Numbered from the stretch's first letter, positions 1 to 64,000 are shown. The stretch: 64,000 bases of DNA from Thermoproteota archaeon (GCA_027492205.1 JAOZFN010000008.1:1-64000), one strand, 5' to 3'. Made by a program: numbers and translations. The notes: generated by a model not told the origin, from the sequence alone.

Positions 1-30
1 CGGCTCCAGGCTTGGCTTATTGGTTTTCCT

Positions 31-528
31 CTACTGGGCGACCAGCCTCTCCACCCGCCTACACTTAGAGAGCACCAGCAGCTTGGACACCCCCTCGGGG
101 GGCCTGACCTCGTCGCAGTTCCGGATCAGCGCGACGTACCTGTCGAAGGTCTCGGCGTCCACGTCGTCCGCGAACACCAGGCGGTCTATGTTCTGGAAGA
201 CCACCCTCCTGCCGAACTGCTCCAGGTCAGCCTTGGTGACCTCTATCTCCTCCAGGTCGGAGATCACCGTGGGAACCGCCGAGGTTATCCCCTCGCCGAT
301 CTTCCTGCCCGCCTCCCTGGCGCTGTCCACCAGCGGCTGGATGCCGGACCTTATCCCCTCGGTGAGGTCGATGAAGAGGCCGAGCGCCTCGTTGATGACC
401 TCTCCGATGGTCTTACCCGTCCTGCGGGCTATCTCAGCCGCCCTGTCGTATAGGTCGGAGTCGACGCCCCTGATCGTGACGTCCTTCCTCCTCTCCTCCC
501 TGAACTCACCCTCCCTCTCCTCGGCCAT
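31..528 (-). CDS. ribbon-helix-helix protein with C-terminal extension
   Basis: A 165-residue protein. After a charged start comes a ribbon-helix-helix (CopG/Arc-like) module: a short strand with the motif TIRGVD, then LYDRAAEIARRTGKTIGEVINEA, split here as two amphipathic helices. The second half (about residues 90-165) ends in a conserved-looking block containing DLEQFG, VVFQNIDRLVF and LVLSKCR, which is not a toxin or nuclease fold I know. It probably binds DNA as a dimer and may be a regulator or orphan antitoxin; no toxin gene adjoins it. I chose the ATG at 528 because GGTGAT lies just upstream and a TATA-like CATATATGC sits near 565; the open frame continues to 600 without a better start. 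A distant relative of the same domain lies at 37392-37901. Confidence 0.6.
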   Translation of the reverse strand: MAEEREGEFREERRKDVTIRGVDSDLYDRAAEIARRTGKTIGEVINEALGLFIDLTEGIRSGIQPLVDSAREAGRKIGEGITSAVPTVISDLEEIEVTKADLEQFGRRVVFQNIDRLVFADDVDAETFDRYVALIRNCDEVRPPEGVSKLLVLSKCRRVERLVAQ

Positions 529-601
529 CACAATCACCGTTGTGTTACATGTCATACATAGCATATATGCGTTGCGCCCTTGGATTAGCTGAGTGATCAA
601 T

Positions 602-633
602 GGTTATATGCGCCAACGAGCTCCCACTTCCGA
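602..633 (+). promoter_or_regulatory. TATA-like box for the CcdA fusion gene
   Basis: TTATAT at 604-609 lies about 26 nt before the ATG at 633, the usual archaeal TATA-to-start distance, so the mRNA is probably leaderless. This also favours the ATG at 633 over the frame's earlier start at 600. Confidence 0.4.
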
Positions 634-1787
634 TGCTCAAGAGAGCCGTCGCCGCTTCGGCGCTGGTCTCGTTGATTCTGGGGCTCTCCGCGGTTTCAGC
701 TCAGGGCAGTGTGAGCTTCTGCATCTACGGGTCCGGCTCCTGCCCGGCGTGCGTTCAGTTGAAGAAGTTCCTCATGGAGGAGTTTGGCCCGGAGGCCCTC
801 AAGTTCAACGAGGTCTATGGAAACGAGACCAACGCCGAGAAGCTCGCTCTAATATACGACCTCGCCTTCCCGAACCTTCCAGCTCACGAGCGGTACATTC
901 CGGTCACGGGCGTGTTCTGCAGCGGGCGGCTTGTGGCGGTCGTCTTGGGGGTGCCTGAGCTCGATGAGTCCTTCTGGAGGTTGCTTGCTTCACAGAGGGA
1001 TGGGATCCTGCTGGTCCTGCACAACGGCACGACCATCCGGAGCGAGGATCAACGGCTCATAAGCTCCCTGGAGGAGATATTCGGCGGCGCCCCCTCCCCA
1101 ACGATCCCCACCACGCGAACGGCCTCTGAGGTCCTCATCCCCGTGACCACGGCGGCCCTGGCGGACAGCGTGAACCCCTGCACCTTCAGCGTCTTCACGG
1201 CGCTCCTGCTCCTATCCATGTCCGTCGGCGGGAAGAGGAGGTCGCTGAGCGTGGGAGGGGCCTTCATCGCGGCCGTCTTCATGGCGTACTACGCCCTCGG
1301 ACTCGGCCTGATCAGGGTATTCTCGTCCCTCCCGTGGCTCAAGTATGCGGTCGCAGTGCTCGGCCTGGCGGTCGGGTCCTACGAGGTGGTCACTTCCCTG
1401 GGCGGGAGGTTCAAGTCCCCCCTGCCCGACCCGCTGTACAGGACCACCTCTCGCCTGGTGGAGTGGACCTCGCACGCCGCGAGCGTCCCGCTGGCCTTCT
1501 GCGCCGGTCTCCTTATCAGCGTGACGCTCCTCCCGTGCTCCTCCGGTCCATACCTGGTGGCCACCTCCCTCCTCGCCGGGCTGCCGAGGTACAAGAGGCT
1601 GGCCCTCCTCGGCATGTACAACACGATCTTCGTGGCACCGCTGGTCCTTATCCTGCTCGTGGTGGGTCTGCTGGAGCGCAGGGTGAGGGACGTCAAGGTC
1701 TGGAGGTCGAAGAGGCTCCACGTGATGAACCTGGTGGCTGGCTCTCTCCTGATAGCCATATGCCTGTGGGCTCTCCTGGTCTCGTGA
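633..1787 (+). CDS. thioredoxin-like domain fused to CcdA/DsbD-type membrane protein
   Basis: A 384-residue secreted/membrane fusion. A signal-type hydrophobic segment (residues 4-24) is followed by a thioredoxin-like domain with the dithiol CPAC at 37-40, then a six-helix CcdA-like membrane domain from about 165. The membrane domain has the two family cysteines, in NPC (183) and LPC (302), which pass electrons across the membrane. Role by family: moving reducing power from cytoplasmic thioredoxin to extracytoplasmic thiols, for cytochrome c maturation or disulfide exchange. The start at ATG 633 gives a clean signal peptide and agrees with the TATA spacing. A matching exported thioredoxin-fold protein (TlpA-like) lies at 6405-7052. 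Exact substrate unknown. Confidence 0.75.
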   Translation: MLKRAVAASALVSLILGLSAVSAQGSVSFCIYGSGSCPACVQLKKFLMEEFGPEALKFNEVYGNETNAEKLALIYDLAFPNLPAHERYIPVTGVFCSGRLVAVVLGVPELDESFWRLLASQRDGILLVLHNGTTIRSEDQRLISSLEEIFGGAPSPTIPTTRTASEVLIPVTTAALADSVNPCTFSVFTALLLLSMSVGGKRRSLSVGGAFIAAVFMAYYALGLGLIRVFSSLPWLKYAVAVLGLAVGSYEVVTSLGGRFKSPLPDPLYRTTSRLVEWTSHAASVPLAFCAGLLISVTLLPCSSGPYLVATSLLAGLPRYKRLALLGMYNTIFVAPLVLILLVVGLLERRVRDVKVWRSKRLHVMNLVAGSLLIAICLWALLVS

Positions 1788-1803
1788 TCCACACCCGGTG
1801 AGG

Positions 1804-2661
1804 CTACGGGCGGAAGCCCTGTGGGAACCGGACGAACTCGGATCTGGGGACGGCGCAGCAGGCCGCCACCGTCTCGAGACCACCCTGCTCGACCAGCTCA
1901 GGCCTTGGAACGGCGATCCTGTCCACCAGACCCTCCTCAACCGCCGCAGGATCTAGGGACCTCTTCAGAACCTTCGGCCGCATGCACCCGAGCGACAGCT
2001 CCCCGCCGAAGATCCTCCTGGCCTCCCTCACGACGGGCAGGACCCTCGCCATCGAGGGCGGGCTCAGTCCCTCGAATGGCGTGCCCTGAGTGGGGATGAA
2101 GACCAGCAGGACCAGCTCGTCGTATCCTCGAGATGCCACCTCCTCTATGGCGGAGAGTTCGTCCTCCGGCCTCACCCCCGGGAGTCCCAGGGTGACGTGC
2201 GGGACCACCCTCCCAGGCCCGGCCTCGGTCACGGCCTCCAGCGACCTCAGGAAGTCGGAGTAGGGGAAGCCCCTTATCCTGGCAGCCCTCTCGCCCGGGG
2301 GCAGGTCGTAGTCCACGGAGTCTAATCCAGCAAGCTTGAGGGCCTCCGCCTCCTCCCTGCTCACGAGGCCGGGGTGAACGCTCAGATATAGGCCGAGCTG
2401 ACTCTTGATGGCTGAGACCTGATCCAGGAGCCCGAAAACCGGGAGCCTCCCCCTCAGGTCGGAGCCCCCGCTTATCAGCAGGCCCCTCGCCCCGCCCGCC
2501 GTGAGTCTCCTTGCCAGATCCAGCAGGGTCTCCCCTGGCAGCGGGGTCGCCATCCCCCTGAGGTACCTACCCCTGCAGAGGTCGCAGTTCAGCGGGCACG
2601 ACGGCCCGGTGACGCTGACGGAGGGATAAGCCCTGCCCGGGTAGAAGGCTACCGCGGTCAA
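1804..2661 (-). CDS. lipS2: radical SAM protein, LipS2-like (archaeal lipoyl synthase partner)
   Basis: A 285-residue radical SAM protein. The [4Fe-4S]/SAM motif is C22-x3-C26-x2-C29 (CPLNCDLC), followed by RGRYLRGM, as in the biotin-synthase-related group COG1856. It overlaps the upstream radical SAM gene by 4 bp, so the two are translated together. Divergent to them are lplA and the LplB domain gene. That combination matches the LipS1/LipS2 lipoyl synthases described in Thermococcus and sulfur-oxidising prokaryotes, which insert two sulfurs into octanoyl-protein. The family pair is well supported by context; which member is S1 or S2 is my judgement from the motifs. Alternative: another sulfur-insertion radical SAM enzyme. 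Confidence 0.7.
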   Translation of the reverse strand: MTAVAFYPGRAYPSVSVTGPSCPLNCDLCRGRYLRGMATPLPGETLLDLARRLTAGGARGLLISGGSDLRGRLPVFGLLDQVSAIKSQLGLYLSVHPGLVSREEAEALKLAGLDSVDYDLPPGERAARIRGFPYSDFLRSLEAVTEAGPGRVVPHVTLGLPGVRPEDELSAIEEVASRGYDELVLLVFIPTQGTPFEGLSPPSMARVLPVVREARRIFGGELSLGCMRPKVLKRSLDPAAVEEGLVDRIAVPRPELVEQGGLETVAACCAVPRSEFVRFPQGFRP

Positions 2662-3569
2662 GTCCCCTTACCCCCTAAGGAGAGGGCCATCTCCAGACTG
2701 GGGAAGTTGTAGATGGGCCCCGAGGGCCTCTCGTTGTAGAACGGCCTGTTGCACCAGGGACAGCCCGACGTGACGGTCGCCTCGGGGGGCGGTCTCAGCT
2801 TACCATTCCTGAGCCTCTCAAGCACCTCATCTAGGCTCGCGCCTCTCGATAGGAGGTGCCTGGCCGCCTGCATCCGTCTGTACGCCCCCAGATCTGGCGG
2901 GGGGTTCGAGGCCATCGGCGTCCCTGGGACGGGGGTGAAGGCGAACAGGGCCACGTCCGCCTTCACGCGGTAGGCCCGGGCCATGGCCCTGATGAACTCC
3001 TCCTCCGCCTCCCCCAGCCCGAATATTAGGTGGACTAGCGCTCTCCTGGGCCCAAAGACCCTCACAACCAGCTCGGTGAAGTCCCAGTACTCGCCCCAGC
3101 TGAAGGGCTTGCCCACCTCCTCTACCAGCTCGGGGGTGGCGGCGTCGAGACCCACCCCGACGTGGGTCACCCCGAGCACCCTGAACAGCTCGAGGAGACT
3201 CTCTTCAACGGGGGTGATGGCCACCGAGATGGGCAGCCCGACTCCTGCCTCCCTGAGGGTTGAGAGGATCCCCAGGGCCCCCTCCTCGAAACCCTCCGAC
3301 ATGACTGTCTGCAGGCAGACCCTCCTTATCGGGCCCGGGTCGGAGGCCAGCCTCCTTGCGAGTTCCTCCAGCTCGACTTCGGGCCACTCGACCCTGGAGA
3401 GGAACATCTTCGGGGACCGCGAGACCCTCGACTGCGGGCAGAAGGTACAGGAGCCGAGGCACCCGGCTTCTTGGGCCTGCAGCAGGTATGCTGTGGTGGT
3501 CTCAGCCGCGACCCGCACCCGAGACATCCCGAGGGCTGCAAGGGTTCCGAGGGAGGCCCTGACCCGCAT
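2658..3569 (-). CDS. lipS1: radical SAM protein, LipS1-like (archaeal lipoyl synthase partner)
   Basis: A 303-residue radical SAM enzyme with C37-x3-C41-x2-C44 (CLGSCTFC) and a second cysteine pair near the C-terminus (CPWC, 270-273) in a conserved-looking tail NRPFYNERPSGP, which could ligate an auxiliary Fe-S cluster, the sulfur donor in lipoyl synthases. First gene of a two-gene operon with the LipS2-like gene (4-bp overlap). A TTAAT-type box on this strand lies about 26 nt before the ATG at 3569, so the transcript is probably leaderless; ATG 3527 is an alternative start. It shares a short intergenic promoter region with the divergent lplA. S1/S2 naming is tentative. Confidence 0.7.
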   Translation of the reverse strand: MRVRASLGTLAALGMSRVRVAAETTTAYLLQAQEAGCLGSCTFCPQSRVSRSPKMFLSRVEWPEVELEELARRLASDPGPIRRVCLQTVMSEGFEEGALGILSTLREAGVGLPISVAITPVEESLLELFRVLGVTHVGVGLDAATPELVEEVGKPFSWGEYWDFTELVVRVFGPRRALVHLIFGLGEAEEEFIRAMARAYRVKADVALFAFTPVPGTPMASNPPPDLGAYRRMQAARHLLSRGASLDEVLERLRNGKLRPPPEATVTSGCPWCNRPFYNERPSGPIYNFPSLEMALSLGGKGT

Positions 3570-3584
3570 CGCGGGCGCGGTGAG

Positions 3585-3625
3585 CAGGTTGATTAAGAAA
3601 ACATCCCGAGCTGGGCCGGCGGAGG
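3585..3625. promoter_or_regulatory. shared divergent promoter of the lipoate locus
   Basis: The 77-bp gap between the LipS1-like gene and lplA contains the only AT-rich element nearby, GATTAAGAAAAC at 3590-3601. Read on the minus strand it is a TATA-like box about 26 nt before ATG 3569; on the plus strand it would start transcription near 3620, just before the GGAGGGGAG at 3621-3629 ahead of lplA. Confidence 0.35.
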
Positions 3626-3646
3626 GGAGAGGCCCTGAGGTGGAGA

Positions 3647-4390
3647 TTGGTCCTCCTCGACGGCGACGGGCCGTTTAACATGGGCCTGGACGAGGCGATT
3701 CTGAACTCGGTCTCTAGGGGGGAGTCCCCGCCCACCCTCAGGCTCTACGCCTTCAGACCCAGCGCCGTCACGATAGGTCGGTTCCAGAGGGTCAGGGAGT
3801 CGGTGGACCTGGATGCGGCCAGGAGGCTGGGCGTCCACGTCGTGAGGAGGATAACGGGCGGGGGCTCTGTGTACCACGACGGGCTCGGCGAGGTGACCTA
3901 TTCCGTCGCGGCGCCTGTGAGGCTGTTCCCAGGGAGCATCCTGGACAGCTACCGGGTCATATGCTCTGGACTCGTCAAGGCGCTAGATATCCTGGGCCTC
4001 AGGGCCCGGTTCGTCCCGGTGAACGACGTGGTTGTCAACGGGAAGAAGATCTCCGGGAGCGCCCAGATGAGGAGGGCGGGTGCGCTGCTCCAACACGGCA
4101 CGCTGATGTACGCCACGGACCTTGACACGCTTTCGAGCCTGCTCAGGGCCCCGAGGGAGAAGCTCGAGTCTCACGGGGTGTCGAGCATCAGGGAGAGGGT
4201 GACGACGGCCTCCATCGAGCTGGGAAGGGGGGTCTCCCGGGAGGAGGTCCAGGAGGCCATGCTCAGGGGGTTCGAGGAGGCCCTCGGCGCCGAGTTTCAG
4301 CGGGGAGAGCCCACCGACCGGGAGCTGGCTGAGGCGGTGAGGCTGGCCAGGGAGAGGTACGGGAGGGAAGCCTGGAACCTGGGGAGGTGA
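3647..4390 (+). CDS. lplA: lipoate-protein ligase A, catalytic domain
   Basis: A 247-residue LplA catalytic domain: LDGDGPFNMGLDEAIL at the N-terminus, the lipoyl-AMP binding loop RRITGGGSVYHD (67-78) and the substrate lysine region NDVVVNGKKISGSA (126-139). It activates lipoate or octanoate with ATP and transfers it to a lysine of a carrier protein (glycine cleavage H protein, E2 subunits or an LbpA-like protein). Archaeal ligases are split, and the next gene supplies the accessory domain. Start uncertain: the first standard start is TTG 3647, but homology seems to begin at the CTG-AGG-TGG just upstream (from 3635), which follows a GGAGG at 3621. Confidence 0.85.
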   Translation: MVLLDGDGPFNMGLDEAILNSVSRGESPPTLRLYAFRPSAVTIGRFQRVRESVDLDAARRLGVHVVRRITGGGSVYHDGLGEVTYSVAAPVRLFPGSILDSYRVICSGLVKALDILGLRARFVPVNDVVVNGKKISGSAQMRRAGALLQHGTLMYATDLDTLSSLLRAPREKLESHGVSSIRERVTTASIELGRGVSREEVQEAMLRGFEEALGAEFQRGEPTDRELAEAVRLARERYGREAWNLGR

Positions 4391-4692
4391 GCCGCTTGGG
4401 AGCCGCAAGGGTCAGGAGGAGGTGCGTCGGGGGCAAGACCGTCGACGTGGAGGTAGAGGTGGAGGCTGGCAGGCTCAGGAGGGTCGTGATCTCAGGGGAC
4501 TTCTTCGCCTACCCCGAGGGGGCCCTGGAGGCCCTCGAGGAATCACTCTCCGGCGTCGAGCCGTCGCGCGATGAGATCCTAAAGGTCATAGGGAGGTTTG
4601 GCATAGAGTTTCTGGGGGCCAGCGCCGAGGAGATCGCCGACATGATCGCGGAGGCTGCTGAGCTGGCGGGGCGTGAGGGCGGGCCCGGTTAA
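4387..4692 (+). CDS. lplB: lipoate-protein ligase accessory domain (LplB-like)
   Basis: A 101-residue protein that overlaps the lplA stop by 4 bp (GTGA), so it is translationally coupled. It has the features of the C-terminal accessory domain of lipoate ligases: a charged beta strand VDVEVEVEAGRLRRVVISGDF, split here from the following PEGALEALEESLSG segment, and a helical tail ending in LAGREGG. In archaea with split ligases, LplA needs this partner to form lipoyl-AMP. Small, confident by position and fold pattern rather than by unique motifs. Confidence 0.8.
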   Translation: MSRLGAARVRRRCVGGKTVDVEVEVEAGRLRRVVISGDFFAYPEGALEALEESLSGVEPSRDEILKVIGRFGIEFLGASAEEIADMIAEAAELAGREGGPG

Positions 4693-4728
4693 TAGGTTCT
4701 CTCCCCGCCCCCATCGAGGGGGCGGCCC

Positions 4729-6408
4729 ACGAGGTTCTCCGAGCTCGTCGACGTTGCAGAGAAGATCGCCTCGACATCGTCCAGGCTGGAGAAGGTCAGG
4801 CTGATGGCCTCGCTCCTCAGGAGGCTGGAGCCTGAGGACGCCGTCCGGGCCGCCCTGATCCTCACCGGGAAGGTACTCCCGGCGTGGGACGAGAGATCCC
4901 TCGACGTCTCCTGGGCGACGATCTGGAGGGTTGTTGAGTCCCTGATCCCCGTCAAGCCGACCGAGGTCAGAAGGGTGGCGTCCGAGGGGGTCGACCTGGG
5001 AGACGCCGTCAGGAGGGTTTTCGAGGCGTTTCCTAGGCGAAGGCAGGCCACGCTGTTCGAGGAGGAGCTCACGCTGAGGGAGGTCTACGCTCAGTTGGAG
5101 GCGATTGCCTCCGCCAGGGGCCCCGGATCCAGGGCCAAGAAGGAGGCGGTCCTGAGGTCTCTCCTCTCCATGGCCAGCCCTGGGGAGGCCTGGCTCTTGG
5201 TAAACGCGATGGTTGGCGAGACGAGGCTGGGCCTGAGCGAGGGTCTCCTGATCGACGCCATCGCCGAGGCCTACGGCCTGTCAAGGCAGGAGGTCGAGAG
5301 GGCCGTCATGGTCACCGGAGATCCGGCCACCGTCATAGAGGCCGCGGCTAGGGGAGGTCCCCAGGCCGTCAGGGCCCTCAGGCCCGAGGTCTTCAGGCCC
5401 CTCAGGCCCATGCTGGCGCAGACGGCCGAGACGGTCGAGGAGGCCCTTGCAGAGCTCGGCGGGCGGGCAGCCTTCGAGTACAAGCTGGACGGAGCCAGGG
5501 TCCAGATTCACGCGAGGGGGGGCAGGGTCAGGGTGTTCAGCAGGAGGCTCTCGGACGTGACGCAGAGCATCCCGGACGTGGTCGAGGCCGTGCAGGAGGG
5601 GCTGAGGGCGGACGAGGTGATACTGGAGGGAGAGGTCATAGCGGTCGGCGAGTCGGGTCGGCCGCTCCCCTTCCAGGTCCTGATGAGGCGGTTCAGGAGG
5701 GTGAACGTGACCCCCGAGCTGATCCAGTCAATACCCCTGGAGGTCTACCTGTTCGACGCCATCATGATCGACGGGAGGCCCCTGATAGACGAGCCCTACC
5801 TCGAGAGGAGGCGCGCGCTGGAGGGCGCGATATTGGAGCCCCTGCGCATCGTCCCCACGATTGTCTCCGGGGACCCCGGCGAGGCTGGCGAGTTCTTGGA
5901 GCGGGCGCTGTCGGAGGGGCACGAGGGCCTCATGGCCAAGGGGCTCAGGTCCCCCTACATCCCGGGGGTCAGGGGGAAGCACTGGCTGAAGATCAAGCGG
6001 ACCAAGACTCTGGACCTCGTCATAGTGGCGGCGGAGAGAGGCTACGGCAGGAGGCACAGGTGGTTCAGCGACTACTACCTCGCCGCCAGGGACCCGGAGA
6101 CCGGCGAGTTCCTAGTCGTCGGAAAGACGTTCAAGGGCCTGACGGACGAGGAGTTCGAGTGGATGACGCAGAGGCTGCGCGAGATAGCCGTGGAGGACAG
6201 GGGCAGCTTCATCAGGGTGAGGCCAGAGGTGGTGGTGGAGGTCGCCTTCAACGAGGTTCAGAGGAGCCCCAAGTACCCGTCGGGCTACGCCCTCAGGTTC
6301 GCCCGCATAGTGAGGATCAGGGACGACAAGTCTCCGGAAGAGGCCGACACCATCGACAGGGTGAGGGAAATATACGAGTCCCAGTTCGGCCGCGGGGGTC
6401 GAGTTTGA
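4729..6408 (+). CDS. lig: ATP-dependent DNA ligase (archaeal LigI type)
   Basis: Joins nicks in DNA, chiefly Okazaki fragments, with ATP and a lysyl-AMP intermediate. Order: N-terminal alpha-helical DNA-binding domain, adenylation domain with KLDG (lysine 227 counted from ATG 4804), then an OB domain ending near YPSGYALRF. The first ATG (4804) would cut off the family's N-terminal block: the same frame upstream reads RFSELVDVAEKIASTSSRLE, closely like the start of archaeal ligases. No ATG, GTG or TTG lies between the in-frame stop at 4693 and 4804. An ACG at 4729 sits where the initiator methionine should be, 6 nt after GAGGGGG. I place the start there, giving 559 residues; with ATG 4804 it is 534. 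Confidence 0.9.
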   Translation, partial: TRFSELVDVAEKIASTSSRLEKVRLMASLLRRLEPEDAVRAALILTGKVLPAWDERSLDVSWATIWRVVESLIPVKPTEVRRVASEGVDLGDAVRRVFEAFPRRRQATLFEEELTLREVYAQLEAIASARGPGSRAKKEAVLRSLLSMASPGEAWLLVNAMVGETRLGLSEGLLIDAIAEAYGLSRQEVERAVMVTGDPATVIEAAARGGPQAVRALRPEVFRPLRPMLAQTAETVEEALAELGGRAAFEYKLDGARVQIHARGGRVRVFSRRLSDVTQSIPDVVEAVQEGLRADEVILEGEVIAVGESGRPLPFQVLMRRFRRVNVTPELIQSIPLEVYLFDAIMIDGRPLIDEPYLERRRALEGAILEPLRIVPTIVSGDPGEAGEFLERALSEGHEGLMAKGLRSPYIPGVRGKHWLKIKRTKTLDLVIVAAERGYGRRHRWFSDYYLAARDPETGEFLVVGKTFKGLTDEEFEWMTQRLREIAVEDRGSFIRVRPEVVVEVAFNEVQRSPKYPSGYALRFARIVRIRDDKSPEEADTIDRVREIYESQFGRGGRV

Positions 6409-7052
6409 GCCGACGTCTCAGATCAATCACCCTGACGGTCGCCATTCTATTGGTCGCAGGGGCGTCGTCCGCAATCGCACAGCCCAGGGTGGGCAACCGG
6501 GCCCCGGACTTCACGCTGACATCGCCGTATGGATACAACCTGACGCTCTCCTCGCTCCTCTCAGAGGGAAAGCCCGTTGTCCTGGTGTTCTTCGCCCACT
6601 ACTGCCCCCACTGCCAGAAAGAGATAACGCAGCTCTCCGGGGAGTGGGCCTACTGCCCCAACTCTGACAAGGCCAAAGTGCTCCTCGTCGGCGTCAGCGG
6701 CGACGAGGAGGTAGACAGGGCTCTTTTCGAGAAGAACAGGGTCGACGGCTGGGAGTTCGCGGAGGCGACCCAGCAGGTCGCGCTGGACTACAGGCTCCTG
6801 TACGTCCCGACCATAGTTGTCGTCGGGCCCGACGGGCAGGTGAAGTTCGCCAAGGTCGGCGAGACCCAGCCAAACCAGCTGTGCGAGTTGGTCGGGAGGT
6901 ACTACGTCGAGCCGTCCTCCGGAGGCGGCTTCCCAGCTTGGGCTCTGGCCCTGGCCGCGCCGGCCGCCGTTGGCGGGGCGCTGGCCGTCCTCAAGCTGAG
7001 GTCGATAAGTTCGAAGAAGGGCAGGAAGGCCAAAAGGTCCAAACAGAAATAA
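6405..7052 (+). CDS. membrane-anchored thioredoxin-fold protein (TlpA/AhpC-TSA family)
   Basis: A 215-residue exported protein. The TTG start at 6405 overlaps the ligase stop (TTGA). Layout: signal or anchor helix (about 8-26), thioredoxin/peroxiredoxin-like domain beginning VGNRAPDFTL with the redox pair CPHC at 67-70 and the cis-proline region VPTIVVVGPDG, then a hydrophobic helix near residues 182-200 and a lysine-rich cytoplasmic tail. It likely reduces disulfides outside the membrane, for example in cytochrome c assembly, and could take electrons from the CcdA fusion at 633-1787. A peroxidase role is less likely because the cysteines are arranged as CxxC. Confidence 0.75.
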   Translation: MSRRLRSITLTVAILLVAGASSAIAQPRVGNRAPDFTLTSPYGYNLTLSSLLSEGKPVVLVFFAHYCPHCQKEITQLSGEWAYCPNSDKAKVLLVGVSGDEEVDRALFEKNRVDGWEFAEATQQVALDYRLLYVPTIVVVGPDGQVKFAKVGETQPNQLCELVGRYYVEPSSGGGFPAWALALAAPAAVGGALAVLKLRSISSKKGRKAKRSKQK

Positions 7053-7085
7053 GGAACCCCTCGCCGGCTCGGCCGGTGTCTTCTG

Positions 7086-8465
7086 ATGGCCGGGCTGGCC
7101 GTCTTCGGGGATTACGTAGTTACCGTCGACCCGGAGAGGAGGATCTACCGGAACGGGGCGGTCGTCGTTGAGGGAGACAGGATCGCCTTTGTGGGCAGGG
7201 CCGAGGAGGCGAGGAAAAAGTTCGGCCCCTTCGAGAGGGAGCTGGGCGGGCCCGGCAGGCTGGTGTTTCCCGGTCTGGTGAATGGACACGACCACATGTT
7301 CCAGGTTCTGATAAGGACGCTGGCCGTCGACAGGCCACTCTTGGAGTGGCTCAGGAGTTCTGTCTGGCCCATGCTCGCTGAGATGACGGCCGACGACGTG
7401 AGGGTATCGTCGAAGCTGGGGATAATCGAGAACCTGAAGTCCGGCGTCACTACAATCGTAGACAACCACTACGGCGGGAGGTTCTACGACGAGGTCTTGG
7501 ACACAATGATCGAGTCCGGGATCAGGGGCTGCGTGCCCAGGGGCGGGTACGAGATCAACGCCCACGAGCCCCTGCTTGAGGACGTGGACACGATCATCTC
7601 AGACGCTGAGAGGCTGATCAAGAAATACCACGGGGCCGAGAACGGCCGCATAATGGTGGGGGTGGCGCCGATGCACCCCTGCTTCGCCTCCGACGAGTTC
7701 CTGCTAAGGGCGAAGGACCTGTCGGACAGGTACGGCGTGCCCCTCCACGTGCACACGGGGGAGTCGATGGGAGACCAGGAGCTCCAGAAGAAGGTGCATG
7801 GAAAGACCGACGTGACCTACCTGAAGGATCTGGGCGTTCTCGGTCCCAGGTACCACGCGGTCCACTCGGTTTGGGTGTCAGACGAGGAGATCAAGATGCT
7901 GGCCGAGGCGGGGGCCCACGTGATACACAACCCGGTGAGCAACATGTACATAGCCTCGGGCATAGCCAAGATCCCCGAGATGATGTGGGCGGGCGTGAAC
8001 GTGGCCCTGGGAACGGATGGGCCGGCCAGCAACGACAACCACGACCTGATCACGTCGATGAAGTTCGCGGCCCTCCTCCACAAGGTGGCGAAGCTGGACG
8101 CGTCCGTGATAACCGCCTGGGACGTCCTGGAGATGGCCACGATAAACGGGGCCAGGGCCCTTGGGCTGGAGCGGGAGATAGGCTCGCTCGAGGTTGGCAA
8201 GAGGGCCGACATAATGGTGCTCAACGCCAAGAGACCCTGGATATGGCCCGTGCACGACCCCGTCGGGTCGCTCGTGTACTCAGCCACCATAGGGGACGTG
8301 GAGGACGTGGTGGTCGACGGGAGGGTGCTGATGGAGGACGGGAAGGTGCTGGCATACGACGAGGGGCGCGTCATGGAGGAGGCAGTCAAGGTCGCCGACA
8401 GGCTCAGGGAGACCTTCAAGAGCAAGTACGGGGCCAAGTTCGAGTACGAGGATCTCCTAGCGTGA
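7086..8465 (+). CDS. amidohydrolase, SAH/MTA deaminase-like
   Basis: A 459-residue metal-dependent amidohydrolase. Metal ligands: HDH at 68-70 (the family more often has HTH or HCH), H in LHVHTGES, H in HSVWVSD, and the aspartate in GTDGPASNDNHD. The closest named groups are 5-methylthioadenosine/S-adenosylhomocysteine deaminases and the chlorohydrolases such as AtzA/TrzN, which share this layout. In archaea such enzymes deaminate adenine-type nucleosides from the SAM cycle, which fits here because radical SAM enzymes nearby produce 5-deoxyadenosine. Substrate cannot be fixed from sequence. It follows the thioredoxin-like gene by 33 bp and may be cotranscribed. Confidence 0.7.
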   Translation: MAGLAVFGDYVVTVDPERRIYRNGAVVVEGDRIAFVGRAEEARKKFGPFERELGGPGRLVFPGLVNGHDHMFQVLIRTLAVDRPLLEWLRSSVWPMLAEMTADDVRVSSKLGIIENLKSGVTTIVDNHYGGRFYDEVLDTMIESGIRGCVPRGGYEINAHEPLLEDVDTIISDAERLIKKYHGAENGRIMVGVAPMHPCFASDEFLLRAKDLSDRYGVPLHVHTGESMGDQELQKKVHGKTDVTYLKDLGVLGPRYHAVHSVWVSDEEIKMLAEAGAHVIHNPVSNMYIASGIAKIPEMMWAGVNVALGTDGPASNDNHDLITSMKFAALLHKVAKLDASVITAWDVLEMATINGARALGLEREIGSLEVGKRADIMVLNAKRPWIWPVHDPVGSLVYSATIGDVEDVVVDGRVLMEDGKVLAYDEGRVMEEAVKVADRLRETFKSKYGAKFEYEDLLA

Positions 8466-8472
8466 GCGGAGG

Positions 8473-10011
8473 TCAGACGGGGTCTCTCAGCCACCTCGTC
8501 CGTCTCCATCCCAAGTAGAGCGTGAAGATTGACTCGACGAGCGCCGCTGCCGTCGAGAGCAAGTCGCTCCCGGCTCCCCCGAACAGCACCGCTGGAACGG
8601 CGGCCGCCGCGGCGGCCGCTCCGAAGACGACGAACTCCGCCAGCATGAGGAGGCCCAGAGTCCCCTTCGAGAACGTCTCTTGAGTCCACGCCGACGGCTC
8701 CCTCGGGAGCCTCTTGGCCAGGATCGCCGAGTTGAGCATGGCCGACCCAATCAGCGTGAGCCCGTAGGTGAGCACGGCCGCCAGCCCCGTTGGCACTCCC
8801 CCGGAGAGCGCCCCCACGACGCCCACGAGGAGCACCATCGGCGACACGGTCACGGTGAGCGTCAGGGCCTTCTGCCTGGCCACCCCTCCCCTAGTGAGCG
8901 GGAGGTGATACAGGAGCCTGGCCCCCTCCGCGTCGAGGGCGTAGAGGTAGTAGACGCCCGCCCCACCCACCCCGCCGAAGAACAGGCCGATCGCAGGTAG
9001 AAAGCGGCCGATTCCGGAGTTCCCCGTCACGGCGTCCGCGAGCATCGGCGCGACGACCAAGGCCGGCCCGATCACCGCGTAGTACGCAGTGGAGGCGAGC
9101 ATTCTCGGGTTCATAGCGAGCAGCCTCAGGTCCTTCTTGAGGGGCTGGAGCCTCCCGACGGTCAGGCTCCACCTTCCGGCTGGCGGGGAGGGGGGGAGCG
9201 CGAACCGCCTGGACGAGGCCGCGGTCCACAGCCTCCCGGCGCCCGCCCTGAGCACCGCGACGCTGAGGACCGAGAGGGCCAGCGACACGAGCGCGGACTC
9301 TCGAACCCCCATGGCGGCCGCGGGGAAAGAGAACGGGGGGATTGCGAGCAGCCACCTCGGCACTCCAACCTCTCCGACGAAGCCCGCCGCCCGGGGAGGC
9401 AGGAGCTGAAACAGCAGACCGAACCCGAAGAAGAGGAGCCAGGCGACGGTCTGCAGTGCCCTGGATATCCGGCTTCTCGTGTACTTCGGGCTCAGGGCGC
9501 CCAGGAGGTACCCCACCCCGAAGGCCAGGAGCAGGAGGGTCACGGCCTCCAGAGTTCCCCAGAGGGCGACCGCCCACGAGCCCCTCTTGGTGGCGACGAG
9601 GAGGGCGCCTGGAATCACCGTGAACACCATAGAGAGGCCGCCCCAATACACTCCCACGCTCAGGAGGGCCAGCCTGACGTCGGACTCGGTCACCGGGAGA
9701 GTCGATAGGGGTTCCAGCAGACCCTCGGTCAGTATCACGTGCACCGTGCTCGCGGTCGCGAAGGCCCCGACTAGGAGCTCCACCAGGCCGAGTACGCCCA
9801 ACATGGGGACCACGAACCTCTGGTCGACGACCGCGACGGCGCAGAAGAACAGGGACATGCCTGTGAAAAGCAGGGCGCCGAGAAGGTTGGATTTTACGAG
9901 GCCCCCTCCGACGAGCCCGGCCAGGCGGGACCTCCCGACGCCCGTCCCCCTCCTGGCCCTGTATGTGGCTTCCTTGGCTAGGATGCCCGCGATCTCAGAC
10001 CAGCGAGCCAT
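8473..10011 (-). CDS. ABC transporter permease, about 12 membrane helices
   Basis: A 512-residue polytopic membrane protein with roughly twelve hydrophobic helices, encoded directly downstream of an ABC ATPase whose stop overlaps the spacing to this ATG by only a few bases. It resembles large ABC-2 exporter permeases but has no signature that gives a substrate. Residues 1-160 and 280-330 align by eye with the product of 14190-15706 (for example the GAF.TASTV block and the KD..LL...P..LAS.AYYA..GPAL block), so the two systems are paralogues. Probable ATP-driven exporter of a lipid, peptide or drug. Confidence 0.75.
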   Translation of the reverse strand: MARWSEIAGILAKEATYRARRGTGVGRSRLAGLVGGGLVKSNLLGALLFTGMSLFFCAVAVVDQRFVVPMLGVLGLVELLVGAFATASTVHVILTEGLLEPLSTLPVTESDVRLALLSVGVYWGGLSMVFTVIPGALLVATKRGSWAVALWGTLEAVTLLLLAFGVGYLLGALSPKYTRSRISRALQTVAWLLFFGFGLLFQLLPPRAAGFVGEVGVPRWLLAIPPFSFPAAAMGVRESALVSLALSVLSVAVLRAGAGRLWTAASSRRFALPPSPPAGRWSLTVGRLQPLKKDLRLLAMNPRMLASTAYYAVIGPALVVAPMLADAVTGNSGIGRFLPAIGLFFGGVGGAGVYYLYALDAEGARLLYHLPLTRGGVARQKALTLTVTVSPMVLLVGVVGALSGGVPTGLAAVLTYGLTLIGSAMLNSAILAKRLPREPSAWTQETFSKGTLGLLMLAEFVVFGAAAAAAAVPAVLFGGAGSDLLSTAAALVESIFTLYLGWRRTRWLRDPV

Positions 10012-10012
10012 T

Positions 10013-10771
10013 TTAAGATCCCCAGAGGGTTTCGAGAAGCCCGCGAACCTCCTCTGAAAGTCCTGTGGCCTTCAGGAAGGCGGTCTCCAAGTCGGCCGCG
10101 GCCAGCCTCTCCTTCAGGTCGCTCGGGGTGCCGAACCCCACCACCCTTCCCCGGTGGAGAATGGTGACCCTGTCCGCCACGGCCTCTGCCAGCTCAAGCA
10201 CGTGGGTGGAAAAGAGGACTGTTCTACCCTCGCTGGCGTACTTTCTCAGGAGTTCCTTCAGTATCTTGCCGGCCTGGGGATCTAGGCCCGAGAAGGGCTC
10301 GTCCAAGATGATCACCTCCGGGTCGTGCAGGAGGGCGAGCGCTATCGAGACCTTCCTCCTGTTCCCGTGGCTCAGCTCTCCGATCAGCTTTCCCATGCAC
10401 TCCTCTAGGCGGAAGAGGCGAATGAGTACGTTTGTCCTCTCCCCGAAGGCATCACCTCGGACGCCGTAGATCGATCCGACGAAGGAGAAAAGCTCTGCGG
10501 GCGTGAGGCTCTCGTAGAGAACGATCTCCTCCGGGGAATAGCCGACGATCCTCCTGGCCGCCAGAGGGTCCCTCGCCGGGTCGACTCCGTTGACCCTTAC
10601 CTGACCCGAGTCGGGCCTCACGAGTCCAACGGCCATCTTCATCATGGTGCTCTTTCCCGAGCCGTTGGGGCCCAGCAGGGCGTTGACGACGCCTGGGCGA
10701 AACTCGACCGTCACGCCGTCTAGGGCTTTAACCTCACCGTAGAGCTTGGTCACGTCGAGGTAGGAGAGCAT
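10013..10771 (-). CDS. ABC transporter ATP-binding protein
   Basis: A 252-residue ABC ATPase: Walker A GPNGSGKST near 35-43, a variant signature LSHGNRRK, Walker B VIILDEPFSGLD, and a switch histidine in FSTHV. The CcmA/DrrA-type architecture pairs with the permease immediately downstream. A divergent promoter region separates it from the ComA-like gene at 10822. Its paralogue lies at 15713-16471 and is the same length. Confidence 0.85.
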   Translation of the reverse strand: MLSYLDVTKLYGEVKALDGVTVEFRPGVVNALLGPNGSGKSTMMKMAVGLVRPDSGQVRVNGVDPARDPLAARRIVGYSPEEIVLYESLTPAELFSFVGSIYGVRGDAFGERTNVLIRLFRLEECMGKLIGELSHGNRRKVSIALALLHDPEVIILDEPFSGLDPQAGKILKELLRKYASEGRTVLFSTHVLELAEAVADRVTILHRGRVVGFGTPSDLKERLAAADLETAFLKATGLSEEVRGLLETLWGS

Positions 10772-10794
10772 TCTCCCAAGGACCGATTCTCCAC

Positions 10795-10822
10795 CGGTGT
10801 AAAAAGATTTGGCAGAACTAGG
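10795..10822 (+). promoter_or_regulatory. TATA-like box before the ComA-wHTH gene
   Basis: GTGTAAAAAGATTT at 10797-10810 lies about 25 nt before GTG 10822/ATG 10828, consistent with a leaderless transcript and with the N-terminal start chosen there. Confidence 0.35.
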
Positions 10823-11898
10823 TGTCGATGTGCCCCCTCGCAGGTCTCTCCGGGTGCCAACACTATAATTACCGCAACGCCGAGCGCGGCCTGGAGATGG
10901 TCAGCCCGAAGGGCCGAGGCAGGAAGGCGGAGTGGCTCATGGAAGACCTGGTTCCTGAGGTGAGGGAGGGAAAGCCCCGGGAGGCTGGGCTGACGATAGT
11001 GCTCGACAAGCTGTCCCAGAGGCCTACGGAGGAGTGGCTCGAGATGGCCTCCAGGTACGTGGACTACGCTAAGATCGGGTGGGGCCTTCCCCTCCTAGTC
11101 GACCTTCGAGACCTGACCGACCGGGTCCGCACCTACCAAGAGTGGGACATATCCGTGGGCGTCGGGGGAACCCTCTTGGAGCTTGCAGAGGTCAAGGGGG
11201 TTAGCTCTCATCTCCTGGATCGGCTCTGGGAGCTGGGGTTTGACGCGGTGGAGGTTAGTTCGGGCAGCGTGGACATACCCTTGGAGAGGCGCCTGAGGCT
11301 CATAGAGGAGGCCAGCGACAGGGGCTTCAGGGTGTTCGCCGAGGTGGGGAAGAAGGATCCGGAGAGACAAATGCCCCTGTCTGCCGTGATAGGCGAGATC
11401 TCGGGCATCCTGAAGCACGGAGTGGCGTGGAAGGTGATAATCGAGGGCAGAGAATCTGGCAAATCGGCCTGCCTCTTCGACTCACACGGCAACATCAGGT
11501 GGAGCTGGCTAACTTCCCTCGCGTCGACCTTCGGCCCGGACAGCCTCGTATTCGAGGCCCCCTTCACGCACCAGCAGGCGGCCCTGATCAAGTACCTGGG
11601 ACCGAACGTCAACTTGGCGAACATATCGCCGTCGGAGGTACTCTCGCTCGAGAGCCTCAGGCTGGGCCTCAGGGGGGACACCTTCATGATGCCCAGCAGC
11701 CTGGACGTCCCGGGCGGCCCCTCCAGCAAGTTCGTCTACTACCTGCTCAAGCACGAGGGGCCCCTTCCCACCCGGGAGATAGTCAGGATGACCGGGCTCC
11801 CGAGGAGGACCGTGAACAATGCCCTGAGGATTCTCCGCGAGGCCGGATTCGTGACGGCCGTCGGGGAGGGCAGGACCGCCGTCTGGGTCGCCCTGTGA
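10822..11898 (+). CDS. phosphosulfolactate synthase (ComA)-like domain fused to winged helix-turn-helix
   Basis: A 358-residue fusion. Residues about 38-285 match the ComA family, which adds sulfite to phosphoenolpyruvate to make phosphosulfolactate, the first step of coenzyme M synthesis in methanogens: GLTIVLDK, YVDYAKIGWG, GFDAVEVSSG, and FEAPFTHQQAALIKYLGPNVNLANI. Residues about 290-358 form a MarR/ArsR-like winged helix (LPTREIVRMTGLPRRTVNNAL, recognition helix). Plain ComA is about 250 residues and has no DNA-binding domain. The fusion could be a sulfite- or PEP-sensing regulator, or an enzyme that regulates its own operon. The N-terminal 37 residues include C4 and C12. The next gene is a sulfur-compound transporter, which supports a sulfur link. 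Confidence 0.75.
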   Translation: MSMCPLAGLSGCQHYNYRNAERGLEMVSPKGRGRKAEWLMEDLVPEVREGKPREAGLTIVLDKLSQRPTEEWLEMASRYVDYAKIGWGLPLLVDLRDLTDRVRTYQEWDISVGVGGTLLELAEVKGVSSHLLDRLWELGFDAVEVSSGSVDIPLERRLRLIEEASDRGFRVFAEVGKKDPERQMPLSAVIGEISGILKHGVAWKVIIEGRESGKSACLFDSHGNIRWSWLTSLASTFGPDSLVFEAPFTHQQAALIKYLGPNVNLANISPSEVLSLESLRLGLRGDTFMMPSSLDVPGGPSSKFVYYLLKHEGPLPTREIVRMTGLPRRTVNNALRILREAGFVTAVGEGRTAVWVAL

Positions 11899-12021
11899 CC
11901 CCATCCTTCTGACCACAAAAAGCGATAGTTATGGGCACTATGTGCCAGCAACGGCGCAGATTTGGGCAATAACTGCGTTATAACACTTATAGGAGCGCGC
12001 TCGACGCGCGCCCGCAGCAAG

Positions 12022-12039
12022 CCTCCGGGAGGTAGACTC
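12022..12039 (+). promoter_or_regulatory. ribosome binding site fixing the YeeE/YedE start
   Basis: GGGAGGT at 12028-12034 lies 6-7 nt before ATG 12040. It decides for this start over the longer frame beginning at 11962, whose first 26 residues have no hydrophobic or conserved character. TATA-like TTATAACACTTATA lies near 11974-11990. Confidence 0.55.
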
Positions 12040-13638
12040 ATGTCGAAGACCGGTTGGCTCGGGAAGCAGTGGCCCTGGTGGACCGCGGGCGTCATGACCG
12101 GCCTCGCCGAGGCCATCAACTACTGGTTCATCCCCTACGGCCACCCAAAGCACAAGTTCATCGGCGTCACCTCGGGCATGGCCAGGATGCTCGCGGGCCT
12201 TGAGGCCAGGCTCTTCGGCCGGAGCCTCATAGCCACCAAGCCCGACTACCAGCCGTCGATCCAGTGGATAATCATTGGCGCCCTGCTGGTTGGGCTGGTC
12301 CTGGTCTGGCTCGAGGGAGAGACGAGGACCTGGGTCAGGTACCCCAAGACCTTCTACGTCTTCACGGCGCTCGGGGCCTTCATGTTCGCGTGGGGCACCA
12401 GGGTGGCAGGAGGCTGCACGCTCCACCACCTCCTCGGCGGATGGGCGGCGCTGAACGTGAAGAGCTTCGTGGTGATGATCACGGCCACGATAGCCGCGGC
12501 GATCGGAATAGCGATAATGAGCAAGTTCGGCCTGGTGCAGTACTTCAAGTCCCAGGAGACCAAGTGGTACGTGGAGGAGGCCAAGAAGAGGGGCTGGGCA
12601 GACGGCCTCACCCTCGACGACTCCTACAACCCAAACAGAGACTGGCTCAGGCTGGCCCTCTACGCGTTCTGGGCTATCTTCGCGATAGTGATCGTCATCA
12701 ACGCGATATTCGGCGTGGACTACGCCATCAAGATGGGCTGGGCCGACAGCCTCGCCAAGACGAAAATGGCGGGCGTGATGATCAACGCCAAGAACCTGCC
12801 AAACATAGTCCTGTGGCTCATCGTCGGCGGGCTGCTCGGCGCGTCCGTTGCCAAGACGGGGATAGGCACGGAGTGCGCCGTGCTCAACGCCGAGATGGGT
12901 CCGATGATAGCCGGGGACGAGCTGGGGTTCGCCAAGAAGTGGAAGATGCCCTACTCGCTGAGGACGATATTCATGGCCATGCAGCCGTTCACGGCACTGG
13001 CCGTCCACATCATCATAGCTAGCACGGCCTTCTTCATTGGGTTCGCCGTCTTCGGCATAATGGAGGGTCACCACTGGGCAACAGAGAGCTTTGCCGAGGC
13101 CTACGCCGCAGCCACGGGTCTTGAGTTCCACCACACCGGCGTTGCGATAAGAGAGATGACCAGCCTGCCCATGGACCTCTTCGGCGGATTCCTCTTGGGG
13201 ATGGGGACCGTCTTCATGCTCGGCTGCGAGTTCAGGAACTACGGGAGGACCGGAATGCTTTACATAACTGGGCTGCTGATCTGGCCGTTCTTCTACCTCG
13301 GATACCTGCCGTACACACTTGCGAGGGACTTCTGGGATGGCCTCATGGGCGGCTACCCGTACACCGACACCACCTTCCTGCCAGCCATGATCGCCAAGAG
13401 CTACACGGGGCAGATCGTCATCTGGCTCCTGTGGATCCTGCTCTGGGTCGGCCTACTTGTCTTCGCCCTTAGGACCGGCTCCAAGGCCATCGGCGTCTCA
13501 ATCAAGGATCTGCTCACCAAGAACTCCGAGGAACTCTACATGCTCCGACTGGAGAGGCTCGAGAGGGAGAACCCAGAGCTGGCCAAGAGGATCGACGAGG
13601 TCGAGAGGAAGCTGGCTTCCCAGGCGGCCCCGCTCTGA
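12040..13638 (+). CDS. YeeE/YedE-family sulfur-compound transporter
   Basis: A 532-residue membrane protein with about ten to twelve helices. Two family repeats are visible: RVAGGCTLHHLLGG (cysteine 126, first half) and VFMLGCEFRNYGR (cysteine about 395), with another cysteine in GIGTECAVLN (about 278). In the bacterial relative TsuA, cysteines in equivalent loops hand thiosulfate through the membrane, so thiosulfate or a related sulfane-sulfur compound is the likely cargo. The protein is longer than TsuA because of two insertions (after helix 4 and near the C-terminus) and ends with a charged coiled-coil-like tail. It follows the ComA fusion. Its role might be sulfur supply or export; direction is not visible. 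Confidence 0.8.
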   Translation: MSKTGWLGKQWPWWTAGVMTGLAEAINYWFIPYGHPKHKFIGVTSGMARMLAGLEARLFGRSLIATKPDYQPSIQWIIIGALLVGLVLVWLEGETRTWVRYPKTFYVFTALGAFMFAWGTRVAGGCTLHHLLGGWAALNVKSFVVMITATIAAAIGIAIMSKFGLVQYFKSQETKWYVEEAKKRGWADGLTLDDSYNPNRDWLRLALYAFWAIFAIVIVINAIFGVDYAIKMGWADSLAKTKMAGVMINAKNLPNIVLWLIVGGLLGASVAKTGIGTECAVLNAEMGPMIAGDELGFAKKWKMPYSLRTIFMAMQPFTALAVHIIIASTAFFIGFAVFGIMEGHHWATESFAEAYAAATGLEFHHTGVAIREMTSLPMDLFGGFLLGMGTVFMLGCEFRNYGRTGMLYITGLLIWPFFYLGYLPYTLARDFWDGLMGGYPYTDTTFLPAMIAKSYTGQIVIWLLWILLWVGLLVFALRTGSKAIGVSIKDLLTKNSEELYMLRLERLERENPELAKRIDEVERKLASQAAPL

Positions 13639-13650
13639 GCCGCCCCTCCC

Positions 13651-13663
13651 ACTTTTTCCTTTC
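13651..13663 (+). terminator. T-rich terminator after the sulfur transporter
   Basis: ACTTTTTCCTTTC starts 13 nt after the stop at 13638. Archaeal RNA polymerase stops at such T runs. The next gene begins at 13682, so readthrough is possible. Confidence 0.35.
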
Positions 13664-13681
13664 AGCCTCACGGTGATCTCG

Positions 13682-14218
13682 ATGGACAACGAGCGATCCA
13701 GTCCCCCGGATCCAAGGAGGCTGGCTAAGCTCGGGGATCTGGTGGGGCTGACCGCCTTCTACCCGCTGTTCTCCGTAGTCGGATACCTGGCCGGGTCCCT
13801 CGTCCTCCTGCTGTCCTCCAGGGTCTATCTGATCGTTCTCCTCGCGGCCATGGCCCACGTCGCGTGGGCCCTCTCCTGGCCTCGACCGGGCAGGGCGAGG
13901 GCGGCTGGGGTCCTTTTTGGGGCCTCCGCCGCGGCCCTCGCGGCGGAACTCCTGGGGCCTCAGGGGAACCTGGCGTCCGCGCTCGGCTCTGTGGGCGAGG
14001 TTCTGCCCATGGCCGTCATCGGCCTGCTGGCCCACGACGTGGCGAAGGCAACCCCGCTCGGGTCCAAGCTCGACAGGCTCGGGGGACTCACGGTCCTGGG
14101 GTCCTTCCTGGTAGTCATCAGAGAGCCGGTCACCGTCCTGCTGGGCCTGGTCCTCATGACCCTCGGGCTCGGCGGGATAAGCCAGCACCTCAGGAACATG
14201 GCCTCCAGGTTTCGCTGA
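13682..14218 (+). CDS. small integral membrane protein of unknown function
   Basis: A 178-residue protein with a polar N-terminus (residues 1-20) and five hydrophobic segments (about 22-45, 47-65, 72-92, 105-122 and 140-165). I do not recognise a family. The start at ATG 13682 follows GGTGAT. It lies 43 bp after the YeeE/YedE gene on the same strand and may accompany it. Its 3' end overlaps the end of the converging permease gene (14190-15706) by 29 bp. Confidence 0.6.
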   Translation: MDNERSSPPDPRRLAKLGDLVGLTAFYPLFSVVGYLAGSLVLLLSSRVYLIVLLAAMAHVAWALSWPRPGRARAAGVLFGASAAALAAELLGPQGNLASALGSVGEVLPMAVIGLLAHDVAKATPLGSKLDRLGGLTVLGSFLVVIREPVTVLLGLVLMTLGLGGISQHLRNMASRFR

Positions 14219-15706
14219 GCACCTCCCTCACAACGGCCAGCGGGAGGACGGCAAGGATCCAGCAGGCAGCCCACCCAGGCCAGGCTGCCCCGAACTCCAG
14301 GGCTGCCCTCACGGCCAAGTCGGCCACCCAGGCCAGCCCGGCGTATAGGGCCGACGTCCCGAGCATCAGGAGGGCCTCCGCGCCGCCGACCGAGTGCAGG
14401 GACCAGAGACCCCTCTCACCTACCCGGAATACGGATGTAATCAGCTTCGAGGAGATGAGCGCCGACGAGGACGCGACCGCGGCCAGATACGCCGCCCCCG
14501 AAGCGGCTCCAGCCTGCGAGGAGCCGAGCCTGACCCCGAGCGCGGCGACCCCTGCCGCCGAGGGGACGCAGATCAGGGTGGACAGGGCAGACTTGAACAG
14601 GACGACCTCCCGCACTCCGACGGGGAGGGTGGCGAGGAACTCAACCCCCCTACCCTCCAGGGCGAGCAGGTACACGGCCACCCATCCGGCCAGGCCGCCG
14701 AGGAGCAGGGAGGCCGGGGGGAGCTTCACCGCTATCAGGGGGTCGCGAGACAGGAGGGCGGCCGCCACGAGGAGTGCCGGCCCCACGGCCGCGTAGTACG
14801 CCACGGAGGCCAAGAGCTTCGGGTCCCTAAGGAGGAGCTTCACGTCCTTGACTATGGGGTAGGGCAGAGGGGCGGATCGCGAACTCCTCCTCCCCCGCAG
14901 GAGTTCCGGGACGGGCGCCCACTCCCCCGACAGCGCCGACCACAGCCGGCCGGCCCCGTACCAGGCGACTAAGACCGACAGCGCCGACGACACCAGGGAA
15001 CTCACCTCGGCCCGCCACAGGCCCGTCGAGGCGGTCGGATAGCTGAAGGGAGGGAGGAGCAGCAGTTGTGGAGGGCACCTGGCGCCCTCTCCCAGCCACC
15101 CCCGCGCGAGGGCTAGGTTGAACGTGGCCCCCAGCCCAAAGAGGGCGGTCCACGCGATTAGGGACGCCCACCTGCTTCCCCTGGACTCCTTCGCCCTCGG
15201 GTAGAGGGCCGCGGCCGCGAATCCACCCCCTACAGAGAGCAGCGCGACAGAGATGGACTCCAGAACCCCCACGCGATGACGCCCGGTCTCCCGACCCTCA
15301 CGCCGAGGACGATCGCGGCAGGCAGAACGGCCAGGGGCAGGACTGCCCCTCCCCAGTAGACCGCCGCCCCCATGACGGCCAGCCTGACGGTGCGCCCGTC
15401 GACCGGCAGCCGGGCCAGCGGATCCAGCAGGCTGAGCTCGACGATGGAGCGGACCGTGCTGGCGGTGAAGAACGCGCCGACGAACATCTCTAGGAGTCCC
15501 AAGAGCCCGAGGGACAGCGAGGTCGAGCAGGGGGACGCGGCGGACGAAGCTCCGACGAGTGTTGAGTAGGAGGCGAGAAGGATGGCCCAGACTGAGTTGA
15601 ACCGGGCGAGCGAGGATCTTCCCGCCCTCTTCCCTGCGCCCGCCCTGTAGGCCGCCTCCCTAGCCAGGAGCGAGGCGAGCCTCCTCACGCCATACTCCTG
15701 GCCCAT
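14190..15706 (-). pseudogene. ABC transporter permease with a one-base frameshift
   Basis: Reads as one 506-residue permease if a single base is added. From 15706 the frame gives 148 residues matching the N-terminus of the permease at 8473-10011, then leaves it after VIAWG and ends soon. A second frame beginning at VLESISVALL continues the homology to the stop at 14190. The break is a run of five C (five G in the coding sense) at 15266-15270; a sixth G would restore one frame. The frames are otherwise free of stops and keep the paralogue's motifs, so decay, if real, is recent; a sequence error or a slippage site is equally possible. Confidence 0.7.
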
Positions 15707-15712
15707 CCCGGA

Positions 15713-16471
15713 TCAGCCCCCAGCCTCCAGGACCCCCAGCAGGGAGCGGATCCTCTCGTCGATCCCCGTCGTCCTAAGGAAGACCTCCTCCAGGCTCGAG
15801 GCGGAGACGGCCTCTCTTAGCTCGTCCGGCCTTCCCCTGGCCACGACCCTGCCCATGTGCAGGATGGTGACCACGTCCGCAAGAGCTTCGGCTACGGGCA
15901 TCACGTGGGTGGTGAACACCACGGTCTTCCCCCTCGCGGCCTCCTCCCTCATCACCTCCCTCAGGATGGCGGCCCCCTCCGGATCCAGCCCCGAGAAGGG
16001 CTCGTCAAGTACGAGAACGGGAGGATCGTGGGCCAGGGCGCACACCAAGAGGAGCCGCCTCTTGGCTCCCAGGCTGAGTTCCCCAACGAGCCTGTCTCCC
16101 TCCTCGTCTAGCCCGAACAGCCCAAAGAGTCTCTCCAACCTGTCCGCGCGCCTCTCGTCCAGGCCGTGGGCCCAGCTCACCAGCCCTAGGGTCTCCCTGG
16201 GGGTCAGGCTGTCGTACAGGGTTACCTCTTCGGGCGCGTAGCCCGCCACCCTCTTGGCCTCCTCCGGACTCTCGGCCGGGTTGACCCCGGCCACGGTGAC
16301 CCTCCCGGAGTCGGGCCTCGTGAGCCCGACCGCCATCCGGATGAGGGTGCTCTTCCCGGATCCGTTGGGCCCCAGAAGCGCGTGGACGACCCCTGGCTCG
16401 AAGTCGACCGTGACCCCGTTTATCACGGAGATGTAGCCGTAGGTCTTGTAGACGCGCCTGTAGCCGAGCAC
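15713..16471 (-). CDS. ABC transporter ATP-binding protein (paralogue of 10013-10771)
   Basis: A 252-residue ABC ATPase when started at the GTG at 16471; the frame is open back to 16573 but the extra residues have no family match. Walker A GPNGSGKSTL, signature LSLGAKRR, Walker B VLVLDEPFSGLD, switch TTHV. Six bases separate it from the frameshifted permease. Both genes duplicate the pair at 8473-10771. The start is preceded immediately by GGAGG, so spacing is short; a TATA-like TTTTAA lies near 16526-16531 on this strand. Confidence 0.8.
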   Translation of the reverse strand: MLGYRRVYKTYGYISVINGVTVDFEPGVVHALLGPNGSGKSTLIRMAVGLTRPDSGRVTVAGVNPAESPEEAKRVAGYAPEEVTLYDSLTPRETLGLVSWAHGLDERRADRLERLFGLFGLDEEGDRLVGELSLGAKRRLLLVCALAHDPPVLVLDEPFSGLDPEGAAILREVMREEAARGKTVVFTTHVMPVAEALADVVTILHMGRVVARGRPDELREAVSASSLEEVFLRTTGIDERIRSLLGVLEAGG

Positions 16472-16517
16472 CCTCCAGAGTTCGACCCGGTCCCCCTTAT
16501 GAGGGCTTCGCCCCTGC

Positions 16518-16558
16518 GGAGCAGTTAAAATTTGGGACCCGCTGAGACATGAGGTCCA
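16518..16558. promoter_or_regulatory. divergent promoter between ABC ATPase and threonine synthase
   Basis: GCAGTTAAAATTTGGG at 16520-16535 is the only AT-rich element in the gap. On the plus strand it is about 28 nt before the thrC ribosome site GAGGTCC (16550) and ATG 16560; on the minus strand it would start the ABC operon. Confidence 0.4.
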
Positions 16559-16559
16559 G

Positions 16560-17816
16560 ATGTACGTGACCAAGCTCGTCTGCGCCCGCTGCGGCGAGGA
16601 GCACAGCCCGGAAGAGAGGGTCTACTTCTGCAGCAACATGGACGGCCGGCTGGACATCTACTATGACTACGATGCCATAGCGGATGTCCTGACGAGGGAG
16701 GAGCTAGAACTCAGGCCCGGGGGTACCTGGAGGTACCGCGAGCTCCTCCCTATCGAGGAGGATACCCCCGTCGTATACCTGGGAGAGGGGAACACTCCGC
16801 TGATCAGGGCGACCAGGCTGGCGGACAGGCTTGGGTTCAGGAACCTGTACCTGAAGGACGAGACCAGGAACCCAACCTGGTCTTTCAAGGACAGGCCTAT
16901 GGCCGTCGGCGTGGCTAAGGCTATCGAGTTCGGCGTGAAGACCGCCGTTACCGCGTCTAGCGGGAACGCCGCCGCCGCGCTCGCGGCCTTCGGAGCAAAG
17001 GCAGGGATCGACGTGATCACCTTCGTCCCACACTTCGCCGGTCTTGGGAAGGTGGCCCAGCTCCAGCTCTACGGGGCCAAGGTGGTCCGGCTGAAGTGGG
17101 AGACCGAGGAGGACCCCACGGTCAAGATGATGGTCGAGATGGTGAGGAGGCGCGGATGGTACCCCTCCCCCAGCTTCGGCCCCTTCAACCCCTACCAGTT
17201 CGAGGGGAACAAGACCATGGCGTACGAGATCCTCGAGCAGCTGGGGTGGAGGGCGCCGGACTGGGTCGTGATCCCCGTCGGCGGAGGGGGGCTCCTGGCG
17301 GGCAACTGGAAGGGCTTCAAGGAGTTCAAGGAGCTCGACTTCGTCGGCGACCTCCCGAGGATAGCAGCGGTGCAGTCGACTGGGTGCGCGCCCCTGGTCA
17401 GAGCCTACCAGCAGGGCAGGGGACCCTTCGAGATCGAGCCGTGGGGGAGGCCCGACACCGTGGCCACCGGACTGGAGGATCCGTTCCCGTGGGACGGAGA
17501 TGCGGCCCTCACGGCTATAAGGGAGTCAAACGGGACGGCCGTGGCTGTGACGAACGAGGAGATCCTCGAGGCCCAGCGCCTCCTCGCGAGGTACGAGGGG
17601 ATATTCGCCGAGCCCTCCGGGGTCGCGTCGCTGGCGGGCCTGATCAGGCTGAAGGACGAGGGGGTCGTGGATCCCACCGACCTCATAGTGGTGGAGGTCA
17701 CCGGCTCCGGCCTGAAGGACCCGGACGTGGTGGTGGAGGCCGTTGGGACGCCGCCGGTCGTGGAGCCGACGGTGGATCACGTAGAGACCTACCTGTCCTC
17801 CATAGGGACGCTCTGA
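16560..17816 (+). CDS. thrC: threonine synthase
   Basis: A 418-residue PLP enzyme of the threonine synthase fold-type II group. An N-terminal zinc-ribbon-like segment (C9, C12, C24) precedes the catalytic domain, as in archaeal ThrC. PLP lysine K110 lies in SFKDRP; TASSGNAAAALAAFGAKAG and the phosphate-binding PVGGGGLL follow. It converts O-phosphohomoserine to threonine. A cysteate synthase, a ThrC paralogue in coenzyme M synthesis, is an alternative worth considering because a ComA-like gene is nearby, but length and ribbon fit threonine synthase. Confidence 0.8.
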   Translation: MYVTKLVCARCGEEHSPEERVYFCSNMDGRLDIYYDYDAIADVLTREELELRPGGTWRYRELLPIEEDTPVVYLGEGNTPLIRATRLADRLGFRNLYLKDETRNPTWSFKDRPMAVGVAKAIEFGVKTAVTASSGNAAAALAAFGAKAGIDVITFVPHFAGLGKVAQLQLYGAKVVRLKWETEEDPTVKMMVEMVRRRGWYPSPSFGPFNPYQFEGNKTMAYEILEQLGWRAPDWVVIPVGGGGLLAGNWKGFKEFKELDFVGDLPRIAAVQSTGCAPLVRAYQQGRGPFEIEPWGRPDTVATGLEDPFPWDGDAALTAIRESNGTAVAVTNEEILEAQRLLARYEGIFAEPSGVASLAGLIRLKDEGVVDPTDLIVVEVTGSGLKDPDVVVEAVGTPPVVEPTVDHVETYLSSIGTL

Positions 17817-18280
17817 GCGGTCAGCCGCTGCGGAGGCTCGGATCCGAAGAGACGCTCAGCTGAGAGTTGGGCCCCAACTCCAGCCCAAGACCGAGCGAGA
17901 GAGGTCGACCGGGGGAAGGGCCAGCGGGGTGGAGCTATACTTACTGGGGACAGGGACCTGATTGACGACCTCATCTACGCTTCCTCGCGGGAGTTCGGGG
18001 TCAACCTCCTCACGATCGACGCGGCCTTTCTGGAGTTCCTGAAGGATCACGGCCTGCCAACCGACTCGGTGATGACCCCCGAAGCCTTCAAGAGAGTTGT
18101 CGGGTCTCCCGTCCGCTGAAGGCGCGGGGCGCCGAATCTGAGAACGCGCGCGTTAGCAAGCGACCACGAGGGCCCGTGAAGGCCCTTAGCCTGGACGTCA
18201 GCTTCAGGGAGTTCTCAAAGCCAGGGGATTCGACCACGAGAGGCTCATCTATCACATGGAGCCGGCGAGTCAGGCGGAGA
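17817..18280. other. gene-poor stretch containing a PIN-domain remnant
   Basis: 464 bp between thrC and the MBL hydrolase. Apart from the remnant at 17943-18119, I see only short, low-quality frames. A protein-like piece reading GFDHERLIYHMEPASQ near 18220-18270 hints at another decayed gene, unassigned. Confidence 0.4.
17943..18119 (+). pseudogene. C-terminal remnant of a PIN-domain (VapC-like) toxin gene
   Basis: 58 codons with no start reading TGDRDLIDDLIYASSREF, then GVNLLTIDAAFLEFLKDHGL, split here, which matches the C-terminal half of PIN ribonucleases: DDLIYA at the third acidic position and LLTID before the last strand. The N-terminal half, with the first catalytic aspartate, is missing and no antitoxin gene precedes it. 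Interpreted as a truncated toxin. Confidence 0.55.
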
Positions 18281-19006
18281 CTATCCGGGCCCGGCGCGAC
18301 GGTCAAAAGCGGAACCCCCGGTGATGAAAGGGACTCCATGCCCCGGTATCACCACCTCGGCCAGCCTCGCCAGGAGCGAGGCGCTTCTCCTAGCCTCCTC
18401 GGCCGAGTAGAAGTCCCGGTTAAGCGAGTAGACTTTGCCCGACCTGAACCAAGACTCCGAGATCACCGCGTCCCCTGCGACCGCCACCTTGGCCCTGGTG
18501 AGGGTGTTCACCCCCCAGGGTCTCCCCCTGAGGACCGCGTCCACCAGCAGTGACGCGTGCGATGCGACGTGCCCCGGGGTGTAGATCACCTTGACGCCCG
18601 GGCAGATCTCCTCCCCGTCCCGCACCCCCATCAGGCCCCTTATCCGTCCCTCCAGCGGCCTCGACCCCAGCCATCGGGCCGACGTGAACATGTGGAGGTT
18701 CCCGGCGTGGTCTAGGTGGTGGTGCGTGAGGAAGACGATGTCCACATCGTTTGGCCTCAACCCCTCACCCTCGAGCGCGGTTCTGAGGCATCTTGCGTTC
18801 CTCTTCACGTTCTCCTCGGAGAGGTCCCACTCCCTGTCGAATCCCGTGTCCACCAGGGTGAGCCTGCCGTCTACGCACTCGATCAGGGTGACCGTCGAGC
18901 CGCCCCCAACCCCCAAGAGAGCTCTAAGCGTCACATAGCGTTCATCTGACCCGGGTTCGGCCAGGAGAGTTCCCAGCTTGAGAATCTTGACCCTCGGGAG
19001 GTTCAC
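18281..19006 (-). CDS. metallo-beta-lactamase-fold hydrolase
   Basis: A 241-residue MBL-fold enzyme. The metal motif THHHLDH is at 94-100, with further ligands in TPGHVASH, VAGDAV and IPGHG. The insert VVIPGHGVPF and overall length fit the lactonase/MBLAC1-like group, not glyoxalase II or RNase Z. The GTG start at 19006 lies about 26 nt after TATATT (near 19031), suggesting a leaderless mRNA. Substrate unknown. Confidence 0.75.
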   Translation of the reverse strand: MNLPRVKILKLGTLLAEPGSDERYVTLRALLGVGGGSTVTLIECVDGRLTLVDTGFDREWDLSEENVKRNARCLRTALEGEGLRPNDVDIVFLTHHHLDHAGNLHMFTSARWLGSRPLEGRIRGLMGVRDGEEICPGVKVIYTPGHVASHASLLVDAVLRGRPWGVNTLTRAKVAVAGDAVISESWFRSGKVYSLNRDFYSAEEARRSASLLARLAEVVIPGHGVPFITGGSAFDRRAGPG

Positions 19007-19444
19007 ACTATTCTGGCCTCGGCTCTGAATATATCATCCTAACAGAACCTTTAGCATGGACCTCTCGGCTCAACCTATCGGAGTGAGCGTCGTCAAGGTT
19101 TGCAGGAGGGGGTGTTCGCCGGACCCTCCACCTCGCAGTGTATGTCCAGGGGAACGCCCTCGAGGGGAGCTTCCTGGAGCGCGCCGCCTCGTCGCGCTGC
19201 TGACCCACCTGCCGATCGTGGTCAGCCGCAGGAGGACCAAGGGTGAGCCTTCTCAGCCTCCGACCCACGCGGACGTGGGAGGGTCGTCTCGCGTGGTCGG
19301 GCCTGATCTCCGCCCACTCCTCCACCTTTTTCGGTGCTGAGCGGGCGCCGCCCACTGAATTGAATTAGGGTTACCCTGGGAATGTGCGCATCCGCGACCT
19401 GGCCGTCGATGGTCGGCCCCGCCCTACCCGGCCGGGCCCGGGGG
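19007..19444. other. intergenic stretch, no supported gene
   Basis: About 440 bp. Several short frames on both strands have arginine/proline-rich, unlikely composition. A plus-strand piece reading VYVQGNALEGSFLERAASS near 19140-19195 is protein-like but bounded by stops; it may be a decayed gene. Confidence 0.4.
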
Positions 19445-19918
19445 TCACCACACGACCTCCACGCCGAGGCTCTTGGCCACGTAGGATAGGTCGGCGTCTC
19501 CAGTCAGGATGGGCGCACCCTCCGCCTGGGCGGCGCGTATGACCGTGGCGTCCGTCAGGCTCAGCCTCCTGGCCGCCAGCTCCCGGTCGCCGGAGGAGGC
19601 CAAGATCCCGTCGCCCCTCTCCTTTATCTCCGCGGCCGCCAGGTAGTCCTCGAGCGTCACCTCCAGCACCCTGAAGTAGGCTGAGAAGAAGGCCCGTACC
19701 TCTCCCATGCTGCCGAGCCCGGGCACCCTGCCCCTGAGCCAGTGGACGGCGAACTCGTAGGGCACTGTCGGTGGGACGAGCCCCTCGAACTCGCCCTCCC
19801 TGATCCCGCGGAGCACACGCTCCGCCCTCGGGGGCAGCTCCCCGAAGACCATGGCCATGAGGGCGTAGGTGTCCACGACAACCCTGTCTCTGCCCGCCCT
19901 ACTCCCTCTTCCACTCAC
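19445..19918 (-). CDS. vapC: VapC-type PIN-domain toxin
   Basis: A 157-residue PIN-domain ribonuclease with the expected acidic residues: D16 (VVVDTYAL), E55 (PYEF), D123 (LTDATV) and D141 (LTGDAD). By family it cleaves RNA and is held inactive by the cognate antitoxin encoded just upstream, which it overlaps by 20 bp. The open frame begins at GTG 19918; a start nearer VVVDTY is possible. Confidence 0.8.
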   Translation of the reverse strand: MSGRGSRAGRDRVVVDTYALMAMVFGELPPRAERVLRGIREGEFEGLVPPTVPYEFAVHWLRGRVPGLGSMGEVRAFFSAYFRVLEVTLEDYLAAAEIKERGDGILASSGDRELAARRLSLTDATVIRAAQAEGAPILTGDADLSYVAKSLGVEVVW

Positions 19919-20156
19919 GGGCCCTCACCCGAGCTCTCTCGGCCTCCTCCTCGTCGAGTTCCCTCTCGGCCCCCTCAGCCGTTCCCAACCCGGCGCCGGA
20001 GCCCCAGACCTTCTCCCATAGGTCGAGGGGGGACATCACGATCTTCCCCTCCTTCACCTCGACCAGCAGGAGCATACCCTCCCTGATCCCGGCGCTCTCC
20101 CTGACTGCCTTCGGGAGGGCCACTATGCCCTTCCGGTACACCCTGACCACGCTCAT
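19899..20156 (-). CDS. vapB: AbrB-family VapB antitoxin
   Basis: An 85-residue protein. Residues 1-45 are a swapped-hairpin AbrB/MazE DNA-binding domain (SVVRVYRKGIVALPKAVRES, then GIREG); the acidic, helical tail is the toxin-wrapping part. I chose ATG 20156 because the domain begins there and because a promoter and operator lie directly upstream. Toxin gene overlaps its 3' end. Confidence 0.8.
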   Translation of the reverse strand: MSVVRVYRKGIVALPKAVRESAGIREGMLLLVEVKEGKIVMSPLDLWEKVWGSGAGLGTAEGAERELDEEEAERARVRAREWKRE

Positions 20157-20160
20157 CTCG

Positions 20161-20188
20161 GTTAAACCATATTGTTTAACTAATATAG
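20161..20188 (-). promoter_or_regulatory. vapBC promoter with perfect inverted repeat operator
   Basis: GTTAAAC, six bases, GTTTAAC at 20161-20180 is a perfect 7-bp inverted repeat. It lies between a TATA-like TATATT (20183-20188) and the vapB ATG at 20156, so an AbrB-type antitoxin bound there would block transcription: the classic autoregulated arrangement. Confidence 0.6.
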
Positions 20189-20264
20189 CTAACCAAGGAG
20201 GCGGGGCCTGGCGTCGCGAAACGGAACTTTCACGAAGCGCCGACAGCCCCCCTGGGAACAAAGC

Positions 20265-20299
20265 ACTATATACGTATCACTGATACGCCTACCGCTGAT
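20265..20299 (+). promoter_or_regulatory. padR promoter and palindromic operator
   Basis: TATATA at 20267-20272 is followed without gap by CGTATC-ACT-GATACG (20273-20287), a perfect 6-bp inverted repeat. The ATG at 20300 is about 28 nt from the box, so the transcript is probably leaderless. A dimeric PadR protein bound there would cover the TFB/polymerase site. Confidence 0.6.
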
Positions 20300-20677
20300 A
20301 TGAACGGGTGCCGAGGCCACTGCCGGTCAGGCCCTCCGGGCCTGATACCGCTCCTGATACTCAGGCTGGCGTATGAGGGGCCGGTTCACGGCTACCAGAT
20401 TATCGAGAGGGTGAGAGAGATGACGTCTGGCGACTACGCCCCGGAGACCGGCGTCGTCTACACCGCGCTGAGGAGGATGGAGAGGAGGGGCCTCCTGACC
20501 TCTCGGTGGGTGGAGGGGGCGGCGGGAGGCGACAAGCGAGTCTACGAGATAACGGAAGAGGGAGTCGAGACGCTCAAGGGGGGTTTAGAGGCCCTCTCGG
20601 CGAGGAGGAGACTCTTCGAGGAGCTGTTCGAGTTCTACGAGAAGACGTGGGGTGGTGGGAGTGGAGAAGGCAATTGA
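20300..20677 (+). CDS. PadR-family transcriptional regulator
   Basis: A 125-residue PadR winged-helix protein: ILRLAYEGPVHGYQIIERV, then TGVVYTALRRMERRGLLTSRW, and a wing ending YEITEEG. Repressors of this family control drug-exporter operons, and this gene is first in a padR-ATPase-permease operon (26-bp overlap with the next gene). Two cysteines and a histidine in the N-terminus (CRGHC) are unusual and might bind metal. An operator palindrome lies at its promoter. Confidence 0.85.
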   Translation: MNGCRGHCRSGPPGLIPLLILRLAYEGPVHGYQIIERVREMTSGDYAPETGVVYTALRRMERRGLLTSRWVEGAAGGDKRVYEITEEGVETLKGGLEALSARRRLFEELFEFYEKTWGGGSGEGN

Positions 20678-21587
20678 GGCGGAGGGGCTGACCAAGTACT
20701 ACGGCCCCCTGCTGGCGGTGGATCACGTGTCCTTCTCCGTGGAGAGGGGAGAGATCTTCGGCTTCCTCGGGCCAAACGGGGCCGGAAAGACCACGACCGT
20801 GAGGATGCTGACGGGCCTCACCGACCCGACCTCCGGGACCGCCAGGGTGGCCGGGCACGACGTGGTCAGGGAGCACAGGGCTGCGAAGATGGTCATCGGG
20901 CTGGTGCCCGAGGGCTCCAACGTCTATGCGGAGCTGTCCGTGTGGGACAACGTGATGTTCTCCGGAGAGATCCACGGCGTTCCCAGGGAGGAGAGGAAAA
21001 GGAGAGCGAAGGAGATCTTGGAGATGTTTGAACTCTACGGCAGGAGGAAGCAAAAGGCCGGAAAGCTATCGAAGGGATTGAAGAGGAGGCTGTCAATAGC
21101 GATGGCTCTGGTGCACGACCCGGAGGTGCTCTTCCTGGACGAGCCGACCTCAGGGCTCGACGTCCAGGCGGCCAGGCTTGTGAAGCGGATCGTGAGGGAG
21201 CTGAACGACAACGGCACAACGATCTTCCTCACCACGCACAACATGGACGAGGCCAACACGCTCTGCCACAGGGTCGCCGTGATAAACCGGGGCAGGATAG
21301 CAGCCATAGATACGCCGGAGAGGCTGAAGATGATAGTCGAGAAGACCCACTCGGTCGTGGTGTCCTTCTCTTCTCGCCCGTCCTGGTTGAGGCGGAGGCT
21401 CGAAGGGCTGCCGTCCGTTGAGGGGGTGCTTGAGGAGGGAGACAAGTTCAGGCTCTACACAGGAGACCCTCCCACCGTCCTGGAGGCGGTGTTCGAGCTG
21501 GCCAGGGCAGAGGGACTGAGGATCCTGAGTCTGAACACCTCGGGCCCGACCCTGGAGGACGTGTTCGTCAGGCTCACGGGGGGATGA
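20652..21587 (+). CDS. ABC exporter ATP-binding protein (DrrA type)
   Basis: A 311-residue ATPase: Walker A GPNGAGKTTT, signature LSKGLKRRLSIA, Walker B VLFLDEPTSGLD, H-loop TTHNM, and the DrrA-type C-terminal domain ending GPTLEDVFVRLTG. It likely powers efflux of a hydrophobic compound with the permease, whose gene overlaps it by 4 bp. Start GTG 20652 lies within padR. Confidence 0.85.
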   Translation: MVGVEKAIEAEGLTKYYGPLLAVDHVSFSVERGEIFGFLGPNGAGKTTTVRMLTGLTDPTSGTARVAGHDVVREHRAAKMVIGLVPEGSNVYAELSVWDNVMFSGEIHGVPREERKRRAKEILEMFELYGRRKQKAGKLSKGLKRRLSIAMALVHDPEVLFLDEPTSGLDVQAARLVKRIVRELNDNGTTIFLTTHNMDEANTLCHRVAVINRGRIAAIDTPERLKMIVEKTHSVVVSFSSRPSWLRRRLEGLPSVEGVLEEGDKFRLYTGDPPTVLEAVFELARAEGLRILSLNTSGPTLEDVFVRLTGG

Positions 21588-22483
21588 ACATGCCTGTGGG
21601 TGGGAGCCACGTTCGCCTGGACTTCATGGCCGCCTGGGCCATAGCCAAGAAGGACCTCAAGAGCTACTACGCCAGGCCGGGGGCGGTGATGTTCGGGATC
21701 ATGTTCCCGCTCTTCATGTTCCTCTCCTTCATCGTGGGGAGGAACATCCCGGTGGAGCAGGCCCTGCCCGGCCTGACGTCAATGGTGGTGATGTTCAGCG
21801 CCTCCTCTATAGGGCCCTTCTCCATACCGCTGGAGAGGAGGCTCAAGACGTTCGACAGGCTCCTCTCGGCCCCCATATCCTTTCACGCCATACTGGCCGG
21901 GAAGGTGTTCGCTGGCGCGCTCTACGGGCTGGCGGTCGGGGCCGTCCCGGTGGCGGTCGGGACGCTGGCGCTCGGCGCCGAGGTCCCGAGCCCTGGCCTC
22001 CTCATCCTCGACCTGGCGGTGTCCTCGGCGTGCTTTGCCGCCATGGGGGTCATGTTCGCGTCCTTTCCGACGGAGAACCCGGGGAACGTAACCATCGCCA
22101 TGAACTTTGTCAGGCTCCCGATGCTCTTCGTGAGCGGGGTCTTCGTTCCGCTCAGCGGGGCGTCCCTGGCCGTGCGGCTTGCCTCGCTGGTCTCACCCCT
22201 GACTTACTCAAACGACCTGGCCAGGGTCTCGTACGGCGTTGGAGGGATGATGAGCGCGGTCCTCGACGTCGCGGGTCTTCTGGCGTTCGCGGCCGTCTTC
22301 GTGGCCTTGGGGGCCGTCCTGCACCGCAGGCTGAGGGAGTGGGCCGAGGCTTCCGGGGCGTTGCGGCCGGTAGGTCCTCTCTCGCCTCCCTCACGTCCCC
22401 CGGGCCTGAAACCAGACGCTAACCTGCAGCGTCGACCTCGCCGGTCAGGTGCCGGGCAGTACGGCTCGCGCGGCGCTCCGTGA
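21584..22483 (+). CDS. ABC-2 type permease of the PadR-controlled exporter
   Basis: A 299-residue ABC-2 membrane protein with six helices (about 35-55, 66-85, 108-135, 145-170, 178-200 and 233-253). It begins at ATG 21584 on the ATPase stop (ATGA-type overlap). The family domain ends near RRLREWAE (residue about 249); the proline- and arginine-rich tail of about 45 residues after it looks like readthrough into noncoding sequence and may mean the original stop is lost. Confidence 0.8.
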   Translation: MNMPVGGSHVRLDFMAAWAIAKKDLKSYYARPGAVMFGIMFPLFMFLSFIVGRNIPVEQALPGLTSMVVMFSASSIGPFSIPLERRLKTFDRLLSAPISFHAILAGKVFAGALYGLAVGAVPVAVGTLALGAEVPSPGLLILDLAVSSACFAAMGVMFASFPTENPGNVTIAMNFVRLPMLFVSGVFVPLSGASLAVRLASLVSPLTYSNDLARVSYGVGGMMSAVLDVAGLLAFAAVFVALGAVLHRRLREWAEASGALRPVGPLSPPSRPPGLKPDANLQRRPRRSGAGQYGSRGAP

Positions 22484-22988
22484 CGCCGATCCCGCCGCGC
22501 CCTTGCCTCCACCGGCGCCTCCGGGGGGATCGAGAGAGCGCGGACTCCGGGAGGGGGGGATCGGAGAGCCTGAGGCGCGGCGCCGCTGGCCCCGAGCTGG
22601 GATAATCGGCCAGCCTGGACGATCCGGCCATTTCACCCACGTTCCAGCGTGATCCGTTAAACGAGGCCTGCCTCGGCTGAGCAGGTGCCCTCCGGATGAG
22701 CCGAAAGGGGATCATCGCCGCGCGAGGGACTCATCGGCGGCGCCGATGAGGACGAGCCAACCCACGCGCTCGACCTGGCGATCGACTCGGGAGGAAAGAC
22801 TCTGTATGAGGCGCAGCTCGCCGACATATGCCTATACTCGAGCCTGGTTATGCTAGTGAATGCTATTTGTCGCGACGTGGGTGATCTGCAGGAGAGGATG
22901 CTGAAGCGGAGTTTTACGAGCAGTACGCTCCCCAGAACAGACCCTTAGGGACCCGGTTCCACCCGGCCAGGAGGACCCGTGCTCAACC
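22484..22988. other. gene-poor stretch with a possible decayed reading frame
   Basis: About 500 bp. A 67-codon plus-strand frame from 22745 to 22948 reads protein-like (THALDLAIDSGGKTLYEAQ), and the neighbouring frame from about 22900 continues FYEQYAPQNRPLGTRF, as if a frameshift had broken one gene. No start codon or family assigned. Confidence 0.35.
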
Positions 22989-23729
22989 TCAGGATATTGC
23001 GCCCTTCGCCGTTGTGCGGAGCATGTCTCTTGGAAGCCTCCCTGCGGCGACCAGCACGAGGATGGCGATGGGCGAGTCCGCCAGGGCGTGGCCGATCCAG
23101 GGGGCCACGATGCTGTTCCCGGTCAGGTAGAACGCCGAGCCCAGTATCACGCCACCTGAGAACCCCAGGAGGAAGTAGCCGAGGGCCGGCGCTCTGTCAC
23201 ACGACAGCGCGGCCGGCACCCCGTGGGCCAGGCCGAAGACCGCCGACTGGATCAGAATCGCCGCCAGGGGGCCAACCGCCCCCTGGAGCCGCCCCTGGAG
23301 GAGGCCCCTGAAGACCACCTCCTCGGCAGGAGCCAGCAGCGTTAGGGAGTAGGCCGCCTGCGCGACCCAGTTCCACGGAGGTCGGAGGCCCCTGAGCAGC
23401 GTCCAGCTCACAGACCCAGGTCTCTCCACAGCCCTGGCCAGCAGGCCGGAGAACGCCGCGTCTATCAGTAGGAATGCGACAATCGTCGGCGCGAAGGTCA
23501 GCGCCCCCACGCAGGCGTCCCTAAGGAGGTGGTCTGCTGTGAATCCGAGGGGGCGCAGGCCCCCCTCTCGAACCCCGTAGTAGAGGATCGCGCCTGCCAT
23601 TACGGGCAGCGCGACGGGGACGGAGATCTCCTCGTCCCCAGCGAGTCTTTTCAGGATGAGTGAGAAGGCGACGCCCGCAACCATCAGGAGGACAGACGCG
23701 AGGGCGTAGCGCCAAGCCGGAGGTGGCAT
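22989..23729 (-). CDS. CPBP-family intramembrane protease
   Basis: A 246-residue membrane protein with the three motifs of the CPBP (CAAX-protease/bacteriocin-processing, Rce1-like) family: EEVVFRG (136-142), FGLAHG (H169) and a third with H and D in IGHALADSP near 210. Seven or eight helices. Function in archaea unknown; relatives cleave membrane-bound substrates. I chose ATG 23729, after AGGAGGGTCC, over the open frame to 23801, which adds residues of no clear type. Confidence 0.8.
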   Translation of the reverse strand: MPPPAWRYALASVLLMVAGVAFSLILKRLAGDEEISVPVALPVMAGAILYYGVREGGLRPLGFTADHLLRDACVGALTFAPTIVAFLLIDAAFSGLLARAVERPGSVSWTLLRGLRPPWNWVAQAAYSLTLLAPAEEVVFRGLLQGRLQGAVGPLAAILIQSAVFGLAHGVPAALSCDRAPALGYFLLGFSGGVILGSAFYLTGNSIVAPWIGHALADSPIAILVLVAAGRLPRDMLRTTAKGAIS

Positions 23730-23852
23730 GAAGGACCCTCCTGGGCCAGACCCCTCCAGCTCGGCTGGATCGCTAAAAATGAGGGGGTCGATGGGGCCCA
23801 ACGCACGATGGAAAATTGTGTCCGCCGAGGGAGGGAGGCTGGCGGTCGCCCC

Positions 23853-24038
23853 TCAGGCCCTCCCCCTCGTCGAGTAGATTAGGACGGCCACGGCCGCGAC
23901 GGCAGCCAGGACTCCAGAGAGAGCCGCAGCGAGAGGGAATTCCAGCTCTGGGCTGGCCGAGGCCGGTGAGATCGACGCGAGAGAGACGCCCACCAGAAGG
24001 GTGAAGAGAACAACGACTCTCCTAAAGAAGGAAAGCAA
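23853..24038 (-). CDS. small exported or membrane protein, unknown
   Basis: A 61-residue protein starting at TTG 24038 directly behind AGGAGGTCC. It has a signal-like N-terminus (SFFRRVVVLFTLLVGVSLAS), a short linker rich in serine and proline, and a C-terminal membrane helix (about 37-57) ending in RGRA. No family recognised. The small size and strong ribosome site argue for a real gene; the longer frame to 24179 has no hydrophobic start. Confidence 0.4.
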   Translation of the reverse strand: MLSFFRRVVVLFTLLVGVSLASISPASASPELEFPLAAALSGVLAAVAAVAVLIYSTRGRA

Positions 24039-24263
24039 AGGACCTCCTAGAGGCTGTTCGTTTTTCCCTTCACGATTCTCGCTAAGCGTTGCCGCAACCC
24101 ACGTTCCAGATCTACGACTTCCACCGCGAGGGCGACCCCCCCAACTGATCTTCTCCATCATTGAGGGAGATTCACGCAAGAGCTTGGCCCCCTATCCCTA
24201 AGTCCATCGGCAATGGGGCTCCTGATCCAGAGAGGGAAGAGGCGGCCCCCGCGCTCTCCCCAC

Positions 24264-26642
24264 CTATGGTCGATACCTGGCGAGGGTGAGGGACCACCCG
24301 GTCACGGAGATGGAGCTCATGGCCATCGCAAGGCCCGCGTAGACGGGATATAGGATGCCCGAGGCCGCAAGGGGTATCAGCACGACGTTGTACGCGAACG
24401 CCCACGCCAGGTTCTGCCTTATCTGCCTGACGACCCTCCGCCCGATCTTAAGCGCCGCGGCCACATCCCTCGGGTCGTCCCTGATGAGGATCACGTCCCC
24501 GGCCTCGACCGCCACGTCGGTCCCGCCGCCTATGGCCACCCCCAGGTCGGCCCTGGAGAGCGCCGGGGCGTCGTTGAACCCGTCCCCCACCATCGCGACC
24601 GCGCATCCCTCCTCCTGCAGCTCGGCGATCGCTTCCACCTTTCCCTCGGGAGTCACCTCCGCCCTGAACTCGTCGATCCCCAGCTCTTCGGCGATCGCCC
24701 TCGCCGTGGCCTCCGAGTCGCCCGTCAGCATGATCACCCTCAGGCCCATGGCCTTCAGCTCCTCGACGGACTCCCTCGCGCCCCGCTTGGGCTCGTCCCT
24801 GAGGCCAAGGATTCCAGCCAGCTCCCCGTCCACCCCCACGGCGACCACGGTCTCCCCCCGCGAACGCATTGCTTCCACCGCGGCCTCGGTCGAATCGTCG
24901 AGTTCAACCTCCCGGCCGACCATGCTCACGCTCCCCACCACCACCCTTCGCCCGCGTACGGTGGCCCTCACCCCGGCCCCGGGCACCACGGTCAAATCCT
25001 CCGGCTCCCCCACCTCCAGCCCCAGGTCGACCGCCCTCCTGACTATGGCCTCCGCGAGGGGGTGAGGGCTCAGGTATTCCGCGGCCGCGGCCAGGGTCAG
25101 CACCTCCCCCTCGGACCACCCCGGCGCCGTCCACGCCTCCACGACCCTGGGCCTGCCCTCGGTGAGGGTGCCCGTCTTGTCGAGGACGACGCAGCTCACC
25201 CTGCTGGCCACCTCCACAGCCTCGGCCCGCCTGAACAGGACGCCGAGGCTGGCGGCCCTCCCGATGCCGACCGCTGTGGCGGTCGGCGTGGCCAGGCCCA
25301 GGGCGCAGGGGCAGGCCACAACGAGGACGGAGACCGCGTTGATCACCGCGCGCCCGAGGTCGGCCCCGACGGCCAGCCACCCCGCCAGCGTGACCCCGGC
25401 CACCCCCATCACCGCGTAGGCGAAGAGGCCCGCTATCCTGTCCACGGTCCTCTGGATTGCTGGCTTTCTTTCAAGGGCCTCCTCGACCAGCGCGGCCACT
25501 CGGCCCACAAACGCCTCCTCCCCCACCCTAGTGGCCCTGACCCTCAGGGGGGACTCCAGGACTATGGAGCCCCCCACGACCTCGTCGCCCGGTCCCTTGG
25601 ACACCGGAGTAGACTCGCCGGTCAGCAGGGATTCGTCCACCCAGGACGAGCCCCCGACCACCACGCCGTCTACGGGGACCCTCTCTCCGGGGGCAACGAG
25701 GACGATGTCCCCAGCCCTCACCGCCGCGGTCGGGATCTTGATTACCTCCCCGCCCCTTATCACCCTGGCGGTCTTCGGCTGGGCCTCCAGGATCTTCCTA
25801 ATGGCGGCCGAGGTCCTACCCCGCATCCTCTCCTCCAAGTACTTCCCCACGAGCACGAAGGCTATCACGGCTGCTGACGAGTCGTAGTAGATGTACCTCC
25901 AGTCAGGGACTGGGAACGTGTGCCAGACGCTCAGCAGGTAAGCCGACGTTGTTCCTAGGGAGACGAGCGTGTCCATGTTAGCCGTACCGGCCCTGGCAGC
26001 CCTGATCGCCCCCTGATAGAATCTCCTCCCGATGCCCAGCTGAACAGCCGTCGCGAGCGCGAAGAGCAGGTAGGCGGAGTCCGGGGTCCCGCCTAGCGGC
26101 ATCATCCCGGAGATGATGTGGTTGTTGCACAGCATGATGGGTATGGCGAGCGCGAGACCCAACAGGGCCATCGCCCTCAGACCACTCTCGGGGCCCTCAG
26201 AGGGCTCCGTCACTTCCTCCGTCACCCTCAGGCCCAGATCGGTTATCACGCGGATGACGTCCCGCTCGGAGGAGAACCCCGGCAGGTACTCCACGGTCAC
26301 CAAGCCCGTAGCGGCGTCCACCGACGCCCGCCTCACTCCCTCGAGCTTGGACAACTCTACCTCTAGCTTTGCTGCCAGGGTTGGATCCACGGCCTCTCGA
26401 AGCCTCAACCTTACCTTCTCACGCTCCACTCCGTAACCCAGGCGGCGGATGGCCCTCTCCAGCTCGTCCGCCGAGAGGCGTCTGGGCTCTGCTATCACGA
26501 GCGCCTTGCCGGACGCGAAGCTCACGTTTGCCTCCATCACTCCGTCAAGGGACCTTAACTCTCGCTCGATTGCCAGGGCGCAGTTCTGACAGTGCATGCC
26601 CGATATTTTGATCGAGATAGCCCGGGGCCTCCCTTCCGTCAA
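24264..26642 (-). CDS. copA: copper-translocating P1B-type ATPase
   Basis: A 792-residue Cu+-ATPase. N-terminal heavy-metal domain with GMHCQNC (C18, C21); a second ferredoxin-like domain at 76-143 has lost its CxxC. Then the transport core: TGES (341-344), CPC in helix 6 (444-446), DKTGT (488-492), SPHPLA (525-530) and GDGFNDAPAL. YN in helix 7 and MSSISV in helix 8 complete the Cu+ site, so copper or silver export is expected. It follows the YHS protein gene by 18 bp and is probably cotranscribed with it. Confidence 0.93.
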   Translation of the reverse strand: MTEGRPRAISIKISGMHCQNCALAIERELRSLDGVMEANVSFASGKALVIAEPRRLSADELERAIRRLGYGVEREKVRLRLREAVDPTLAAKLEVELSKLEGVRRASVDAATGLVTVEYLPGFSSERDVIRVITDLGLRVTEEVTEPSEGPESGLRAMALLGLALAIPIMLCNNHIISGMMPLGGTPDSAYLLFALATAVQLGIGRRFYQGAIRAARAGTANMDTLVSLGTTSAYLLSVWHTFPVPDWRYIYYDSSAAVIAFVLVGKYLEERMRGRTSAAIRKILEAQPKTARVIRGGEVIKIPTAAVRAGDIVLVAPGERVPVDGVVVGGSSWVDESLLTGESTPVSKGPGDEVVGGSIVLESPLRVRATRVGEEAFVGRVAALVEEALERKPAIQRTVDRIAGLFAYAVMGVAGVTLAGWLAVGADLGRAVINAVSVLVVACPCALGLATPTATAVGIGRAASLGVLFRRAEAVEVASRVSCVVLDKTGTLTEGRPRVVEAWTAPGWSEGEVLTLAAAAEYLSPHPLAEAIVRRAVDLGLEVGEPEDLTVVPGAGVRATVRGRRVVVGSVSMVGREVELDDSTEAAVEAMRSRGETVVAVGVDGELAGILGLRDEPKRGARESVEELKAMGLRVIMLTGDSEATARAIAEELGIDEFRAEVTPEGKVEAIAELQEEGCAVAMVGDGFNDAPALSRADLGVAIGGGTDVAVEAGDVILIRDDPRDVAAALKIGRRVVRQIRQNLAWAFAYNVVLIPLAASGILYPVYAGLAMAMSSISVTGWSLTLARYRP

Positions 26643-26660
26643 GAGTTATCACCCGCCGAT

Positions 26661-26801
26661 TCAGCGAACATACCTGCTTGGTTCCCTCAAGAACCTGGCC
26701 AGGCAGTGCTTGCAACAGAAGTAGTAAACCCGTCCTGCATACTCAGCTCTCCACACAGTCTTTTCAGAGACCTCAGCACCGCACACGGGATCAGTCGGCA
26801 T
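26661..26801 (-). CDS. 46-residue YHS-domain protein, copper-associated
   Basis: A short gene that is easily missed. It reads MPTDPVCGAEV, then YAGRVYYFCCKHCLARFLRE and ends SRYVR. This is a complete YHS domain, with DPVCG at the start and the YFCCxxC pair that binds metal. YHS or TRASH domains accompany copper ATPases as metallochaperones or sensors, and here it is encoded first, 18 bp before copA. GGTGAG precedes the ATG at 26801. Confidence 0.8.
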   Translation of the reverse strand: MPTDPVCGAEVSEKTVWRAEYAGRVYYFCCKHCLARFLREPSRYVR

Positions 26802-26825
26802 GCCTCTCACCAAGTTAATCGCCTA

Positions 26826-26884
26826 TAGATCTATTATAAATATATTGAGAATAGATTCACATCCGTTAACGCGCATTATATTGG
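26826..26884. promoter_or_regulatory. divergent promoter with inverted repeat, copper genes/ThiF-like gene
   Basis: ATCTATT at 26830-26836 and AATAGAT at 26851-26857 are a 7-bp inverted repeat around an AT-rich core (ATAAATATATTGAG). It lies upstream of the YHS-copA operon on the minus strand and is a candidate metal-responsive operator. ATTATATTGG at 26875-26884 is the box for the plus-strand gene starting at GTG 26901. Confidence 0.4.
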
Positions 26885-26900
26885 GTCAGGGGGCTGTAGG

Positions 26901-27941
26901 GTGATCTCTGGATTGCTGTCCCATGACCGGCTGCTAGATAGGTACTCGAGACAGATTGCGCTCAAAGTAGTAGGGGTCGAGGGTCAGAGAAGGCTGGCCA
27001 GATCGTCCGTTGCGGTGATCGGGTGCGGGGCTCTTGGGACTGCCGTGGCGGAACTCCTCGCGAGGGCTGGAGTGGGAAGGCTCAAGTTGGTGGACAGAGA
27101 CATAGTGGAGATCAGCAACCTGCACAGGCAGCTGCTGTACGACGAGCGACACGCAATTCAGGGGGCCCCCAAGGCCCTGGCGTGCGCGGAGAAGATTTCC
27201 GAGATAAACTCAGAGGTCGAGGTCGAGCCTGTGGTCGCCGACGTCAGCCACAGGAACGTCTTGAACCTGATATCGGACGTCGACCTGGTGATCGACGGGA
27301 CGGACAACTTTGAGACGAGGTTCCTGCTCAACGACGCCGCCCTCAGCGTCGGAGTGCCATGGGTCTACGGGGCTGCGCTCGAGACCTATGGGGTGGTCAT
27401 GCCCATCCTCCCGGGGAGGTCCGCCTGCCTGAGGGACCTCATCCCAAATCCGCCTCGCCCCGGCGCCCTCCCAACGTGCGAGCTGGTGGGGGTGCTGAAC
27501 GCTGCGGCCGTGACCGTGGCTAGCCTCCAAGTGGCCTCCGCTATCAAGCTGCTCCTCGGAGATGAGGAGGGCGCGGGGGTGGCCACGTACGTCGATGTGT
27601 GGAGACACTCGCTCGAGAGGGTGAGGGTGGAGAGGAGTGAAGACTGCCCGGCCTGCGTCCGGGGGAGGTACGAGTTCCTAGAGGGGAAGATGTCCCGCGA
27701 TGTGGTGCTGTGCGGGAGGAACGCGGTCCAGATATCTCCAGCCCGAGACGTGGCTCTGGACCTCGAGGAGCTGGCCAACAGGCTCAGGAGGACGGCAGAG
27801 GTTAGGGAGACGCCCCACGTTCTATTTGTCAGGGCCGAGGGCCTCGAGCTTGCGATCTTCAGGGACGGGAGGGCGATCGTGAAGGGGACCTCTGACCCGG
27901 CCCGGGCCAGATCCGCGTATGCCAGATACGTGGGTCTGTGA
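26901..27941 (+). CDS. ThiF/MoeB/HesA-family E1-like adenylyltransferase
   Basis: A 346-residue E1-like enzyme. Rossmann motif VIGCGALGTAVAELLARAG, then DRDIVEISNLHRQ with the adenylation arginine, and IDGTDNFETRFLLND. CPAC near residue 250 and C in LPTCELVG could hold zinc or carry persulfide. About 90 C-terminal residues form an added domain that is not rhodanese; it resembles the C-terminal extension of some ThiF/UbaA proteins. It activates the C-terminal glycine of a sulfur carrier (ThiS, MoaD or SAMP) for thiamine, molybdopterin or tRNA thiolation. Leaderless GTG start; ATTATATTGG is about 24 nt upstream. Confidence 0.85.
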   Translation: MISGLLSHDRLLDRYSRQIALKVVGVEGQRRLARSSVAVIGCGALGTAVAELLARAGVGRLKLVDRDIVEISNLHRQLLYDERHAIQGAPKALACAEKISEINSEVEVEPVVADVSHRNVLNLISDVDLVIDGTDNFETRFLLNDAALSVGVPWVYGAALETYGVVMPILPGRSACLRDLIPNPPRPGALPTCELVGVLNAAAVTVASLQVASAIKLLLGDEEGAGVATYVDVWRHSLERVRVERSEDCPACVRGRYEFLEGKMSRDVVLCGRNAVQISPARDVALDLEELANRLRRTAEVRETPHVLFVRAEGLELAIFRDGRAIVKGTSDPARARSAYARYVGL

Positions 27942-28157
27942 GTCTAAGACGCCCTTCGGGACGTCGGAGCAGGAGGACATCAGAGCGAGTTGCCCACGGT
28001 TGAGTTCGATCTGGGGGGTTTTGGTGATACAGCTCTCCCGAAACGCGACGGAGCCGAGAAAGGAGGCCGCACAAGTGAGGGGACGAGAGTGGGCCCTAAA
28101 ACCTGTGGCGCGCGACTTTTAGGGGATCGCCCCTGGGGAGGTGTGGGTAGGGTCCCC

Positions 28158-28543
28158 GTGAGGCGGGAATCCGAGGCTCTGTGGGAGCAGGCTCTGGAGG
28201 ATCTGGAGACCGCCAGGGTGCTCCTGAAGGGGGCCGCTACTATGCGGCCGCGTTCTTCTCCCATCAGGCGGCGGAGAAGGCCCTGAAGGCGACGTACATC
28301 GAGGTGAAGAGGCAAATCCCCCCCAGGACGCACAATCTCGTCGAGCTTGGGAGGCTGCTTGGGCTGGATGACGTGATGGAAGATCTCATGGAGCTGAACC
28401 CCGAGTACACCATCTCCAGGTATCCGGACGCGGCTAACGGGGTCCCTGCGAGGATGTACAGCGAGTCGATCGCGGGGGGGCACCTGAGGCGCGCCGAGCG
28501 GGTGGTGAAGAGGTGCGGAGAGCTGCTGGGGGTGACCTCCTGA
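28158..28543 (+). pseudogene. HEPN-domain protein (HEPN-MNT pair), one-base frameshift
   Basis: The two frames together make one HEPN protein of about 128 residues: VRRESEALWEQALEDLETAR from GTG 28158, then, in another frame, YYAAAFFSHQAAEKALKA, PPRTHNLVELGRLLG and a C-terminal helix. The switch falls on a run of five G at 28229-28233; one more G would restore KGGRYYAAAFF. HEPN proteins in these pairs are ribonuclease toxins paired with the MNT antitoxin just downstream. Either a real inactivation or a base-calling error. Confidence 0.7.
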
Positions 28544-28845
28544 GGAGGGCCTTGGAGGCCATACGCTCTTGGGACCCGGAGGCCAGGGTCATACTCTTTG
28601 GCAGCAGGGCGAGGGGAGATCACCTCCTTGACTCGGACTACGACCTGATAGTGGTATCCCCCAGATTTCAGGGAATGCCCTTCTCGAGGAGGGCCGCGGT
28701 GATCCTGAAGGAGCTGTACAGGAGGGGTGTGTACGGGGACTTCGAGCTGCTGTGCTACACGCCAGAGGAGCTGAGGAGAAAGGCCCGCGAGATCGGGGTG
28801 GTAGCCGTCGCGCTCGAGGAGGGGGTCGAGATAGGCGAGGGCTGA
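28513..28845 (+). CDS. MNT-type nucleotidyltransferase antitoxin
   Basis: A 110-residue minimal nucleotidyltransferase: ILFGSRARGD with the GS motif (30-31) and SDYDLIVV with two catalytic aspartates (42, 44). In HEPN-MNT systems this protein inactivates the HEPN toxin, by AMPylation in characterised members. Its GTG start overlaps the HEPN end by 31 bp; a start nearer residue 9 is possible. Confidence 0.8.
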   Translation: MRRAAGGDLLRRALEAIRSWDPEARVILFGSRARGDHLLDSDYDLIVVSPRFQGMPFSRRAAVILKELYRRGVYGDFELLCYTPEELRRKAREIGVVAVALEEGVEIGEG

Positions 28846-29182
28846 GAGCAATGGGCCAGAGATGGGATCGGCCGGGGTTCGGTGGTGACGCGACTGAGTA
28901 CGCTTCAACTAGGATGCCACGCCCCACCCCCGCGGCGGGAGCTGGCGCGCCTGCACACTCCGCCCTAGCAAGCGGAACTCAGGGCGACGCGAGGTGGTCC
29001 TCTCTGCCGCTGACGTCGTCGCAGCAGGTTCAAGGGGGCCTTGGGACTTAGGAAGGAGCCCTGAGGAGCTGGGTGATGGGAGGCCCGAATCGACCCGGAT
29101 GGCCTCAGCGTCGGGGACGAAGGCGGCGCCCCAACCACCTCTGACTCGAGGTCTTTAACAGGTGCCACCCCCAAGGGGCGCG
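28846..29182. other. intergenic stretch, no supported gene
   Basis: About 340 bp. Reading frames have low-complexity, proline- and glycine-rich composition with no family match. TTTAAC near 29153-29158 is probably the box for the next gene. Confidence 0.4.
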
Positions 29183-29191
29183 GTGCCCGTC

Positions 29192-30193
29192 ATGATCGAC
29201 GCAGCCTTGGTTGGAGTCGGGGCCATAGGCTCCATGGTCGTCAGGGCCATACTGGAGGACTACCCGTGGATCGACCTGGTCGCGGCCGTGGACGTGGCCC
29301 CAGACAAGGTGGGCAAGGACCTGGGAGAGGTGGTAGGCCTCGAGGAGGAGCTGGGGCTGGAGGTCGAGGACGACCTGGAGGTGGCCCTCGTCGAGTCCGT
29401 TCCCGACGTCGTGATCGTGACGACCTCCTCCAGGCTGGGGGATGTCTTTGACACGCTGCTCACCTCGGTCGGCTTCGGGTCCGACGTCATCTCGACTTGC
29501 GAGGAGCTGGCCTACCCCTGGATAGTCGACCCGGCGGCCGCGCGCCTGCTCGACGACGCCGCAAGGTGGGCCGGCGTGTCCGTCTTGGGGGCTGGCGTCA
29601 ACCCCGGCTTCATGATGGACCTCCTCCCGGCGATCCTCACCATCCCGTGCACCAGGGTCGAGGGGGTGGAGGTCAGGAGGGTGGTGGACGCCTCCAAGAG
29701 GAGGGAGCCATTCCAGAGGAAGATAGGGGCCGGCATGACCACGGGGGAGTTCAGGAATGCCGTGAACACGGGGAAGATCACGGCCCACGTGGGCCTCGAG
29801 CAGTCGGCGTACCTGCTGGCAGAGGCCCTCGGCTGGAGGCCGCTGGGCATGGAGGCGTCTCCGGTGGAGCCCGTCACAGCCGAGAGGGAGGTCACGACCG
29901 ACTACGTCAAGGTCGAGCCCGGCACGGTGGCGGGGGTCAGGCAGACCCTCAGGCTGGAGTCCGACGGCGGCAGGAGGATAGAGCTCATCCTGGAGGCCTA
30001 CGTGGGGGCCGAGGACGAGCGCGACGAGTTCACGGTCAGGGGCAGGCCCCCGGTCCACGCGACCATAAGGCCGGGTGTGCAGGGAGACTGGGGCACCGTG
30101 GGATCCATACTCAACATGATACCCACGCTGCTGGGCGCAGACCCCGGGCTCCTCACGGTCGTTGACCTGATCCCCCGGAGGCCGCTGTCCTGA
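29192..30193 (+). CDS. NAD(P)-dependent dehydrogenase, DapB/2,4-diaminopentanoate dehydrogenase-like
   Basis: A 333-residue oxidoreductase with an N-terminal Rossmann fold (LVGVGAIGSMVV) and a DapB-like catalytic half (STCEELAYPW, GAGVNPGFMMDLLP, and LEQSAYLLAEALGW). Size and order match the 2,4-diaminopentanoate dehydrogenase (Ord) family of ornithine degradation, but many archaeal members of this family have no known substrate. Starts: ATG 29192 chosen; GTG 29183 could be used by a leaderless mRNA. Confidence 0.7.
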   Translation: MIDAALVGVGAIGSMVVRAILEDYPWIDLVAAVDVAPDKVGKDLGEVVGLEEELGLEVEDDLEVALVESVPDVVIVTTSSRLGDVFDTLLTSVGFGSDVISTCEELAYPWIVDPAAARLLDDAARWAGVSVLGAGVNPGFMMDLLPAILTIPCTRVEGVEVRRVVDASKRREPFQRKIGAGMTTGEFRNAVNTGKITAHVGLEQSAYLLAEALGWRPLGMEASPVEPVTAEREVTTDYVKVEPGTVAGVRQTLRLESDGGRRIELILEAYVGAEDERDEFTVRGRPPVHATIRPGVQGDWGTVGSILNMIPTLLGADPGLLTVVDLIPRRPLS

Positions 30194-30273
30194 TCTTCTC
30201 CTCCATCCTCCCCCCTCCTCTCTCCGCAACTTGACGGGGGTGAGACATTGATATCCCCCCGTCGGCGTGATCC

Positions 30274-31536
30274 GTGAGACGCGAGGGATGTAGGGCCTTG
30301 CCCAAGCGGATCTCTCGAGACCTCTGCGTGAAGTGTAAGGGGACCAAGAGGCTCTGCGGCCTCGAGCAGTGCCCCATACTGGAGAGGCTCCGCGCGCAGA
30401 GGACCCTGCCGCCTCCCAGGATGGTGGACGCCCGGACGCTCGAGGGCGGCACCCCGCCGTCCGTGCTTGTTGGGGAGTGGGCCTACCCCCGAGTCAGGGT
30501 GGCCCCGATGATGGCCCACGACCTCGAGACCGCCTCCCTGGCGGACGCCCCGAGGGAGTGGATCGGGTGGGGGCTCGACGACGTGATAAGGGTCAGGGCG
30601 GGCCTGCTAGCGGCCTCGCTCAGGGTCAACGCGAGGAGGCTAGACGAGAGGGCGCTCGAGCCGATTCAGCTGGCCGCGATGTCCTCTCGACCCCTGCCCG
30701 TGGAGGCCAGGCTCCTCAAGCCGCCCAGGCCCAGGCTGAACTTCGACGGCATACTGGCACCCATCGGCCCGGTGGCCGAGGCCGAGAGGGTTGAGCTGGA
30801 GGCCGAGCCCCGCGTCCCCACGCCGGTGGAGAGGGCCGTCTCCGACAGGGACGCCCTGGCCTCAGAACTCCTGGTGGAGCTCTACGACTCGGGCGTGGAC
30901 GTCTACCACTCCACCAGGCTCCTGAGCCTCGCGTTGCTGGGGGCGGAGGGGAGGAGGCGCCTTGTCCCGACCAGGTGGGCCATCACCGCCGTCGACTCTA
31001 CGGTGGGGCTCGAGCTCAAGAGGAGGGCCCTCAAGCTCCCCGAGTACTCTGGCAGGGCCAGGCTCCACAGGTCCAGCTTCTCCGACAACTGCTACTGGGT
31101 TCTGATACTTCCGGGCCCGTACAGGCTCGAGGTGGTCGAGGCCTGGCTCCCCGGGAGCATCTGGACGGGCGACAGGGCGAGGGTCGTCACGAACTACGAG
31201 GGGACCCTGGACAGGGGGTTCCCGGTGATGGACGGCGGGCACTACGCCATGAGGCTCCCGATACTGGAGCACCTCGTCCACGAACTCAGGCGCCAGGCCT
31301 CCGTTCTTGCCATCAGGGAGGTAGGGCCTGGCTACTTCGCGCCGGTCGGGAGCTGGCAGATCAGGGAGTCGGTGAGGGCGGCGCTCAGGTCCAGGCCAGA
31401 GGAGTTCGACGGGCTCGAGGGGGCCCTCTCGAGGCTGGCCTCCGAGGTCAGGTTCGACCCGCGCGGTCTCCTGTCCAAGAGCAGGATGCTGAGGGAGTTC
31501 AGGGGCCAGACCAGGCTCACCGACCTCCTGGAGTGA
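30274..31536 (+). CDS. nreA: NreA-type archaeal DNA repair protein
   Basis: A 420-residue member of the archaeal Nre family. An N-terminal zinc-finger-like cluster CVKCKGTKRLCGLEQCP precedes the two conserved Nre domains; central motifs include PMMAHDLETASLADAP, and VPTRWAITAVDSTVGLEL. The last residues, QTRLTDLLE, form a PCNA-interacting motif, as in Haloferax NreA, which works in mitomycin-type damage repair. Its start is GTG 30274; the downstream GGGGGTGAG at 30234 belongs to the upstream gap. Confidence 0.88.
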   Translation: MRREGCRALPKRISRDLCVKCKGTKRLCGLEQCPILERLRAQRTLPPPRMVDARTLEGGTPPSVLVGEWAYPRVRVAPMMAHDLETASLADAPREWIGWGLDDVIRVRAGLLAASLRVNARRLDERALEPIQLAAMSSRPLPVEARLLKPPRPRLNFDGILAPIGPVAEAERVELEAEPRVPTPVERAVSDRDALASELLVELYDSGVDVYHSTRLLSLALLGAEGRRRLVPTRWAITAVDSTVGLELKRRALKLPEYSGRARLHRSSFSDNCYWVLILPGPYRLEVVEAWLPGSIWTGDRARVVTNYEGTLDRGFPVMDGGHYAMRLPILEHLVHELRRQASVLAIREVGPGYFAPVGSWQIRESVRAALRSRPEEFDGLEGALSRLASEVRFDPRGLLSKSRMLREFRGQTRLTDLLE

Positions 31537-31554
31537 GCCTCACCGGCTTGAGGC

Positions 31555-32232
31555 CTACACCCTGACCCCGAGCTCCCTGGCGGCCTCCCTGAGGGCGGCC
31601 TCCACCTCCCCCTCGGACCTGCCGACCGGCACGGCCGGGGAGCCGGGCTCGCCCTCTCCCTCGGCCTCGATCAGCATCCCCTGGCTGATCTCACCCCCTA
31701 TCCTCCTGGGAGGGAGCGCGGCGAAGGCCCTCACGTCGCCGCTGGAGACGCCGGGGAGGTTAGTGACCACGGTGAACTTCCCCAGCCTGCCCGCGTCGAT
31801 CTTGAGCTTCCAGAGCTTCTCCGCTATGGGCTCGACGTGGGCGACGCTCCCCCAGGCCGCCTCGATCGAGTGTGCGAACCTGGGCTCCCCCTCGAGGAGC
31901 CTCCTCCTCAGCCCAGCCAGCGTGATGCCGGCGAACCTGACCCAGCTGGCCGCCATCCTCTCAGACGGCCTCTGCAGCTTCGAGAGCTCGTCCCAACTCC
32001 TCAGCAGGCTGGCGCCGGCCGACTCGATGGGGTCCAGGAGGCCCTGCTCGGCCGCCTGCCCCGGGGGAAGGAAGGAGTATCGCAGGGTCGCGACGTGCTG
32101 GCGCAGGGGGCCGACTACGGGCTGGAGTTCCCTCTGGCGTTGCCTGGGCAGCCCGGGGAGGTGCCTGGCCAGACCGGCCACGGCTATCTCGGCGACCACA
32201 ACCCTCGGGTCGGAGCTGGTGTCGTGGCTCAT
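31555..32232 (-). CDS. protein with C-terminal tRNA-binding (EMAP/CsaA-like) domain
   Basis: A 225-residue protein. Residues about 125-210 fold like the OB-type tRNA-binding domain of MetRS C-termini, CsaA and EMAP: IDAGRLGKFTVVTNLPGVSS, LPPRRIGGEISQGMLIEA. The N-terminal 120 residues are helical and unfamiliar. It may be a tRNA or tRNA-synthetase partner. It converges on nreA with an 18-bp gap. A start further in is possible. Confidence 0.6.
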   Translation of the reverse strand: MSHDTSSDPRVVVAEIAVAGLARHLPGLPRQRQRELQPVVGPLRQHVATLRYSFLPPGQAAEQGLLDPIESAGASLLRSWDELSKLQRPSERMAASWVRFAGITLAGLRRRLLEGEPRFAHSIEAAWGSVAHVEPIAEKLWKLKIDAGRLGKFTVVTNLPGVSSGDVRAFAALPPRRIGGEISQGMLIEAEGEGEPGSPAVPVGRSEGEVEAALREAARELGVRV

Positions 32233-32319
32233 CGAGGGCGAGCGCGGCCCGGGAAACTAAAATCATCCCGTCGGAGTTGGCCCGCCGCGGGCCGGCGGCC
32301 GCCGGCGGTCCAGCTCCTG

Positions 32320-32350
32320 GTCTACACTTTAATTACTACCGGTAATGTAG
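32320..32350 (+). promoter_or_regulatory. promoter/operator of the second vapBC
   Basis: CTTTAATTACTACC with ATTAC-TACCG-GTAAT at 32332-32346, a 5-bp inverted repeat lying between a TATA-like TTTAAT (32328-32333) and ATG 32357. Candidate antitoxin operator. Confidence 0.4.
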
Positions 32351-32356
32351 TCCAAG

Positions 32357-32602
32357 ATGATGGCTACCCACGTGACGGTCTCCGCGAAGATCAGGCGGGA
32401 CCTCTGGGAAAAGATGAAGAGGTACGGGATAAACGCGAGTGAGGTCATAAGGGAGGCCATTGAGAGGAGGGTGAGGGAGGAGGAGATCCGGTGGGCCCTC
32501 GGAGTGATGAGGGACATCTCGTCGAGGGCCAAGCTACCGAGGCCCGGCAGTCTGGTGATAAGGGAGCAAAGGAACGGCCGATCGGGAGCGAGGGCGCCGT
32601 GA
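32357..32602 (+). CDS. vapB: ribbon-helix-helix VapB-type antitoxin
   Basis: An 81-residue protein. THVTVSAKIRRDLWEKMKRYG and NASEVIREAIERRVREEE form the strand and two helices of an RHH DNA-binding domain; the basic/proline tail would contact the toxin. Its stop overlaps the toxin start (GTGA). The second ATG (32360) may be used. Confidence 0.75.
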   Translation: MMATHVTVSAKIRRDLWEKMKRYGINASEVIREAIERRVREEEIRWALGVMRDISSRAKLPRPGSLVIREQRNGRSGARAP

Positions 32603-33021
32603 GGGTGGTCTTGGACGCCAGCGCCGCCCTGAAGTGGTTCGTAAGGGAGGAGGAGTCCGGGGAGATGGGAGAGCTGCTCAACCAGCACCTCTCGGGAAGA
32701 CTCGAACTCCACTCCCCCGAGTTCCTGCTCGTGGAGCTGGCGAACGCCCTGAGGTACGCGAGCGGTATAGGCCCGACGGATGTCCTCGAGGCGGTGGAGG
32801 CCGTCAGGTCCCTCCGCCTGAAGTTGGCGGGCGACCTCGAGATCCTCGGCGACGCCGTGGGGCTGGCCTTTGAGGAGGGAGTAACCCTGTACGACGCCCT
32901 GTACGTATCCCTGGCCAGGACCCTGGGTGGGAGGCTCGTCACGTACGACGGCGAGCTGCTGAGGAAGTTCCCCGGGCTCGCCGTCAGGGCGAGCGACCTA
33001 CTGAGAACGCTCTCCGACTGA
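32599..33021 (+). CDS. vapC: VapC-type PIN-domain toxin
   Basis: A 140-residue PIN ribonuclease: D6 in VVLDASAALKWF, E in FLLVELANAL, D in TLYDALYVSLART, then TYDGELL. It starts at GTG 32599, overlapping the antitoxin stop by 4 bp, rather than at the longer frame from 32491. Predicted translation- or RNA-targeting toxin controlled by the upstream antitoxin. Confidence 0.82.
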   Translation: MRVVLDASAALKWFVREEESGEMGELLNQHLSGRLELHSPEFLLVELANALRYASGIGPTDVLEAVEAVRSLRLKLAGDLEILGDAVGLAFEEGVTLYDALYVSLARTLGGRLVTYDGELLRKFPGLAVRASDLLRTLSD

Positions 33022-33049
33022 ACTCCACCCTCATCCCCGCGGTCGGGGG

Positions 33050-34486
33050 TCACCCCCCGGACAGCCTGGCCGCGATCTCCTCGTACCTCCTCTGAGCGGC
33101 CTCCCTCCATATCGACGTCATCTTGGACGCGAAGGTGGGGTCGTCCCTCATCCTCTGGTTTACGGAGGCGGCGTACTCCTCGGTGAACGTGAGGACGGTT
33201 CCGTTCTCCTCCCAGCTGATCGGCCTGCCCAGCTCCCACCACAGCTCCTCGAACCCCTCCCGGCCTATCCTCCCGGACTCCAAGGCCCTCACCATCGCCG
33301 ACCACGCCGAGACGAGGGCGTCGTGCGGGTCGCAGAGGACGGCGTCGAAGTAGTAGGCGGTAGCGAAGTATGTGGCCCTCGCCCTGGTCTCGTTGAACCT
33401 TATCCCCACGTTTCCGAGGATCATCTCCTGCGCAGCCTTGAGGTCGGGCCTCTCGCGACCCTCGGGCGTGTCGAAGACCTCCGCCCTCACGGGCAGCCTG
33501 TTGACCCTGCGGTCGAGCCAGATCTTCTGGCCGTCCACCGAGAGGATCCAGCGGATGAACGCCAGCGCGGCCTCCCTGTTCCGGCAGGTCCTCAGCAGGG
33601 ACACGGGGTCCCCGCCTACGATGGACTCGTTGTAGGGCACCACATACCTAACGCCAGGCCTCTCGATCTGTGCGGTGTATCCGTAGAAGTCTATCCCGAT
33701 GGCTATCGGCACCTCGCCCGCCTCTAGCGCCGAGAGGGCCTCCACAGACCCGCCGTAGGGCCTGCCGTTCGCGGCCACGCCCGCCAGCAAGACCCAGCCC
33801 CGATCCCAGCCGAACCTCTGAAGGATTATCTGGTAGATCCTCGTGTGAGAGCCCGACTGGGTGGACCTGGAGAAGGCCACGGCGGGCTTCGGGAGCAGCC
33901 TCGCAAGCTCTGGACTGGCCAGGTCCTCCCAGAGTCTGGGAGAGGGCAGGCCGTACTCCTCCAGCATGGGCTCGTTCACGATGATGCCGAAGGAGGACAT
34001 GGAAGTCGCGACCCAGAGGAGACGGCCTTGGGAGTCGAACCTCATGAGGGGCATCCCCCCGACGCTGTCGGGGATTGACGAGGCCTCATTGAGCACGACC
34101 TCGTCCCCTATGGGGAGCAGGTAGCCCTCGTCGGCCAGGGTGTTGTGGGCCGTCGGCCCGCCGCCCCAGGCCACGTCGAGGTAGCCGAGGCGGTCTATGG
34201 TGTCCCTCCAGAGAGCCGGGTTAGGCTTGATGAACACCACGTCCGTCACGCCGGCCTCCCTCGCGAAGGTGGAGTTGAGGAAGGCCTCCCTGGCAATCAT
34301 CAGCGTGGTGGCGTCGTGTCTCGTCAGGACGTTGAGGACCAGGCCGCCTCGCTCGCCGACGCCACGCGGCGTCTCGTGAATCCAAATGAGCGCCGCCGCG
34401 ATCAGGGCGATCAGGGCGATCAGGGCGATCAGGGCGATCAGGGCGAGGGCCGCGGCCTTCGTGCCCACGGGGTGATGATACCTCAT
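33050..34486 (-). CDS. ABC-type solute-binding protein, Fe3+/thiamine-like family
   Basis: A 478-residue exported binding protein of the AfuA/ThiB/PotD class, with the core reading VLNVLTRHDATTLMI, SFGIIVNEPMLEEYGLPSPRLWEDL, and NREAALAFIRWILS. Ligand unknown; no permease or ATPase adjoins it. The signal peptide contains five repeats of ALI, coded by five perfect 9-bp units (34400-34444). Downstream neighbours are unrelated, so it might work with a permease elsewhere. Confidence 0.78.
   Translation of the reverse strand: MRYHHPVGTKAAALALIALIALIALIALIAAALIWIHETPRGVGERGGLVLNVLTRHDATTLMIAREAFLNSTFAREAGVTDVVFIKPNPALWRDTIDRLGYLDVAWGGGPTAHNTLADEGYLLPIGDEVVLNEASSIPDSVGGMPLMRFDSQGRLLWVATSMSSFGIIVNEPMLEEYGLPSPRLWEDLASPELARLLPKPAVAFSRSTQSGSHTRIYQIILQRFGWDRGWVLLAGVAANGRPYGGSVEALSALEAGEVPIAIGIDFYGYTAQIERPGVRYVVPYNESIVGGDPVSLLRTCRNREAALAFIRWILSVDGQKIWLDRRVNRLPVRAEVFDTPEGRERPDLKAAQEMILGNVGIRFNETRARATYFATAYYFDAVLCDPHDALVSAWSAMVRALESGRIGREGFEELWWELGRPISWEENGTVLTFTEEYAASVNQRMRDDPTFASKMTSIWREAAQRRYEEIAARLSGG
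34400..34444. repeat. five perfect 9-bp tandem repeats in a signal peptide
   Basis: GATCAGGGC five times in a row. In the minus-strand solute-binding gene it encodes repeated ALI in the hydrophobic core of the signal peptide. Each unit is three codons, so copy-number change keeps the frame and only alters the length of the hydrophobic core. Confidence 0.9.
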
Positions 34487-34561
34487 CTACGTTTTAGTGT
34501 TACCCAAGCCGCCTGGCGCCCCCGCGGCTCGCGGCGGGCGGAGCCTCACTCCCGCCGCCCC

Positions 34562-35296
34562 TCAGATCCTGGCCACGGGCTGGAAAAGCCAGCCGGCCCT
34601 CTCGACGGTCTCTATCAGGGGGCCGCGAACGGCGTTGACGTCGAAGTCGAACTCGTAGACCTCTCCCCAGTCCGGAGGCCACAGGGACTTGAAGGCGTAG
34701 GCCACCGCCTTCCTCTTGGAGAAGAGGATCCTCCCCCTGAACCTGCTGTACCTGAACCTGAAGGGCTCCCCCGAGAGGCCCGCCTCCCACTCCAGCTCCC
34801 CCATCTCCTCGCTGTAGAGGACGGTCTTGCTCTCGTCCAGCAGCCTCATCCTGCCCAGGTAGTAGACCCTCAGCCCCGCCCTGCTGAGGATCTCCCACCA
34901 CCTCGCGTCCGCGAGCTTCCACCTGGCGACGAGGTCCACCCCCTCCTCCTCACCCTCCGCCACCTCCCAGGGCAGGTTGGGGTCGTTGAGGGAGAGGAGC
35001 CTGGAGACCAGCTCCGATCTGGACACGGGCGGGACCCCGGGGTAGAGCCTGGTCGCCGGCGACTCGACTAGGCCAGTGGCGTAGAGGACGGCCTCCAGCG
35101 ACCCGGCGGCGACCGCCCCAAACAGGGCCGAGAACCCAAGGACCTCGGGCAGGGTGTCAAGGACGATGACGCCCTCCCCAGAGTCCGTAGAGTAGGAGAA
35201 GGATGCTCCGCTCAGGAGTGAGGCCAGCGCAACCAGGCTCGGGACGAACAGGATCAGGAAGAGGGGGGCCGGCCTCACGAAGAGCCTGTGTCCCAT
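34562..35296 (-). CDS. membrane-anchored protein of unknown function
   Basis: A 244-residue protein with two hydrophobic segments (about 11-29 and 52-77) and a charged soluble part from about 85 to the end that includes WKLADARWWEILSRAG and VLYSEEMGELEWEAG. I do not recognise it. ATG 35296 lies about 26 nt after TTAAAAAAA (35317-35325), a good leaderless promoter; the open frame to 35374 is not needed. Confidence 0.55.
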   Translation of the reverse strand: MGHRLFVRPAPLFLILFVPSLVALASLLSGASFSYSTDSGEGVIVLDTLPEVLGFSALFGAVAAGSLEAVLYATGLVESPATRLYPGVPPVSRSELVSRLLSLNDPNLPWEVAEGEEEGVDLVARWKLADARWWEILSRAGLRVYYLGRMRLLDESKTVLYSEEMGELEWEAGLSGEPFRFRYSRFRGRILFSKRKAVAYAFKSLWPPDWGEVYEFDFDVNAVRGPLIETVERAGWLFQPVARI

Positions 35297-35571
35297 GATT
35301 TGCCGGAGGGTCCGGGTTTTTTTAACCCTCGCGGTTGGGAGGGCGCAGCGACAGCCAGGCGGACGAGTCCACACGGGACTTGGACGCGGGAAGGCCGTCC
35401 CACGCCAGGACCTCAGACCGCCGCCCCAGCCGAACCGCCCACCCGGGTCTGGATGGCGACCTTTGAGTTCCCTGGTCGCGCGCAGCCGAATCCGGTGAAG
35501 GGCGGTCCCGAGTCCGCTTTTTGACCCTCGCCTCGCCCAACTTAAATGGAATCGTCCAACTCCCCCTCCAC

Positions 35572-36414
35572 ATGGTCTTCAGGGATGAGGAGGGGAGACT
35601 CTACCACATAGGGGCGGTCGAGGGGGAGGTCGCCAGCAGGGTGCTCTTGCCCGGCTCAAGGGTCCGGGTCAAGAGGATCGCCGGGCTGCTGAGCGGGGCG
35701 AGGGTCGTTCACGACGGTAGGTTCCTCCTCATCGCGGGGGAGTACCGGGGGGTTCCCGTGACGGCCGTGGACACCGGGATAGGGCCATCCTCGGCCGCGA
35801 TAGTGGTGAGGGAGGTCCTCGAGGCCCTGGACTTATCCGCGGGAGACGCCGTGCTCATCCGGCCGGGGACCTGCGGATCGCTCCAGCCCTGGGTGCACGT
35901 CGGGGACCTGGTGGTGTCCACCGGGGTCGTGGCCCAGGACGGCGTCACGCCGAAGGTCGCCGGGGAGAGGTTCCCGCTCTTCACCGACCCGGGGGTGACC
36001 GAGGCCCTGGTGGAGGCGGCCGTCGAGCTGGGGTACGTCCCGGGCGAGAACCTCCACGTGGGCGTGACGCACGCGAAGGACGCCCTGTACGAGGTCGAGG
36101 AGGCTCCGGCAGCTGCAAAGCCCTGGGAGGCGGAGAGGTACCTGGAGTACCTCAGGAGGATGGGGGTCCTGATCACGGAGATGGAGCTGGGCACCCTCAT
36201 AGCGGTGGCAGCGCAGTACAACGCCAGGCTGGCCGAGGCAGGCATCCCGCACAGGGTGAGGGTCGGCGGCGTGTTCCTGTCGGTCTCGCCCGTCAAGGGC
36301 GCCGAGGAGGAGACCCAGTTCGAGAATCCCCCGCAGGAGGACCTGATCAGGGTGGCGCTGGAGGCGGCCGTCCGGGCTGACGAGAAGAGGCCAGAGTGGA
36401 TAGGCTACAGGTGA
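35572..36414 (+). CDS. nucleoside phosphorylase (uridine/purine type)
   Basis: A 280-residue member of the PNP/UDP phosphorylase family: GIGPSSAAIVVREVLEAL (phosphate loop), RPGTCGSLQPWVHVGDLVV and the base-binding EMELGTLIAVAA. It splits a nucleoside with phosphate to a base and ribose-1-phosphate. Specificity between uridine and purine nucleosides cannot be set from sequence; similarity to uridine phosphorylases is strongest by eye. ATG 35572 follows TTAAATGG (35542) by about 28 nt. Confidence 0.8.
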   Translation: MVFRDEEGRLYHIGAVEGEVASRVLLPGSRVRVKRIAGLLSGARVVHDGRFLLIAGEYRGVPVTAVDTGIGPSSAAIVVREVLEALDLSAGDAVLIRPGTCGSLQPWVHVGDLVVSTGVVAQDGVTPKVAGERFPLFTDPGVTEALVEAAVELGYVPGENLHVGVTHAKDALYEVEEAPAAAKPWEAERYLEYLRRMGVLITEMELGTLIAVAAQYNARLAEAGIPHRVRVGGVFLSVSPVKGAEEETQFENPPQEDLIRVALEAAVRADEKRPEWIGYR

Positions 36415-36424
36415 GCCGCCTGGG

Positions 36425-37282
36425 TCAGAGGACCGACGCCGCCAGGGCCGCCAGGAGGACGATGCCCAGGTAGGAGTTGGCCACCTTGAAGGCCCTCAGG
36501 GCCGACTCGGGCGAGGATTTCATGGCGAAGGACCCGGTCGCCCAGAGCAGGATCGCTGACGCGATCGCCACCACGAGCTCGTAGGCCCAGCCCAGCCCGG
36601 CAACGAGTCCCAGGTAGAGCGCCAGCGCCGAGGTGCCGACGGCGCAGGCGAACGTGGCTGAGGCAGACCTCCTCGGCCCCCAGACAACCGGCAGCATGGG
36701 CACGCCGGCCCTGGCGTAGTCGTCCGCGTAGTAGGTGGCGAGGGTCCAGATGTGCTCCGGGATCCACAGCATGACCAGTGCCGCGAACAGCAGGCCGCCC
36801 AGGCCCAGCGAGCCAGTGGCGGCAGCCCAGCCGGCCAGCGCCGGGGCCGCGCCGGCGACGCCGCCGAAGATGACGGACCAGGGGGTCCTCCTCTTCGTGG
36901 CCAGGGTGTAGACGAAGATGTCGAACGCGAAGCCCAGCGCCACCACGCCCGCCACGAGGGCGTTGAGCTGGAGCGAGACCAGGATCCCCATCGCGAAGAG
37001 GGATATCCCGAGGACCACCGCCTTGTGGGGCGGGTCTATCTCGCCCTTAGGTAGCGGCCTGTTTGAGGTCCTCCTCATGGCGGCGTCTATGTCCCTGTCG
37101 AAGTACATGTTGACGGCCGTCGTGCCGGCCACCGCCGCGCCCACGCCCAGGACGTAGAGGATCGCCTCGCGCAGACCAACTGCCCCTGATCCGGCGACGA
37201 CCATGGGCACGAGCCCTGAAAACACCAGCAGGGACGTCTGCTTGAGCTTCAGCAGCCTGGTGTAGCTGGAGGTGGCCCCCAT
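36425..37282 (-). CDS. ctaB: heme O synthase (protoheme IX farnesyltransferase)
   Basis: A 285-residue UbiA-superfamily prenyltransferase with about nine helices. First Asp-rich motif NMYFDRDIDAAMRRTSNRPL (58-77), the exact heme O synthase form, and a second, YADDYARAGVPMLP. It attaches a farnesyl group to heme b to make heme O for heme-copper oxidases, hence an aerobic or microaerobic respiratory chain. It starts at ATG 37282; TATTTTA lies near 37312-37318. Confidence 0.9.
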   Translation of the reverse strand: MGATSSYTRLLKLKQTSLLVFSGLVPMVVAGSGAVGLREAILYVLGVGAAVAGTTAVNMYFDRDIDAAMRRTSNRPLPKGEIDPPHKAVVLGISLFAMGILVSLQLNALVAGVVALGFAFDIFVYTLATKRRTPWSVIFGGVAGAAPALAGWAAATGSLGLGGLLFAALVMLWIPEHIWTLATYYADDYARAGVPMLPVVWGPRRSASATFACAVGTSALALYLGLVAGLGWAYELVVAIASAILLWATGSFAMKSSPESALRAFKVANSYLGIVLLAALAASVL

Positions 37283-37391
37283 TCGGATCGGGGGGGCGCT
37301 CCGAGCGGTGGTAAAATAGTTCTACCCCGCGGGGGGAATCGACCTTTCCCGCGGCCTACCCGGGAGGGGCTGGGCGCCCGGGGGTTACGCC

Positions 37392-37901
37392 TCACCCTGA
37401 CCCCCCCTGCTTGGACTTCAGCTCAGCAATCCGCCCCTTAACCTCGCTCAGCATCTCGAGGTACTCCTTCTTCAGGATCTCCCGGACCTCTTCGTCCTCG
37501 AGGGTTCCCGGAACGCTTATCTCCCTGAGCCTCTCCAGGATGCGCTCCCTCTCCCTCTCGAGCTCGACGAGGTCGAAGTGGTTCAGGTAAAACCTCATGG
37601 CCTCATTCATCACCTGCCCGACCGTCCTGCCCTCCTCTGCGGCCAAATCCCTTATCCTCTCGTACAGCCTCCTGTCGAGCCCCCTGATGGGGATGGGCCT
37701 CCTGACCACCCCCTCAGGACCCGCCCTCATCCCCACGGTGGCCCCAGGAGTGGTTATGGACATCCTGGCGGTCTTCCTCACGGCCCTAGAGAGACTCTTG
37801 GCCAAGCTCTCCTCGATGACCTCTGAGAGCCGCTCGAGCTTGCGGCTGAGTTCCTCCATGCGCCTCTCGAACTCCTCCCAGTCCCGGTCCTCCTCCACCA
37901 T
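37392..37901 (-). CDS. ribbon-helix-helix protein with flanking coiled coils
   Basis: A 169-residue protein. An N-terminal helix with heptads (FERRMEELSRKLERLSEVIE), a central RHH-like module (IPIRGLDRRLYERIRDLA, then EGRTVGQVMNEAMRFYL) and a long charged C-terminal helix. The central module matches the one at 31-528. Likely a DNA-binding dimer or tetramer. I chose ATG 37901 because the upstream 14 residues are not conserved-looking. Target unknown. Confidence 0.6.
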   Translation of the reverse strand: MVEEDRDWEEFERRMEELSRKLERLSEVIEESLAKSLSRAVRKTARMSITTPGATVGMRAGPEGVVRRPIPIRGLDRRLYERIRDLAAEEGRTVGQVMNEAMRFYLNHFDLVELERERERILERLREISVPGTLEDEEVREILKKEYLEMLSEVKGRIAELKSKQGGSG

Positions 37902-37939
37902 CGTATAGCGTATAACGGTATAACAAATATAAGCCTTCC

Positions 37940-39148
37940 TCACGCCGGCGGCAGGAGGGTTAGGGCCAGCAGCAGGGACGCGGTCGTGACCGCGTCGGCG
38001 AGCGAGCTCTCTATGGGGTTAACGAAGTTGTCGGGATCCAGGCCCAGCCTGAAGGTCAGGATTGCCACGATGAGCGCTATTGCGGTCACGGCGAGGGTGG
38101 ACAGGATCCCGCTTACCCCCAGGACTGCTGCAAGCCAGAAGAAACGGCCTCCTCCGCCGGACGCGGCTGCGACCAGGCCGAAGGCCTGGGAGGCCACGAA
38201 CCATGCCGTCCAGGCCCCGGTCGCCTCAGGAGACACGTCGAGGAGAATACTCGCCCCGGCCCTGGCGGTGCCCAGGGCCAGCCGCGTGGTGGCCACCGAA
38301 CCCACTATCGAACCGAAATCCCCGACCATCGTGAGCAGGGCGGGGTAGACCAGGTAGATGGACCTGATCTCGCCAATCCTCTGCTCAACCCGAAGCAGGA
38401 GGTTCCCGGTCAGGGTAACTATGAGGGACACCCCCAGGATGGACATCGACGCCTCCCTGAGGACGCTCCGGAAACCCTCACTCCTCCCCTGTGTAAAGGT
38501 GAGGGCGACCGTCGAGGCGACGAACCCGAGGGCGAGCGCCAGCACGACCATCCTCCCGAGCTGGCCCGCGCGAAAGACCCTCAGCAACCCGACGTACACC
38601 GCGCTCACCGTGAAGTCCGCCACGGTGCTCATGCTGGGGTAGGTGACGTAGTCTGGGTCGAGCCCGAGCTTGAAGAATGCGAAGGAGGCCAGCGAGGTCG
38701 TGGGGGCCATTATTAGCTGGGATACTCCCATGGACGCCGTTATCACGATCAGCAGGTCCGCTAGGATGCGGGAGTCGTACCAGCCCGTCAGCATTAGTGA
38801 AGAGCCTAAAGTCAGGGTGAGCGAGCTTGAGGCCAGGAGGGTGAGGGCGAACGCGGCCGAGATCGTCGCCCAGAATTCCTCCGTGTTCCTTCGAAGTGAT
38901 GGACTTATCGAGCCGAGGTTGAGGCCGGTGCTCAGCCTACCAGACAGGACCCCGTTGACGGCCCCCCTGGCGCTCAGCATCCCGGGGTAGACCGTGACCG
39001 CCCAGGGGATGGATCTGACGACCTCGAGGTTGGCCGCCAGGACGCCTCCGGCCAGGAGGTCGCCCAGACCGAAGCTCATGGCTACGGCCGCCCTGGCGAG
39101 CGACTTGACGTAGCGTCGCAGGTTCTCTTGAAGTCGCCTGAACGTCAA
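37940..39148 (-). CDS. MgtE/SLC41-like divalent cation transporter
   Basis: A 402-residue protein with about ten helices made of two tandem repeats, each ending in a metal-site-like motif: LGLDPDYVTYPSMSTVADF and LGLDPDNFVNPIESSLAD. This duplicated form of the MgtE membrane domain is typical of archaeal/SLC41 Mg2+ transporters. There is no cytoplasmic CBS domain. Start TTG 39148; TATTTTTATT near 39200-39210 is the promoter. Confidence 0.8.
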   Translation of the reverse strand: MTFRRLQENLRRYVKSLARAAVAMSFGLGDLLAGGVLAANLEVVRSIPWAVTVYPGMLSARGAVNGVLSGRLSTGLNLGSISPSLRRNTEEFWATISAAFALTLLASSSLTLTLGSSLMLTGWYDSRILADLLIVITASMGVSQLIMAPTTSLASFAFFKLGLDPDYVTYPSMSTVADFTVSAVYVGLLRVFRAGQLGRMVVLALALGFVASTVALTFTQGRSEGFRSVLREASMSILGVSLIVTLTGNLLLRVEQRIGEIRSIYLVYPALLTMVGDFGSIVGSVATTRLALGTARAGASILLDVSPEATGAWTAWFVASQAFGLVAAASGGGGRFFWLAAVLGVSGILSTLAVTAIALIVAILTFRLGLDPDNFVNPIESSLADAVTTASLLLALTLLPPA

Positions 39149-39378
39149 CTCCCCATCTTAAAGCACCCCTGGGCATCTCTGTCGCTCAACGAGACCAGGG
39201 AAATAAAAATATCGATCTCGGGCCCGTCTCCCCGGGCGTCGCCGAGTCGACCCGGCGACCGCACGCCGGCGGCGCGATCTCTTTAATCGGGACGCAGGGG
39301 GCCTCGGGAGGTCCCCGCGCTAAGGCCCCTCGCGGGTCGTCGGCCCCTCGAGCGGGCGAAGGGCAACTTCGGGTGGTG

Positions 39379-40773
39379 ATGGTCGCCTTGGAGCTGACAG
39401 AACAGATCCCGGCGCAGATCAGGCACCTGGCCAGGGGGGTGAGGGGGCAGGGAGGGCTAATCCTCGTGGCGCTGGGCAACTCTTCGGCAGTCCTGCTGGG
39501 GGCGCTGACGTGGCTCCTGCTCGCGAGGCTCCTGACGGTCGCCGACTATGGGAGAGTCAACTACCTGGCCTCTATCGCCATTTTGGCCTCTGGAGTCGCT
39601 TCCCTGGGAATGCCGGCCACCCTGCAGGCATACCTGCCAAGGGGGGACGAGCACATCTCTTCGGGAGCTGCGCTAACCGCCCTGTCCCTTGGGCTGGCCC
39701 TGGGGATCCCCCTTGCGGCCCTTCACCCCACCCTGCCGCTGATCACGGTGGGTTACGCCCTCTACACGGTAGCCACGAGCGAGAGGCTCGGGAGGAGGGA
39801 CTACGGTGGGTACGCCCTCCTGCAGGTCCTGAGCAGGCTCGGGCTCCTGGCCTGGGTCCTCGCGGCCGTCCCGTCGCTCGGCGCGGATGGGGCGCTCCTG
39901 GGCTTCGCCCTAGTCAACCTCGCCTCCGCCTCCTGGATCCTCAGGGGGGTCGCCAGGCCCCGGGAGGGGCTCGCCTCGGTGAGGTCCCACATAAGGTTCT
40001 CGCTCGCGGCCCTGGCCATGGCCATGACGTCCTCGGCCGCCCTGAGGCTGGACAAGGTGCTGATCGGTTCCCTCTACGGGGAGGAGACCCTTGGGTACTA
40101 CCAGCTCGCCTTCCAGTTCTACGCCGCTATTGCCGTCATTCCGGCCAGTCTGAGGAGCTACCTCCTCCCAGAGAGGTCTTCAGGCCGGGGAACCCGGAGG
40201 GCGGAGCTGATCGGGATTGCCCTCTCGGCGCTCGCGGCCTGCCTCGGGGCTCTCCTCTCGCCGCTGGTGATAAGGTCTCTCTTCCCCGACTTCTATCCCG
40301 AGAGCGCCGCGGCCGCCAGGATCGCCTCCCTCGCGGCCGTTCCGGGGGCCGCCTTCAGCGTCTGGTCGGCCGGGAAGCTGAGTCAGGAGAGGCCCACCCT
40401 GGTCCTGGCGGCCAACCTCCTCTCAATTTCCACCCTCGCGGCCTCCATAGCGGTCCTGGGAAGGTTGGCCGGGATCCCCGGTCTCGCCGCCTCCCTCCTG
40501 GTCTACAGATCCTCCGCCGCGGCCGCCGCGGGCGCGCTCGACAGGCTCGAGTCGCGCGGGGCCCTGCTCCCGCGTGGCCAGCGCGGGAGGGGGATGTCTG
40601 ACCGGGCCGCCTCAGCGGCCGGGGGGAAGTTGGCGGAGGCCGATGCTGGCCGGCAGAAACCGTCGCGCCGTCCGGGGGGGCCAACCCGGTCCCCCTCGGC
40701 GGTCCAGGTATGGGTTGCCGGGGGTGGCCCCCCACCCGGCACTCCCCACAAGGGGCCCACCTCGGTCTCCTAG
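39379..40773 (+). CDS. polysaccharide flippase (Wzx/MATE-like)
   Basis: A 464-residue flippase with about twelve helices: GNSSAVLLGALTWLLLARLLTVADYG and ASLGMPATLQAYLPR at the start, then LRLDKVLIGSLYGEETLGYYQ, split here from the rest. It should move lipid-linked oligosaccharides outward for surface glycan or S-layer glycosylation. The last 70 residues (from about LLPRGQRG) are polar, proline- and glycine-rich and not part of the fold. It is the first gene of the surface region and precedes the S-layer gene. Confidence 0.8.
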   Translation: MVALELTEQIPAQIRHLARGVRGQGGLILVALGNSSAVLLGALTWLLLARLLTVADYGRVNYLASIAILASGVASLGMPATLQAYLPRGDEHISSGAALTALSLGLALGIPLAALHPTLPLITVGYALYTVATSERLGRRDYGGYALLQVLSRLGLLAWVLAAVPSLGADGALLGFALVNLASASWILRGVARPREGLASVRSHIRFSLAALAMAMTSSAALRLDKVLIGSLYGEETLGYYQLAFQFYAAIAVIPASLRSYLLPERSSGRGTRRAELIGIALSALAACLGALLSPLVIRSLFPDFYPESAAAARIASLAAVPGAAFSVWSAGKLSQERPTLVLAANLLSISTLAASIAVLGRLAGIPGLAASLLVYRSSAAAAAGALDRLESRGALLPRGQRGRGMSDRAASAAGGKLAEADAGRQKPSRRPGGPTRSPSAVQVWVAGGGPPPGTPHKGPTSVS

Positions 40774-40819
40774 AGGGCCGGAGAACGTTTCAAAATGTTT
40801 CTGAAACGGTACTCCACAA

Positions 40820-40889
40820 AAGACTTTTAATCAGCCCGCCTCGGTGGGTCCCACAGCTGGCTACCGCCGCCCGACGGGGCGGCGTAGCC
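40820..40889 (+). promoter_or_regulatory. S-layer promoter and 5' UTR hairpin
   Basis: ACTTTTAATC (40823-40832) is a TATA-like box; transcription would begin near 40855. The roughly 50-nt leader contains GGCTACCGCCGCCC-GAC-GGGGCGGCGTAGCC (40859-40889), a stable hairpin with a one-base bulge, ending one base before the ribosome site GGAGGTGA (40891-40898). GTTTCA (40787-40792) and TGAAAC (40802-40807) form a further inverted repeat upstream. Confidence 0.55.
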
Positions 40890-40903
40890 AGGAGGTGAAA
40901 GAG

Positions 40904-43438
40904 ATGAAGAGATACGCGATATTTGCTGGGGTGCTGCTGGCCGTCCTGGCCCTCACCATGGTGCCGGGCGGCGTCTACGCGGTTCCCCCCGCGCCCGCAG
41001 AGCCCTCCACCGTCTGGAGCGATCCAGCAGATTGGTACATGACCGTCCAGGGCCTGCTCGACAGCGACTTCTACGCCCTTTACCCCTTCGAGCACGACAA
41101 GAGCCTGAAAATCGGGTTCAGCAAGTACGGCGAGATGATAAACGGCGTTGAGAACGTTGGCCTCGAGTACTGGACCGTCGACCCCTTCGCCCCGCCGGCG
41201 GGCAGCGACCTCGGCAGCGTCCCCAAGAACCTCTGGCTCCAGGGCTGGCTCATCAACATAACCTACACCCACGTGACGTTCGGAAGCAGGAACGTCTGGG
41301 CCATGGCCCAGTTCTCCGACGCCGACTCCTGGGGAGGCCCCTGGATCAGGGTCGACTTCCCCGGCGACAACGACTCGACCTACGGCCCTGAGGACCCGAG
41401 GGATCCCGGCTACATCCAGGACGAGACCCCGTACATGGCCTCCGGCCTGGTCCACGGCGGCAGGAAGACCAACGGCACCGCCATAACCTACCCGATCAAG
41501 GTGCTCTACGCCGGCCCCAGGAAGTTCATAGCGGTCCTGACCACCGACCTCTACGACCACATCGGCTACCAGACCGGCGACACCTCCAGCGACGTGCCCC
41601 TCGTGAGGATAGTCTTCACCATAATCTTCAACAAGGTCAAGAAGCAGGTCATAATACTGAAGGACATAAAGAGCATCATACCCGACAAGACGATGATCGG
41701 CCAGATGTTCGTCCAGTTCAGCAACAGGGGAGAGGTCGACCTGGGCAACGAGGACGTCGGCTACAAGGCCTACGCCCACTTCTACACGGCTGGAACCTGC
41801 GGAGCTGAGGACGCCTCGAGTGAAGGTCAGACCACGGTTTACGGGACCTCCTGGGAGCTCGGGCAGACGGCCTCCCCCAGCTCGGCCACGTGCTACGGGC
41901 CCGAGCCCAACAGCGAGCCGGACACCTTCGACGTGGCCCAGGTGATCAACCCGAACGTCCAGCCATCCGGAGTGGTTTGGTACGCCGCCTTCTGGCCCAG
42001 CCTCTCGGACTGGACCATCGACGGCTGGCCGATGTACTGGCGCTCCATCGACGCAGGCGACAAGCACTACATCGACCTGGCGACCGCCACGCCGCCCGAG
42101 CCGGAGATACCCTACTACATAGGCGAGTGGGACTTCTACCTCGACGACGTCACGGGCAACAAGGTCCAGTTCAGGGGAGTCACGGTCTACGGGGTCGTGG
42201 ACAAGCACGACGCCGACGACGCCAACATGGGGGCCGGCCACTTGAACGTCATAGACAGGGAGGCCATCAAGTACCTCCTCCAGGAGGTCTTCAACCCGTG
42301 GGACCTCAGGAAGGCCCTGAAGAACCCGAGCGACGACGACTCGACCAAGCTCAGCAGGTGGGTCGAGTTCTTCACCATCGACGACGTGAAGAACGGTGAG
42401 AACATAACGCTGTCCGGGGCGCCGGAGTATGGAGACTGGTACGCCTACTCGGACTTCCCGGAGAGGCTCGTGCTGATATGCGACGGCTCGGCGACCCTGC
42501 TCGAGCGCGACTCTAACTACACCGTCTATCCAGGGTACGAGAACATAACGCTACGCTCACCCGTGGTCTCGGCGATGGCCGATGGATGCATCCTCAAGGT
42601 GCTCTACTCGACCAAGGAGAACTACGACGGCGACACCTACTCCGAGGGCAGGTACGAGTGGATAGTGGTCGGCAGGGAGACCAAGGACGGCAAGCTCGTG
42701 CCCTCAGCCGCCACGCTCAGCGCCGCCATAGTGAGCGCCGCCGTGAAGAACAAGGGCTTCGAGACCTGGTACATGGGCATGGACATCCCGTTCCAGAGAC
42801 TGCCATACGTCATGTCCAACTTCGGCTCCCCGTACACGGACAAGGAGGACTTCTACTTCTACGGCGACCAGGGAGGAAGGCCCGCCCTCAAGGACCACTG
42901 GTGCAACCCGTTCGCCCACCCGATCCCCGTGGCCAGCGCCAACCTCATAGCCATAGGAGGTCCGCTCGCAAACGTCCTGACGGAGTACGTCAACGAGTTC
43001 GTGCCGGCCATCTACCTCAGCGGCCAGATAGCCAACGGGCTCAACGGCCACGTCGACCCCGACCTTGAGGGCAAGGTCCTGGCCAGCACCTGCTGGAGCA
43101 GGAACGCCTACAAGAACGAGGGCGACGTCCACTACGCCGTGATCGCCACCTACAAGGACCTCAACGGCACCGTGATCCTGGAGATCTGGGGCTTCAAGGC
43201 CGAGGACACCTACTGGGCCGCAGACTGGTTCCACGACTTCTGGCTACTCCCAGACTACAAAGAGTATAGCCTGCAGAACATCAAGAGCGGCATAACGGCC
43301 ATAATACTGGAGCTCGACTACAGCGAGTACTCGACCAACCACTACCCGGACACCAGGATAGTCGAGTGGCTCGGCACCATCAGCGAGACCACCTGGCCTG
43401 CTGCTGAGATTCAGCAGCCGCCGCACCCCGACCCGTGA
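40904..43438 (+). CDS. S-layer protein
   Basis: An 844-residue secreted protein. Signal peptide MKRYAIFAGVLLAVLALTMV, ending near A26. The rest is rich in tyrosine, tryptophan and aspartate with many N-glycosylation sequons (for example NIT, NGT, NYT), C-ending codons throughout as in highly expressed genes, and no internal membrane helix. It resembles archaeal S-layer glycoproteins by size and composition. It has no C-terminal membrane anchor, so it must be attached in another way. ATG 40904 follows GGAGGTGA. Many downstream genes could make its glycans. No named S-layer family recognised. Confidence 0.75.
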   Translation: MKRYAIFAGVLLAVLALTMVPGGVYAVPPAPAEPSTVWSDPADWYMTVQGLLDSDFYALYPFEHDKSLKIGFSKYGEMINGVENVGLEYWTVDPFAPPAGSDLGSVPKNLWLQGWLINITYTHVTFGSRNVWAMAQFSDADSWGGPWIRVDFPGDNDSTYGPEDPRDPGYIQDETPYMASGLVHGGRKTNGTAITYPIKVLYAGPRKFIAVLTTDLYDHIGYQTGDTSSDVPLVRIVFTIIFNKVKKQVIILKDIKSIIPDKTMIGQMFVQFSNRGEVDLGNEDVGYKAYAHFYTAGTCGAEDASSEGQTTVYGTSWELGQTASPSSATCYGPEPNSEPDTFDVAQVINPNVQPSGVVWYAAFWPSLSDWTIDGWPMYWRSIDAGDKHYIDLATATPPEPEIPYYIGEWDFYLDDVTGNKVQFRGVTVYGVVDKHDADDANMGAGHLNVIDREAIKYLLQEVFNPWDLRKALKNPSDDDSTKLSRWVEFFTIDDVKNGENITLSGAPEYGDWYAYSDFPERLVLICDGSATLLERDSNYTVYPGYENITLRSPVVSAMADGCILKVLYSTKENYDGDTYSEGRYEWIVVGRETKDGKLVPSAATLSAAIVSAAVKNKGFETWYMGMDIPFQRLPYVMSNFGSPYTDKEDFYFYGDQGGRPALKDHWCNPFAHPIPVASANLIAIGGPLANVLTEYVNEFVPAIYLSGQIANGLNGHVDPDLEGKVLASTCWSRNAYKNEGDVHYAVIATYKDLNGTVILEIWGFKAEDTYWAADWFHDFWLLPDYKEYSLQNIKSGITAIILELDYSEYSTNHYPDTRIVEWLGTISETTWPAAEIQQPPHPDP

Positions 43439-43459
43439 GGTATCACAGGGGAACTCTCC

Positions 43460-43503
43460 CCTCCCTTCTTTTCCCTTTTCTCTCTCCACTCACCTTTTTT
43501 GAC
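43460..43503 (+). terminator. T- and C-rich terminator after the S-layer gene
   Basis: Repeated T runs, CTTCTTTTCCCTTTTC at 43465-43480 and TTTTTT at 43495-43500, form a strong archaeal terminator. The next gene is on the other strand. Confidence 0.55.
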
Positions 43504-43621
43504 CTGGATGCCGGGCCGGCCTGGGCCAGCCGAGAGGGCCCATCCCCACGGCTCGACCCCAGCTCAATGCGCTGCGCGCCGGCGCGCTCCCACGCAGGCG
43601 CATCCGGTGGGCGGAATCCCT

Positions 43622-44803
43622 TCACAGTCCCCTCGCGCCGAGGATCGGGGCGCCCTGCGAGGACCCGACCACCTCGAGGTACACGGACAGCACCATCCCC
43701 GCGATCCTGGACCAGTCGAACTGCCAGGGCGGATCGGCGGTCACCCCACTGTCCAAGAGTCCGAGGGCCTCCCTGATGGCGGCCGATATCGAGCCGGGCT
43801 CGACCGAGTCGATCCTCGCCCAGAGGGGGTACCCCCTCAGGGCGTCTATGGCCCCGCCCACTGGCGTGGCCGCTATGGCCAGCCCGGCGGCCATGGCCTC
43901 CACCAGGGCGAGGCCGAGCCCCTCGGCCCTCGCCGGGTTCACGAAAACGTCGGCGGCCGCGAACAGCTCGTGGACCCTGTCCGCGGGGACCCAGGGGAGG
44001 ACGACGCCCGCCCCCCCGCCCTCGACTATCCTCCTGACCTCCCCCCTCAGGTACCCGTCCCCCGCGATCACGAAGAAGATATCGTCCTTCTCCCTCCTGA
44101 GCCTCGCGGCGGCCAGGGCCAGCTCGAGCGAGCCCTTGACGTCGACCAGTCTACCGGCGTAGAGGACTATCTTCGCCTCCTGCGGGAGGCCGAGCCTCTC
44201 CCTGATCTCCGCCCTCCTCCTTCGGGCCTCTTGGAACTTTGTGACGTCGACGCCGCCCGGTATGACCCTGACGCTCCCCGCGCCGTACCTCCTCACGTAG
44301 TCGGCCACGTGCCCCGATATTGCGATCACGGCGTCGACCCTCCCCAGCAGCCACCTGAGGACCGTCCTGTTGAAGGCCTCCTCCAGGAGGCTCGCCCCGC
44401 CCCCCGGGTGGAGGGCGTACGTCCCGTGGACGGTTAGTACCGTGGGGTAGTCCCCCAGGAGCAGGGCGGAGATCCAGGTGGTGGGGAAGTGGTGGCCGTG
44501 GACGTGCACCACGTCGGGGTCGAAGGACCTGACGGCGCCCACCAGCCTGTCCGGCCTGACGGGGATTCGGAGGCTCCTCAGGGTCTTTAAGACCAGTCCG
44601 GGTGGGGAGACGCAGCGGACCCCCGAGAATGGCGGGCCCTCGGATAGGAGGCCCTCGCTCCGTTGGCCACAACAGCCCACCACTAGCACGTTGCAGTTCC
44701 TCGACAGGGCGCGGGAGAGCCCCCAGACGTGTCTTGCAATCCCTCCCCAATCCGGCGGGTAGAAAGGGGTCACCTGGACGACCCTCAACTCAATCCCCCT
44801 CAC
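43622..44803 (-). CDS. GT4-family glycosyltransferase
   Basis: A 393-residue GT-B enzyme. N-terminal TPFYPPDWGGIARHVWGLSR, central HGTYALHPGGG and IPGGVDVTKF, and C-terminal ARAEGLGLALVEAMAAG with the E-x7-E motif (E294, E302). Retaining transfer from a nucleotide sugar in the cytoplasm, likely in assembly of lipid-linked surface glycan. It starts at GTG 44803; TTG 44788 is possible. Confidence 0.85.
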   Translation of the reverse strand: MRGIELRVVQVTPFYPPDWGGIARHVWGLSRALSRNCNVLVVGCCGQRSEGLLSEGPPFSGVRCVSPPGLVLKTLRSLRIPVRPDRLVGAVRSFDPDVVHVHGHHFPTTWISALLLGDYPTVLTVHGTYALHPGGGASLLEEAFNRTVLRWLLGRVDAVIAISGHVADYVRRYGAGSVRVIPGGVDVTKFQEARRRRAEIRERLGLPQEAKIVLYAGRLVDVKGSLELALAAARLRREKDDIFFVIAGDGYLRGEVRRIVEGGGAGVVLPWVPADRVHELFAAADVFVNPARAEGLGLALVEAMAAGLAIAATPVGGAIDALRGYPLWARIDSVEPGSISAAIREALGLLDSGVTADPPWQFDWSRIAGMVLSVYLEVVGSSQGAPILGARGL

Positions 44804-44828
44804 CCACGACAGATGGCCGCCTAATCAA

Positions 44829-46307
44829 TTATCTCAACCCCAGCCTGGCCTTAATCAACCCCAACAGGAGGGACCTCCTCTCCAGCTTGTCCGGAAGAGA
44901 TGCCCTCCCGCTCCCCTGAGCGTATAGGTCTCTCCCCTCCATGTATGCCGGGGGGGCCAGCCCCAGCATGCCGAGCGCGGTTGGCGTTACGTCCTCGACC
45001 CGGGCGTCCCCGTCAACCTCTAGCCTTTCGGAAGCTATCAAGACACCATAGAGCTCATGACTCCCCCCACAGACCAGGGGACTGGTCAACTTTCCATCGA
45101 GAGTCAGTCCCGGTCGAATCACGAAGTCCGGCTCGATCTCGATGACGAGGTCAGGTCCCAGCCCGACGCGAGGACCTGAGTATAGGTCTCTCGGATCGTG
45201 GATGTCCCTAACTATCTTAAGGCCCTCCCTCTCCCCCTCGGCCTCAAGGGCCCTGGCGATCTTGAGGGCCTCGCCGCTCATGGGGCTCCAGGGACCCCTC
45301 CCCGAGATCGCCACAAACCTGCCGCCTATCCCCATCGTCACTCCATCTCTCCCCTGAGAGCCGAATTCCTCCCTGAAGTGCATCGAGACCCCGAGCCGGG
45401 AGGCGGCCCTGAGCAGCTTGGGCAGGGCGGCCCTCGCCAGGCTGCTCGAATCGAACAGGTATCTGCCCAGCCCCGCCAGCCAGGATCCCAGGCCCCCCCT
45501 GATTCCAGAGTACAGGCCCGAGTGAATCATCCAGTTGAGCAGGAGAAGGGACCGCCGCGAGCCGTAGAACCCGTGATCTGACACCACCAGGAGGTGCTCG
45601 TACTCTACCCACTCCAGGGCCTCCTCGATCATGGACTCCACGGCCTCGTAAGTCATCATCACGTGTGGGCCAGGTTCTCCTGCCATCCAGAAAAGATGGG
45701 ACGCCCTGTCCGACACGGTGAATACCAGCGCGGCCAAGTCCCAGCTCCTTCCATCCAGCGCCCTCCTGAAGACCTCAAGCTTCTGCTTCTCAAGGTTTAC
45801 GGCCTCCTCGATTGCCCTCTCTGGTCTATCTCCGTGAAGCACGAAGGGATCGCCCGGGAGGTCGGGTACGTAGCCCCTTGGGATGATCTTATCCTCCCCC
45901 GGTGGGAAGACTATCCCACTCGAGGTCGGCGCTGGGAGGCCTGACACCAACCTCCCTAGCAGCGGCGTCGGCGGCCACGTCATGGGGACGTTCACTACTA
46001 CGCTCTTCATGCCCAAGTACGAGAGGATCTCCCAGAGCGTGGGGACCCTGAGGCTCAGGCTCGAGACCAGCCCCCCCTTGCGGTCGGAGAACTGATACAC
46101 CCCGTGTCTCCCGGGCCCGGTCCCCGTGAAGATGCTGGACCATGCCGACGCGCTGTTTGGGGGTATCGTGGATCTGAGCCTAGCCAGGGTGCCAGACCTG
46201 GACGCCTCACCCAGCGGCCCATCCGACCTGGAAAGGTAACGCCTAGCGGCCTCGTATTCCATTCCATCTATCCCGACGACTAGGAGCCTAACGTTGGACT
46301 TCCCCAT
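44829..46307 (-). CDS. alkaline-phosphatase-superfamily phosphodiesterase-like protein (first)
   Basis: A 492-residue enzyme of the nucleotide pyrophosphatase/phosphodiesterase (NPP) branch. Metal site VGIDGMEY, nucleophile S52 in PPNSASAWSSIFTG, GRHGVYQF, and metal ligands in VVSDHGFYG. Most NPPs have threonine as nucleophile; serine here is the alkaline-phosphatase choice. No signal peptide, so a cytoplasmic enzyme is likely. Expected to hydrolyse phospho- or sulfo-esters. Divergent from the next phosphodiesterase gene; TTAAATT near 46332-46340 fits a leaderless start at ATG 46307. Confidence 0.75.
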   Translation of the reverse strand: MGKSNVRLLVVGIDGMEYEAARRYLSRSDGPLGEASRSGTLARLRSTIPPNSASAWSSIFTGTGPGRHGVYQFSDRKGGLVSSLSLRVPTLWEILSYLGMKSVVVNVPMTWPPTPLLGRLVSGLPAPTSSGIVFPPGEDKIIPRGYVPDLPGDPFVLHGDRPERAIEEAVNLEKQKLEVFRRALDGRSWDLAALVFTVSDRASHLFWMAGEPGPHVMMTYEAVESMIEEALEWVEYEHLLVVSDHGFYGSRRSLLLLNWMIHSGLYSGIRGGLGSWLAGLGRYLFDSSSLARAALPKLLRAASRLGVSMHFREEFGSQGRDGVTMGIGGRFVAISGRGPWSPMSGEALKIARALEAEGEREGLKIVRDIHDPRDLYSGPRVGLGPDLVIEIEPDFVIRPGLTLDGKLTSPLVCGGSHELYGVLIASERLEVDGDARVEDVTPTALGMLGLAPPAYMEGRDLYAQGSGRASLPDKLERRSLLLGLIKARLGLR

Positions 46308-46451
46308 AGCGAGGAGCTCCCACCCACTCACAATTTAAGCTGCCTCGCCCCTCTGCGCCTCGAGCACGCTCAGCGGGACGGTCAGACGTGCAACGGACGG
46401 GAAAGTTTATCTGGCCTCCGTCAGAAGGCCCACCGAGGAGTCTTGAAGGGA

Positions 46452-47981
46452 ATGAAGGCTCTACTGATCGTGCTGGACGGCCTATCCGTTGAGGTCGTGG
46501 AGAGGGGCCTGCGGGAGGGGAGGCTCCCAACCCTCGAGAGACTGGGGGGGGTTGGGGCGACGGGCATACTTCGCTCCGCCGTGCCCCCGGATACCGCTGC
46601 CGCCATGGCCTCCCTGCTAACCGGGTCCGGCCCCGGGAGGCACGGGGTCTTTTCTCTCCTCATACCAGAGGCCAGGAACGGGCTGCTCAGGGTGAGGCCG
46701 GCCCAATACGCTGACATAAGGGTACCCACCCTGTTTGACTACTCCGCCCGCACTCGAACCTCCATGGCGGCCTTCGGGATTCCCCTCCTCAGCCCGGTCC
46801 CAGAGCCCCCGGGGGGGTTCGCGGTGCCGGGCTTTGCTTCGGCCCCCGGGTCGAAGGCCCGGCCGGCCTGGGTCGACGAGTGGCTTGAGGATGCTGGCTT
46901 TGAGGACGACGTCCCAAGAAGCTTCTACGGCCTTGATCCACACGATCAGGCTCGGATCTTGAGGGAGAGGATGAGGTTGACCGTTGACTTGTTCCTCCAG
47001 CTGGTCGAGGGGCTCAAGTCCCCCCCAAGGATCTCCATCCTCTGGCTTCCGGAGACGGACCGGGCAGGCCACACAATCTGGGATCACCGGGAACTCATGC
47101 TGAAAGTGTACGAAGAAGCGGACAGGGTGGTCTCCAGGCTGGTCGATCACTATGGTCTAGATGAGACCGTCATTGTCGTCACGGGCGATCATGGGTTCAC
47201 CTCCAGACTCTCAGAGTTCTTCCCGAACTATCTCCTCCTAAGACACGGCCTCCTCAAGCTCAGGGGAAAGATCCTCCCTGCCCTGAAGAGGATCACATCT
47301 CTGCTAGCCGAGTGGCTCGTTGAGACCTCAAGGGCGGTTTGGAACCTGGCAATCGGCAAGGGGTTCATATCCGAGAGGGAGAGGGAGAGACTGGCCATAA
47401 GGCTGGCTAGCCGGCTGGTGTTGGACTACCCAGACATCGACCTCTCCAAATCTCTGGCGTTTTCCATCTCAGACCTGGCCCCCTACGGAATGATCTACAC
47501 CCCCCGGGACATCCTAAACCCACCCGTGGGGGAGGATCGTCTGAGGGAGGAGCAGGACCTCCTCTCTAGACTTAAGGAGATAGAGGGGCTCGAGCGCTTC
47601 GTGGACGAGCTGATACCAGGGAGTCGGGTATATGGGACGTCCTGTCCCGGGGCACCGGCTATACTCTTCAAGACCGCCAGGGGTTACAGCCCGGTCGGTA
47701 GGCTGTCTGCCAGCGTGCGAGGCCCCTCGAGGGCGTCATCAGGCGGAATGCACGACATTATCTCCCCCATATTCATTGCGGGGCCGGGAGTCCCTGCCGG
47801 GAGGCTCGACCGCGTCGTGGGGATAGAGGATGTCTTTCCGACCCTGCTATCGCTCGCGGGTCTCCCGCTCTGGAGGGGGCTGCAGGGCAGGCCCGTGCTG
47901 GGTCAGGCCGAGGGGGAGGTAGACCTCGCCCGGGTGGCGGCGAGCAGGGCGATTAGGAGGAGGCTCAGGCCCAGGAGGTGA
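46452..47981 (+). CDS. alkaline-phosphatase-superfamily phosphodiesterase-like protein (second)
   Basis: A 509-residue NPP-type enzyme. Metal site LIVLDGLS, nucleophile T48 in PPDTAAAMASLLTG, then GPGRHGVFSLL and VVTGDHGFTS. Paralogue of the previous gene; the two share GTG-GPGRHGV blocks but are diverged. Its last 135 bp overlap the end of the converging giant membrane gene (47847). A TTG at 46443 is an alternative start. Substrate unknown; position among glycan genes suggests lipid-linked or sugar phosphates. Confidence 0.75.
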   Translation: MKALLIVLDGLSVEVVERGLREGRLPTLERLGGVGATGILRSAVPPDTAAAMASLLTGSGPGRHGVFSLLIPEARNGLLRVRPAQYADIRVPTLFDYSARTRTSMAAFGIPLLSPVPEPPGGFAVPGFASAPGSKARPAWVDEWLEDAGFEDDVPRSFYGLDPHDQARILRERMRLTVDLFLQLVEGLKSPPRISILWLPETDRAGHTIWDHRELMLKVYEEADRVVSRLVDHYGLDETVIVVTGDHGFTSRLSEFFPNYLLLRHGLLKLRGKILPALKRITSLLAEWLVETSRAVWNLAIGKGFISERERERLAIRLASRLVLDYPDIDLSKSLAFSISDLAPYGMIYTPRDILNPPVGEDRLREEQDLLSRLKEIEGLERFVDELIPGSRVYGTSCPGAPAILFKTARGYSPVGRLSASVRGPSRASSGGMHDIISPIFIAGPGVPAGRLDRVVGIEDVFPTLLSLAGLPLWRGLQGRPVLGQAEGEVDLARVAASRAIRRRLRPRR

Positions 47982-50900
47982 CCAGTGTGACGCAAGGCGC
48001 CTAAAAATGGCGAGGTGCACGAGGAAGGCCAGCAGCCCACCAGCAACCTCCGGGGCCCCAGGCTTCGGCTCCTCCCGGCTGGTCAATGGCGGGTCTAACC
48101 GGATGAGGCTGCCCGGAGTGGGCCTCACCTTCCTTAGAATCAGGTACCTGTCGACGACCTCAGGGACTATCTCTACCCCGCCCTCCACGATGACCCTCCT
48201 CTTCACGAGGAGGGAGGCTGTGTACGAGAGGAACTCCAGCCTCCTGGGTTCCTCAAAGACTGTTCTACCCTCCGTCATAACCTCCGGAGTTCTGACGGCC
48301 ATTAGACCCTCCCCCTCGATGCGTATCACAGTATCTCCCAAAGAGAACTCGAGCGTCCTCCCCTCAGGGCTCACCACCCAGATTCGAAGGTTCTTGGCGC
48401 TCGCCGAGAGTTCACTGGCCTGAATACAGACGTAGAGCCCAGATCCACACGATCGACCGGTCTCCCCGCCCAGGCTCAGGTTCAACACGCTGAGGGTCAG
48501 TCTGTCGGCCGCGAGCCCCGCGGCGGAACCCGGCGCCACGGTGAGCCGAATGTCCGCCGCCCTGAGGAAGACCTTCCCGACCGGGAGTAGGACTGCCGAA
48601 CTCGCCGTCAGAGTGGCCGAGTCTGCTCTCAACTCTCCTAAGTAGCTCAGGGTTCGGACGTTTCGCTCGACCTCTCTCTGCGAAGGCTCTGTTGGCGAAA
48701 TCGAGAGAAGCAACCCAAGTATTCCCTCGTCCCAGGACCCCTTGGAGTCCGCTGCGGGGGAGAGCAGCGGCTCCACATTCATCAGGTAAATCCTCCCTCC
48801 CCCCACGTCCATGGCCACCACCAGGGGGACCTCCCCCCCGGTGCCGACGTAGGTCGCCAGTAGCTCCACCCCCTCCCCGGGCCGAGAGCGTGGGACCTCA
48901 ACGGGCGCAGGCAGGGGGACCTCCTCACCGTCAACGCAGACGCTCGTCGCCCTGATCGTGCCTTGAATGGGTTCCAGCATCCGTTCTGAGAAGAACCCTC
49001 GTCCGCCCGATCTATAGACCACCACCCTCCCCCCCGACCTTGCGAAGCTCATCGCCAGGGAAGGGATGGCCCTTTCCCACCCTCCCTCCCCCTCCCCGGT
49101 CGCTGGATCAAACGTCAGAATGAGGGTGTGTGACCTCAGAATGACACCTAGATCGGGAAACAGGGCGGTCGTCAGCCCCCTCGTGAATCTGGCCAGCAGT
49201 CCGAGGAGCCTCAGGGACTCCGGTGAGAGCCCGTCCAAAGGGACCAACGCAACGACCTCCCCGTCTCCCGACACGGGCGAGTACCTGCTCAGGTTGTAGA
49301 GCAGGGCGTTCTCGCTCTCGTAGGCCGGCCTCATGTTCCTCAGCATGCCCTCCACGTAGGTCCCGCCCATCGGCCCAAGGTCCCTCCTCTTGTCGACGTA
49401 CAGGTAGGGGTGGGTGTAGGGCGGGGGCCAGTACATCGCGGCCAGGGTCGCCTCCGGGGTGTAGGCCCTCAGGGTGTCCAGGCTGAAGGATAAGGGCAAC
49501 ACGGACGCGGGGGGGTCGGCGAGCATCAAATCTCTCAGCGATCTGTATGTTACCGTGAGGGGATAGGAGAGGGGGTCCCGGTCGAAGATCAGCCTGAGGT
49601 CCCTGAGGACCTCTATCTCGGCCTCGCTCGGGGCGCTCGATTTGGCCAGCTTCCTCAGACCCGCGGTTCCGGCAAAGGCGGGGACAGCCTCCAGCACAAG
49701 CGTTGAGACCATAAGGGCGGCCAGGACAGCCCTCAACCTACCTCGACGGCCCCCTTCACCCCCCCCGGGGGGTCCGGTCAGGAGCAGCTCTAGTCCGCCT
49801 GCCCACGCAAGTACCGCCAGCAGCTTGATGAGGGGGATCAGCCTCCACTCCCAGAACCTCGTGAAGAAGAACATTACATTTACAAGAGATACGAGTCTGC
49901 CCAGGAGAATGACCCCGACGAGCAGGCCAAGTATCAGCTTGGAGCGGTCATCCCCCCACTCCAGGTGGGCGCTGACGGCCAAGGGGAGGGCCGCGCCAAC
50001 CAAACCCAGCAAGACGGGGTACTGATACCAGGGAACCACTCCAAGCTTGTTTGCCCATCCAGCCCCCTCCCCCGCGGTTGCCCAGAGTATCAGCCCGGAG
50101 ACCTCGAGACCGAACAGGGCGGAGAGCAGCAGGACTGCCCTCTTGCCGCTGGTCACCCCCCTGATGATCGGGGCCCCTAGACCGGGTAGCGCGTAAGAAA
50201 GGGACAGTATACCCAGCATGGCTCCCAAAACGATTATTTCCTGCCAGCTTACCGTGTAGAACGGGAGAGCGGTATCCAACAGGATCTGCGCGACCGCCGA
50301 CATCACTAGACCTGCGGTTATACCGAGCAGGGTTGGCCTGAGGTCTCTCCCCTTCTGGGAGAGGAGGGAATAGGCGGCCAAGGGTCCCGCGACCGCCACA
50401 GCCTCCCCCACGTGGGTGAGGTAGAGACCCGCGACCGCGGCCGCAATCATGGGGGTGAGGGCGCGCCTCAACCTTCTTCCGGAGAGGAGAAGCCAGATGA
50501 GAAAACAGAACAGCATTAGCCCCATGTACCTAGAGTCGTAGACCACCCCAAGCTGGTATACGTTGAAAGGAGTGGCCCTAAACACTGACACGAAGAAATC
50601 CTCTCCCCTGAACGCCACCCTCACCCACTCAAGACCGTCGGTGAGGAGCGAGACGTCTAGGAGGGCCGCGGTGAGCAGCGCCACCCTCTCCGACCGGAGC
50701 AGGGATCTTGCGGTGGAGTACAATGTAATGGGGGCTAGCGCGCTGACCGCAGAGAGGGAGAGCTTGACAATCTCGTCTCTTCCACCCGAGAACGCAATGA
50801 GGGCTCCCAGGTGGGCCCTGAGGAACGGGGGATACGTGGTCAGGAAGGGGAGTGGATTCCCGTAGATCTGGGGAGACCGCCAAAGAATCACGGAAGCCAC

Positions 50901-51389
50901 GTAGTGCCTTGTCATATCGAGGGAGGGGAGATAGGCAAGTTTCGGGTAGAGCCAGAGCGTCAAAGCGATGTGATAGGCGGAGAGGGCCACCAGTCCCGCG
51001 ACCTCCTCAGGGCCCAGGTTGGAGTTGGGCTGGGGCCGCGATCTCGCTCGGCGGGAGGCGAACTTCACAATTCCAACGATACCCAGAGCCAGTTCACCCA
51101 CCAGTAGGGTAACCCTTCTCGACCCCGGACTCAGCGGGAGGGTCGTGAGGGTGGCCCAGCCCATAATCAGGTAGCTAACCACGTACGATGCGGAGACGAT
51201 CTCTGGGGGAGTCAACGAAGTTGTAAGGCCGATCAGGTCCAGCAAAACGAGTCCCGGCAGCAGCCAGAGTAGCGGCGCCGAGACCAGAACCCCCACGTCT
51301 CCTAGGCCGTCGGCCCCCGCCAGCAAGAGCGACGTGGCGGCGACCAAGGCGAGGCTTCCCACCGCCCCCGCTCGTCTCAAGACAGTCAC
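47847..51389 (-). CDS. giant GT-C-like membrane protein with ectodomain (1180 residues)
   Basis: An 1180-residue protein not matching a named family. Residues 1-570 hold about 13 helices with GT-C-like marks: an acidic loop after helices 1-5 (YLPSLDMTRHYVASVILWR, about 150-168) and the helix WEWRLIPLIKLL. Residues 571-1110 are a large exported part with a Rossmann-like, ThuA/glutaminase-type stretch (SFARSGGRVVVYRSGG). A final helix (about 1112-1130) anchors it. It could be a glycosyltransferase or polymerase for S-layer glycans. Residues about 636-712 are coded by the 232-bp segment identical to 53407-53638. Paralogue of the 1403-residue protein beside it. Confidence 0.65.
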   Translation of the reverse strand: MTVLRRAGAVGSLALVAATSLLLAGADGLGDVGVLVSAPLLWLLPGLVLLDLIGLTTSLTPPEIVSASYVVSYLIMGWATLTTLPLSPGSRRVTLLVGELALGIVGIVKFASRRARSRPQPNSNLGPEEVAGLVALSAYHIALTLWLYPKLAYLPSLDMTRHYVASVILWRSPQIYGNPLPFLTTYPPFLRAHLGALIAFSGGRDEIVKLSLSAVSALAPITLYSTARSLLRSERVALLTAALLDVSLLTDGLEWVRVAFRGEDFFVSVFRATPFNVYQLGVVYDSRYMGLMLFCFLIWLLLSGRRLRRALTPMIAAAVAGLYLTHVGEAVAVAGPLAAYSLLSQKGRDLRPTLLGITAGLVMSAVAQILLDTALPFYTVSWQEIIVLGAMLGILSLSYALPGLGAPIIRGVTSGKRAVLLLSALFGLEVSGLILWATAGEGAGWANKLGVVPWYQYPVLLGLVGAALPLAVSAHLEWGDDRSKLILGLLVGVILLGRLVSLVNVMFFFTRFWEWRLIPLIKLLAVLAWAGGLELLLTGPPGGGEGGRRGRLRAVLAALMVSTLVLEAVPAFAGTAGLRKLAKSSAPSEAEIEVLRDLRLIFDRDPLSYPLTVTYRSLRDLMLADPPASVLPLSFSLDTLRAYTPEATLAAMYWPPPYTHPYLYVDKRRDLGPMGGTYVEGMLRNMRPAYESENALLYNLSRYSPVSGDGEVVALVPLDGLSPESLRLLGLLARFTRGLTTALFPDLGVILRSHTLILTFDPATGEGEGGWERAIPSLAMSFARSGGRVVVYRSGGRGFFSERMLEPIQGTIRATSVCVDGEEVPLPAPVEVPRSRPGEGVELLATYVGTGGEVPLVVAMDVGGGRIYLMNVEPLLSPAADSKGSWDEGILGLLLSISPTEPSQREVERNVRTLSYLGELRADSATLTASSAVLLPVGKVFLRAADIRLTVAPGSAAGLAADRLTLSVLNLSLGGETGRSCGSGLYVCIQASELSASAKNLRIWVVSPEGRTLEFSLGDTVIRIEGEGLMAVRTPEVMTEGRTVFEEPRRLEFLSYTASLLVKRRVIVEGGVEIVPEVVDRYLILRKVRPTPGSLIRLDPPLTSREEPKPGAPEVAGGLLAFLVHLAIFRRLASHWSPPGPEPPPNRPARRHPGEVYLPLGLTQHGPALQPPPERETRER
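49253..49484. repeat. 232-bp perfect direct repeat, copy 1
   Basis: Base-identical to 53407-53638 over all 232 bp, as read from the sequence, with divergence immediately on each side. It lies in the 1180-residue protein gene (residues about 636-712). The paralogues are clearly diverged elsewhere, so this is a conversion or recombination tract rather than selection alone. Confidence 0.9.
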
Positions 51390-51397
51390 CTCACGTT

Positions 51398-54300
51398 CTA
51401 TAGCGTCGTTTGGTCTTCGTTCAGCTCAGACCGATGACTTCCCCCGCCGTTCAGAACCCTCAGTGCGAGCACCGCGATCAGAATTGGTGGGGTAATGGTC
51501 AGGGCCGCCAGAAGCGTGGAGGTCCGGATTAGGCCGGTGGGCCCCTCCAGGGGGGGGTCTAAAAACCATTCACCGGAGAAGCTCACCTCCGAGATTAAGA
51601 GATAGTTTCTGTCCACCAGCCCTATCGCCAGGCTGGCCTCCCCCTCCAGGATCACCCGCCTGTCCTTTAGGGTCGATGCATGGTAGGGGACGAATTCCAG
51701 CCGCTGCGGTCCATAAATGGTAAGAGTCCCGTTTAGCTCAAGGGTGGGCCGCCTGAACAGGGCTGCAACGCTCCCGTTGATCGGTGTCACTTCAACCGCG
51801 TAGCTCCCGGGGGGGAGGGTGAGCAGTCTGCTCTCAGCGGCGCTGCCGTTTCTCGCGACGAGGACGTTGAGGGGGCCCCTGGACCACGCGCCCAGGACCA
51901 GGGGCGAGCTTAGGGTCACCGGATAGTACAGGCCGGATAGCACCAGCCCTGAAGGAGCTGACCATCCCTCCCAGAGGGGCCCCCTCCCGACCTCGACGGA
52001 ACCCGTCCTGAGGAGGCCTTCGTCGGCGGAGAGCCCAACCTGAGAGCAGTTATCTACTGACAGGACCTCCTCGCCGTCTGCCCTGAGGTCCACGACTCTC
52101 ACAGAAAGAAGGCCGGAAGATCCGCTGGAGAGGTTCTCAGGCAACCCGAAGAGGACGGCAGATTTGGCCTCGACCCTCATGTCCGCCCCGGAGAGTCCCT
52201 TGACGTAGTATCCCTCCTCCACGTTCTTGTCAACCTTCTGGACACCGAGTTCCTCCCCTATCAGCTCCATTGGAGCTAGGATTGAGTAGAGCCTGTCGAG
52301 AACATCCCTATTGACTCCTCCAATCTCTCGAACGTGCCTGAAAATTGGGAAGGCGTTTACCAGGTAGACCTCCCCCCCCTTCACGCTCAACCTGAGTATG
52401 TAAGGGGATATTGATCCCTCGGGAGTCGTGTAATTCGCCAGAACGCTGACCTCTCCGGTGGCCCTTGCCTCGCTCACCTCCACGGGGGTGGGAGGGAGGG
52501 TGCCTGAGACGAGGCCCGAGACGGACGTTGAGTTTAATAATTTCGCCGAAATTCTCATCAAAAGTTCAGAGAAGTAATTATATCCATTCAAATTGTAGAC
52601 AACTACGGACCTCCCAGACTCGGCTATGGAGAGCAGGTTCTCCCCAGTGAGATAGGGCCCCCAATCCCCCCACGCAATCCGCTGGTAGTACTCGGCCTCG
52701 AAGGTCTTGAGGACCGGGGAGTGGGCCCTCCCTCTGGCGACGCCCACCCTCCCCGGTGGGACGGGCACCTCCCCTTGGAAGACCTCCTCTCCGTTGATCG
52801 AAAGTGAGACCACGTCGGGCCTGACCCTGACTTGCATTGTGAGTTGGCCTCCTGGCTCCCAGTCCCCGAGTTTTCGATATCTCCTCGGTATCGTGACGGC
52901 TTCGGTCCAGCTCTCACCGTTGACAATCCTCAGGGCCCCGTAGATCTCTCCGGCGGGGGTGAAGAAGAGTTCGAGGAGGCTGAAGTTCCCCCTGGACTCA
53001 TAGGAGAAGATCACTCCGATGTAGCCTACGCTGTTCAGGGGTATTCCCCTGGGGAGGGAGAGATCCAGGGTCAAGTTGATGTTGTCCGTCTGCACCATGG
53101 GGGCCAGCCTGAAGGAGAGATATGCCTCCTCGGCCTCCGTTCCGGGCAGGTCTAGACCCTCCAGAGGCACCCTCTCCACCCAGGAGGGGGTCCAGTCCGA
53201 GACATCATCTCGGGGTGCGTGCAGGGTCAAGAACGTGCCGTTGTCGAACGGGGGGTCGTAGGGGACGACGATGACATCCTTCTGCAGGGCAGCCGGGTCC
53301 ATGTCCAGGAATGTCGTTACTGAGTAGCCCAGGCGGGCGAAGGCAAGGAGGCAAAGAGAAGACGCGTCGTTTGGGGAGATCACCCGGTTCGACGCCACGA
53401 GAAACGCGACCTCCCCGTCTCCCGACACGGGCGAGTACCTGCTCAGGTTGTAGAGCAGGGCGTTCTCGCTCTCGTAGGCCGGCCTCATGTTCCTCAGCAT
53501 GCCCTCCACGTAGGTCCCGCCCATCGGCCCAAGGTCCCTCCTCTTGTCGACGTACAGGTAGGGGTGGGTGTAGGGCGGGGGCCAGTACATCGCGGCCAGG
53601 GTCGCCTCCGGGGTGTAGGCCCTCAGGGTGTCCAGGCTCAAGGCCAGAGGCACTATCTCTAGTGGGGGAGCAGCCAGCGTCAGGCGCGTCAGCGTGTCGG
53701 TCGTGATCGCCAGGGGATATGCCTCCGGGTCCCCCTCGAACACCTCTCTGGCGGCCGAGAGATCCGCCAGCTGAGACGCGTCTGGCGCCCTTATGTGTGC
53801 CAGCCTGACCAGGCCCGAGCTCCCTACAAGCGTGGGTCCCCCTTCATACAGCACGATGGAAGCGATCGCGATGACCGTCAATGACCTCCTGAGGATTGCG
53901 CGTCTCTGGGAGGGCCCCCCAGCCGCCACAGCCTCCCCTACACGCGTCAGCGTCAGGCCGGCAAGTAATGAGAGGGGGAGCTTTGCCAACCTAACTAGCC
54001 TCCACTCCCAGTACCTGATTAGCCCGTACCTGGCAGAGATCTCGGATATCGAGCTACCGGCGATCAAGCAGAGGCCAGCGAAGGTTACCAGGGTCAGCAG
54101 ACCTCTCATCTCGTCGTCATCCGTGGAGCCCAGCAGCTTGAGGGAGAAGATGCTCAGTATGCCGGAGAGCCCGAACGTGGCAGCGTAGCCGTACCATGGA
54201 ACCGACCCCTTCGCAATCCTTATGCCGCCCCACCATCCGGAGACGTCAATCCATACGACGAGCCCGAGAAAGTAGACGTACAGCGCCGCCGCCAGCGCGG

Positions 54301-55609
54301 CGCGGGCGGGCCAGTCCCCCCCGATGATTGTGCGTCTCAGCCTACCTGCCCAGCCGGGTCTCCCCAGTCCAACCCCAGTTCTCAACATGAACTCCGACGA
54401 AACCAGGAAGAGCGCGGGCAGGAGGCACGCCGCCATCTCCTGAGCACCGATCGAGTACACTGGCAGAATCCTGTCCAGCGCAATGAAGGCAGCTCCCGCC
54501 GACGCCAGGGCGGCCGCAGACCCAAGGGTCACGGGTCGCCCGTGCCATCTCCTCCCCGATAGGTTTAACGCTGCCACCGCAACCGACAGGAGAGCGCCCT
54601 CCACCACGTGAGTGAGCTGGTTGGCGAGGACGAGGAGGAATATGATCAGCGCACCCCGACCCGCGGAAAGGTCACGTCTCCTGGGGAGGCTGAAGATGAC
54701 CCAGAGAGCGGCGAGGGTTAGGAGAATGGCGGCGAACTTAGCGTCGTAGACAAGGCCGGGCAGGTAGGCACCCCCCGATAGCAGCTCGAACGGAAGCTTC
54801 GAGAGCCCACCGGCCACCAGCCTCCTAAGCCAGGGGAACCCTGTTGAGTAGATGGACAGATCTCCAAGGGCGGCGGCAGCTGCGGGGAACCTCCGCCATC
54901 TCCGGCCAGCAAGAGCCCCTGCCGTTGCGTAGAAGGCCAGGGGGAGCACCCAGCTCACCGAGGAAGTGGCTGACATAACGACGGCGTCAGGCGTCCGCGA
55001 AAGGTATATGAACGCTCCCAAGTGCGCCCTGAGGAACGGGGGGTAAGAAAAGAATATCTCCACTGGCTTCCCGTAAAGGAGAGGGGTTCTCCAGAGTATG
55101 ATGGCCCCCGCGTAGTGCCTCACCATGTCGGTGTCCGGGAGGTACGCTATCTCTGGATACCCCACAACCGTGAAGGCCGCGCGTGTTCCGATCAGCGCCA
55201 GCAAGACGATCCAGTCGTTCGGGTGATAGAGGCCCAACCCTGGAGAGACCGCTTCGACCCTCCTTGAGATCGCCAGGCCAGCTACCCCCTCGGCCGCTGT
55301 GGACAACGTCAGGGCGACCGCCTTGGATCGAACGTCGAGCGTCAGCGTGGCGAGGGAGAGCAACCCCACGAGAGAGTAGCTGAGGGGAACTGAGATCGCA
55401 AGCTGCTCCAGAAGGCTCATTCCCTTCGACGCTCCAATGATCCTCAAAAGCACGAGCCCTGGGAGCAGCCAGCAGAGAAGGTAGGAGAGTCCGAGCCGGG
55501 CGAGTCCCAGGGGAATTCCGGCAGCTTCATCGATAAACAGGAGGAGCGATACGAGAACTAGGGCGAGTTCTGGAGACTTTTTCCCCAGGTCCGAGGGAGG
55601 ATCCCCCAT
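51398..55609 (-). CDS. giant GT-C-like membrane protein with ectodomain (1403 residues)
   Basis: A 1403-residue paralogue of the previous protein, on the same strand 8 bp upstream. N-terminal core of about 13 helices to about residue 590, with YLPDTDMVRHYAGAIILWR and WEWRLVRLAKLPLSL. The ectodomain is interrupted at about 850-973 by a lectin-like, concanavalin/LamG-type segment (WTEAVTIPRRYRKLGDW, LSINGEEVFQGEV) that the 1180-residue protein lacks. The ThuA-like stretch resumes at RSVVVYNLNGYNYFSELLM. Final helix about 1360-1390. ATG 55609 follows CTATTTATTAC by about 30 nt. Function predicted only as glycan synthesis or recognition. Contains the second copy of the 232-bp repeat. Confidence 0.65.
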   Translation of the reverse strand: MGDPPSDLGKKSPELALVLVSLLLFIDEAAGIPLGLARLGLSYLLCWLLPGLVLLRIIGASKGMSLLEQLAISVPLSYSLVGLLSLATLTLDVRSKAVALTLSTAAEGVAGLAISRRVEAVSPGLGLYHPNDWIVLLALIGTRAAFTVVGYPEIAYLPDTDMVRHYAGAIILWRTPLLYGKPVEIFFSYPPFLRAHLGAFIYLSRTPDAVVMSATSSVSWVLPLAFYATAGALAGRRWRRFPAAAAALGDLSIYSTGFPWLRRLVAGGLSKLPFELLSGGAYLPGLVYDAKFAAILLTLAALWVIFSLPRRRDLSAGRGALIIFLLVLANQLTHVVEGALLSVAVAALNLSGRRWHGRPVTLGSAAALASAGAAFIALDRILPVYSIGAQEMAACLLPALFLVSSEFMLRTGVGLGRPGWAGRLRRTIIGGDWPARAALAAALYVYFLGLVVWIDVSGWWGGIRIAKGSVPWYGYAATFGLSGILSIFSLKLLGSTDDDEMRGLLTLVTFAGLCLIAGSSISEISARYGLIRYWEWRLVRLAKLPLSLLAGLTLTRVGEAVAAGGPSQRRAILRRSLTVIAIASIVLYEGGPTLVGSSGLVRLAHIRAPDASQLADLSAAREVFEGDPEAYPLAITTDTLTRLTLAAPPLEIVPLALSLDTLRAYTPEATLAAMYWPPPYTHPYLYVDKRRDLGPMGGTYVEGMLRNMRPAYESENALLYNLSRYSPVSGDGEVAFLVASNRVISPNDASSLCLLAFARLGYSVTTFLDMDPAALQKDVIVVPYDPPFDNGTFLTLHAPRDDVSDWTPSWVERVPLEGLDLPGTEAEEAYLSFRLAPMVQTDNINLTLDLSLPRGIPLNSVGYIGVIFSYESRGNFSLLELFFTPAGEIYGALRIVNGESWTEAVTIPRRYRKLGDWEPGGQLTMQVRVRPDVVSLSINGEEVFQGEVPVPPGRVGVARGRAHSPVLKTFEAEYYQRIAWGDWGPYLTGENLLSIAESGRSVVVYNLNGYNYFSELLMRISAKLLNSTSVSGLVSGTLPPTPVEVSEARATGEVSVLANYTTPEGSISPYILRLSVKGGEVYLVNAFPIFRHVREIGGVNRDVLDRLYSILAPMELIGEELGVQKVDKNVEEGYYVKGLSGADMRVEAKSAVLFGLPENLSSGSSGLLSVRVVDLRADGEEVLSVDNCSQVGLSADEGLLRTGSVEVGRGPLWEGWSAPSGLVLSGLYYPVTLSSPLVLGAWSRGPLNVLVARNGSAAESRLLTLPPGSYAVEVTPINGSVAALFRRPTLELNGTLTIYGPQRLEFVPYHASTLKDRRVILEGEASLAIGLVDRNYLLISEVSFSGEWFLDPPLEGPTGLIRTSTLLAALTITPPILIAVLALRVLNGGGSHRSELNEDQTTL
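53407..53638. repeat. 232-bp perfect direct repeat, copy 2
   Basis: Second copy, offset by exactly 4154 bp from the first, in the 1403-residue gene (residues about 658-734). The protein segment includes MYWPPPYTHPYLYVDKRRD and LLYNLSRYSPVSGDGEV. Confidence 0.9.
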
Positions 55610-55680
55610 CTACGCTCGGCGATCGGGTCACTGAGAATGTAATAAATAGAGTGCGCCGAATCCCAGAGATCACCCGAATC

Positions 55681-55694
55681 GGAGGTGTAAATGG
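55681..55694 (+). promoter_or_regulatory. ribosome binding site of the GT2 gene
   Basis: GGAGGTG at 55681-55687 is 7 nt before ATG 55695 and picks it over the ATG four bases earlier, which is out of frame. Confidence 0.55.
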
Positions 55695-56639
55695 ATGTCG
55701 GAAGGGAAGGGGTCGTCGCGGGAGGGGGCTAAGATCGTAGCGTGTATTCCGGCCTATAACGAGGAGGAAACCATCGGAGAGGTGGTTTCATGTGCGAGAA
55801 GGTACGTGGATGTTGTGCTGGTCTGCGACGACGGCTCGACCGACAGGACCGCTGAAAGGGCCGAGATGGCCGGAGCCATCGTCCTAAGGCACCCCAGAAA
55901 CAGGGGGTACGGGGCGGCCCTCAGGACCCTCCTCACGGCAGCTCTGGAATACGACCCGGATGTCGTCGTGACGCTGGACGCGGATGGTCAACACGACCCA
56001 GCCGACATCCCCTCGATCGCGGCCCCGATAATAGAGGGGCGGGCAGACGTTGTGATAGGTTCTCGCTTTTTATCCAGCGATTCAAGAAAAGAGGTTCCAA
56101 GATATAGGGAGTTAGGCATCAGAGTCATAACTAAAGTGGCCAGCGGGATCTCCGGGCTGGACATCAGCGACTCCCAGAGCGGGTTTAGGGCCTTTAGTAA
56201 GAGGGCCGTCAGATCCATTAAAATAATGGACGATGGGATGGGGGCCACGCTTGAGGTTATCCAACAAGCTGCCGCCCTCGGCCTCCGCGTTGAGGAAGTT
56301 CCGGTGGTGATACGCTACAGGGGATTGGAGACGTCTACCTACAATCCAATCAGGCAAGGGCTCGGCCTACTGCTAAAGCTCGCGGATTTGATTGGATGGA
56401 GGAGGCCGCTTGTCTCCTTTGGAGTGCCGGCGGCGGCCTCTCTGATAGTCTCTATGGTATTCACCGTTAAGCTGCTTAGAATATTCAACTTGACCAGGTA
56501 CTTCAGCGTTCCGCTGGCATTACTCTCCACTGCCTTCGGGATAGTAAGTGCGATTCTGTTCTCCACCGGGGTCACTATATATGCCGTTAAGAAGGCCGTC
56601 AGGGAGGAGATGAAGATGAGGTTAGCATCCCATCGCTAG
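55695..56639 (+). CDS. GT2-family glycosyltransferase with C-terminal membrane helices
   Basis: A 314-residue GT-A enzyme of the dolichol-phosphate mannose/glucose synthase group: IPAYNEEETIGEVV, DDGS (45-48), LDADGQHDP (94-102) and DSQSGFRAFSK. Two helices at about 240-265 and 275-297 anchor it to the membrane. It likely makes a polyprenyl-phosphate sugar, the donor used by GT-C enzymes outside the membrane, consistent with the giant membrane proteins beside it. The second half has noticeably lower GC and A/T-ending codons than its neighbours. Confidence 0.85.
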   Translation: MSEGKGSSREGAKIVACIPAYNEEETIGEVVSCARRYVDVVLVCDDGSTDRTAERAEMAGAIVLRHPRNRGYGAALRTLLTAALEYDPDVVVTLDADGQHDPADIPSIAAPIIEGRADVVIGSRFLSSDSRKEVPRYRELGIRVITKVASGISGLDISDSQSGFRAFSKRAVRSIKIMDDGMGATLEVIQQAAALGLRVEEVPVVIRYRGLETSTYNPIRQGLGLLLKLADLIGWRRPLVSFGVPAAASLIVSMVFTVKLLRIFNLTRYFSVPLALLSTAFGIVSAILFSTGVTIYAVKKAVREEMKMRLASHR

Positions 56640-56885
56640 TGGCCCTACCCCCGCTCTAGAGGTACCCGCGGCTCCCCTGGCATCTCCTTTATATCCCCAC
56701 TCCTCCAAAGGATACACTTCTCCCCCCTGATCCCCTGGAAAGATCTCCTTCACCGCGTTCACCACGTCCCCTCCCAGTCGTGACGGGAGGGGCCGAGGAT
56801 CGTCGACCCTCCGGCAGGGGCTCCGGCGAAGGCCCTTCCCATAAGTAGTCCGACGGGCCCTGCTCGCTCCCCCTCAGCCCGGTCA

Positions 56886-57098
56886 TCAGAGGTAACCCAG
56901 GCTCCTGAGTCGCTCCTTTATCTCCTCCTCCTCCTCCGGAGAGTAAACCTGTTCACTAGCCTCCTCCGAGAGGACCTCCTGAAGAAGGAACTCAACGAGA
57001 GCCTCCACCGAAGAGAAGTCGGGGGTGTTCTCTACCCACTTCCTCGCCTTCTCATAGAGTTCCCGTGGGATCTCCACGCTGACTTTCTCGCCTTCCAC
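56886..57098 (-). CDS. CopG-like small antitoxin or regulator
   Basis: A 70-residue protein: KVSVEIPRELYEKARKWVE, DFSSVEALVEFLLQEVLSEE and a tail ending EEEEEIKERLRSLGYL. The N-terminal part fits an RHH-type strand and helix; the RLRSLGYL end is a common C-terminal motif of archaeal small proteins beside phosphodiesterase and sulfatase genes, which fits this region. Start ATG 57098. Promoter not clear. Confidence 0.6.
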   Translation of the reverse strand: MEGEKVSVEIPRELYEKARKWVENTPDFSSVEALVEFLLQEVLSEEASEQVYSPEEEEEIKERLRSLGYL

Positions 57099-57716
57099 GC
57101 CTACCCCACCTCCTCGGGAGGCGTCGGCGGCTCCTATTTAAGAAAGTTTGCACGGCAGAAAGCGACCTTCCCCCCGCCGAGGCGCCTCGCGGTGGCGCCC
57201 CGCCGTGAGCGCCCTCCTGAGGAGGTCCTTAGGATTCCTGCCCGGGGCGATCCTTGAGGAGCACCTGGCGCAGACTCGACAGACTTTAGCTCATCCTCAC
57301 GGGCCTCCCTGACCCCCGTATGAGGACGCAGGGGACGCGGCTTTGCTTCTCGCCAGAAGCCTGGAGACGGGAAACGGTGAGCGGACGCTACATCGGAAGA
57401 AGATGGTGGTGGGAGGAATCGCTAAAGCCTGTGGTGAGAGAGAAGGGCCCCTTTGAGGGGATCTGAGGGAGTACTCCCTTTTGGGCGGGGGTGGGAGGGG
57501 CCTAGTGGTAGTGAAGGACGGCGGCTTTACGCGTGGAGGTGAGATAAGGTCCGTCATGAGGGGCCTGGCCGATCTCCCGGATGAGTGGAGTCGCTGAAGG
57601 GGGAGTATGCGGCGTGAGGGTCAACCTCCACGCTCTCCGGGAGATGGACAACCGTCGGTTGCCTACCCATAATCCCTTAGGGTAGAGAGGGAGAGGGAGA
57701 GACTATAGAAGTCCGG
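57099..57716. other. gene-poor stretch with broken reading frames
   Basis: About 620 bp. Plus-strand pieces are protein-like but interrupted, for example GLVVVKDGGFTRGGEIRSV near 57500-57560 and VRVNLHALREMDNRRLPTH near 57611-57668. Probably decayed genes; no family assigned. Confidence 0.4.
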
Positions 57717-58469
57717 TCAGCGCCACAGCACTTGAGAAAGGGCCAGCGTAATCTTCAGGGCCTCTGCCTCCTGAACCCTCCTCACGGCAGCGTACACGCG
57801 CAGCCCCTTCGCTATCGCTTCAATCGCGCCGTCTACTCTGTCCCTCCTGAACGGGCGGCTGACCTTGGTCTCCACGCGCGTTATCCCGTCATAGTCCCTG
57901 ACGAGCTGGACGCCGCGGCGCTTTAGCAGCCGATTTACGGTGGCTTGGCCGTGGAACCAGGTCAGTGACAGGTAGGGCGTTGAGACCCTGCCGTCCCCAA
58001 AGAAGATGAGTTCTGGGCTGTACCACGAGGTCCCGCAGGCTTCGCTCCAAGCGTCCTCGAACTCGTCCACGCTCTCCAGCGGCTGTGAGAGGGAGTCCAC
58101 GATCTCGTCGATCAGCCCCTCGCACTTGGACAGCCAACACCTAACGTAGACGCCGCGATCGCCGACGAGCCTCAGGCGCCCCATCAATAGGATATCCTCG
58201 CTTCTGACCTCGACCCAGCCATCTCTGGCCCTCCTGAGGGTGCCCTGTTCAAACCCCTCTCTGAGCCTGTAGAGGGGGATCCACTCAACCACCACGCCGG
58301 CGGGCTCCTCCACCACGGGGCGCGGCGGGGTCGCGCGAGTTTTGAAGTTAGCGACAGGCCTACCGGCCCTCCGGCCTCTCTGACTCTCCTGATACCCCTC
58401 ACAGTTTGCCTTGATGCCTGGTCCGCCTCTCAGCCAGGCCAAATAGCCCTTCGTATCCACGTCTCTCAT
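57717..58469 (-). CDS. hypothetical protein, 250 residues
   Basis: Not recognised. No membrane helix. After a basic, glycine-rich N-terminus (1-50) come a hydrophobic/charged core (VVVEWIPLYRLREGF), WVEVRSEDILLMGRLRLV, EFEDAWSEACGTSWYSPELI, and a helical C-terminus. ATG 58469 is at the end of a short AT-rich element. It lies between gene-poor stretches, so it may be a recent acquisition or a survivor of a decayed cluster. Confidence 0.45.
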   Translation of the reverse strand: MRDVDTKGYLAWLRGGPGIKANCEGYQESQRGRRAGRPVANFKTRATPPRPVVEEPAGVVVEWIPLYRLREGFEQGTLRRARDGWVEVRSEDILLMGRLRLVGDRGVYVRCWLSKCEGLIDEIVDSLSQPLESVDEFEDAWSEACGTSWYSPELIFFGDGRVSTPYLSLTWFHGQATVNRLLKRRGVQLVRDYDGITRVETKVSRPFRRDRVDGAIEAIAKGLRVYAAVRRVQEAEALKITLALSQVLWR

Positions 58470-58808
58470 TATCCAAATTGATCGGGGGAGCTGGCGGCGT
58501 ATCCCAGACAGGCGAGTGGACCAGACCGAATCCCCCCTCGCCGCAGGCTCACCTCGTCCCCGATCACGCGCACGATCTCAGCGGCACCGTCCGATCCGAC
58601 TTCCGCGGGATGATGCACAGCAGTTCTATTGGGGGCGGCTTGGGATCAGCGCGGGGAGCTCGAGCGGGGGAAGGTGATTGGGTCGCGCGGGAGGCCTGGC
58701 TCCTGACTCCCAGGCTATCGGGCGAGGGGAGCCCAATGCTGGCCCCGCGGCGGGCCCCGATATGACGGCTGCCTATTGTTCTCGCTCGCGGAACTAAAAG
58801 GTGGGCGG
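58470..58808. other. intergenic stretch, no supported gene
   Basis: About 340 bp. Both strands hold only short frames of proline/serine/arginine-rich composition. Nothing recognisable. Confidence 0.4.
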
Positions 58809-59363
58809 TCAGGCCTTCGTGTATATCTCTATTCCCAACCTCTCAGACGCCTTGACGGCCGACTCCTCGGCGTACGGCGTCACCAGGATGAGCCTGGAGG
58901 GCCTCCTGCCGGTGGCCCGCTGGTAGAGTTCTGCCTTCCTCCTGAATTCGTAAACGTCCGACGGCCTCGCGTGGGCCGTGATTTCGATGAGGAGGACCCT
59001 CCCGTCCTTGACCGCCACGTCCACCTCCACGGGACTCGGGTAGCCGTACACGACGCCCTCCTCGTCGAAGAACTCCCACCTCTCCACCTCCAACCCGAGT
59101 TCCCTGCCGAGAATCCCCCGCAGCCCCTGCCTGAAGGCCTCCTCAGTGAGGAGGCCCCAGCGAGCTCCAAGGGCGGATATGTGTCTCTCGACCAGCTCGA
59201 AGCCCTTCACCATGTCCTCCCTGAGCCTGGCCATCTCCGCCAGGTGCCCGTCGAGCCTCCGCAGGATCTCGCTAACTCCAATCAGCCCGGCCACCGCGTA
59301 TCTGAACTCCTCGTCTCTCTTCAGCAGATCCAGGATCTTCCTCTTGAGTTCGACCTCCTCCAT
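58809..59363 (-). CDS. PD-(D/E)XK nuclease-like protein (DUF3782 type)
   Basis: A 184-residue protein with an N-terminal coiled-coil region (DLLKRDEEFRYAV, then LDGHLAEMARLREDMVKGF) and a nuclease-like C-terminal domain: WGLLTEEAFRQGLRGIL, EVDVAVKDGRVLLIEITAHA. This is the layout of an archaeal DUF3782 family found in thermophiles. The third motif reads EIT where ExK is expected, so catalysis may be lost or shifted. ATG 59363; AAAATTTTTT near 59405-59413 is the promoter. Confidence 0.65.
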   Translation of the reverse strand: MEEVELKRKILDLLKRDEEFRYAVAGLIGVSEILRRLDGHLAEMARLREDMVKGFELVERHISALGARWGLLTEEAFRQGLRGILGRELGLEVERWEFFDEEGVVYGYPSPVEVDVAVKDGRVLLIEITAHARPSDVYEFRRKAELYQRATGRRPSRLILVTPYAEESAVKASERLGIEIYTKA

Positions 59364-60265
59364 GGGGCTAACGCTCCCACGCTCGTTGATGAAGACCCAG
59401 GGCGGCAAAAAATTTTGGCATCTGGCTCCGGTTTGCCTGGGCCAGGCGGTCCCTCTGCAGGTAGCCCGGGTTCCCTAGCATGCCCCACTTCTGGCCCTAA
59501 CTGGGGATCTCAAGCCTACATTCCTCGCCGCGCACGCGCATTCGCCACAAGAGACCGCCGCTTCCAACCGGATCAAGAAGGCTCCACGAGATTCATTGAA
59601 TCGCCTCCCGAGGAGTTTACGCAAACGAGAGCACCCTGACCACAGCCAAAGCCCAAGAGGAAGTGTGAGCAGCCCTATAATCGCTCAAGAGCCTCCCTGC
59701 GAAACCTTCCCACTGAGAACGCGGACAGTGGTGTTGGGGCCACCGCTCCAACGGCCAGGGCTCCCCAGATCCCCGCATAAAACACCCTCGTTCCCATGGT
59801 CCCGTATGGGAGGAGGATTTTGCGCCAGGAGAAACTCCCCGCCCCTCCGTAGCCAGAGAGGATCAGGAGACCATGCCCGTCACGAGCAGACCTATGTACA
59901 GCTTGATCACCCTCATTGTAAGTTTGAGGGAGATTACCACGGCTGAAGCAGACCCGCGAATGCTGCAGGCGGCCAAGACGAGGGCTACCCCTCAGATCCC
60001 TTGACCTCGGGTTGAGATCCACGTTTCCGAGTTCGTGGTGAAGGAAGCCGGCGGCCACTTCGGCCAGGAACTCTGAGGAGAGTATCCCCGAGGCGGGCAC
60101 CCACGGATCCAGGCCCATGACCAAGAGGGAGGGAGAGCGTGCGTGGTGCCGTAGCCCATCCCCAGCGTCGATCCATGTACTCACAGATGAATGCTAGCGC
60201 GGCCAGAGTCAAGATAAGGCACGTGGGTGTCGCCACCGCCACTCGGGAGGGGTCGCATCTCCCGC
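59364..60265. other. gene-poor stretch with a possible decayed membrane-protein gene
   Basis: About 900 bp. Minus-strand frames at 60242-59985 (hydrophobic start CLILTLAALAFICEY) and 60184-59675 (LLVMGLDPWVPASG, FLAEVAAGFLHHEL, IWGALAVGAVAP) look like one membrane-protein gene broken by a frameshift. No family assigned; the remaining 300 bp before 59675 hold nothing clear. Confidence 0.4.
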
Positions 60266-60826
60266 TCAGGCGATTAGACCCATACCCCGCAGGGCCCCCA
60301 GGACGACCTCCGCCTCCTGCTCGGGAGTCATCGTCTCCGAGTCCACCACAACCTCCGGGCTCTCGGGCTCTTCATACGCGTCCTGCACCCCGGTCATGTT
60401 CCCCAGCTCTCCCCTGATGGCCCTCCTATACAGACCCTTCGGGTCCCTCCTCATGGCCGTCTCAAGCGAGCACCTCACGTAGACCTCGACGAACCTCAGC
60501 CCCTCCACCTCGACTATCTCCCTGACCTCCCTCCTGACACTCCTGTACGGCGAGACGAACGAGGCCACTACCGCCACTCCGTTTCTGGCCAGGAGCTTTG
60601 AGACGTAGGCCACCCTCCTGAGGTGTCGCTCCCTGTCCTCCCTGCTGAATCCGGCCTCCGGGCTGAGCCACCTCCTGACCTCGTCGCCGTCTAGCACCTC
60701 GACGCGCCAGCCCATCTCCCTCAGCTTCCTGGCCAGAACCCCCGCGAGCGTGGTCTTCCCTGCCGCCGGGAGACCCGTCAGCCAGACCACGAAACCCTCC
60801 CTAGGGGATCCGGGGCCCTCCGCCAC
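60266..60826 (-). CDS. cysC: adenylylsulfate kinase (APS kinase)
   Basis: A 186-residue APS kinase: P-loop GLPAAGKTT (18-26), DGDEVRRWLSPEAGFSREDR, ASFVSPYRSVRREVRE and YVRCSLETAMRRDPKGLY. It phosphorylates APS to PAPS, the sulfate donor. The sequence-specific motifs separate it from shikimate-type kinases. A gene for ATP sulfurylase lies two genes upstream in the operon (63276). GTG start at 60826, 15 bp from the preceding stop. Confidence 0.9.
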   Translation of the reverse strand: MAEGPGSPREGFVVWLTGLPAAGKTTLAGVLARKLREMGWRVEVLDGDEVRRWLSPEAGFSREDRERHLRRVAYVSKLLARNGVAVVASFVSPYRSVRREVREIVEVEGLRFVEVYVRCSLETAMRRDPKGLYRRAIRGELGNMTGVQDAYEEPESPEVVVDSETMTPEQEAEVVLGALRGMGLIA

Positions 60827-60841
60827 CTCCAGGCACCTCCC

Positions 60842-62239
60842 TCAGCTCACGTCGACGAGGGGTTCCCCCCTCATTCCTCCGGGAATTTCCATCCCCACCA
60901 GCGACAGGATCGTGGGCGCCACGTCGTAGATCGTGGCTCCGAGCTCCCTGGGCTCCACCCTGTCCTCCGGATCGCGTATCAGATAGATCCCCTCCCAGTC
61001 GTGGACCGCGTCGTCGGGGCCGGTGTCGTTCTCCGGGAGGAACCACTCTCCGTGGCCCATCGTGCCGGCCGCGCGCCAGCTCAGGTCCCCGAAGTAGACC
61101 ATGAGGTCCGGGGCGTCCCCCCTCACCTCAGGGTAGATCTCGGCCGGCCTGTGGGCCTCCACGCCGAGGCTCCCGCCCCCGGGAACCCGGACCCTCCTCA
61201 GGTCGTCCACCAGCTGGGCCAGGGTGGACTCGAAGTCCTCCGGGCTCACCCTACCCTGGGGCTCCCTCCCCCTGAGGTTCACGAAGATCCTGGAGTAGTA
61301 GCCGCCCCACCCCCAGGCCACCGTCCTCTCCCAGTTCACCTTGACCTTCGCTAGTCCCGTCTGCTCCCTGGGCCTCTCCTCCAGGGCCAGGTAGCCGTTG
61401 TCCGCCAGCCACTCGTTGATCGCGAAGGCGCCGGTCATAGCCTTTGCCCCGTGGTCCGAGACGACGAGTATTGAGGCGTCCTTGGCGGCCCGAGCGAGCC
61501 TCCCTATTCCCTCGTCCAGGAGGCGGTAGTAGCGCTCGGCCACGTCGGCGAACTCGCTGTCCGGGACGTGCCTCGGGTGATCTGGGTCGAAGAACTTCCA
61601 GAAGGCGTGGTGGAGCCTGTCCAGTCCGATCTCGACGTACCACATCAGGTCCCACCTCTTCGCCCTCGCCAGGTGCTCGGCGACCCGGAGGTGCTGCCTG
61701 GTCATCTCGAAGAGCCTCTCCACCAGGGGGCCCCTGTCCTCGACCCTGAACTCCACGTCGTGTGTGAAGGTTCCCCCCGCGACCCTCTCGACCTCCAGCC
61801 TGAGCCACGGCGGGTGGGTGTAGTTCTTGGCCGTCGAGGGTGTGTGGAAGTCGCTGATCACCCACCCCTGAACCTTGAGGGGAGGGTAGGAGGGAGGGAA
61901 GGCTATCAGCAGGGCCTTCTTCCCCTCCCCGGCGGTGCGATCCCACACCGCCGGCCTCGTCAGGTTCCTGGAGGTCACTAGGTAGTACTCCCTGTACTCG
62001 CCGGGCCTCCTGTGCCTGAAGCCGTACATCCCCAGCTCCCCCGGAGTGAGGCCCGTGGCCATCACGGCCCAGGCGGGTACGGTTATGGGCGGGTGGCAGC
62101 TCCTCAGGGGGCCGTACCTGGCCCCGTCCATCAGCTCTGAGAGGTTCGGCATTTCGGGCAGGAACCTCTCGAACGCCAGCGACGGCGGCGCCGAGTCCAG
62201 CCCTATGACCATGACCCTCTCTCCAGCCACCTCAATCAC
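60842..62239 (-). CDS. alkaline-phosphatase-superfamily phosphodiesterase-like protein (third)
   Basis: A 465-residue NPP-type enzyme. VIGLDSAPPSLAFERFLPEMPN at the start, split here from the nucleophile region PITVPAWAVMATG (T53), then GLDRLHHAFW, VVSDHGAK and a C-terminal ligand region ending VAPTILSLVGMEIPGGMRGE. Its gene overlaps the DHH gene by 8 bp and is followed by cysC, so it is in a PAPS operon. It could be a phosphodiesterase or sulfo-transfer enzyme acting on sulfated nucleotides or glycans; not determinable. Confidence 0.78.
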   Translation of the reverse strand: MIEVAGERVMVIGLDSAPPSLAFERFLPEMPNLSELMDGARYGPLRSCHPPITVPAWAVMATGLTPGELGMYGFRHRRPGEYREYYLVTSRNLTRPAVWDRTAGEGKKALLIAFPPSYPPLKVQGWVISDFHTPSTAKNYTHPPWLRLEVERVAGGTFTHDVEFRVEDRGPLVERLFEMTRQHLRVAEHLARAKRWDLMWYVEIGLDRLHHAFWKFFDPDHPRHVPDSEFADVAERYYRLLDEGIGRLARAAKDASILVVSDHGAKAMTGAFAINEWLADNGYLALEERPREQTGLAKVKVNWERTVAWGWGGYYSRIFVNLRGREPQGRVSPEDFESTLAQLVDDLRRVRVPGGGSLGVEAHRPAEIYPEVRGDAPDLMVYFGDLSWRAAGTMGHGEWFLPENDTGPDDAVHDWEGIYLIRDPEDRVEPRELGATIYDVAPTILSLVGMEIPGGMRGEPLVDVS

Positions 62240-63266
62240 TCCCCCCTCCTTCGAGGACGGCGGACCTCAGCCAGTCGAGGGCGCGGCGGGCGAACTCTCT
62301 CGCCTCCGGCTCGGGCAGGATGACGCCGACGGACTCCCGCTTCCCGCCCGCATTGTACCCGCTAGACCTCGCCATCTCGGCCAGGGACGTGAGGTCCAGG
62401 TCGAGCCCGTGGACCCTGGAGTATACCTGGGCGTACCCCCTCCTCCAGCGAGAGTTGATCGCGAGCACCGCGACCCGATCCCTGGACCAGGCGAACCTCC
62501 GCCCCACGGTGGAGATGAGGAGGTGGGGGGACTCGAACTCCACGTAGACGACGCTGCCGAAGTCTTCCACCCTGGCCTCTCTCAAGACCCTCTCGACCTC
62601 GGCCTCGGCGGACCTGTGCTTTATTATCCACTCCCCCATGCTCAGGAGCGATCTCGGATCCCCGTACCCCCTGCCGAGCGCGAAGACCGCGTCCCTGACG
62701 CCCTCCCTGTCCCCGACCCTGTAGTTCGCGTCGACGAGCTCGGCCAGCCTCTCGAGCTCCTCAACCCCCATTCCCAGCGAATCCAGCACTCTCAGCACCT
62801 CCCCGTAGACGGGGTGAGATCGGAGCGTGGGGCCCAGGTCGCCCGCGATGCCCAGGATCGATCGAAGGTCGGGCCGAGCTCCCATCAGGCGCGTGAGGTG
62901 CCAGCTCGCGGAGGGCTGACCCACGTCGACCAGCGAGATCCAGGAGGCCGGGAGGCGCCCCCTCGGCCTGACGTGGTGATCCACCAGCACCACCCTGCCG
63001 GCCCCGACCGCGGAGGCGGCCCTCTCCACGGACTCGACGGGCAGCGCCACGTCGAGCACCATCAGCGTGTCGAACGTCCCCAGGTCTCGCATCTCGTCGG
63101 CCGCCCGAGAGTCTAGCCAGTAGAACCCCAGCGGCGGCACGTAGAGCTCGGCGTGGTCTCCGAGCCAGTCGAGGATCAGGCTCGCGCTGGCGACGCCGTC
63201 GGCGTCCCAGTGGTGGAGGACGAGGGTGGCTCCGAGTTCTTCCGGATTCGGCAGCCTCGACTCCAT
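62232..63266 (-). CDS. DHH-family phosphoesterase
   Basis: A 344-residue DHH/DHHA1 protein: HWDADG (19-24), LMVLDVALP, VDHHVRP (96-101), and a C-terminal SSGYNAGGKRESVGV resembling the DHHA1 glycine motif. The family includes RecJ-like exonucleases and NrnA-type pAp phosphatases. Its place in a sat-DHH-NPP-cysC operon favours removal of pAp, the by-product of PAPS-dependent sulfation, but this is inference. GG-rich N-terminus is short. Confidence 0.75.
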   Translation of the reverse strand: MESRLPNPEELGATLVLHHWDADGVASASLILDWLGDHAELYVPPLGFYWLDSRAADEMRDLGTFDTLMVLDVALPVESVERAASAVGAGRVVLVDHHVRPRGRLPASWISLVDVGQPSASWHLTRLMGARPDLRSILGIAGDLGPTLRSHPVYGEVLRVLDSLGMGVEELERLAELVDANYRVGDREGVRDAVFALGRGYGDPRSLLSMGEWIIKHRSAEAEVERVLREARVEDFGSVVYVEFESPHLLISTVGRRFAWSRDRVAVLAINSRWRRGYAQVYSRVHGLDLDLTSLAEMARSSGYNAGGKRESVGVILPEPEAREFARRALDWLRSAVLEGGGSD

Positions 63267-63275
63267 CCCCTCCCC

Positions 63276-64000
63276 TCACCTGACGAAGGGGTCGTCGAAG
63301 CTCAGGATCGCCTCCGCCACCTCGGGCCTCATCACCTCCGGCGGCGGGACCTCCCCCCTCCCTATGAGCTCGCGTATCTTCGTCCCGCTGAACCTGATCC
63401 TATCGCTCTCGGGGTGGGGGCAGGTCCTCTCGTTGGCCAGCCCGCCGCACCTCCTGCAGTAGAAGAACTCCCTGAAGAACAGGGGTGTGATCCCGAGGTC
63501 CGGGAACTCCCTGAATATCTCCTGCGCGGCGTAGGGGGGGTAGAAGTTGCCGACGCCCGCGTGGTCCCTGCCGACGATGAAGTGGGTGCACCCGAAGTTC
63601 TTCCTCATGATGGCGTGGTGCACGGCCTCCCTCGGGCCGGCGTACCTCATCTCGTACCTTAGGATCGCGAGCACGGCGGTGTCCCTCGGGTAGTAGTGCT
63701 CTATCAGGGTCCTGTAGGCCTCGAGGATCACGTCGTCCCTGAAGTCTCCGGGCTTCTTCCTCCCGACGACGGGGTTGATGAACACGCCGTCGACGAATGC
63801 CAGGGCCGTCTTCTGCAGCTCCTCGTGTCCCCTGTGAGGGGCGTTCCTGGTCTGAAAGCCGACGACGGTCTTCCAGCCCTTCTCCTTGAAGAGGACGCGG
63901 GTCTCGACGGGCCAGAGGGTGTACCTCTCGTAGGGGTTAGGCACGGAGCCCACCAGCGTTACCCTCCCGCCCAGCAGGAGGTCTCCCATCTCGAGCGCGC
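63276..64000 (-). CDS. sat: sulfate adenylyltransferase (ATP sulfurylase), N-terminus beyond the window
   Basis: Partial: the coding frame runs off the right edge. The visible part holds the catalytic domain: GFQTRNAPHRGHEELQK, GRDHAGVGNFYPPYAAQEIF, FFYCRRCGG, and CPHPESDRIRFSGTKIRELI. It makes APS from sulfate and ATP. Read from right to left it is the first gene seen of the sat-DHH-NPP-cysC set. Two cysteine pairs (CRRC and C in TCPHP) could bind zinc, as in the archaeal-type enzyme. Confidence 0.92.
   Translation of the reverse strand, partial: ALEMGDLLLGGRVTLVGSVPNPYERYTLWPVETRVLFKEKGWKTVVGFQTRNAPHRGHEELQKTALAFVDGVFINPVVGRKKPGDFRDDVILEAYRTLIEHYYPRDTAVLAILRYEMRYAGPREAVHHAIMRKNFGCTHFIVGRDHAGVGNFYPPYAAQEIFREFPDLGITPLFFREFFYCRRCGGLANERTCPHPESDRIRFSGTKIRELIGRGEVPPPEVMRPEVAEAILSFDDPFVR

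Follow-up and report, generated by a model that had tools for sequence, protein, structure and literature searches.

The window analysed here, a stretch of 64,000 nucleotides, belongs to a 1.94 Mb draft genome of a Thermoproteota archaeon (17 contigs, 96% complete), whose phylum we take to be Korarchaeota-like. It carries two giant genes, P0001 and P0002, with 8 bp between their open reading frames on the minus strand (Table 1). An earlier note had described tandem genes for proteins of 1180 and 1403 residues, and both open reading frames were found with exactly these lengths. The proposed layout of a multi-helix core, a large exported part and a final anchor agrees with hydropathy: many helices fall within residues 1-600, and a long soluble stretch leads up to one final hydrophobic segment. 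The motifs it had pointed out are also in place: LPSLDM in the acidic loop begins at residue 154 of P0001 and LPDTDM at residue 157 of P0002, and the WEWRL helix is found at 513 and 534, respectively. Judged by sequence, the two proteins are true paralogues, with 40% identity over 766 aa in BLASTP (E = 6e-121); outside a 232-bp tract described below, identity is 34% at the protein and 46% at the DNA level.

Table 1. Features of the giant gene pair and its surroundings, in window coordinates.
Feature	Position	Strand	Basis or remark
Polysaccharide flippase, Wzx type	39373..40773	+	PF13440, PF01943 (Polysacc_synt)
Putative S-layer gene	40844-43438		PF05124, E = 0.036, below cut-off
GT4 glycosyltransferase	43622..44803	-	
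Alkaline-phosphatase-superfamily protein	44829..46331	-	PF01663
Alkaline-phosphatase-superfamily protein	46443..47981	+	PF01663; convergent with P0001, 135-bp overlap at 3' end
Giant GT-C protein 1 (P0001), 1180 aa	47847..51389	-	GTG start; plan as P0002, without lectin-like insert
P0001 C-terminal hydrophobic anchor, residues 1111-1129	48003..48059	-	Hydropathy
232-bp tract, P0001 copy	49253..49484	-	DNA identity
P0001 membrane core, residues 1-576	49662..51389	-	Alignment to P0002 core
P0001 DxxxH motif (D158...H162)	50904..50918	-	Alignment
Giant GT-C protein 2 (P0002), 1403 aa	51398..55609	-	ATG start; core, ectodomain with lectin-like insert, C-terminal anchor
P0002 C-terminal hydrophobic anchor, residues 1360-1378	51476..51532	-	Hydropathy; helix 784-812 of ectodomain model
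P0002-specific insert, about residues 792-990	52640..53236	-	Absent from P0001 (alignments)
232-bp tract, P0002 copy, residues about 658-735	53407..53638	-	Most conserved ectodomain segment
P0002 membrane core, residues 1-598	53816..55609	-	GT-C fold, AlphaFold2 model; Foldseek
P0002 ExR motif (E535, R537) in WEWRL	53999..54007	-	Conservation
P0002 HxxE motif (H334, E337)	54599..54610	-	Conservation
P0002 DxxxH motif (D161...H165)	55115..55129	-	Candidate catalytic Asp; conservation; D-x3-H spacing as in AglB
GT2, polyprenyl/dolichyl-phosphate-sugar synthase-like	55695..56639	+	Best NCBIfam PpgS, AglJ, below cut-off
APS kinase, PAPS synthesis	60266..60826	-	PF01583, 3.6e-57
Alkaline-phosphatase-superfamily protein of PAPS operon	60842..62239	-	PF01663
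DHH-family protein, possible pAp phosphatase	62232..63266	-	PF01368, 27.1 bits against cut-off of 28.1
ATP sulfurylase	63276..63989	-	PF01747, 5.8e-94; runs past window end in contig C7

The P0002 core was modelled by AlphaFold2 with 23 homologues (pLDDT 80.1, pTM 0.88) and compared with the PDB using Foldseek. The best eight of the 50 listed matches are all GT-C enzymes, mostly oligosaccharyltransferases, with E-values from 4e-4 (9n9j) to 0.11 and probabilities of 0.98-1.00. They comprise chain I, presumably STT3A, of two translocon structures that contain OST (9n9j and 8b6l), as well as Archaeoglobus fulgidus AglB (3waj, 3wak), yeast OST (7oci_F, 8age_A), PglB (6gxc_A) and DPY19 (7zlg_A); AftD (6w98) follows with a probability of 0.97. 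Normalised to query length, TM-scores are only moderate (0.39-0.47) and the rmsd is large, so the likeness is one at superfamily level. The GT-C arrangement that the earlier note had suspected is thus seen both in the AlphaFold2 fold and in the eight best matches, while a profile search of PDB sequences with the core gave no match. DPY19, a C-mannosyltransferase that resembles the giants in its GT-C fold (7zlg, probability 0.98), uses a dolichyl-phosphate sugar with protein as the acceptor and is not known to have a large lectin-bearing ectodomain.

Scans of P0001 and P0002 against Pfam and NCBIfam returned zero models at E<=1, and those of the homologues gave chance-level or sub-threshold matches, save for a Laminin_G_3 insert in one of them (1.5e-22). 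The statement that no named family has this order of parts has held for both proteins and, apart from that one lectin insert, for their homologues. We take P0001 and P0002 to be members of an unnamed GT-C family of the GT-C_A type, within a superfamily that is itself well known. When a profile was run against 394 archaeal genomes, 17 genomes belonging to the window's own family proved to have members, and there were three weak matches besides two strong ones in other phyla; searching these two phyla in turn gave matches, some of them weak, in 3 of 228 genomes for one and 16 of 398 for the other. Most Korarchaeum-like genomes have giant homologues, which are sparse in other archaeal phyla. In a tree built from 35 cores, the Korarchaeum clade stands apart from a second clade that comprises the window pair, the protein of the sister genus, one core-only protein and all members found in other phyla; long branches make the detailed placement uncertain.

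Conservation of acidic residues in homologues had been set beforehand as a test of the GT-C proposal. We counted residues over 37 aligned members, or over the 34 with a residue at the site for D161 and H165 (P0002 numbering). D161 is invariant (34/34) and so is E535 (37/37); H165 is kept in 31 of 34 members, H334 in 36 and E337 in 34 of 37, and position 537 is arginine in all but one of the 37, which has lysine. The loop bearing D161 would be the first extracytoplasmic loop, with the sidedness taken from the fold match. The core-only homologue in genome G016 (619 aa) ends after the membrane core and retains the motif residues, an indication that the giants have their functional unit in the core.

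With STT3/AglB/PglB (GT66, PF02516) the giants share the multi-helix GT-C core, for which these enzymes are the best PDB fold match, and a large C-terminal extracytoplasmic part. They differ in having roughly four additional helices at the N-terminus, ahead of the one preceding D161, as well as a C-terminal anchor and lectin-like inserts. PF02516 is absent from the matches of 23 giant members at E<=10. Comparison of the core with korarchaeal AglB by hhalign gave a short loop match alone, at a probability of 3% that is not significant, with a flippase control scoring lower. This loop match sets D161 on the AglB motif (TADDPLLH in AglB against TYDPILH in one giant), and the D-x3-H spacing of the giants equals that of DDPLLH in korarchaeal AglB. 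The residue corresponding to D161 in the A. fulgidus AglB loop, Asp47, binds the catalytic metal ion (PMC8342417). Among 29 genomes of the phylum, 27 have a separate STT3/AglB gene, including all 17 near-complete ones and the window genome. We considered a giant as a replacement for AglB and rejected this, because the genome encodes its own AglB.

Beyond the core, one homologue matches DUF4350 (PF14258) at 1.4e-4, below the cut-off, and hhalign gives a probability of 47% for this relationship; a profile search of PDB sequences with the DUF4350-like region stayed at chance level, and a literature search for the DUF families together with GT-C in archaea found nothing. CBM_11 was detected in two homologues (0.0014 and 0.2, both below cut-off). 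The P0002-specific insert probably carries a galectin/LamG-like jelly-roll: Foldseek returns galectin and laminin-G folds for the P0002 ectodomain, whose model is of low confidence (pLDDT 55.7), so that these lectin matches serve as supporting evidence only. An ectodomain composed of a DUF4350-like part and exchangeable lectin- or CBM-like inserts recalls AftD and EmbC. AftD and EmbA/B/C likewise join a GT-C core to a large ectodomain, and EmbC and AftD hold the acceptor glycan through their carbohydrate-binding modules (PMC3044687, PMC11127046). In contrast to these mycobacterial enzymes, the giants are archaeal and have the DUF4350-like part, and no sequence similarity between the two groups was found; the architectures are similar, with the lectin-like insert of P0002 taken from the low-confidence ectodomain model.

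Within the ectodomain, the two giant genes have 232 bp of identical DNA in common, a feature that had escaped the earlier note. The genome contains two full copies only. Codons agree at 37% of the identical amino acids outside the tract and always in the two alignment windows lying wholly inside it. Recent gene conversion would most simply account for this pattern. An assembly artefact, conceivable in a 17-contig draft, seems to us a doubtful explanation and less likely than gene conversion, as its two copies are in homologous register, about 50% identity continues immediately upstream, and the tract coincides with the part of the ectodomain that is best conserved among distant members in the conservation profile.

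The GT2 protein encoded beside P0002 is, by its sequence matches, likely to be a donor maker. The earlier note had placed this gene, a flippase and an S-layer gene next to the giants. GT2 and flippase are indeed there, but the flippase is about 7 kb away with four genes between, and the S-layer gene is weakly supported. We compared the loci of homologues by means of a phmmer table. A GT2 of the same kind adjoins the giant in G017. Seven genomes spanning five genera (G001, G237, G950, G791, G910, G932, G789) have a related GT4 gene either directly adjacent to the giant or one gene further away; the window genome shows no clear counterpart of it, its best match (2.6e-20) being at the general GT4 level. 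The set of ATP sulfurylase, phosphatase-superfamily protein and APS kinase also accompanies giants in G001, in G016 and, in another phylum, in G715. In several genomes (e.g. G007), giants of the Korarchaeum clade stand outside glycan clusters.

The PAPS synthesis genes near giants suggest sulfation. Close to its giant, the sister genome encodes a sulfotransferase-like protein and a glucuronyl C5-epimerase. In the window genome, a search with PF13469 found no sulfotransferase, a search that also missed the sister genome's gene, and PF06662 found no glucuronyl C5-epimerase. Halobacterium glycoproteins bear sulfated, iduronate-containing glycans (PMC11980604, PMC13308652), and the published archaeal C5-epimerase Agl32 was considered as a parallel (PMC13308652).

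The fold, the conserved residues, the family, the neighbourhood and the identical tract are all computational observations. In our preferred reading, to which we assign a probability of roughly 0.6, the giants form an unnamed GT-C family whose members act on the outer side of the membrane and pass sugar from a lipid carrier to a surface glycan. The adjacent GT2 suggests the lipid-linked donor, and we infer the surface-glycan function from the gene neighbourhood and the lectin-like inserts. In such a pathway, the GT2 would probably load a sugar onto polyprenyl or dolichyl phosphate in the cytoplasm and the flippase would turn lipid-linked sugars to the outer side. Each giant would then transfer a sugar to the surface glycan at an active site around D161 in the first extracytoplasmic loop. 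H165, H334, E337, E535 and R537 are further candidate active-site residues, and the conserved residues may group in one pocket. The ectodomain would serve to bind the acceptor, a role that CBMs play in EmbC and AftD, and P0001 and P0002 probably differ in the sugar they add or in the position at which they act. Donor, acceptor, direction and division of labour are the parts of this scheme that we infer. In bacteria, the combination of a lipid-phosphate-sugar synthase, a MATE flippase and a GT-C enzyme with a CBM is an established plan (PMC11127046): GT136 (ORF12 of Citrobacter youngae) and the three-component Gtr systems have synthase, flippase and GT-C in common, and the GT136 GT-C itself bears a CBM (PMC11127046).

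Since the nearest folds are catalytic subunits of oligosaccharyltransferases and the D-x3-H loop motif is as in AglB, the giants could instead be a second system alongside AglB, one in which complete oligosaccharides pass en bloc from their lipid carrier to surface proteins. We consider this unlikely: the WWD of the AglB motif WWDYG occurs in none of 23 giants, as opposed to 16 of 16 korarchaeal AglBs, and the core alignment has no conserved second DXD or TIXE column (a TIXE-like string is found in 7 of 23 giants and is not conserved). Moreover, STT3/AglB is already present in every near-complete genome of the phylum, and the lectin-like inserts point to a glycan acceptor. It is similarly improbable that the giants serve a Wzx-type pathway as its polymerase or ligase, joining flipped repeat units in the manner of Wzy or attaching a finished chain to its anchor as WaaL does. 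Flippases near giants in G001, G237, G209, G932 and the window would fit such a role, and the ectodomain could hold a growing chain; the fold, however, matches OST, DPY19 and AftD, and neither Wzy nor WaaL is named among the 50 listed matches.

Finally, the likeness to GT-C enzymes might reflect helix packing only, in a non-enzymatic or transport-type membrane protein, as transporters also give weak helix-bundle matches in the low-probability Foldseek rows. Non-GT-C proteins reach a probability of at most 0.25 among the listed rows, and the GT-C enzymes AftA and PimE are among those below 0.5. With the strongest eight matches all being GT-C and polar D, H, E, E and R residues near-invariant in 37 divergent members, we regard this as very improbable.

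The preferred reading, a GT-C family transferring lipid-linked sugars to a surface glycan, can be extended to a more far-reaching picture, which we offer tentatively and would not expect to hold in full. This new family, spread thinly across several archaeal phyla, would build a sulfated surface polysaccharide on the outside of the cell, with lectin-like inserts exchanged between members setting the choice of acceptor. Gene conversion would keep one ectodomain segment of the otherwise diverged tandem copies identical because both must bind the same acceptor.

To our knowledge, transferases acting outside the membrane in Korarchaeota and their relatives are almost unknown apart from AglB. The giant family provides specific targets: besides its candidate catalytic residues, there are a core-only protein that occurs naturally and the recurring neighbours GT4, lipid-phosphate-sugar synthase-like GT2 and PAPS synthesis. 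Through the identical tract, the pair also offers a natural experiment on the portion of the ectodomain that two paralogues have to keep in common. The giants would extend GT-C enzymes with glycan-binding ectodomains beyond the bacteria.

In the sister genome G001, the gene for one of the large GT-C-like membrane proteins with ectodomains (giants) is separated from the ATP sulfurylase operon by a sulfotransferase-like gene and one for a D-glucuronyl C5-epimerase. PF06662 proteins are present in 19 of the 29 genomes surveyed from the Korarchaeota-like phylum, and the same survey returned none for the window genome.

Features of the window and of the giant loci (coordinates within each locus)
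Feature	Location	Coordinates	Match
Sulfotransferase-like gene and D-glucuronyl C5-epimerase	L038 (G001)	10146-11162 and 11227-12156	epimerase: PF06662, 1.2e-52
Two flanking ORFs	L112 (G791)	1208-2683 and 10848-11531	
Two giant-family members	L122 (G477)	3163-7623 and 12983-15499	
Giant	L115 (G932)	5486-10090	
Identical tract	window	49253-49484 and 53407-53638	
Predicted protein	window	33050-34486	
Nuclease-superfamily protein	window	58809-59408	DUF3782, PD-(D/E)XK

The giant gene of G791, whose own reading frame stops early (1117 aa), is flanked by two ORFs sharing the same starting residues. In G477 an 839 aa large membrane protein separates two family members, one of them short (838 aa). In the ectodomain of the G932 giant, a segment bearing SIENDLESKDLISIFGGNGRPMNLQYND is repeated several times in tandem, the copies being nearly identical.

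Within the window, the nuclease-superfamily protein is encoded close to the PAPS operon, and the predicted protein has a hydrophobic repeat of the (ALI)n type at its very N-terminus. The two window giants share an identical 232-bp DNA tract, the paralogues being diverged elsewhere, and this common tract probably reflects gene conversion.
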